Below, in pieces: positions 1-24,953 of a stretch of 24,953 nt of DNA. Origin of the DNA: a virus; IMG/VR virus record IMGVR_UViG_3300035698_008452, positions 1 through 24,953 of that record; one strand, given 5' to 3'. The translations under genes were made by a program, and so were the position numbers. The notes beneath the pieces were generated by a model. It searched no databases. It saw only the letters and a list, made by a program, of their open reading frames with translations, and was not told the DNA's origin. Each line of letters opens with the position of its first letter. The stretch's first letter is position 1.

Positions 1-1
1 A

Positions 2-118
2 GAATGGGCGGATTATCCAGAGTTACGATTTGAAGTAAGTAATGGTCAAACTTTATGTAAAAAATGTCATAGAATAAAGACAAGTAAATATTTAAAATTA
101 AAATTAAAAAAACAGTAA
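2..118 (+). CDS. HNH endonuclease, C-terminal fragment (5' end outside window)
   Basis: Reading from base 2 gives 38 residues ending in TAA at 116-118, with no start codon inside the window. The fragment contains a WADYPELRFE-like stretch, then SNGQTLCKKCHRIKT and a Lys/Leu-rich tail. The combination N-G-x-x-LC-x-x-CH is the usual end of HNH endonucleases: the Asn of the HNH core, the second zinc CxxC pair and the last His. The first zinc pair and catalytic His would lie upstream and are not visible. Free-standing HNH genes are common selfish elements in phage genomes; an intact relative-type gene lies at 19086-19502. The fragment is short, so the family call is moderate. Confidence 0.6.
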   Translation, partial: EWADYPELRFEVSNGQTLCKKCHRIKTSKYLKLKLKKQ

Positions 119-146
119 GGACAAATTATAAGGAAAGCGTTATAAT
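118..146 (+). promoter_or_regulatory. Putative sigma70-type promoter before groES
   Basis: The sequence shows AGGACA (118-123, four of six matches to the -35 consensus), a 17-base spacer, and a perfect TATAAT (141-146). The predicted start of transcription is near 153, only about three bases before the ATG at 156. No Shine-Dalgarno sequence lies in between, so the message would be nearly leaderless. TATAAT can occur by chance in such AT-rich DNA, but the 17-base spacing supports the call. Confidence 0.45.
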
Positions 147-155
147 TAAATAATA

Positions 156-461
156 ATGAAATATAAACCAACTTCCAACTATTTATTAATTAAGCCAACT
201 AAAGTAAAAGATGCTACTAAAAGTGGCATTATTATCCCACATGAGGACAAGCAGATGCCTCAAAAAGGGATTATTATCGCTATAGGTGACAATATATCGG
301 AAGAAGGAAACACCCTGCCTATTCCTTATAAAATAGGGGATACTGTTCTTTTTAAAAAATGGGTAGCTGTTGAATATCAAATTGATCCTACTGATTTAAA
401 GAGTAATAAATATTTATTTTTAAAACATAATGAAATATTATCAATCGTAGAGGAAGATTAA
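156..461 (+). CDS. groES: GroES-like co-chaperonin (Cpn10)
   Basis: The 101-residue protein matches the usual Cpn10 length of about 95-100. In order it has an N-terminal strand (NYLLIKP, 8-14), a mobile-loop-like segment ending SGIIIPHED (23-31), a QKGIIIAIGD strand (36-45), a KIGDTVLFKKW core (59-69) and a C-terminal LFLKHNEILSIVEE (87-100). These are the conserved blocks of GroES. In the cell it would cap GroEL; no GroEL is in the window, so it presumably works with the host chaperonin on phage proteins, as T4 gp31 does. The start has no Shine-Dalgarno sequence but follows a promoter-like TATAAT. Its last base overlaps the next gene (TAATG). Confidence 0.87.
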   Translation: MKYKPTSNYLLIKPTKVKDATKSGIIIPHEDKQMPQKGIIIAIGDNISEEGNTLPIPYKIGDTVLFKKWVAVEYQIDPTDLKSNKYLFLKHNEILSIVEED

Positions 462-1330
462 TGAAAAAAATTAGTACTATTGGCGTTGTAGGTAGTAGAG
501 GAATGGTTGGTAGCAATACTTATCGTTGGTTTAAAAAACAAGGTTATAAAGTTTTTGGCTATAGTAATACTAAACGAGAAGAAGAAACTTTAGTAAATTC
601 TTCTGATTTAATATTTATTTGTGTTCCTACTCCTTATCGTTGGAATGGTAAGGGTTTTGATGCTTCTATTATTGATGGAGCATTGAAATCTATAAAAGAT
701 GGAGCAATGGTAATTATTAAATCTACAATTATTATTGGTACTACAAATAAATTTCAAAAGAAATATCCTCATTTAAAATTAATGTTTAATCCTGAATTTT
801 TATCAGAAGATACTTGTTGGACTGATTTTATCAATCCAGATAGACAATTTTTAGGTTATACCAAAGAGAGTTATAGTGTGGCTACCCAAGTTTTGCATAC
901 TCTCCCTCAAAGTCCTTATGATATTATCCTTCCTGTAAAAGAAGCAGAGTTATTAAAATATATAAATAACTTACATGGTGTTTTAGAGGTAATGGAAAGT
1001 AATCACTATTATGATGTTTGCCAAAAAGAAGGCTTAGATTATAAACGAATTGTAAAAGCTATGGTTTCTTCTAAATGGGTAGGTTGCCCTATGAGTAGAC
1101 ATTACAGAACAATTTTTCATAAAGGTAAAAGAGGGGTTGGGGGTAAATGTTTCCCTAAAGATTTAAACGCTTGGTTAGACTACTGTAAAGCTCTTGGAGT
1201 TAATACTAAATTATTTCAAGCCGCTAGGGATTATAATTTTGATTTATTGAAAGATCAAGGTTTAGATGAAGAAATGGCTGAACAAATTAGTAGTAAAGAA
1301 GACTTTGAAAAAATGAAGGAAAAAGTATAA
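461..1330 (+). CDS. UDP-glucose/GDP-mannose dehydrogenase family protein, short form
   Basis: The family oxidises C6 of a nucleotide sugar with NAD, giving for example UDP-glucuronate. The 289-residue product has a Rossmann loop near 8-17 (GVVGSRGMVG), VPTP (55-58), STIIIGTT (88-95), NPEFLSED (110-117), PDR (126-128), EAELLKYINN (161-170, with the conserved Lys and Asn) and GVGGKCFPKD (225-234), which supplies the catalytic Cys230. Family members are usually about 390-450 residues. This one stops about 60 residues after the cysteine and so lacks the C-terminal UDP-binding domain. The chain ends in a charged helix-like tail with no downstream in-frame remnant. GAGGAAG is a good ribosome site before the start. 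The substrate sugar cannot be told from sequence. A nucleotide-sugar epimerase follows one base later. Confidence 0.85.
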   Translation: MKKISTIGVVGSRGMVGSNTYRWFKKQGYKVFGYSNTKREEETLVNSSDLIFICVPTPYRWNGKGFDASIIDGALKSIKDGAMVIIKSTIIIGTTNKFQKKYPHLKLMFNPEFLSEDTCWTDFINPDRQFLGYTKESYSVATQVLHTLPQSPYDIILPVKEAELLKYINNLHGVLEVMESNHYYDVCQKEGLDYKRIVKAMVSSKWVGCPMSRHYRTIFHKGKRGVGGKCFPKDLNAWLDYCKALGVNTKLFQAARDYNFDLLKDQGLDEEMAEQISSKEDFEKMKEKV

Positions 1331-1331
1331 A

Positions 1332-2249
1332 ATGTCTAAATTTTTATGTACAGGTGGAGCAGGATTTATAGGAAGTAATTTTGTAGATTTTCTTATTGAT
1401 AAAGGGCATCAAGTTACTATTATTGATGATTTAAGTACAGGTAAAATAGAAAATATTAATCCAAAAGCTCGTTTTGTAAATAAAGATATTAGTGCTAATT
1501 TAGCTACATTTCTTTCAATATTTGCTAAAATTGATTGCGTTTTTCATTTTGCGGCATTAGCAAGAGTACCTAGATCAGTAAAAGACCCATTGGGGACTAA
1601 TAGAGTCAATGTAACAGGTAGTTTAAATATTTTGCAAGCGTGTAGACAATTAAGGATAAAATTAGTAATTTCTTCTTCTTCTTTAGTTTATGGTAATCAA
1701 ATTTCTCCTATTATGAAGGAAACTATGATTAAAAAGCCTTTATCTCCTTATGGATTACAAAAATCTATTGTAGAAGATTATGCTGATATGTTTTCTAAAT
1801 TATATGATATGAATATTATTTCACTTAGATATTTTAATGTTTATGGAAAAAGGCAGGTAAAGAAAGGAGCTTACTCTCTTGTAATTGGTAAGTTTTTAGA
1901 TCAGAAATCAATGGGGCAGAGAATGACTATATATGGTGATGGTAAACAAACTAGAGCTTATACTCATGTTTCTGATGTTGTTAGGGCTAACTGGTTATCT
2001 GCTAATTTGCCTATGAATACAAATGGTTCTCATCTTATTTTTAACATAGGAACTGGTGAAGAAACTAGTGTTAATCAAATTGCTGAAATGCTTGGGGGAA
2101 AAAGTAGACATATTATTCCTAATCCAAGAGGCGAGTTTGAAGAAAATAGAAAATGTGCTAATTTTAATAAAGCTAAAAAGATTTTAAAATGGCAACCTAA
2201 AATATTTATTAAAGAAGGTATAAAGAAAGTTTTAGAAGATGAAAATTAG
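1332..2249 (+). CDS. NAD-dependent nucleotide-sugar epimerase/dehydratase (extended SDR)
   Basis: The 305-residue protein is a typical extended short-chain dehydrogenase/reductase. It shows the nucleotide loop TGGAGFIGS (7-15), an acidic strand end IIDDLS (30-35), FHFAALA (71-77), the catalytic serines in SSSSLVYG (114-121), and the pair Y140xxxK144 (SPYGLQK), followed later by LRYFNVYG. These features fit UDP-glucose, UDP-glucuronate or UDP-GlcNAc 4-epimerases. It begins one base after the dehydrogenase stop, with AAGGA upstream. The gene pair suggests oxidation to a uronic acid followed by C4 epimerisation, for example UDP-GlcA to UDP-GalA. That pathway is inference; the fold and catalytic residues are clear. 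Confidence 0.9.
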   Translation: MSKFLCTGGAGFIGSNFVDFLIDKGHQVTIIDDLSTGKIENINPKARFVNKDISANLATFLSIFAKIDCVFHFAALARVPRSVKDPLGTNRVNVTGSLNILQACRQLRIKLVISSSSLVYGNQISPIMKETMIKKPLSPYGLQKSIVEDYADMFSKLYDMNIISLRYFNVYGKRQVKKGAYSLVIGKFLDQKSMGQRMTIYGDGKQTRAYTHVSDVVRANWLSANLPMNTNGSHLIFNIGTGEETSVNQIAEMLGGKSRHIIPNPRGEFEENRKCANFNKAKKILKWQPKIFIKEGIKKVLEDEN

Positions 2250-2287
2250 TATACTAAAAAAATAGACTTTTATAGAAGATAAAAAAT

Positions 2288-3127
2288 ATGCGTATTTCAA
2301 TATTAACAACTCTAACAGACCCAGTTAGGCGTCAAGATAAATGGCGTGAAGTTATTAATTCTTACTGTGCTTTTGCCGACCAAGTTGTTGTAGTAAATGG
2401 TACTACTAAACATGATGAAGTATTTTTCTATTTAGCTAAACAACCTAAAATAGTACAAGTATTTTCAACTTGGCCTTTTGAATGGAATTGGGTACAACTT
2501 CCTGAACAATTAAATAAAGGTAGAAAGTTTTGTACTGGCGATTGGATAATAAAATTAGATATAGATCAACTTATTCATGAAAAAGATTACAAAAAAGTCT
2601 ATAGGGCTTTGGCAGAGTGTCCAGATTACTGCCAAGTTGCCACCTTTCAAAAAATGTCCTATGTATCAAACAAAAAATACTACCAAAAAGGGGCACAACC
2701 TATTGCTTTTAAGAATAGTAAGAATATTGTTATAGGTAAAAACATAGAAAAGAGAACTGATTTGTGTTTTGCGGTTAAACGGACTGGACAAATTTATGAA
2801 GCAGGCTTTGAAATTCCTACTGGTACAGATTTAAACGAATATAAAACAGGAATTAAGTATTGGAATTATGATTATTTCTTTAAAACAAAAGAATTTACTA
2901 GAAAAGAATTTTGGAGATTCAGTAGAGCATATAATAGACATTTTAAAAGTTGGACTTTTGGTGATTCAGAACAACACTCTTTTGAAAAATTTATAAGTAT
3001 GCAAAAAGCTCGTTATAATAGAGCACCTTATACTTATAAATTAGAAGATCATTCTAAATTTATTAGAAAATCTGTAGAAGAATTAACCCCTGAACAATTT
3101 GGTTGGAATGGGTGGGGACTTTTATGA
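2288..3127 (+). CDS. GT-A-type glycosyltransferase-like protein
   Basis: The 279-residue protein begins with an MRISILTTLTDP strand, then a second strand QVVVVNGTT (32-40). The segment GDWIIKLDIDQLI (84-96) follows, with a D91-I-D93 motif at the end of a hydrophobic strand. This matches the DxD metal/nucleotide-sugar site of family 2 glycosyltransferases. It likely transfers a sugar from an activated donor; donor and acceptor are not predictable. A 38-base gap precedes it, with only weak ribosome-site similarity. Its stop overlaps the next start as ATGA, so the two are translationally coupled. Confidence 0.65.
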   Translation: MRISILTTLTDPVRRQDKWREVINSYCAFADQVVVVNGTTKHDEVFFYLAKQPKIVQVFSTWPFEWNWVQLPEQLNKGRKFCTGDWIIKLDIDQLIHEKDYKKVYRALAECPDYCQVATFQKMSYVSNKKYYQKGAQPIAFKNSKNIVIGKNIEKRTDLCFAVKRTGQIYEAGFEIPTGTDLNEYKTGIKYWNYDYFFKTKEFTRKEFWRFSRAYNRHFKSWTFGDSEQHSFEKFISMQKARYNRAPYTYKLEDHSKFIRKSVEELTPEQFGWNGWGLL

Positions 3128-4176
3128 AAATAAAAAATTTTTTAGATATTGATTGGGGTAAGTCTAGGCAAACTTATAATCTGGGTGGTAAACATTCTAT
3201 AATTATTGATGATCCCGCTAATATAAAAGAATGGCTTAACTTAGATATACCTAGAGGATATTGTTTAAAAGTTTTTAAATCTCCTGAATATTGGCAATCT
3301 ACTTTTATTTTAGAAGCAACACTTATTCAAAATATATTTTGGATTAATGGTTTAGCTCCTAGAGTTATTCATTGTGAGAAGGTTACAGATGATACTAAAG
3401 AGTTTTGGATTCAAATAGTTGAATATGTACAAGGACAATCTATTTTATCTAAAGAAGAAAGAAAACAAAAATTAGAAAAAGTAGCTAATGACAATTTTAT
3501 TAGCGTCTATAATGGTGAACACGATGAGATATTAACTAATGATAATAATTGGCGAGGGGATAAATACATCGATTTTGGTGGGTTTAAACTAGACGAGGCT
3601 AAATATAAAGAGAAGTTAATAGCTGAAATTAATGATGTTACTCATTTTGGAAAAGCTTATAAAGGCAAGAGAGCTAGTTATCAAAGTATTCCTGATTGGG
3701 ATGTGGATGGTAAAAGAAAGACTGATTACAGAATTAAGACCACAGGGTTAGACCAAATTGACTTCAAAGATAAATCTGTTTTAGATATTGGTTGTAATTT
3801 AGGAGCAATGCTTCACTATGCTCATAGTAAAGGAGCAACAACCTTAACCGGCTATGATAAACCTGTTCTTATTAAAGTAGCTAAAGAATATGCTAATTTA
3901 AGAGGACTACATGAATTAAATTTATATGCTCAAGATTTAACTAAGATAGTTCCTAGTCAACCTGCGGATATTGTTTTCTTTCTAGCTATGAGTAAATATT
4001 TAGGTTTTCCTCAATGGCTAGCTGATATGACTAAAGAGATTTGCTTTTATGAAGGACACGCTAATGATGACGTAAATTATACTGAAAAAGAACTTAATAA
4101 ATTATTTAGTAAGGTAGTTAGTAAGGGAATTTCAAACGATAGAAGTGAGCGTTGCTTGTATGTTTGCTATAAATAA
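3124..4176 (+). CDS. Kinase-like domain fused to SAM-dependent methyltransferase
   Basis: I chose the ATG at 3124 (350 residues) because it forms an ATGA junction with the previous gene and lies just after GGGGA; an in-frame ATG at 3103 would add seven residues. The front half carries the spaced signature of a protein/aminoglycoside kinase core: K49 in LKVF, E64 in a following helix, a hinge-like IVEYVQG (98-104), H133-D134-x4-N139 resembling the catalytic loop, and IDFGG with D150-F-G152. The back half is a class I methyltransferase: KSVLDIGCNLGAM (217-229), an acidic end of strand 2 (GYDKP, 243-247), and the later strand ADIVFFLAMSKY. The gene at 4686-5774 is a paralog. The methyltransferase call is firm. 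The kinase reading rests on residue spacing alone. Confidence 0.72.
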   Translation: MKIKNFLDIDWGKSRQTYNLGGKHSIIIDDPANIKEWLNLDIPRGYCLKVFKSPEYWQSTFILEATLIQNIFWINGLAPRVIHCEKVTDDTKEFWIQIVEYVQGQSILSKEERKQKLEKVANDNFISVYNGEHDEILTNDNNWRGDKYIDFGGFKLDEAKYKEKLIAEINDVTHFGKAYKGKRASYQSIPDWDVDGKRKTDYRIKTTGLDQIDFKDKSVLDIGCNLGAMLHYAHSKGATTLTGYDKPVLIKVAKEYANLRGLHELNLYAQDLTKIVPSQPADIVFFLAMSKYLGFPQWLADMTKEICFYEGHANDDVNYTEKELNKLFSKVVSKGISNDRSERCLYVCYK

Positions 4177-4177
4177 T

Positions 4178-4693
4178 ATGTTGACAGATCCTACCGGCTT
4201 TCCAATGATGAGTACAGAAGAAGTTACTATTATTAATGACCTCATTAGAAAAGAAAAACCAGAAAATTGTCTTGAATGGGGTAGTGGTAATTCAACTTTA
4301 TATTTTCCTAAGTTACATACTTGTATTAAACATTGGCTATCTATAGAACATTTAGGTAAATATATTAAACATCTCACACCAGACATAGACAAAAAAGTTT
4401 CCTTAATGTGGATTCCTGAAAATGAATGGTATGTTGATTGTGTAAAACATCAAGGTAAAAAATATGATTTTATTTTAATTGATGGTTATGACCAACAAAG
4501 AGAGAAGTGTTTAGAAGTTGCTATGCAAATAGCCAAAGAGGGAGCAATAGTTCTGTTACACGATTCAGGTCGAGAGAGTTATCGAAAATTTCTTGAAAAT
4601 TATGGATCGAAAGTAGAGATATTATCTGAGGGTGAAAAAGAAGTCAGAAATGGTTTTTTTGCTCATAGAGGATTAGCAAGGATTTATGTATAA
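4178..4693 (+). CDS. Small class I SAM-dependent methyltransferase
   Basis: Starting at the ATG at 4178, one base after the preceding stop, gives 171 residues; an in-frame GTG at 4145 and an ATG at 4160 lie inside the previous gene. Motif I is CLEWGSGNST (31-40), followed by SIEH (56-59), the strand-4 region KYDFILIDGYD (95-105) and AIVLLHDSGR (123-132). This pattern (E-x-G-x-G, then IDG, then HD) is that of the Methyltransf_24-like family found in surface-sugar clusters. It likely methylates a sugar or related small acceptor. No Shine-Dalgarno sequence precedes 4178, so translation is probably coupled to the upstream gene. It overlaps the next gene by eight bases. Confidence 0.75.
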   Translation: MLTDPTGFPMMSTEEVTIINDLIRKEKPENCLEWGSGNSTLYFPKLHTCIKHWLSIEHLGKYIKHLTPDIDKKVSLMWIPENEWYVDCVKHQGKKYDFILIDGYDQQREKCLEVAMQIAKEGAIVLLHDSGRESYRKFLENYGSKVEILSEGEKEVRNGFFAHRGLARIYV

Positions 4694-5774
4694 AATAAAA
4701 AATATAACTGGATTAAAGGTAGGTAAACAAGCTAAAATTAGTAGAGAGCAACCTTTACTAACTGAAATTTGTAAGAAGTATGGTCGTGACCCCAGTAAGT
4801 GTTGTTTGAAAGTCTTTTATGGCAATCCTTTAGAAGAAGGTCAAACTTTAAATGAAGCATTGTGGGGAGATAATCCACTTTCACCTCCTAGAAATACTAG
4901 AAAAAATACTACTGTTTTTGCTGGTAGCCAAGTACAAAACATTCTTTGGAAACATAGAATAAGCCCAAGGGTATTTGCTATGTTTGAAGCAATTTACAAT
5001 GGGGATAGAGTGGCTTGTCAATTAACTGAATTTTTAGAAAATCCAACTGCTACCCATATTGACCAAGTTTATGAAGTTTGGCATAAAACAGAAGCCTGTG
5101 GTAAGGACTATGGTTTTACAGCACAAAGTAGAAAGATGAGTCCGAATGATGTAATGGGTGGACAGAATGTTGACCCTCAACTATGGGCATTTGATAATAA
5201 GCCTTATTTAGAAACAGTTAAGAAAATTTATATAGAGAGAGGAAGATACGGAAAAGTCTATTATCAAGATGAACCTGAGATAGGACTTACGGGTAGTCCA
5301 AGAAAGAGTGCAGATAGAATTAAATATATGCAGTTAGATAAGATAGACTTCAAAGATAAGGTTGTTTGGGATATTGGTTGTGCTGGTGGTTTCTTTTGTA
5401 GATATGCTTATAAGAGAGGGGCAAAAAGAGTAATTGGTTTTGATATGAAAGATCCAATTATTGCTTCTTTTCATGTAGCTAATTATCTAGGTATGTTTAA
5501 TATTGATTTTATAGAAGCTGATTTACTTAAAGACTTACCTTTAGAAGGTGTTCCTAAAGCAGATATAGCCTTCTTTTTATCAATGGCTTATCATGTGCCT
5601 ATTCCTCAACAAATGTTGAAAATGGTTGATACAGTTATTTTTGAAGATAATGGTAAGACTAGTAGAGAAAAAGATAAGCCTGAATCAATTTGGAAAGAAT
5701 ATTATTCTAAGATAGCGTTAGTAGGGCATGCTTTAGATCATGGGGCAAAACCTGTGTATCATTGTACAAGATAG
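4686..5774 (+). CDS. Methyltransferase with kinase-like N-terminal region (paralog of 3124-4176)
   Basis: The 362-residue protein aligns by eye over its length with the gene at 3124. Shared elements are LKVF (41-44), the VQNILW...ISPRVF block (83-97), a hinge-like QLTEFLE (112-118), and KIDFKDK followed by VVWDIGCAGGFF (226-237), which is motif I of a class I methyltransferase. GFDMKD follows as the acidic strand-2 end, then ADIAFFLSMAYH. The methyltransferase half looks functional. The kinase-like half is less complete: no clear DFG is seen (the nearest candidate is AFDN at 168-171), and the glutamate of the N lobe is not obvious. An AAGGA lies just before the start, and the gene begins inside the preceding one. 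The function of the front half is uncertain. Confidence 0.7.
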   Translation: MYKIKNITGLKVGKQAKISREQPLLTEICKKYGRDPSKCCLKVFYGNPLEEGQTLNEALWGDNPLSPPRNTRKNTTVFAGSQVQNILWKHRISPRVFAMFEAIYNGDRVACQLTEFLENPTATHIDQVYEVWHKTEACGKDYGFTAQSRKMSPNDVMGGQNVDPQLWAFDNKPYLETVKKIYIERGRYGKVYYQDEPEIGLTGSPRKSADRIKYMQLDKIDFKDKVVWDIGCAGGFFCRYAYKRGAKRVIGFDMKDPIIASFHVANYLGMFNIDFIEADLLKDLPLEGVPKADIAFFLSMAYHVPIPQQMLKMVDTVIFEDNGKTSREKDKPESIWKEYYSKIALVGHALDHGAKPVYHCTR

Positions 5775-5776
5775 TA

Positions 5777-5805
5777 TTGTAGTAAATACAAATAAATAGT
5801 ATAAT
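5777..5805 (+). promoter_or_regulatory. Putative sigma70-type promoter before the GT4-GT2 gene
   Basis: A TTGTAG hexamer (5777-5782; the TTG matches, three of six overall) is separated by exactly 17 bases from a perfect TATAAT (5800-5805). Transcription would begin near 5812, leaving a leader of about nine bases that includes part of the AAGGA ribosome site before the ATG at 5821. It lies in one of the few real intergenic gaps, which supports a promoter role. Confidence 0.45.
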
Positions 5806-5820
5806 TTAGAAGGAAATGAT

Positions 5821-7386
5821 ATGCGAATACTTATAATCATCGACAAGGGCGGAACAGCAATAGACCGATTAGCACAATCGGTAGCTAAGTATTTACCTCA
5901 ACATGAGATTAAAGTTTTTCCAGTACATCCTAAACGTAACGATATAGAAACAATGATTGAAGTTCAGAAGTTAATGACTTGGTGCGATGTACTTGATATT
6001 CATTATTGGAAATCAGGCAAAATTCTTAGAACTTCTTTTCCAAATGAGTTTGATAGTAAGCCTAAAGTTTTATTTCATTTTAATCCTTATGATGCTGAGA
6101 GTGAAGAAAATAAAAAATATGACAAAGTAGTTGTAGGTAATAAAGAAATTCATAGTAGAGTTCCTTCCGCTTATTATATTCCTTATGGTGTAGATCTTAG
6201 TTACTTTAAATTTAAGCCAGAATATACTGATGAAAAAGTAGTCAATATGTCTGTGGCTAGAATTGAAGGTAAAAAAGGTATTTTGCCAGTAGCTAAAGCT
6301 TGTAAAGAATTAGGTTATAAATTTAGATTAGTTGGTCGGGTAAGTAAACCTAACTATATGCGTGAGATTATGGAAGCAGGAGAGGGTGTAATTGAGTTCT
6401 GGGAAAATGCAACTGATGACAAATTAAGAGAAGTTTACTATAGTTCTGCAATTCATGTATGTAATTCAGTAGATGGTTTTGAGAGTGGAACATTACCTGT
6501 TTTAGAAGCTATGGCTTGTGGATTACCTGTATTGGCTAGAAATATTGGTCATGTACCTGATTTATATAATGGTTCCAATTTAGTATTAAGAGACAATGCT
6601 GTTGATCACGAAAGTCTAAAAAATCTTTTGAAAGATATGATGGAGAATAGAGAGTGGCGTTTGAAGCTAAGACAAAAAGCTTGGGAAACTGTTAAGACTA
6701 GAGATGTAAGAAAAATGGTACAAGAGATTAATAAACTTTATAATAGCTTATATTTAAGTCATCTTCCTTTAGTAAGTATTATTTTACCTACCAAGAATAA
6801 TCCAGAATGTTTTGTAAAATCTTTATATGGTGCTTTAAAACAAGATTATCCTAAATTAGAGATATTAGTGTCTGATAGTAGCACTACTCCTATTAAATTA
6901 ATTATAGATGAGGCTCAAAAGAGAACATCAATACCAATAAGATATTTATACTTTCCTCATAAAAATAATTATACTTTAGCCGAGGCTAGAAATAGAGCAG
7001 TTGTTGAAGCTGATGGAGAATATTTAGTATTCTGTGACAATAGAATTAAAATGAATACTGATGCTGTATCTCATTTTGTAAATTATAGAAAAGCTAAATG
7101 TTGGTTATGGGGAATGAAAGATAATGCTATTAAAAGTTTTGTTGAAAACTTTAGTTTTATTAGTAGACGTGAGTTTATTGATAAAGGCATGTTCTGTGAA
7201 CGTATGCAGTGGTATGGAGGAATGACCCAAGAAGTAAGAGAAAGATTTGAAAAGCAAAATGGTTTTAATTTTATTTTTATAGATGAAGCAAAGGCAGAAG
7301 GTATAAAGAGATCTAAATCAAAGACATCACGAATGGAAGCTATAGTTGAAGCTAAGTATCTACTTTATAAAATGTATTACAAATAA
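5821..7386 (+). CDS. Two-domain glycosyltransferase: GT4 (GT-B) fused to GT2 (GT-A)
   Basis: The 521-residue protein joins two transferase folds. Residues 1-310 look like GT4: the N-terminal MRILIIIDKGG, IPYGVDLSYF (120-129), VARIEGKKG (145-153), FRLVGRV (168-174), and the nucleotide-sugar E-x7-E motif with E221 and E229 in the block ending LEAMACGLPVLA (228-239). Residues 316-490 look like family 2: LVSIILPTKNNP (317-328), EILVSDSS (347-354), EARNRAVVEADGEYLVFCDN (388-407) with D406 at the metal-site position. Such a protein could add two different sugars in succession. The start has a good AAGGA site. The next gene begins one base after its stop. The fold assignments are strong; donors and acceptors are unknown. 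Confidence 0.85.
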   Translation: MRILIIIDKGGTAIDRLAQSVAKYLPQHEIKVFPVHPKRNDIETMIEVQKLMTWCDVLDIHYWKSGKILRTSFPNEFDSKPKVLFHFNPYDAESEENKKYDKVVVGNKEIHSRVPSAYYIPYGVDLSYFKFKPEYTDEKVVNMSVARIEGKKGILPVAKACKELGYKFRLVGRVSKPNYMREIMEAGEGVIEFWENATDDKLREVYYSSAIHVCNSVDGFESGTLPVLEAMACGLPVLARNIGHVPDLYNGSNLVLRDNAVDHESLKNLLKDMMENREWRLKLRQKAWETVKTRDVRKMVQEINKLYNSLYLSHLPLVSIILPTKNNPECFVKSLYGALKQDYPKLEILVSDSSTTPIKLIIDEAQKRTSIPIRYLYFPHKNNYTLAEARNRAVVEADGEYLVFCDNRIKMNTDAVSHFVNYRKAKCWLWGMKDNAIKSFVENFSFISRREFIDKGMFCERMQWYGGMTQEVRERFEKQNGFNFIFIDEAKAEGIKRSKSKTSRMEAIVEAKYLLYKMYYK

Positions 7387-7387
7387 T

Positions 7388-7864
7388 ATGAAAAAATTAA
7401 ATTTAGGTTGTGGACAAGACTGGAAATTTTTATATCCTGACTATGAGGGTCTTGATACTAGAAATCATGGTCAAAAATATCATGGTGATGTTATTCAAAT
7501 ATTGCTTAATAGAAAAGAAGGTCTTGTAGATAATCTTGACTATGGCATATTTTTAGAAGATGAAACTTATGATGAAGTAATGGCTAATCATTTCTTAGAG
7601 CATTTTGATGTAGATGATTTAAAGCACATCTTTTTAGGAGTCCATAGAATACTTAAATCAGGAGGATTATTTAGAATAACTGTTCCTCATAAAGATAGAC
7701 CTGAAGCTTGGTATTTAACTCATAGAACTTTTTGGAATGAGGCTACCTTTGAGATGTTTGGGCGAGTAGACACAGATGACCATGTAAATTTTGGTAAATG
7801 GGAAGTCGAAGAAGTAATAACTAATGGTAGAAAAAATATACACGCCTTATTAAAGAAACTATAA
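7388..7864 (+). CDS. Class I SAM-dependent methyltransferase (type 11-like)
   Basis: The ATG at 7388, one base after the previous stop, puts motif I right at the N terminus: KKLNLGCGQD (2-11). It is followed by YEGLDTR (19-25, acidic end of strand 2), YDEVMANHFLEHF (61-73) and VHRILKSGGLFRITVP (85-100). This is the standard pattern of Methyltransf_11 enzymes and of SAM-dependent methyltransferases in sugar clusters. The product is 158 residues, somewhat short for the family because it lacks an N-terminal cap. No Shine-Dalgarno sequence is present, so translation is probably coupled to the upstream gene. The substrate is unknown but is likely a glycan or sugar intermediate. Confidence 0.82.
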   Translation: MKKLNLGCGQDWKFLYPDYEGLDTRNHGQKYHGDVIQILLNRKEGLVDNLDYGIFLEDETYDEVMANHFLEHFDVDDLKHIFLGVHRILKSGGLFRITVPHKDRPEAWYLTHRTFWNEATFEMFGRVDTDDHVNFGKWEVEEVITNGRKNIHALLKKL

Positions 7865-7885
7865 TACAAGCTAAACAATTTAAAA

Positions 7886-7972
7886 ATGAAAAATAATAAA
7901 AATAGCAAAGAAAGGAGCAAGAGCCACGGCTACACCAAGAAGTTTAAAATCTTTGGTGTTCCGTGGCACTAG
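7886..7972 (+). pseudogene. Displaced N-terminal segment of the following glycosyltransferase (ends in TAG)
   Basis: An ATG at 7886 opens a 28-codon frame that ends KKFKIFGVPWH (residues 18-28) and stops at TAG (7970-7972). KIFGVPWH is what I expect as the first strand of the glycosyltransferase encoded immediately downstream in another frame. In proteins of this type the block WHVAHQ is expected to continue directly, and VAHQHDL does follow, but eight bases later and out of frame. The front of the segment is Lys/Asn/Ser-rich and unlike the family. No Shine-Dalgarno sequence precedes the ATG, although an AGGAG lies inside the segment at 7913-7917. This may be a frameshift mutation, an assembly error or a recoding site. 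Confidence 0.5.
7923..7967 (+). repeat. Strong hairpin (quasi-palindrome) at the glycosyltransferase 5' end
   Basis: GCCACGG (7923-7929) is the exact reverse complement of CCGTGGC (7961-7967). Inside it, ACACCA (7932-7937) pairs with TGGTGT (7954-7959), and AGA (7938-7940) pairs with TCT (7950-7952), with small bulges and a nine-base loop. In all about 16 base pairs form, with a GC-rich outer stem that stands out in this AT-rich window. No run of T follows, so it is not a typical intrinsic terminator. The 3' arm ends two bases before the TAG that breaks the gene. Confidence 0.75.
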
Positions 7973-8943
7973 TTCCCGTTGCTCATCAACATGACCTAGC
8001 TAAAATGTCTTTTATTGATCAATACGATCTATTGATTAATCCATATAGAGGATGGGGAACAAGTCATAGACCTTTCCCAGAGAAATGTAATTGGGTTACT
8101 CATTATGAAAAAGGTAAGTATGACTTTGCTATTCTTCATGTAGACCAACAATCAATTTATAACCCAGAGCAGGGAGATAGAATTCATAAAGGTAGACTAT
8201 ATTTAGATATTAGAGAAGCTATCGGGGATGATATTCCTATCATAACTATTAATCACATGACCCCATTTCATGATAAGTATGAGAGTCCTTATGTTGTCGA
8301 TTTTATTAAGAAGATGACCAAGGGTACTACTATGGTTTGTAATTCTTTTACTGCTCAAAAACAATGGGGTTGGGGGCATGTTATTACACATGGAATGGAT
8401 AAAAATGATTGGCTTGATTTACCTAAAGAACCTAGATGTGTAACTGTTCTATCTCCTGCTGGTATGGAAAAAGCCTATCGAAGAATATTTTTAACTACAG
8501 TTGCTCGATTATTAAAAGCTAAAGGTGTTCCTTTTACTTGGGTAGGAGTTGATAGAAAGTTTCAAAGTTTTGAAGAATATAAGAATTTTTTAGGTAGATC
8601 CCTAGTATTCTTTATGCCTACTTGGCAAAGTCCTAGACCAAGAGCAAGAACAGAAGCTATGTTAAGTGGATGTTGTATAGTTAGTACTCCTTATCAAGAT
8701 GCAGATATTTTTATTAAACATGGAGAAAATGGTTTTTTAACTAGTAAATCAGTAATATCTGATCCTAGGGTAATGGATAATCCAGAAGCTACTGCTAATT
8801 TAATTAAAAGATTAGTTATTGATAAACCTGACTTGGCTCTAAAGATAGGGCAAAAAGGTAAGGCTACTGCTTATGAATTATTTAGTCCAGAGAAATTTGA
8901 AGCACAATGGGTAGAATTATTAAAAAGTATTAACATAATGTAA
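7963..8943 (+). CDS. Glycosyltransferase (GT4-like, GT-B fold), 5' end disrupted
   Basis: The longest open frame starts at a GTG (7963) buried in a hairpin stem; 326 residues follow. Recognisable parts are VAHQHDL (6-12), a HYEKGKYDFAILHVDQQ block (47-63), ITINHMTP, CNSFTAQKQWGWG, and a C-terminal donor-site region RARTEAMLSGCCIVSTPY with ENGFL after it, typical of family 4 enzymes. The usual first strand (KIFGVPWH) is present just upstream but in the frame ending at TAG 7970-7972. The GTG has no ribosome site and the open frame is closed by TAA at 7945, so this start is doubtful. The first internal ATG is at 8005. The body is well conserved, which argues that the gene is still in use or was broken very recently. 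Confidence 0.75.
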   Translation: MALVPVAHQHDLAKMSFIDQYDLLINPYRGWGTSHRPFPEKCNWVTHYEKGKYDFAILHVDQQSIYNPEQGDRIHKGRLYLDIREAIGDDIPIITINHMTPFHDKYESPYVVDFIKKMTKGTTMVCNSFTAQKQWGWGHVITHGMDKNDWLDLPKEPRCVTVLSPAGMEKAYRRIFLTTVARLLKAKGVPFTWVGVDRKFQSFEEYKNFLGRSLVFFMPTWQSPRPRARTEAMLSGCCIVSTPYQDADIFIKHGENGFLTSKSVISDPRVMDNPEATANLIKRLVIDKPDLALKIGQKGKATAYELFSPEKFEAQWVELLKSINIM

Positions 8944-8954
8944 TGAAGGGCAAT

Positions 8955-9275
8955 ATGACAGATAAAACAATAGGGACAACGGATTCTTTAATGAAAGATA
9001 GCGTTAATGAAGATGCTTTTTTAAAAGAAATAAAAAGTGATGCTTTTTTTGATACAGAACTTAAATCATTAGCTAAGATTTATAATGAACAGTTAGAAAA
9101 TCTAATTAGATTAAGGGTTGATAATGAGATATTAAATTATATTATTATGTCTAATCCTAATGATAGAAAAGCTTTAGATGATAAAGCTAAAACAATTGCT
9201 TCTCTTAGAACAAAAAGAAAGTTAATTGCTATTATAAGAAAGGAAATCGTTTTTTTGAAAGCGATATGTAATTAA
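8955..9275 (+). CDS. Small protein of unknown function
   Basis: I do not recognise a family. From the ATG at 8955, which has GAAGGG four bases upstream, the product is 106 residues; an ATG at 8943 overlapping the previous stop (TAATG) would add four. The sequence is strongly charged and probably mostly helical, with Lys/Glu/Asp-rich stretches and a C-terminal basic segment (LRTKRKLIAIIRKEIVFLK). No cysteine pairs, signal peptide or membrane segment is seen; a Cys occurs only next to the end. It sits between two glycosyltransferases and one base before another small gene, ahead of the terminase block. A structural or accessory role is possible, but the sequence does not show one. Confidence 0.55.
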   Translation: MTDKTIGTTDSLMKDSVNEDAFLKEIKSDAFFDTELKSLAKIYNEQLENLIRLRVDNEILNYIIMSNPNDRKALDDKAKTIASLRTKRKLIAIIRKEIVFLKAICN

Positions 9276-9276
9276 T

Positions 9277-9453
9277 ATGTCAAAAAAAACTGATCATAAA
9301 AGATTGTGGCGTAATGAAAAAATTAAGACTATAAGGCTTGGAGAACAATTAGCTACTGCTGAGAAAAGAATTAATACTTTAGTTACTATGTTAAAAGCAA
9401 TTAAAGATGGTCAAGTAGATGTAAAGGAACTAACTATAGATGAAAAAAAATAA
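9277..9453 (+). CDS. Very small ORF of unknown function (58 residues)
   Basis: The ATG at 9277 lies one base after the previous stop (TAATATG, a junction also seen at 4178 and 7388), and the frame closes with TAA at 9451-9453. It overlaps the next gene by 14 bases in a different frame. The product is basic and probably a single long helix: SKKTDHKRLWRNEKIKT, then GEQLATAEKRINTLVTMLKA with leucine/isoleucine spacing that could form a coiled coil. It fills what would otherwise be a 164-base gap in a region with almost no spacing, which supports it being real. No family is recognised, and there is no clear ribosome site. Confidence 0.5.
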   Translation: MSKKTDHKRLWRNEKIKTIRLGEQLATAEKRINTLVTMLKAIKDGQVDVKELTIDEKK

Positions 9454-10312
9454 GATTTGCGGAATTTTGACAATGGAGAAGATGGACAATAGATTGAAAA
9501 ATACTATAGGTTCTTCTCGTATTAGAGCTAGATGGTTACTTCCTTATTGGCCTGAAGCTGAGGAATATGTTATAGGTAGAAAATATGATGTAATGATTTT
9601 TCAAAAAGTTTACTGGGAATCATTTAAAAATAATGGCAATTATAAAGGGATTAAAATCTTAGATCTTTGTGACCCTGATTGGTTAGAAAATAAACCCGTT
9701 TTTGAGTATATAGATTGGGTAGACGCAGTAGTTACTTCTACTCAATCATTGGCTGACTATATTAAAAAATTAAGGCCTAATTGTTTAGTTAAATGTATCC
9801 CCGATAGAGTTTATATTCCAGAAGCTAAACCAATTAAAAAATTCCATGATGAAAGTTTAAGGAAATTAGTATGGTTTGGTTATAATCAAAATACCCATTA
9901 TCTAGTTAATACTTTTGATGAATTAATTACTAAAGGTATTGAATTAACTATTCTTTCTAATTCAGCTTATGATCCTCCATTAATCTATAGAGGCAAATTA
10001 AAGCTAAATAATATTCCTTATAATCAACAGACTTTAAATAAAGAATTAATTAAACATGATGCTGTTTTAATGCCTGATCCTCATGGTGATGAGAAAGGTA
10101 AATTTAAATCAAATAATAAAACTTTAATTGCTTGGTCGGTGGGAATGCCTATTATTAAAATACCCGAAGACTTAAAAAGATTATTACCTAAAAAAGAAAG
10201 GGTAAAAGAATCGGAAAAAAGATTGAAAGAGATTAAAGAAAAATGGACAACAGAAATATCTGTTCAGGAATATAAATCATTAATAAACACAATACTAGCG
10301 AAGAAATTCTAA
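9440..10312 (+). CDS. Glycosyltransferase-like protein (GT-B, family 1/4-like)
   Basis: The 290-residue protein has the outline of a GT-B enzyme. It contains SSRIRARWLLPYW (25-37), RKYDVMIFQK, GIKILDLCDPDW, a short strand DAVVTSTQSLADYI in the position where family 4 enzymes place their acceptor-side helix, then RKLVWFGYNQNTH and a donor-site-like KFKSNNKTLIAWSVGMPIIKIP. The last block resembles the S-N-N-R/K-T...G-x-P-V/I element of group 1 transferases. The length is short for GT4. It starts inside the preceding small ORF, with AAAGGA 12 bases upstream. The substrate is unknown. Confidence 0.65.
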   Translation: MKKNKICGILTMEKMDNRLKNTIGSSRIRARWLLPYWPEAEEYVIGRKYDVMIFQKVYWESFKNNGNYKGIKILDLCDPDWLENKPVFEYIDWVDAVVTSTQSLADYIKKLRPNCLVKCIPDRVYIPEAKPIKKFHDESLRKLVWFGYNQNTHYLVNTFDELITKGIELTILSNSAYDPPLIYRGKLKLNNIPYNQQTLNKELIKHDAVLMPDPHGDEKGKFKSNNKTLIAWSVGMPIIKIPEDLKRLLPKKERVKESEKRLKEIKEKWTTEISVQEYKSLINTILAKKF

Positions 10313-10318
10313 GTAATT

Positions 10319-10324
10319 TATAAT
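10319..10324 (+). promoter_or_regulatory. Possible -10 element before the terminase genes
   Basis: A perfect TATAAT stands in the 23-base gap before the small terminase gene. No good -35 hexamer is found 16-18 bases upstream. If transcription started from it (near 10331), the AGGA ribosome site at 10325-10328 would be left out of the message, so the element may be chance. It is listed because the same hexamer recurs before other gene starts in this window. Confidence 0.25.
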
Positions 10325-10335
10325 AGGAAAATATT

Positions 10336-10788
10336 ATGACAGAAGAAGATAAAAACCCAGTTGGAAGACCACCAATTAGTAAAGAAGATAAAGAAGTAAT
10401 GCTATCAAAATTAGAACCATACTTAAAAAGTGGTCTAAGTATAAGAAAATCTCTACTAGAAGCTGGTGTTCCTAGTGCTACTTTTTATAGAGTTAAAGAT
10501 ACCGATGATGAATTTAGAGAGAAAATTGACCGATTTAGACAGTTTGTATCAGTATTATTAAATAATTCTATCGTTAGGGAAATACAAGCAGTTATTAAAA
10601 AACAAAATAATGATGAAAGATTAACTGGTGAAGAAGTTAGTTTACTTAAATGGTTTGCTACTAATAGCAATTTAACTAAGGGTGAATTTGGTGAGAGAAA
10701 GAATATTGGTTTATATGATCCTGAAGCTGAGATTAGTAGGCTTTCTAAATTAATGGATGACCCGAAAGACGCTGAGAAAAAAGAATAA
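10336..10788 (+). CDS. terS: Terminase small subunit (TerS)
   Basis: The 150-residue protein lies directly before the large terminase (TAATG junction), the usual place for TerS, which binds the phage DNA and directs packaging. The N terminus has VGRPPI (9-14), an AT-hook-like DNA contact common in such proteins. A helix-turn-helix follows: GLSIRKSLLEAGVPSATFYRVK (33-54). The middle is helical and could oligomerise. The C-terminal tail is acidic and lysine-rich (DPEAEISRLSKLMDDPKDAEKK), where TerS proteins usually contact TerL. AGGA is well placed before the ATG. Confidence 0.8.
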   Translation: MTEEDKNPVGRPPISKEDKEVMLSKLEPYLKSGLSIRKSLLEAGVPSATFYRVKDTDDEFREKIDRFRQFVSVLLNNSIVREIQAVIKKQNNDERLTGEEVSLLKWFATNSNLTKGEFGERKNIGLYDPEAEISRLSKLMDDPKDAEKKE

Positions 10789-12209
10789 TGGCCTTATCAA
10801 AATATGCAAAACGATGTAGATTATATTTCCGCAGTTTAGATGGGGAAAGATTTAAGTTAACTCCAGGACAAGAAGAAATTTTTAAAGCTGTATACGAGCC
10901 TAGTATTACTAGAGCTACTATAAAAGCTATTACTCAATATGGGAAAAGTGAAGTAGCTTCAATGGCTTTGATTACATGTGCGATTGAACGATTGGAAAAG
11001 ATTTTAATTGTTGCTCCATCAGCTAAACAAGCTGGAATCATTATGGGTAAGATTGTCGAACATTTATTCGACCATCCTTTACTTACAAGTATGATTGATT
11101 ACTCCGAAGGTACAGTTGAAAGACTAAGACAAGAAAGAAGTAAGAATAGAATTACTTTCAAAAATGGTAGTGAAATTAAAATGCTTACTGCTGAAACTAA
11201 ATTTACTACTAAAGAATCTAAGGGCTTAATGGGTTTTGGTGCTACTATTGTTTTGGTAGATGAATCCTCATTAATTCCTGATTCAATGTTTTCTAAGATT
11301 TTAAGAATGGTTGGTGGTGTTAAACATGGTAAGTTAATTCAATTAGGTAATCCATTTGAAAATAATCACTTTGGAAAAGCCTTTGATTCTAAGAGATATT
11401 TATCTATTAGCATTAATTGGCGACAAGCTTTAGCCGAAGGTCGTATTACCCAAGAGTTTCTAAATGAAGCTAGAGAAACAATGAGTGAAATGGACTGGAC
11501 TATATTTTATGAGTGTAAATTTCCTGCTGGTGGGGCTGAAGATGCTCTTATACCTAGGGTTTGGATTGAGAATGCTGTTAATCAAAAGAATTGTGGTGGT
11601 ACTCATAAACAAACAGGCTTAGATGTGGCTAGGTTTGGTAAAGACACTACAGTTTATTTATTTAGGCAAGGTGGGGAAGTAAAACGAATAGATGTTACTC
11701 AACAAATGGACACAATGGAAGTTACTGGTTGGACTACTGAAAAATTAGAGAAAGATAGCCCTGATGTCCATTGTACTGATAGTATTGGCGTTGGTGGTGG
11801 TGTCCATGACCGGTTATTAGAGCTTCAAGGCAGTGATAATAACGATCATTGGATAGACACCGAAATTACCCCTGTTAACGTGGGTGAATCGGCTAAAGGA
11901 TGGGAAGGTGATGTTGAGGCTAAAGATAGATTCTTTAATTTAAGAGCACAAGTACATTGGAATTTAAGAAAATTATTTAAACCTGATAAAAATGGGCAGA
12001 GTCAAATTTCTATTCCAGATGATGCTGGGTTGAAAAAAGAATTAGGTGAGATAAGATATAAGTATAGCTCTGAAAGAAAGATTAAAATTGAAGCTAAAGC
12101 TGATATGAAAAAGAGATTAGGCTTGTCTCCTGATAAAGCTGATGCTTTAGGATTAGCTTTTATGGACACACTAGAGAATCAACCTCAGATGGTTATTATG
12201 GATGTATAG
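10788..12209 (+). CDS. terL: Terminase large subunit (TerL), ATPase plus nuclease
   Basis: TerL translocates DNA into the procapsid and cuts it. The 473-residue protein shows both halves. In the ATPase these are a Walker A variant TQYGKSE (49-55), the adjacent strand ILIVAPSAKQA (72-82), Walker B IVLVDESS (154-161) and a coupling motif LGNP (186-189). In the RNase H-like nuclease these are GLDVARFGKD with D279, CTDSIGVGGG with D331, and ADALGLAFMD with D452. All three metal-binding acids appear present. The length is normal. It begins by overlapping the TerS stop and is followed by a 40-base gap to the portal gene. Confidence 0.93.
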   Translation: MALSKYAKRCRLYFRSLDGERFKLTPGQEEIFKAVYEPSITRATIKAITQYGKSEVASMALITCAIERLEKILIVAPSAKQAGIIMGKIVEHLFDHPLLTSMIDYSEGTVERLRQERSKNRITFKNGSEIKMLTAETKFTTKESKGLMGFGATIVLVDESSLIPDSMFSKILRMVGGVKHGKLIQLGNPFENNHFGKAFDSKRYLSISINWRQALAEGRITQEFLNEARETMSEMDWTIFYECKFPAGGAEDALIPRVWIENAVNQKNCGGTHKQTGLDVARFGKDTTVYLFRQGGEVKRIDVTQQMDTMEVTGWTTEKLEKDSPDVHCTDSIGVGGGVHDRLLELQGSDNNDHWIDTEITPVNVGESAKGWEGDVEAKDRFFNLRAQVHWNLRKLFKPDKNGQSQISIPDDAGLKKELGEIRYKYSSERKIKIEAKADMKKRLGLSPDKADALGLAFMDTLENQPQMVIMDV

Positions 12210-12249
12210 ATTTATTATTTAATAGAATAGTGGTAGACTTAAGATAGAT

Positions 12250-14559
12250 ATGGCAAAACAAAAATTAGATACCCCTCAAATATCATCTTCGGCAGTAATG
12301 TCGTTCCCTAAACCTCCTTTAAGAAATACTCAAGAATACTTAAAAGCTTATAGTGGTTATCCTTATACAGCTATTTCTGCTATTGCTCAAGAAGTAGCTT
12401 CAATAAATTTACACTTATTTAAGACTAAATTTAGTAAAAATAAAGGTAAACCTGAGAGTGAAGAAGTATATGAACATGAAATACTTAGCTTACTTAGATA
12501 TGTTAATCCTCTTACTACTTTTTATGATATTGTTGAAGCTACTCAAATTTACTTAGAATTAACTGGCGAAGCTTTTTGGATTGTATTAAAACAAGATAAG
12601 ACTCCTAAAGAGTTCTGGCTAGTTAGGCCTGATTGGGTGAAGATTGTTCCTAGCTCAACTGAGATTATTGATCATTACACATATCATCCAGGTGGAAGTC
12701 TCGAAAAGGTAGACATTCCTAAAGATAATATGATTCACTTCAAGAATTTTAATCCTTTAAATCCATATAGAGGTAAAGGTCCATTACAAAGTGCAGCACT
12801 ACCTGTGGATATTTTGAATTTTGCCCAAGAATATAATCGTAATTTCTTTTTTAATAGTGCAATACCTAGTATGGTATTCTCTACAGATAAGAATTTAAGT
12901 GCAGCTGTTATTAAAAGATTTATCAATCAATGGCAAGGTAGTTATGGTGGTAGAGGTAAATCTAATAAAGTTGCTTTCTTAGGTAATGGTTTAAAGTTAG
13001 ATACTATTAGTCAGGGTGCCAAAGAATTAGACTTTACTGAACAACAAAGATTAATGCGTGATGATATTCTCGCTGTCTTTAAAGTTCCTAAATCTATTCT
13101 AGGTTTAACTGAGGATGTTAATAGGGCTAACGCAGAAGCAACTAATAAAGCTTTTATGGACAGAACAATCAGTCCTAGAATGATAAAATTTGTCGGGACA
13201 TTAAATGAGTTTTTACTTCCTATGTATAACGATAAATCTTTATTCTTAGACTTTATTGACCCATCACCAGAAGATGCTGAGGCAAAGATAAAATATTATG
13301 AGAGTGGATTAAAATATAAATGGTTAACTCAAAATGAGGTTAGAGCCCTAGAGAATTTAGAGCCATTAGAGGGTGGAGATATATTGAATCCTGTAGAAGA
13401 AACTATAGATGAGGAAGAAGAAACAGAGAAGCCTGATACAGAGAAGCCAAAAGAGGAAGAAGAAGAAAAAGGATTATTGCATAAAGTATTTGGTAAAAAG
13501 AAAGTTAAGAAAGTGAAAGTTTCTTATACTAAAAAACTTAAACCAAAACCATTTAAACATATGATGCCTATTCCTGTTAAGGGCTTAGATGATCTTAAGC
13601 GAGAAAATTTAGAAAAGAAATTAACTAAAGAATTAGTTGGTTTTGTAGGTCAATTCTTAAAGAAAGAGAATATAGATAATCTAGGTATTAAACAACCAAC
13701 TAAGACAGAGGTTGTAAAAGAAAATACTCCTATATTTACTGAGGAAGCAAAAGATGCTTATTGGAAACAATTTATAACCTTTGTTTCAGATAAAGAACCT
13801 GAATTAAGAAATCAGACTGTAGATATATTTAAAGAACAAGAAGCTCAAGTAATGGATATCTTAGATAAAGATGTTAAATATTGGCGTAAAACAAATAGAG
13901 TCGGTAAGGCTGGCTCAAGTGTTCCCAGTTTAGTTGCAATGGAAATGTTATGGAAAGGTGCTTGGTTAACTATTTTAAGAGAAGTATATATTGAACAAGG
14001 TAATTATACTTTAAATTTCTTAGGCACAGGAGCTAATATTGATGTTACTACTGAAACTGCTTATCAATATTTACGAGTACATTCTTCTCAACTAATTACT
14101 GAAATAAATGAAACTACTAGAACTGCTTTAATGGAAACCTTGGCCGAAGGTTATAAAGAAGGTGAATCTATAAACGCATTAAAGAAGCGTGTAAATAAGG
14201 TCTTCAAGAAAGCTCAAGGTAGTAGAGCAGAGTTAATTGCTAGAACAGAAATTATCAGGGCTAGTAATGCCGCAGTTGTAGAAGCTTACCGACAAAGTGG
14301 TGTAGTCGAAGCTAAAGAATGGCTAACTGAGAGAGATGAGAGGGCTTGCCCTTATTGTTTATCTATGGATGGCAAGATTGTTGACTTAAATGTTGATTAC
14401 TTTAAGGTTGGTGATAAATTAACAGTAGATGGCCAAACATTAACAGTAGGTGGAGCTGACGTCGGTTCTCCTCCATTACATCCTAATTGTAGATGTACTA
14501 CCATTCCTGTATTGTTAGGAGAAAAAGCTCTTAAAGAAAAAGTTAATAATAAAAAGTAA
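12250..14559 (+). CDS. Portal protein fused to a MuF-type head morphogenesis domain
   Basis: At 769 residues this is far longer than a single portal (about 400-500). Residues about 20-380 match the HK97-type portal family: YPYTAISAIAQEVA near the start, an ALPVDILNFAQEYNRNFF helix, IPSMVFS, and FKVPKSILGL (about 277-286) followed by a long helix. An acidic Glu-rich linker (about 387-410) and a basic stretch follow. The C-terminal part (about 640-760) is MuF-like: RAELIARTEIIRASNAAVVE (658-677), a Cys pair ACPYC (698-702), then PPLHPNCRCTTIPV (about 741-754). The HPNCRC ending is the family hallmark. The fused MuF suggests that the minor head protein is anchored to the portal ring. The start has only a weak ribosome site. 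Confidence 0.9.
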   Translation: MAKQKLDTPQISSSAVMSFPKPPLRNTQEYLKAYSGYPYTAISAIAQEVASINLHLFKTKFSKNKGKPESEEVYEHEILSLLRYVNPLTTFYDIVEATQIYLELTGEAFWIVLKQDKTPKEFWLVRPDWVKIVPSSTEIIDHYTYHPGGSLEKVDIPKDNMIHFKNFNPLNPYRGKGPLQSAALPVDILNFAQEYNRNFFFNSAIPSMVFSTDKNLSAAVIKRFINQWQGSYGGRGKSNKVAFLGNGLKLDTISQGAKELDFTEQQRLMRDDILAVFKVPKSILGLTEDVNRANAEATNKAFMDRTISPRMIKFVGTLNEFLLPMYNDKSLFLDFIDPSPEDAEAKIKYYESGLKYKWLTQNEVRALENLEPLEGGDILNPVEETIDEEEETEKPDTEKPKEEEEEKGLLHKVFGKKKVKKVKVSYTKKLKPKPFKHMMPIPVKGLDDLKRENLEKKLTKELVGFVGQFLKKENIDNLGIKQPTKTEVVKENTPIFTEEAKDAYWKQFITFVSDKEPELRNQTVDIFKEQEAQVMDILDKDVKYWRKTNRVGKAGSSVPSLVAMEMLWKGAWLTILREVYIEQGNYTLNFLGTGANIDVTTETAYQYLRVHSSQLITEINETTRTALMETLAEGYKEGESINALKKRVNKVFKKAQGSRAELIARTEIIRASNAAVVEAYRQSGVVEAKEWLTERDERACPYCLSMDGKIVDLNVDYFKVGDKLTVDGQTLTVGGADVGSPPLHPNCRCTTIPVLLGEKALKEKVNNKK

Positions 14560-14625
14560 ATATTGATCTTAAATTTATTTGGTTTTTAGTATTAAAATGT
14601 AATAAATATTAATGAAAGGTAAACA

Positions 14626-15420
14626 ATGCTAAGTATTATTATACCAAGTTATAAAGACCCCTTACTTCAAAAAACTATTGATTCTCTTTTGGAAAATGCT
14701 GAAGGAGATATAGAAATTATTGCTGTACTCGATGGCTATTGGCCTAAAGAACCTTTAAAAAATGATGATAGAGTTAAAGTTATTAACTTAGGTAAGAATG
14801 TAGGTATGCGGGAGGCTATTAACCAAGGGGTTAAAGCTTCTTCTGGTGAATATTTAATGAGAACAGATGAACATGCCATTTTTGGAAATGGTTATGATGT
14901 GATTTTAACTAGTACTCTTGAGGATAATTGGATTGTAACTCCTAGACGATATTTTTTAGATACTGAGAAGTGGCAAGTAATGAATATTCCTCCTATTGAT
15001 TACATGAAATTAAAAATAGGTAGGGTTGGTGATGAAAAGGGTGGTTTGATGGATAAATTTTGTGGAGTTAACTGGCCAAGTAGAACAGAGAAGCGTAAAG
15101 ACATAATGATTGATGAAACTATGGCTATGCAAGGCTCTTGCTGGGTAATGAAAAAGAGTTGGTGGGAAAAGACTATTGTAGCCTTACAGACAGAGGGCTA
15201 TGGTTCTCACTATCAAGATTCCCACGAAATGCAGTTCAAGACTTGGCAAGCAGGAGGTAAGTTAATGCTAAATAAGAATACTTGGCACGCTCATAAACAT
15301 AGAAGTTTCCCTAGAACTCATGGTTATGGTGGAAAATTAGCTAGAGATGGCTTTACTTATGCTTTAAGTATTTGGCGAGAATATTATGAGAAGGAGATAA
15401 AATCATTATGGAAAGTATAA
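14626..15420 (+). CDS. Family 2 glycosyltransferase
   Basis: The 264-residue protein starts MLSIIIPSYKDP, then IEIIAVLDGYW (29-39), a VGMREAINQG helix (59-68), and GEYLMRTDEHAIF (74-86), with D81-x-H83 at the metal-site position. Further on, SHYQDSHEMQFKTWQAGGK resembles the catalytic-acid and W-x-x-GG region of GalNAc-transferase-like family 2 enzymes. It aligns by eye with the gene at 20199 but lacks that gene's zinc ribbon. AAAGG is well placed before the start. The 66-base gap upstream holds no promoter or terminator I can support. The gene overlaps the aminotransferase by 13 bases. Confidence 0.85.
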   Translation: MLSIIIPSYKDPLLQKTIDSLLENAEGDIEIIAVLDGYWPKEPLKNDDRVKVINLGKNVGMREAINQGVKASSGEYLMRTDEHAIFGNGYDVILTSTLEDNWIVTPRRYFLDTEKWQVMNIPPIDYMKLKIGRVGDEKGGLMDKFCGVNWPSRTEKRKDIMIDETMAMQGSCWVMKKSWWEKTIVALQTEGYGSHYQDSHEMQFKTWQAGGKLMLNKNTWHAHKHRSFPRTHGYGGKLARDGFTYALSIWREYYEKEIKSLWKV

Positions 15421-16502
15421 AATTATTTTATCCTAACTTATATAAAAAAGAGTGGTTATCTTCCTTAGAAAAAGTATTTAGTGACCGATGGTTGGGTCAA
15501 GGACCATTAGTAGATAAATTTGAAAAAGCTTTTGCTAAAAAGTTTAGATATAGATATTGTTTAGGACTTAATAGTGGGTCAGCTTCTTTAGAATTAGCTT
15601 ATCATTTAATTGGCATTAAAAAGGGTGATGAAGTTTTAACTGCGGTCTTTACCTGTACTGCAACTAATATACCTTTGATAAGAATGGGAGCTAAATTAAA
15701 ATTCTTAGATATTAATGAGGAATTAACTATTGATTATGAAGATGTTAAAAAGAAGATAAGCACTAAAACTAAAGCTTTAGTCGTAGTTACTCTAGGTGGT
15801 ATGCCTATTGATAAAAGAATATTTACATTAGCTAGGAAATATAAAGTTCCAGTTGTTATTGATGCTTGTCAATCTTTAGGCATTAGAGAACAACAAGGGG
15901 ATTATATTTGTTATTCGTTCCAAGCTATAAAACATTTTACTACTGGTGATGGTGGTATGCTGGTGCTTAGAAATAAAGCACAGTATGAACGTGCTAAGAA
16001 ATTAAGATGGTTTGGTATTGATCGTGAAAAGAAAAAGAAAGTTGGTTGGAAAACTTTAGTTAATCATAAAATGGCTATGGAGATTGAAGAATCTGGCTAT
16101 AAATTTTACATGAATGACATAATGGCTTCAATGGGTTTAGTTGGATTGCGTCATACAGATAATCATTTAAAGAATAGACAAGCTATTGTTAATCTTTATA
16201 AAACTTATTTACCTAATTTTAAGGTAATAGCTGGTGGGGCTTGCTGGTTAGTTGCTATCCTAGTCGATGATAGAGAAAAACTTATCAAACATTTAAGACG
16301 TAAGGGTATAGAATGTGATTTAGTTCAATTAAGAAATGATATTTTTGAAGTATTTGGTGGTAAAAAACAAAATTTACCAAATATGAATAGATTAGAGGAT
16401 AAATATCTTTATTTACCTATTACCGCTATAACAACTACTGAGAATTTAGTTTATATAATAAATACTTTAAATCTATGGCAAGAAAAAAATTCGCACAAAT
16501 AA
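15408..16502 (+). CDS. DegT/DnrJ/EryC1-type PLP-dependent sugar aminotransferase
   Basis: These enzymes transfer an amino group to a keto-sugar nucleotide. The 364-residue protein has the usual length and motifs: GPLVDKFEKAFAKKF (32-46), LNSGSASLELA (54-64), a DEVLTAVFTCTATN block (74-87), VVIDACQSLG (149-158) with D152 for the PLP ring nitrogen, and YSFQAIKHFTTGDGGML (169-185) with the Schiff-base K175. AAGGAG lies ten bases before the ATG, inside the end of the previous gene. A GNAT acetyltransferase overlaps its 3' end, suggesting amination followed by N-acetylation. The keto-sugar substrate is not evident, and no dehydratase that would clearly make it is present. Confidence 0.92.
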   Translation: MESIKLFYPNLYKKEWLSSLEKVFSDRWLGQGPLVDKFEKAFAKKFRYRYCLGLNSGSASLELAYHLIGIKKGDEVLTAVFTCTATNIPLIRMGAKLKFLDINEELTIDYEDVKKKISTKTKALVVVTLGGMPIDKRIFTLARKYKVPVVIDACQSLGIREQQGDYICYSFQAIKHFTTGDGGMLVLRNKAQYERAKKLRWFGIDREKKKKVGWKTLVNHKMAMEIEESGYKFYMNDIMASMGLVGLRHTDNHLKNRQAIVNLYKTYLPNFKVIAGGACWLVAILVDDREKLIKHLRRKGIECDLVQLRNDIFEVFGGKKQNLPNMNRLEDKYLYLPITAITTTENLVYIINTLNLWQEKNSHK

Positions 16503-16789
16503 CTATAGAAAAAACAATAGATTCTGTTTTAGTTGGCTCTTGTTTGTGTACTTTTTATAATAATGGCGTGGCTAATGTAATGATAATTGATAGTGTATTA
16601 GTTCATAGAGATTATCATAGACAAGGAATAGCTACAAATCTTATTTCTAAGGCGATTAGTGTGGCTAAAAACAGACAAGTAGATTCAATAGAGTTAGTTG
16701 CTAATGATGATAATCAAATAGCTCAAAAACTCTATGAAAAAGCTGGTTTTAAAAATACACAGAAAAAACAATATAGAATATTATTATGA
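16475..16789 (+). CDS. GNAT-family N-acetyltransferase
   Basis: The 104-residue protein shows the central GNAT pattern: IIDSVLVHRDYHRQGIATNL (37-56), with G51-I-A53 in the acetyl-CoA pyrophosphate loop and HR in place of the more usual RG. After this comes the strand VDSIELVAND (69-78), then AQKLYEKAGF (83-92), the standard C-terminal helix and aromatic turn. The length is short, essentially one core domain lacking the first strands. It begins 28 bases inside the aminotransferase gene and has no ribosome site, so translation is coupled. Position suggests it acetylates the amino sugar made by that enzyme (compare WecE/WecD). The substrate is inference; GNAT enzymes are diverse. Confidence 0.8.
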   Translation: MARKKFAQITIEKTIDSVLVGSCLCTFYNNGVANVMIIDSVLVHRDYHRQGIATNLISKAISVAKNRQVDSIELVANDDNQIAQKLYEKAGFKNTQKKQYRILL

Positions 16790-17457
16790 AAGATTTAACA
16801 ATAGTAATGCTTACTCCGAATAAAGTTCCTAAAGAATGGGCTTTATATCATAAAAAAATGTTATTAGAAGCTATTGAAGATACACCTCTAATTACTATTT
16901 CAAATGAGCCTTTAGATTTTGGTCAAAATTTAATTCAAACTGATTATGGTGTGACTAATATTTATAAACAAATGTTTAGGGCATTTAAGTTAGCTAAGAC
17001 TCCTTTCGTAGCGATGGCAGATGATGACACACTTTATTCTAAAGAACATTTTGAATTCAGACCTCCAATGAACAAGTTTGCTTATAATTTTAATCGTTGG
17101 CATTTATTCACTTGGGGTAGGGCTTATTATTTCCATAAGCCAAGACCAGGAAATGGATTAATGATTGCCCCTAGAAAATTAGCTATTAAAGCAATAGAGG
17201 CTAGATTTACAAAAATAGGTAAGGGCAAAATGCCTACTTATCTAAGACAAGAACTAGGCTCAACTATCCATGTAGAGAAATATGATAAGGCTGGGTTTGT
17301 TTCATTTTATACTTATATTCCTGTAGTTAGTTTTTATCATATACAATCTTGTGATCCATTAAATAGACATAAAAGGAAAGTTCCTTGGACTATTCAAGCT
17401 TTTGATTTACCAAAGTGGCGAAAAGCAAAACATTTAAGGAAAAAATTTAATGAATAA
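16786..17457 (+). CDS. GT-A-like putative glycosyltransferase (paralog family, copy 1)
   Basis: The 223-residue protein starts LTIVMLTPNKVP, followed by PLITISNEPLDFGQN (34-48) and a TPFVAMADDDTLYSKEHFEF segment (72-91). The acidic cluster at 79-81, at the end of a hydrophobic strand, looks like the DxD site of a GT-A enzyme. The same layout (P-I-x-S, then P-x-[DN]-[FL]-G, then an acidic D-x-LY-x3-[HY]F-x-F block) recurs in the genes at 17794 and 19495. The C terminus is basic. It starts with an ATGA overlap. The family assignment is by motif and context only; it is not a standard GT2 sequence. Confidence 0.55.
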   Translation: MKDLTIVMLTPNKVPKEWALYHKKMLLEAIEDTPLITISNEPLDFGQNLIQTDYGVTNIYKQMFRAFKLAKTPFVAMADDDTLYSKEHFEFRPPMNKFAYNFNRWHLFTWGRAYYFHKPRPGNGLMIAPRKLAIKAIEARFTKIGKGKMPTYLRQELGSTIHVEKYDKAGFVSFYTYIPVVSFYHIQSCDPLNRHKRKVPWTIQAFDLPKWRKAKHLRKKFNE

Positions 17458-17797
17458 TATTGAGGAAGTATCTATTAATTCTTTAGATAATGGAAATAAC
17501 CAACAAAGGGATTTCTTAAAGCAAATAGATGCTGGCGTGCCTATATTAGAAACAAATTATTATAGAAGATTAAAGAGCTATAGGCAGAGGACTGGTTCTA
17601 AACAACAAATATGGTCTGCTGAAAAATTACTTACTTTTATGATTGAAAGAATTGATTTATATTTAAGTATTAAACTTAAAGGTATGCTTTTACCCATTAT
17701 AGTCGGTAAACAAAATAGAATTACTGACGGCAACCATAGACACGATATTATGAAACATTTAGGACATAGAACTATTAAAATAAGAAGGGAAGAATGA
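17450..17797 (+). CDS. ParB/sulfiredoxin-like fold protein
   Basis: The 115-residue protein ends with LLPIIVGKQNRITDGNHRHD (80-99) and then HLGHRTIKIR (103-112). The pattern of a strand, then I-x-DG-x-HR, a helix and LG-x-x-x-I is that of ParB N-terminal/Srx-like domains; the usual form is DG-x-HR, here D93-G-N-H-R97. The N-terminal half is polar and helical. In this fold the G-x-HR loop binds nucleotide or phosphate. A DNA-partition role is unlikely for a protein embedded between two glycosyltransferase-like genes; a nuclease, kinase-like or regulatory role is possible. It overlaps both neighbours (8 and 4 bases) and has a good AAGGA site. Confidence 0.6.
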   Translation: MNNIEEVSINSLDNGNNQQRDFLKQIDAGVPILETNYYRRLKSYRQRTGSKQQIWSAEKLLTFMIERIDLYLSIKLKGMLLPIIVGKQNRITDGNHRHDIMKHLGHRTIKIRREE

Positions 17798-18432
17798 AAG
17801 GTGGCATTGTTTATATCTCAAGTAATAGGGAGAAACCTAAGTTTGAGCAGAAGATAATCAAAGATATGCTCTCTAAAAAGGGTGATTTACCTATTTTTAG
17901 TGTTACTCAACAACCTATGAATTTGGGTGCTAATCAATTTGTAGGAGATGTAGGGGTTTCTGGTTTTAATTTTTGTAGACAATTACAAATGGCCGTTAAA
18001 ATGGCAGATGTAGACTATGTTATATCCTGTGAAGCCGATTGTTTATACCCTAAAGATTATTTTACTTTTGTTCCTCCTAAACCAGATAAAATTTATAGAA
18101 ATAATAATAATTACTTAATTCCTTATAAAAGGAATGTTTATTGGTATAAAAAGAGTCAAACAGCCTTTCAAATAGCCAGTAAAAAGGTATTATTAGCTAG
18201 ATTAGATTATTTATTAGATGGTCAGCCTATGTGGAATACAAAAATGAAAAATTTTCCTAAAGAGATTGGTAAGAAGTTTTTAGGCTCTTGGCATGAATTT
18301 ACAACAATAAATGCTTGTTTAACTATTAAAACAGGGGATGGAATGCGCAATTATTCAAATAGTGAGCGATTTAATATAGATGAACTCCCATATTGGGGGA
18401 CAGCAATTAAAATAAAAAGGAGGTTCTTATGA
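17794..18432 (+). CDS. GT-A-like putative glycosyltransferase (paralog family, copy 2)
   Basis: The 212-residue protein shares the layout of the genes at 16786 and 19495: GGIVYISSN at the start, LPIFSVTQQPMNLGANQF (32-49), then VDYVISCEADCLYPKDYFTF (73-92), with acidic residues E80 and D82 at the end of a hydrophobic strand, followed by VPP. After that the copies diverge; this one has a run of Asn (NNNN) and a YWYKKSQTAFQIASKK segment. A GAAGGGAAGA ribosome site precedes the ATGA-overlapping start. It likely binds a nucleotide sugar through the acidic motif. The role is inferred from motif and neighbours. Confidence 0.55.
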   Translation: MKGGIVYISSNREKPKFEQKIIKDMLSKKGDLPIFSVTQQPMNLGANQFVGDVGVSGFNFCRQLQMAVKMADVDYVISCEADCLYPKDYFTFVPPKPDKIYRNNNNYLIPYKRNVYWYKKSQTAFQIASKKVLLARLDYLLDGQPMWNTKMKNFPKEIGKKFLGSWHEFTTINACLTIKTGDGMRNYSNSERFNIDELPYWGTAIKIKRRFL

Positions 18433-19067
18433 GTGTAATTAAAGATGGTTTAAATTTACCAATGGATAAAACCGGTAAGATTGAAATACCAAATTGTAAA
18501 CGAAGACAACTACCTATTTTCTTTAAGGAAATGGGCTTTAAAGTAGGTATTGAAATAGGTGTGTATAAAGGTCAGTTTACAAGATATTTGGTAAATGAGG
18601 GTGCTAAGATATATGGAGTAGACCCTTGGTTGGAATACGCCGATTATGGTCATCCTAAAGTTCATTTTCAAGCTAGACAAGATGAAATATTTGAAAGTGC
18701 TAAAGAACGATTAAAAGAATTTGATAATGTTGAACTAATTAGAAAAACCTCGATGGAGGCTATTAAAGACTTCGAGGATAATAGCTTAGACTTTGTCTAT
18801 ATTGATGGGCATCATGGCTTTAAGTATGTAACAGAAGATATTTATGGTTGGTCTAAGAAAGTTAAAAAGGGTGGGATTATTTCTGGACATGATTATGCTT
18901 ATAAGAAAAATGGGTCAGGCAGAGCCGACACTTTACAGGTAAGATATGTTATAGATGCTTACAGACAAGCCTTTAATATCAAACCATTATATGTCTTAGG
19001 TAGAAAAGAAGTAATAAAAGGAGAGAATCGTGATCAGTATAGAAGCTGGATGTGGTTTCGTACATAA
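18429..19067 (+). CDS. Class I SAM-dependent methyltransferase (Methyltransf_24-like)
   Basis: The 212-residue protein has motif I as VGIEIGVYKGQFTRYL (39-54), an acidic strand-2 end in YGVDPW (62-67), then LDFVYIDGHHGFKYV (about 114-128) and GGIISGHDYAYK. The E-x-G-x-x-x-G, IDG-x-H and GHD set is typical of Methyltransf_24 enzymes that act on sugars in surface-glycan and antibiotic clusters; the HD may help to bind metal. The start has a near-perfect AAAGGAGG five bases before the ATG (18416-18423), the strongest in this block, so it may be made in larger amounts. It ends just before the HNH gene. Confidence 0.85.
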   Translation: MSVIKDGLNLPMDKTGKIEIPNCKRRQLPIFFKEMGFKVGIEIGVYKGQFTRYLVNEGAKIYGVDPWLEYADYGHPKVHFQARQDEIFESAKERLKEFDNVELIRKTSMEAIKDFEDNSLDFVYIDGHHGFKYVTEDIYGWSKKVKKGGIISGHDYAYKKNGSGRADTLQVRYVIDAYRQAFNIKPLYVLGRKEVIKGENRDQYRSWMWFRT

Positions 19068-19073
19068 ATAATA

Positions 19074-19079
19074 TATAAT
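19074..19079 (+). promoter_or_regulatory. Possible -10 element before the HNH gene
   Basis: A perfect TATAAT lies six bases before the ATG at 19086, so transcription would begin at about the start codon itself. No convincing -35 element is seen at 16-18 bases, and no Shine-Dalgarno sequence lies between. If real, the HNH gene would have its own leaderless message, as expected of an inserted selfish gene. Chance occurrence in an AT-rich gap is possible. Confidence 0.3.
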
Positions 19080-19085
19080 TTAAGT

Positions 19086-19502
19086 ATGCCATTAAAAAAA
19101 GGACATAAAATTAGAAATAGTGGGAAAACTCGCTTTAAAAAAGGACAGATACCTTGGAATAAAGGTTTAAAAGGATATTTACCTGTAAAGAAGCATGATT
19201 GGATGCCTAAAGGAGAAGATCACTATAATTGGAAAGGTGGTCGATCTACTTATGGTTATCCAAAAGAATGGAATACTACTTTTTTAGATTCTATTAGACA
19301 AAGAGATTCTTATGTTTGCCAATTATGTGGTATTCATCAAGATGAATTAAGTATCGGTCAAGTTAAAAAATTAGATGTACATCATATTGATTATAATAAA
19401 GATAACTGTGATCCTAGTAATTTACTTTCTTTGTGTAGAAATTGCCATGTAAAAACTAATTATAATAGAAAATATTGGAGGGATTATTTTAAAAATGCTT
19501 AA
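19086..19502 (+). CDS. HNH homing-type endonuclease with NUMOD3 DNA-binding motifs
   Basis: The 138-residue protein has two regions. The first 50 residues are basic with repeated NUMOD3-like elements (KKGHKIRNSG, RFKKGQIPWNKGLKG, then HYNWKGG at 46-52), which contact DNA in homing enzymes. The second is an HNH core with a zinc site C78-x2-C81 and C117-x2-C120, LDVHHIDYNKDN (97-108), N112 in the S-N-L-L turn and H121. All catalytic positions appear intact. It is free-standing rather than inside an intron or intein. It has no ribosome site but has a TATAAT six bases before the start, and it overlaps the next gene by eight bases. It probably moves itself between related phages. Confidence 0.9.
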   Translation: MPLKKGHKIRNSGKTRFKKGQIPWNKGLKGYLPVKKHDWMPKGEDHYNWKGGRSTYGYPKEWNTTFLDSIRQRDSYVCQLCGIHQDELSIGQVKKLDVHHIDYNKDNCDPSNLLSLCRNCHVKTNYNRKYWRDYFKNA

Positions 19503-20202
19503 AAGTTGCATTTACTATACCGATAATAGATTGAAAGATCCTTTGTATTCTTTAGTACAGAAACATCTTTTAGAAGCTAAGTTACCTATATTTAGTTCTT
19601 CATTAAAACCAATTGACTTCGGGGATAATGAAGTTATTAAGGGTGAGCGAAGTTACCCAACAATGATTAATCAAATTATCTCTTGCTTAGAGAGAAGTAA
19701 GAGTATGTTTGTTTTCTTTTGTGAACATGATGTCTTATATCCTGATTCTCATTTTAATTTTATACCAGACAAGGATGATGTATTTTATTATAATGAAAAT
19801 GTATGGCGTTGGCATTTAAAATATGACTATGCTATTCAATATGACAGGATGTTACCTCTCTCGACTTTATGTGTTAATAGAGAATTTGCTTTAGAGCATT
19901 ATAAATTTAGAAAGAAAAAGATTGAGGAAATGGGATGGAGTGATTTAAGAAGTAGAGAGCCTAGATGGGCTAGACGAATAGGCTATGAGCCTGGAACTAA
20001 AAAGAAAAGAAGGGGTGGTTTAACTGATGATAATTATGATACCTGGTCATCTGAATATCCTGTAATTGATATTAGGCATAAAGGGACGTTTTCAAGTCCT
20101 AAAATACATTTAAAAGATTTTAAACACCCGCCTAAGTGGTGGAAAGAGATACCTGTAGAAGATGTATATGGATGGAATTTAAGGAAATTATTAAAAACAT
20201 GA
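19495..20202 (+). CDS. GT-A-like putative glycosyltransferase (paralog family, copy 3)
   Basis: The 235-residue protein carries the same layout as the genes at 16786 and 17794: KSCIYYTDN at the start, LPIFSSSLKPIDFGDN (30-45), then MFVFFCEHDVLYPDSHFNFI (71-90), with E77 and D79 in the acidic motif. It differs in a basic insert with KKKRRGG about two thirds along, and it ends in a PPKWWKEIP segment. GGAGGG lies about 11 bases before the start, inside the HNH gene. Because the HNH gene lies between copies 2 and 3, it may have been inserted into an older continuous array. The glycosyltransferase role is inferred from the motif and neighbours. Confidence 0.55.
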   Translation: MLKSCIYYTDNRLKDPLYSLVQKHLLEAKLPIFSSSLKPIDFGDNEVIKGERSYPTMINQIISCLERSKSMFVFFCEHDVLYPDSHFNFIPDKDDVFYYNENVWRWHLKYDYAIQYDRMLPLSTLCVNREFALEHYKFRKKKIEEMGWSDLRSREPRWARRIGYEPGTKKKRRGGLTDDNYDTWSSEYPVIDIRHKGTFSSPKIHLKDFKHPPKWWKEIPVEDVYGWNLRKLLKT

Positions 20203-21167
20203 AAGATTTAAGCATACTAATCCCAGCTAGAAATGAAATGTTCTTGCAAAAAACTATAGATGACATCCTCGAAAATGCGGAGATGGATACTGAAATAATT
20301 ACTGTTTTAGATGGTGATTGGGGTGAAATTCCTATTAAACAACATGAAAGAGTCAAAGTAATCTATGTAAATAAGGCTTTAGGACAAAGGGGTGCTACTA
20401 ATTTGGCTTGTAAGTTAAGTAATGCTAAATATGTAATAAAAGTAGATGCTCATTGCTCTTTTGATAAAGGTTTTGATAGAAAAATGATAGCGCTTTATAA
20501 AGAAGTAGGCGATAATGTAACTATGCTTCCTATTATGAGAAATTTATGGGCTTTTGATTGGAAATGCTTTAAATGTGGTTGGAAACATTATCAGGGAGCT
20601 AAACCAGAAGTATGCCCAGATTGTGGAGAAAAGAAGAATATACGTAGAAAAATGATGTGGGTAGGTAAACCTAATCCTCAAAGTACTTCATATTGTTTTA
20701 ACCCAGAACCACGTTTTAAATATTTTGAAGCTTGGAAACATAGAGAACCTTATATTACCAATAAGAAAGAAAAGCGTTATACAGAAACAATGAGTATTCA
20801 AGGCTCATGTTTTATGCTTACTAGAGAGAAATATTGGGAATTAAATATTTGTGATGAAAAATTAGGTAGCTGGGGTAATCAGGGTATCGAAGTAGCTTGT
20901 AAAACTTGGTTGTCTGGTGGTAGAGTACTAGTTAATCACAATACTTGGTATGCTCATTTATTTAGAACACAACATGATTTTAAATTTCCATGGCCTGTTA
21001 GTGGTAGAGAACAAGTTAAGACTAAGGCTAATGTAAGGAAAGTTATTTGGAGTCATAAATTAGTTAATCAAATATACCCTGTGTCTTGGCTAGTTAAAAA
21101 GTTCTGGCCAATACCTGGCTGGACTGATGAAGATTTAAAAAAGTTAAAAAAGATTGAGAAGCAATAA
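20199..21167 (+). CDS. Family 2 glycosyltransferase with inserted zinc ribbon
   Basis: I chose the ATG at 20199, which forms ATGA with the previous stop (322 residues); an in-frame start at 20136 would add 21 unrelated residues. The protein begins KDLSILIPARNE (2-13), then TEIITVLDGDWG (31-42) and AKYVIKVDAHCSF (76-88) with D83 and H85. A Cys4 zinc ribbon, C123-x2-C126 and C139-x2-C142, is inserted within the catalytic domain. After it come SIQGSCFML (199-207) and SWGNQGIEVACKTWLSGG (224-241), which resembles the catalytic region of GalNAc-transferase-like enzymes. It is related to the gene at 14626, which has no ribbon. The ribbon could bind an acceptor or partner. Confidence 0.85.
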   Translation: MKDLSILIPARNEMFLQKTIDDILENAEMDTEIITVLDGDWGEIPIKQHERVKVIYVNKALGQRGATNLACKLSNAKYVIKVDAHCSFDKGFDRKMIALYKEVGDNVTMLPIMRNLWAFDWKCFKCGWKHYQGAKPEVCPDCGEKKNIRRKMMWVGKPNPQSTSYCFNPEPRFKYFEAWKHREPYITNKKEKRYTETMSIQGSCFMLTREKYWELNICDEKLGSWGNQGIEVACKTWLSGGRVLVNHNTWYAHLFRTQHDFKFPWPVSGREQVKTKANVRKVIWSHKLVNQIYPVSWLVKKFWPIPGWTDEDLKKLKKIEKQ

Positions 21168-21208
21168 AATATTTTATATTTACCCATTTTTGGTCTATAC
21201 TTCTTTAA

Positions 21209-21247
21209 TAGGATGTATAAGAATAATCCTAGAATAGGTGGGATTAT
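21209..21247 (+). promoter_or_regulatory. Two mutually exclusive small hairpins upstream of the fibre gene
   Basis: In the 98-base gap before the fibre gene, TAGGAT (21209-21214) can pair with ATCCTA (21226-21231), or ATAATCC (21223-21229) can pair with GGATTAT (21241-21247). The two share ATCC, so only one can form at a time. They could be an operator or a short attenuator-like element. The stems are short and AT-rich, so chance is a serious alternative. No poly-T run follows either stem. Confidence 0.25.
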
Positions 21248-21250
21248 AAA

Positions 21251-21256
21251 TATAAT
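21251..21256 (+). promoter_or_regulatory. Possible -10 element before the fibre genes
   Basis: A perfect TATAAT stands ten bases before the ATG at 21266, in the largest gap of the window. No good -35 is found at the usual distance. The AGGA that could serve as a ribosome site (21258-21261) would lie just before the predicted transcription start, so the promoter and the ribosome site cannot both be used as read here. A promoter at this change from glycan genes to structural genes is plausible. Confidence 0.3.
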
Positions 21257-21265
21257 TAGGAATAT

Positions 21266-22990
21266 ATGGCATGGTATAACGCATCTTGGTCAAATAGGGT
21301 TAAAGTCACAGTATTAGCTACCAAAGTTGATGCTGATTTAACTGATTTTCCAGTTTATGTAGATTTATCTGACTTACCAGCAGGTTTTCATACTAACGTA
21401 AATCAGACCGATGGCAGAGATATAAGAGTTACTAAGGCAGATGGGACAACAGAAGTACCTCGTGAAGTTGTTTCTTATGATAGTTCTAATGATAAAGGCG
21501 AGCTTCATTTCAAAGCATCTAATGCTACTTTAAAGGATTCAACTAACGTAGATTTTTATATTTATTATGGAAATTCTAGTGCTACTGAGCCAGCTAGAGA
21601 TGCAACTTATGGAATGGAAAATACTTGGGATAGTAATTATTTATTAGTTGCTCATCTCAGTGAAAATCCATCTAGTTCTTCTCCTCAAATAAATGATAGC
21701 ACTTCTAATGAAAATCATGCCACATCTTCTGGAACAATGGTTACTGCTGATTTAGTTTCTGCACAAATTGGTAACGGACTTGATTTTGATGGTACTGATG
21801 ATGTTTTAACAACTGGTTCAAATATTGGAATTTCTGGAGCAGATGCTAGAACAGTGAGTTGTTGGGCTAAGCAACCAACAGCAGCGAATGAAAATATTAC
21901 TGGCTTTGGGTCTACTGGTGGTGGTCTCATGTTTGATTCTCTTTTTCATACTAATAAATTCATTCTTCATGCTTATGGAGGAGGATTTGACAATATACCT
22001 AATGCTCCATCATATACAGCCAATACTATGGCATATTTGATAAATACTTATGATGGGACAAATGCAAGAACTTATGTGAATGGGGCGGGAGGTACTGCAA
22101 CCGCAATGACTCTTAATACAACTGATAGTGCTTTGAAAATTGGTGCAGGATATTATTCTGCATATAACTATTTTACTGGAATTATTGACGAAGTGAGAGT
22201 TTCTAGTAGTGTCAGAACGGTAGCATGGGGAACTACTGAATATAATAATCAAAGTTCACCATCTACCTTCTTTACTATTGGAGCTGAAGAATCTGCTGGA
22301 TCTGTTTCTCCTTCAGTATCACCTTCTGCTAGTCCTTCTTTGAGTCCTAGTATTAGCCCATCACTTAGTTTGAGTCTAAGTCCATCAATAAGTGTAAGTT
22401 TAAGTCCTTCACTATCCCCAAGTTTAAGTATTTCCTTATCCCCAAGTTTAAGTATTTCCTTATCCCCAAGTTTAAGTCCCTCAGTTTCACCAAGTGTAAG
22501 TCTTAGTCCATCATTATCACCAAGTTTATCAATAAGTTTATCCCCATCTATAAGTTTAAGTCTTAGCCCTTCTATTAGTCCTGGTTGGGAAAACTATACA
22601 AGAGGAGATTATGCAATACTTCCTAGCGATGCTTCTTCTTTAGAAACTAATTATTCAGCTCAAGATTATATAGATGTAGCTACTAAAAATGATGTGAGAG
22701 TAGAACAAACAGGAATTTTAGAATATATGCTGCATCAATTTAAAAATTATGTAGCTGAAACTAATAAAGCAGCTTTAGAATGGGAAGGGCAATCTGATTT
22801 AGCTCCTAATTTATCTACAGTATATTTACAGATTTATAATGTAAATACTCCGGGATGGGAGAATATAGATAGTAATAATAGTGCTAATGCTAATATAGAT
22901 TTTACTTTATTAGGTAATATACCAAATTTAACTAATTATAAAGATAGCAATGATTTAGTTTCATGTCGTATTTATCAGGAGGCCTTATAA
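21266..22990 (+). CDS. Fibre-like virion protein: DUF2341, LamG-like and Ser-Pro-Ser stalk
   Basis: The 574-residue protein has four parts. Residues 1-110 begin WYNASWSNRVKVTV and contain FPVYVDLSDLP and VDFYIYYGNSSA, the pattern of DUF2341. Residues about 125-340 are a LamG/concanavalin-like sandwich: LLVAHLSEN, GLDFDGTDDVL, RTVSCWAKQP, ALKIGAGYYSAYNYFTGIID, DEVRVSSSVRT, TTEYNNQSSP. Residues 345-439 are almost only Ser, Pro, Leu, Ile and Val in S-P-S and S-L-S steps. Residues 440-574 form a further domain ending YLQIYNVN and VSCRIYQEAL. DUF2341 plus LamG is common in extracellular and phage sugar-binding proteins, so a host-binding fibre is likely. No signal peptide is seen. AGGA lies five bases before the ATG. 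Confidence 0.8.
   Translation: MAWYNASWSNRVKVTVLATKVDADLTDFPVYVDLSDLPAGFHTNVNQTDGRDIRVTKADGTTEVPREVVSYDSSNDKGELHFKASNATLKDSTNVDFYIYYGNSSATEPARDATYGMENTWDSNYLLVAHLSENPSSSSPQINDSTSNENHATSSGTMVTADLVSAQIGNGLDFDGTDDVLTTGSNIGISGADARTVSCWAKQPTAANENITGFGSTGGGLMFDSLFHTNKFILHAYGGGFDNIPNAPSYTANTMAYLINTYDGTNARTYVNGAGGTATAMTLNTTDSALKIGAGYYSAYNYFTGIIDEVRVSSSVRTVAWGTTEYNNQSSPSTFFTIGAEESAGSVSPSVSPSASPSLSPSISPSLSLSLSPSISVSLSPSLSPSLSISLSPSLSISLSPSLSPSVSPSVSLSPSLSPSLSISLSPSISLSLSPSISPGWENYTRGDYAILPSDASSLETNYSAQDYIDVATKNDVRVEQTGILEYMLHQFKNYVAETNKAALEWEGQSDLAPNLSTVYLQIYNVNTPGWENIDSNNSANANIDFTLLGNIPNLTNYKDSNDLVSCRIYQEAL
22300..22582 (+). repeat. Ser-Pro-Ser coding repeat tract, first fibre gene
   Basis: About 95 codons in the first fibre gene read as S-P-S, S-L-S and S-I-S steps, with no other residue types except one Ala. 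The DNA alternates AGT and TCA/TCT/TCC serine codons, so the protein repeat is better conserved than the DNA repeat. The tract links the LamG-like domain with the C-terminal domain. It is likely an extended stalk or linker and has very many possible O-linked attachment serines. Confidence 0.9.
22416..22476 (+). repeat. Exact 24-base tandem repeat (about 2.5 copies)
   Basis: Within the Ser-Pro-Ser tract a 24-base unit beginning CCCCAAGTTTAAG is repeated perfectly at 22416-22439 and 22440-22463, with the first 13 bases repeated again to 22476. Twenty-four bases equal eight codons, so length change keeps the frame. Exact identity implies recent slippage or recombination and suggests that stalk length varies between isolates. 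Confidence 0.9.
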
Positions 22991-24953
22991 TGTCTTCAAT
23001 ATCTTTTGGCTCTGAATATTTTTACAATGAAGCTATCACTAATAATATTAGAATTTTAGCTATAGATTCAACTCATTTTATTGTTGTTTATACTGATAAT
23101 GGTAATTCTAATTATGGTACAGCTATTATTGGTACGATTAGCGGGTCTACTATATCTTTTGGTTCCGAATATGTATTTAATGAGGGTACTACTAATGATA
23201 TTAATGTTTCTTTACTAGATTCTACCCATGTTGTAGTTTCTTTTAGAGATGATAGTAATTCTTATAAGGGTACAGCTATTATAGGCACTATTTCAAATGA
23301 TGATGAAATATCTTTTGGTTCAGAATATGTGTTTAGTACTGTTACAACTGAATGGATTTCTGTTTCTGCCTTAGATTCTACCCATTTTGTAGTTTCTTTT
23401 AGAGATGATAATGACTCCTATTATGGCAAAACAATTATAGGAACGGTTTCTTCTGATGATGAAATTGCCTTTGGTTCTTTATATACTTTTGAGTCTAGTA
23501 TTACTACTAATTATACTGCGGTTTCTGCCTTAGATTCTACCCATTTTGCTCTAGCTTATTACACTAACATAGGACGAGCAATTATAGGAACTGTATCTTC
23601 TGGAGATGAAATATCTTATGGCTCTAAATATACATTTAAAAATAGCGCTATTGCTTCTCCTTTTATTTCTACCTTAGATTCTACTCATTTTGCTCTTATT
23701 TATCGGGATGACACCGACTCTTATCATGGTACTTCTGTTATTGGAGTTGTTTCTTCTGGTGATGAAATTGCTTTTGGTTCAGAATATGAATTTAATAATG
23801 ATACAAGTAATAATACTTTTATCTCAACTATAAGTTCTTCGACTTTTGCAATTTCTTTTAGAGATGATAATGACTCCTATTATGGCAAAACAATTATAGG
23901 AACGGTTTCTTCTGATGATGAAGTATCTTTTGGCTCAGCTTATACTTTTAATAGTGATACTACCTATTACACAGCTATAACAAGTCTTAGTTCGTCAATT
24001 CTTATTGTTTCTTATCGAGATGCTGGAGATTCTAACTATGGAGCTACTCGCATTGGTACTATTTCAGGAGTAGCTCCTAGTATTTCTATAAGTCTTAGCC
24101 CATCTCTTTCTCCAAGTGTTTCCCCAAGTGTATCGTTATCACCAAGTCTTTCACCTTCTATAAGTCTTAGTTTAAGTCCCTCTTTATCTTTAAGTGTTTC
24201 CCCTAGTGTTAGTATATCTCCTAGTGTATCACCAAGTATTAGCCCTAGTATTAGTCTTTCACTATCTCCTTCTATTAGTCCTAGTATTTCTCCATCAGTT
24301 TCATTATCACCATCAATTAGTTTATCTATTAGCCCTAGTATAAGTCCCAGTACTTTAGAATATTCTTTAAAAACCGATTATTGGAAATTAACTTTAATAA
24401 CTTCTTCACTTTCACCATCTATAAGCCCTAGTTTATCTTCTTCTTTAAGCCCATCATTAAGTGCTAGTATTAGTCCTTCACAATCTCCAAGCGTAAGTGT
24501 AAGCCCCTCACTTTCACCTAGTATTTCATTAAGTGTTTCACCAAGCCTTTCGCCTAGTATCAGCCCTTCTCAATCACCAAGTGTAAGTTTAAGTCCAAGT
24601 CTTTCCCCTTCAATATCACTTTCATTAAGTCCATCATTATCACTTAGTATATCTTTAAGTCTTAGCCCTTCAATCTCCCCAAGTGTAAGCCCAAGTGTAT
24701 CGTTAAGTCCATCACTAAGTCCTAGTTTGTCCTCGTCCCTTAGCCCATCAATAAGTCCTTCAATAAGTTTAAGCGTGAGTCCTTCAATATCGCCTAGTAT
24801 AAGTTTATCTTTATCGCCTTCTGTTTCTCCATCTGTATCACTTAGTCCTTCTATAAGTCTTAGCTTATCTCCCTCAATTAGCCCAAGTATAAGTCCTTCA
24901 CAATCACCAAGTGTTTCAATTAGTCCGAGCATATCTCCAAGTATAAGTAGAAT
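22990..24953 (+). CDS. Repeat-domain fibre-like protein with long Ser-Pro-Ser stalk (3' end outside window)
   Basis: The frame starts at an ATG overlapping the previous stop (TAATG), with a perfect AGGAGG seven bases upstream, and stays open for 654 codons to the window edge. Residues 4-358 are seven copies of a unit of about 52 residues with the pattern [IV]-[SA]-[FY]-GS-x-Y-x-F, then S-x-LDSTHF-x-x-x-[FY]-RDD-x-[DN]-S-Y-x-G, then IG-x-[IV]-S. Seven such units would suit a seven-bladed beta-propeller. From residue 363 a Ser-Pro-Ser tract runs on, broken once near 455-472 by a non-repetitive island (EYSLKTDYWKLTLIT). The C-terminal domain is not in the window. It is probably a second receptor-binding or fibre protein made together with the previous one. 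Confidence 0.75.
   Translation, partial: MSSISFGSEYFYNEAITNNIRILAIDSTHFIVVYTDNGNSNYGTAIIGTISGSTISFGSEYVFNEGTTNDINVSLLDSTHVVVSFRDDSNSYKGTAIIGTISNDDEISFGSEYVFSTVTTEWISVSALDSTHFVVSFRDDNDSYYGKTIIGTVSSDDEIAFGSLYTFESSITTNYTAVSALDSTHFALAYYTNIGRAIIGTVSSGDEISYGSKYTFKNSAIASPFISTLDSTHFALIYRDDTDSYHGTSVIGVVSSGDEIAFGSEYEFNNDTSNNTFISTISSSTFAISFRDDNDSYYGKTIIGTVSSDDEVSFGSAYTFNSDTTYYTAITSLSSSILIVSYRDAGDSNYGATRIGTISGVAPSISISLSPSLSPSVSPSVSLSPSLSPSISLSLSPSLSLSVSPSVSISPSVSPSISPSISLSLSPSISPSISPSVSLSPSISLSISPSISPSTLEYSLKTDYWKLTLITSSLSPSISPSLSSSLSPSLSASISPSQSPSVSVSPSLSPSISLSVSPSLSPSISPSQSPSVSLSPSLSPSISLSLSPSLSLSISLSLSPSISPSVSPSVSLSPSLSPSLSSSLSPSISPSISLSVSPSISPSISLSLSPSVSPSVSLSPSISLSLSPSISPSISPSQSPSVSISPSISPSISR
23393..23463 (+). 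repeat. Exact 71-base direct repeat, copy 1
   Basis: This stretch in repeat unit 3 of the fibre-like gene is identical, base for base, to 23852-23922 in unit 6. It begins TTTCTTTTAGAGATG and ends at the GAA before the next unit. Flanking bases differ on both sides. Confidence 0.9.
23852..23922 (+). repeat. Exact 71-base direct repeat, copy 2
   Basis: This is the second copy of the repeat at 23393-23463, in unit 6. Other units encode similar residues with different codons, so identity here points to recent gene conversion or duplication rather than selection on protein alone. The copies are 459 bases apart, exactly three units (153 codons), so recombination between them would keep the frame. 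Confidence 0.9.
24076..24953 (+). repeat. Ser-Pro-Ser coding repeat tract, second fibre gene
   Basis: From 24076 to the window edge the frame encodes almost only Ser, Pro, Ile, Leu and Val in S-P-S, S-I-S and S-L-S steps, with occasional S-Q-S. One non-repetitive island (24352-24405) interrupts it. At more than 270 codons it is about three times longer than the tract in the upstream gene. The opposite strand is open over part of it because of codon bias, which is an artefact of the repeat. Confidence 0.9.

What the first reader, a model, noticed from the sequence alone, without database searches (positions are those of the whole stretch)
3124..4176. Phage-encoded kinase-methyltransferase fusion resembling a WbdD-type glycan cap enzyme with reversed domain order
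The front half carries K49, E64, D134-x4-N139 and D150-F-G in the order and spacing of a kinase core, within only about 110 residues, followed by a clear class I methyltransferase. WbdD of E. coli O9a, which ends O-antigen chains by phosphorylation and methylation, has methyltransferase first and kinase second. A kinase-first version inside a phage glycan cluster would be a new architecture and would suggest capping of a phage-made glycan. The methyltransferase is seen directly; the kinase is inferred from spacing, and its C lobe seems very small.
Basis: partly seen in the sequence, partly recalled or inferred. Interest (0 to 1): 0.7.

Follow-up and report, generated by a model that had tools for sequence, protein, structure and literature searches.

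The report
Phage mini-kinase fused to methyltransferase
A gene in an uncultivated phage's sugar-building cluster makes a protein whose front half folds like a stripped-down kinase and whose back half is a methyltransferase; it belongs to a previously unnamed phage family that probably decorates a phage-made sugar, but the kinase-first order is not new and this copy's kinase may be inactive.

Summary
The ORF at 3124-4176 (350 aa) is real. Its C half is a class I methyltransferase. Its N half (1-178) is predicted with high confidence (pLDDT 88.5, pTM 0.85) to fold as a kinase N lobe plus a very short C lobe; all 50 listed PDB matches are protein kinases. It belongs to an unannotated family: 31 other uncultivated viral contigs carry the fusion, and P0001 has no match in 50,697 deposited phage records. 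K49 (31/33), D150 (33/33) and F151 (32/33) are conserved. Relatives sit in a syntenic cassette (GT2, fusion, GT4-GT2, GT4, GT-B-like, often terminase/portal) with no flippase or exporter seen. A sugar-modifying enzyme, perhaps adding methyl-phosphate, is the best reading; a WbdD-type chain terminator is not supported. Kinase-first kinase-methyltransferases are already known (NoeA/Lani_1194), so the architecture is not new. The family, its miniature kinase and its phage head-gene setting appear to be.

The parts
3124..4176 (+). P0001, kinase-like domain + class I methyltransferase fusion (350 aa)
   Evidence: ATGA overlap with upstream GT2 gene
3124..3657 (+). residues 1-178: miniature protein-kinase-like domain; K49 codon 3268-3270, E64 3313-3315, E132 3517-3519, D134 3523-3525, N142 3547-3549, D150 3571-3573
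   Evidence: AF2 pLDDT 88.5, pTM 0.85; 50/50 listed PDB Foldseek hits are kinases, best E 6e-4
3748..4173 (+). residues 209-350: class I SAM-dependent methyltransferase (DIGC motif 221-224)
4686..5774 (+). P0002, second copy of the fusion from a different clade; kinase loop degenerate (K where D/E is expected, VDP for VDF)
   Evidence: 27% identity over 59-348
4145..4693 (+). Methyltransf_24-type methyltransferase between the two copies; same type is fused to the C end of relatives L044, L048, L050, L099
2288..3127 (+). GT2 glycosyltransferase, overlaps P0001 start; homologues in 11 of 29 loci
5821..7386 (+). GT4-GT2 two-domain glycosyltransferase; homologues in 16 of 29 loci
7963..8943 (+). 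GT4 glycosyltransferase; homologues in 14 of 29 loci
9440..10312 (+). unannotated GT-B-like protein, homologues in 14 of 29 loci; one relative matches Glyco_transf_4
461..2249 (+). UDP-glucose dehydrogenase-like gene and nucleotide-sugar epimerase
10788..14559 (+). terminase large subunit and portal-MuF fusion, immediately downstream of the glycan cassette

Best explanation
P0001 is one member of a phage protein family in which a stripped-down protein-kinase-like domain is joined in front of a class I methyltransferase. Shown: the kinase-type fold (by prediction), the methyltransferase, the conserved ATP-site Lys and metal-site Asp in the family, and close linkage to glycosyltransferase genes. 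Inferred: in most family members the kinase half moves a phosphate from ATP to a hydroxyl of a sugar that the neighbouring glycosyltransferases have built or will build, and the methyltransferase half methylates the same sugar unit, on the phosphate (as in WbdD) or on a hydroxyl. With no export genes in sight and terminase and portal next door, the glycan is probably used inside the infected cell, most likely on virion proteins. In the window two unequal copies sit in one operon: P0001 with a rearranged catalytic loop and P0002 with a broken one, so here one or both kinase halves may only bind ATP or substrate and help the methyltransferase.
For: Fold: AF2 of residues 1-178 pLDDT 88.5, pTM 0.85; PDB Foldseek top 50 all protein kinases, probability up to 1.00; top viral matches also kinases. 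Conservation: K49 31/33, D150 33/33, F151 32/33, N142 column N/D 32/33, acid at the catalytic-Asp position (D or E) in most; L021 (FDGNIDNVVAGKWVDFQG), L054 (HSEDFYPSNMIGGKWVDFGN) and L049 (DAGMRNWRGDKFVDFSH) have textbook D-x4-N...DF. Context: of 127 immediate neighbours around relatives, 31 match GT2 and 22 GT4 profiles and about 18 methyltransferases, plus nucleotide-sugar enzymes; synteny GT2a - fusion - GT4GT2 (16/29) - GT4 (14/29) - GT-B-like (14/29) - portal (10/29). Independent parallel: L063 encodes GT4 - Pkinase (4e-9, HRDVSPEN) - methyltransferase in one chain. Precedent: WbdD and ORF6-O7 phosphorylate then methylate a glycan end (PMC3482155, PMC11231755).
Against: No sequence-level hit to any kinase family; kinase assignment rests on predicted fold (TM-score 0.3-0.5 because most of the C lobe is missing) and conserved residues. 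P0001's own catalytic acid is uncertain (E132 or D134), and WbdD D351E is dead in vitro (PMC3482155). P0002 and the kinase-MT-MT24 fusions have lost the loop but keep the domain, which shows that the domain can be kept without catalysis. No acceptor is identified; contigs are fragments, so export genes could lie outside.
Confidence: 0.55

Rival explanations
1. The N half is a pseudokinase: an inherited kinase fold that now only binds ATP, a nucleotide sugar or the acceptor, and positions substrate for the methyltransferase, which is the only enzyme activity (a sugar O-methyltransferase).
For: Catalytic acid lost in P0002, L014b, L035, L048, L050, L053 and in the kinase-MT-MT24 fusions L044, L048b, L050b, L099; C lobe too small to hold a normal substrate site.
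Against: Most members keep D/E-x4-5-N/D plus K and D150 across deep divergence, which is hard to explain without catalysis in those members. It may well be right for P0002 and is a real possibility for P0001.
Confidence: 0.28
2. A WbdD-type chain terminator: phosphorylates and methylates the non-reducing end of a lipid-linked glycan to stop polymerisation and hand it to an ABC exporter.
For: Same two activities in one chain, inside a glycan cluster; methyltransferase profile matches that of WbdD.
Against: No coiled-coil ruler; no multi-pass membrane protein or transporter in the window, and only one gene with three or more hydrophobic segments among 261 neighbours of relatives; N half not related by profile; the His pair of the WbdD methyltransferase site (H132/H133) is not kept at what looks like the comparable motif, P0001 reading SKYLG (inference, alignment to WbdD not seen residue by residue).
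Confidence: 0.05
3. The enzyme acts on nucleic acid: a phage DNA hypermodification enzyme in which glycosyl, phospho and methyl groups are added to modified bases.
For: Phages do glycosylate DNA (e.g. PMC12838424); neighbours include several glycosyltransferases and methyltransferases.
Against: No modified-nucleotide synthesis genes seen in the window; GT types (GT2, GT4, UDP-sugar enzymes, DegT aminotransferase, GNAT) are those of complex glycan assembly.
Confidence: 0.07
4. Ordinary methyltransferase with an unrelated N-terminal domain; the kinase signature is coincidence.
For: No Pfam, NCBIfam or PDB sequence match for the N half.
Against: High-confidence model whose listed PDB matches are all kinases, with the conserved residues at the kinase positions.
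Confidence: 0.05

Closest known systems
NoeA / Lani_1194 kinase-methyltransferases (Sinorhizobium pSymA; PMC9758233)
   Same: Kinase domain first, class I methyltransferase second; small divergent kinase with atypical motifs; neighbourhoods that modify sugar-containing molecules
   Different: Kinase halves show no profile-profile relation (hhalign E 0.22, only 16 columns); NoeA kinase is longer and has R for K49; 476 aa; in bacteria, not seen in deposited phage records
WbdD of E. coli O9a (PMC3482155)
   Same: Kinase and methyltransferase in one chain, glycan cluster, methyltransferase profile match
   Different: Methyltransferase first; full-size eukaryotic-like kinase of about 250 residues with D351/N356/D369; C-terminal coiled coil; works with an ABC exporter
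ORF6-O7 of Klebsiella pneumoniae O7 (PMC11231755)
   Same: Unannotated kinase found only by fold, next to a methyltransferase, shown to make methyl-phosphate on a glycan
   Different: Methyltransferase first, AmiN-like kinase of 223 residues, CBM and coiled coil, GT2 modules in the same chain
Lcin_0519 family (PMC9758233)
   Same: Kinase-methyltransferase in polysaccharide clusters
   Different: Lacks helix alpha-C, often coiled coil and Wzt/Wzm neighbours; P0001 has a clear alpha-C helix (62-74)
L063 protein (IMG/VR 3300037193_001137)
   Same: Viral contig, kinase followed by methyltransferase in a glycosyltransferase protein
   Different: GT4 in front; kinase loop recognised by Pfam Pkinase (4e-9); no significant relation of the kinase halves by hhalign

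Membership tests
Protein-kinase-like fold superfamily | N lobe with beta3 Lys and alpha-C helix, followed by catalytic loop and DFG | tested here: met
   K49 31/33, D150 33/33
Protein-kinase-like fold superfamily | Catalytic Asp and Asn (HxD-x4-N) | tested here: inconclusive
   Met in most relatives as D/E-x4-5-N/D; in P0001 N142 is kept but the acid is displaced (E132 or D134); lost in P0002
Protein-kinase-like fold superfamily | Complete C lobe (helices F to I) | tested here: not met
   Only about 78 residues follow the N lobe before the methyltransferase linker; reduced C lobes occur in other kinase-fold families, so this does not exclude the superfamily
WbdD (methyltransferase-kinase chain terminator) | Domain order methyltransferase then kinase | tested here: not met
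   Kinase-like 1-178, methyltransferase 209-350
WbdD (methyltransferase-kinase chain terminator) | C-terminal coiled-coil ruler | tested here: not met
   Protein ends with the methyltransferase at residue 350
WbdD (methyltransferase-kinase chain terminator) | Homologous kinase domain | tested here: not met
   Profile of the N half finds no kinase chain in the PDB, WbdD included
WbdD (methyltransferase-kinase chain terminator) | Phosphorylates and methylates a glycan end | not testable with these tools
   Needs assay
NoeA / Lani_1194 family | Kinase first, methyltransferase second | tested here: met
NoeA / Lani_1194 family | Homologous kinase half | tested here: not met
   hhalign of A10 against four NoeA-type kinase halves: E 0.22, 16 columns, not in register
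Class I SAM-dependent methyltransferase | Rossmann fold with motif I and acidic end of beta2 | tested here: met
   VLDIGCNLG 219-227, D245; Foldseek and HMM matches

The most novel reading that the evidence does not exclude
A new family of working miniature kinases (about 178 residues, most of the C lobe missing) that sit in front of a methyltransferase and place a methylated phosphate on sugars of a glycan that phages build on their own virion proteins, with tandem active and inactive copies setting specificity.
Probability: 0.2. Interest if true: 0.75.

Novelty: new variant of a known kind. Interest (0 to 1): 0.48.

Why it matters
Some kinase-methyltransferase fusions (WbdD, ORF6-O7) are the enzymes that put methyl-phosphate on bacterial surface glycans. 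This one appears to be a separate family with its own very reduced kinase, found so far only in uncultivated viruses and genetically tied to a conserved glycan cassette that often lies next to the phage head genes. If the kinase works, it would be among the smallest kinase-fold enzymes known and would point to phosphate- or methyl-phosphate-bearing glycans made by phages. It also gives a mixed set of intact and broken kinase loops on the same fusion, useful for asking what the kinase half contributes.

Tried and rejected
Single-sequence scans of viral contigs with P0001 or P0002 found nothing; the pair alignment opened the family. The genome collection scan gave only an unrelated PrmA-like methyltransferase (read). 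Searches of deposited phages and plasmids with P0001 found nothing, and of phages with L021 and L054 only methyltransferase fragments or nothing. Full-length Foldseek was dominated by the methyltransferase, so the N half was modelled alone. hhalign of the N half against L063's kinase was not significant, though its 12 aligned columns put D134 on the HRD Asp and N142 on the Asn. Ser-rich tail-like proteins in the window looked like possible glycan acceptors, but in the parts of nine relatives' contigs that were read no such repeats occur (one protein just passes the Ser/Thr threshold, two others are antisense frames), so this was not used as family evidence. I could not obtain the residue-level WbdD alignment or model coordinates.

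Full report
The ORF and its setting. The window is an IMG/VR viral record of 24,953 bases, GC about 31%. The ORF 3124-4176 encodes 350 aa. Its ATG overlaps the stop of the upstream GT2 gene (ATGA) and its end overlaps the next gene, so it is embedded in an operon: GroES, UDP-glucose dehydrogenase-like, nucleotide-sugar epimerase, GT2, P0001, Methyltransf_24, P0002, GT4-GT2, methyltransferase, GT4, unknown 110 aa, GT-B-like 290 aa, small terminase-like, terminase large subunit, portal-MuF, GT2, DegT aminotransferase, GNAT and more.

P0002 (4686-5774) is 27% identical over residues 59-348, so the N half is shared and is a true domain, not a chance stretch.

A family. Aligning the two copies gave patterns that found relatives in viral contigs: 6 loci, then 18, then 61, of which the last set includes many methyltransferase-only matches. 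Thirty-one other contigs carry the N half plus methyltransferase (alignment A8). Deposited phage and plasmid records have no match to P0001. Pfam, PHROGs and NCBIfam name only the methyltransferase half.

Is the N half a kinase? AlphaFold2 gave pLDDT 88.7 and pTM 0.88 for the whole protein and 88.5 and 0.85 for residues 1-178 alone. Order of elements: strand 25-28, helix 31-38, strand 46-51 (K49), helix 62-74 (E64), strands 81-89 and 92-100, helix 110-123, strand 126-128, short helix 133-138, D150-F-G, helix 158-172. Foldseek against the PDB: the 50 listed hits are all protein kinases, best E 6.4e-4; against viral models most named hits are kinases. TM-scores are modest because most of the C lobe is missing. 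The family alignment, built without kinases, has K49 in 31/33, D150 in 33/33, F151 in 32/33 and P79 in 33/33. No sequence method reaches a known kinase.

The catalytic loop. In most relatives the pattern is [D/E]-x4-[N/D]-x7-D-F, for example FDGNIDNVVAGKWVDFQG in L021 and HSEDFYPSNMIGGKWVDFGN in L054. The N/D lies 8 residues before D150 in 32 of 33, so in P0001 it is N142, not N139. P0001 has extra loop residues (GEHDEILTNDNNWRGDKYIDFGG). Its nearest orthologue, L014:246-1232, reads GDHSETQSNEENWFDGKYVDFGG: D134 is Ser there and the shared acid is E132/D. In the tree P0001, L014b, L055 and L057 form one clade (SH-aLRT 97); P0002 lies in another clade of 15 (96) and has Lys where the acid should be. 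Scored as D, E or lost, the loop changes state at least 8 times on the tree. L044, L048b, L050b and L099 are kinase-like - methyltransferase - Methyltransf_24 fusions with a broken loop. So the family is kinase-derived and mostly kinase-competent by motif, but P0001 is doubtful and P0002 probably dead.

Context across relatives. Of 127 genes flanking the relatives, 31 match GT2, 22 GT4 and about 18 methyltransferase profiles, with UDP-glucose dehydrogenases, epimerases, PIG-L and deacetylases. tblastn of window genes against 29 loci shows synteny: GT2a in 11, GT4GT2 in 16, GT4 in 14, the GT-B-like gene in 14, portal in 10, large terminase in 3. Window genes include no multi-pass membrane protein by a simple hydropathy test, and one of 261 neighbour genes has three or more segments. 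This argues for a glycan used inside the cell, for instance on virion proteins, and against export of an O-antigen; the contigs are incomplete, so this is not proof.

Comparison with known systems. WbdD is methyltransferase-kinase-coiled coil, with D351, N356, D369 and E274 in the kinase; D351E or D351A abolishes activity (PMC3482155). ORF6-O7 is methyltransferase-kinase-CBM-coiled coil with proven methyl-phosphate transfer (PMC11231755). The Lani_1194 family, which includes NoeA, is described as a kinase-methyltransferase family with about two thousand homologues (PMC9758233). I read NoeA from pSymA (L092:4285-5712) and aligned three relatives: invariant R39, D129, N134, D146 precede the methyltransferase, so kinase-first is established. 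hhalign shows the methyltransferases related (E 4.5e-11) but not the kinase halves (E 0.22). L063, a viral contig, has GT4-kinase-methyltransferase in one chain.

Verdict. Observation partly confirmed; interpretation partly supported. Most likely P0001 is one of two unequal copies of a phage kinase-methyltransferase family that modifies sugars of a phage-made glycan. Shown: methyltransferase, kinase-type predicted fold, conserved ATP-site residues in the family, glycan-cassette linkage. Inferred: kinase activity, sugar substrate, methyl-phosphate product, virion target.

Noticed in passing
window 21266-22990 and 22963-24951: A LamG/DUF2341 protein and a following repeat protein (open at the window's end) both carry long Ser-rich runs (SPSLSPSISPSVSLSPS...). 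They look like mucin-type linkers and would be natural O-glycan acceptors. Such repeats were not found in the parts of nine relatives' contigs examined.
   Followed up: partly
L044:7878-9779, L048:3447-5228, L050:6215-8089, L099:2824-4533: Three-part fusions kinase-like - methyltransferase - Methyltransf_24 with a degenerate kinase loop; the third part is a separate gene beside P0001 in the window (4145-4693).
   Followed up: partly
L063:1417-3648: GT4 - protein kinase (HRDVSPENVL) - methyltransferase in one 744 aa chain on a viral contig; a different kinase with the same order.
   Followed up: partly
window 461-1330: UDP-glucose dehydrogenase-like gene of only 289 aa, matching the N-terminal domain profile from position 69 and lacking the C-terminal domain; may be truncated or a reduced enzyme.
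   Followed up: no
window 9440-10312: Unannotated GT-B-like family conserved in 14 of 29 relatives' loci (KSNNKTxTAWALGMPV motif).
   Followed up: partly
L058, L060, L062 (contigs of 298-548 kb): Stand-alone 205 aa methyltransferases of the same type in very large viral contigs, without the kinase-like half.
   Followed up: no
window 156-461: A phage GroES (co-chaperonin) gene lies just upstream of the glycan cassette.
   Followed up: no
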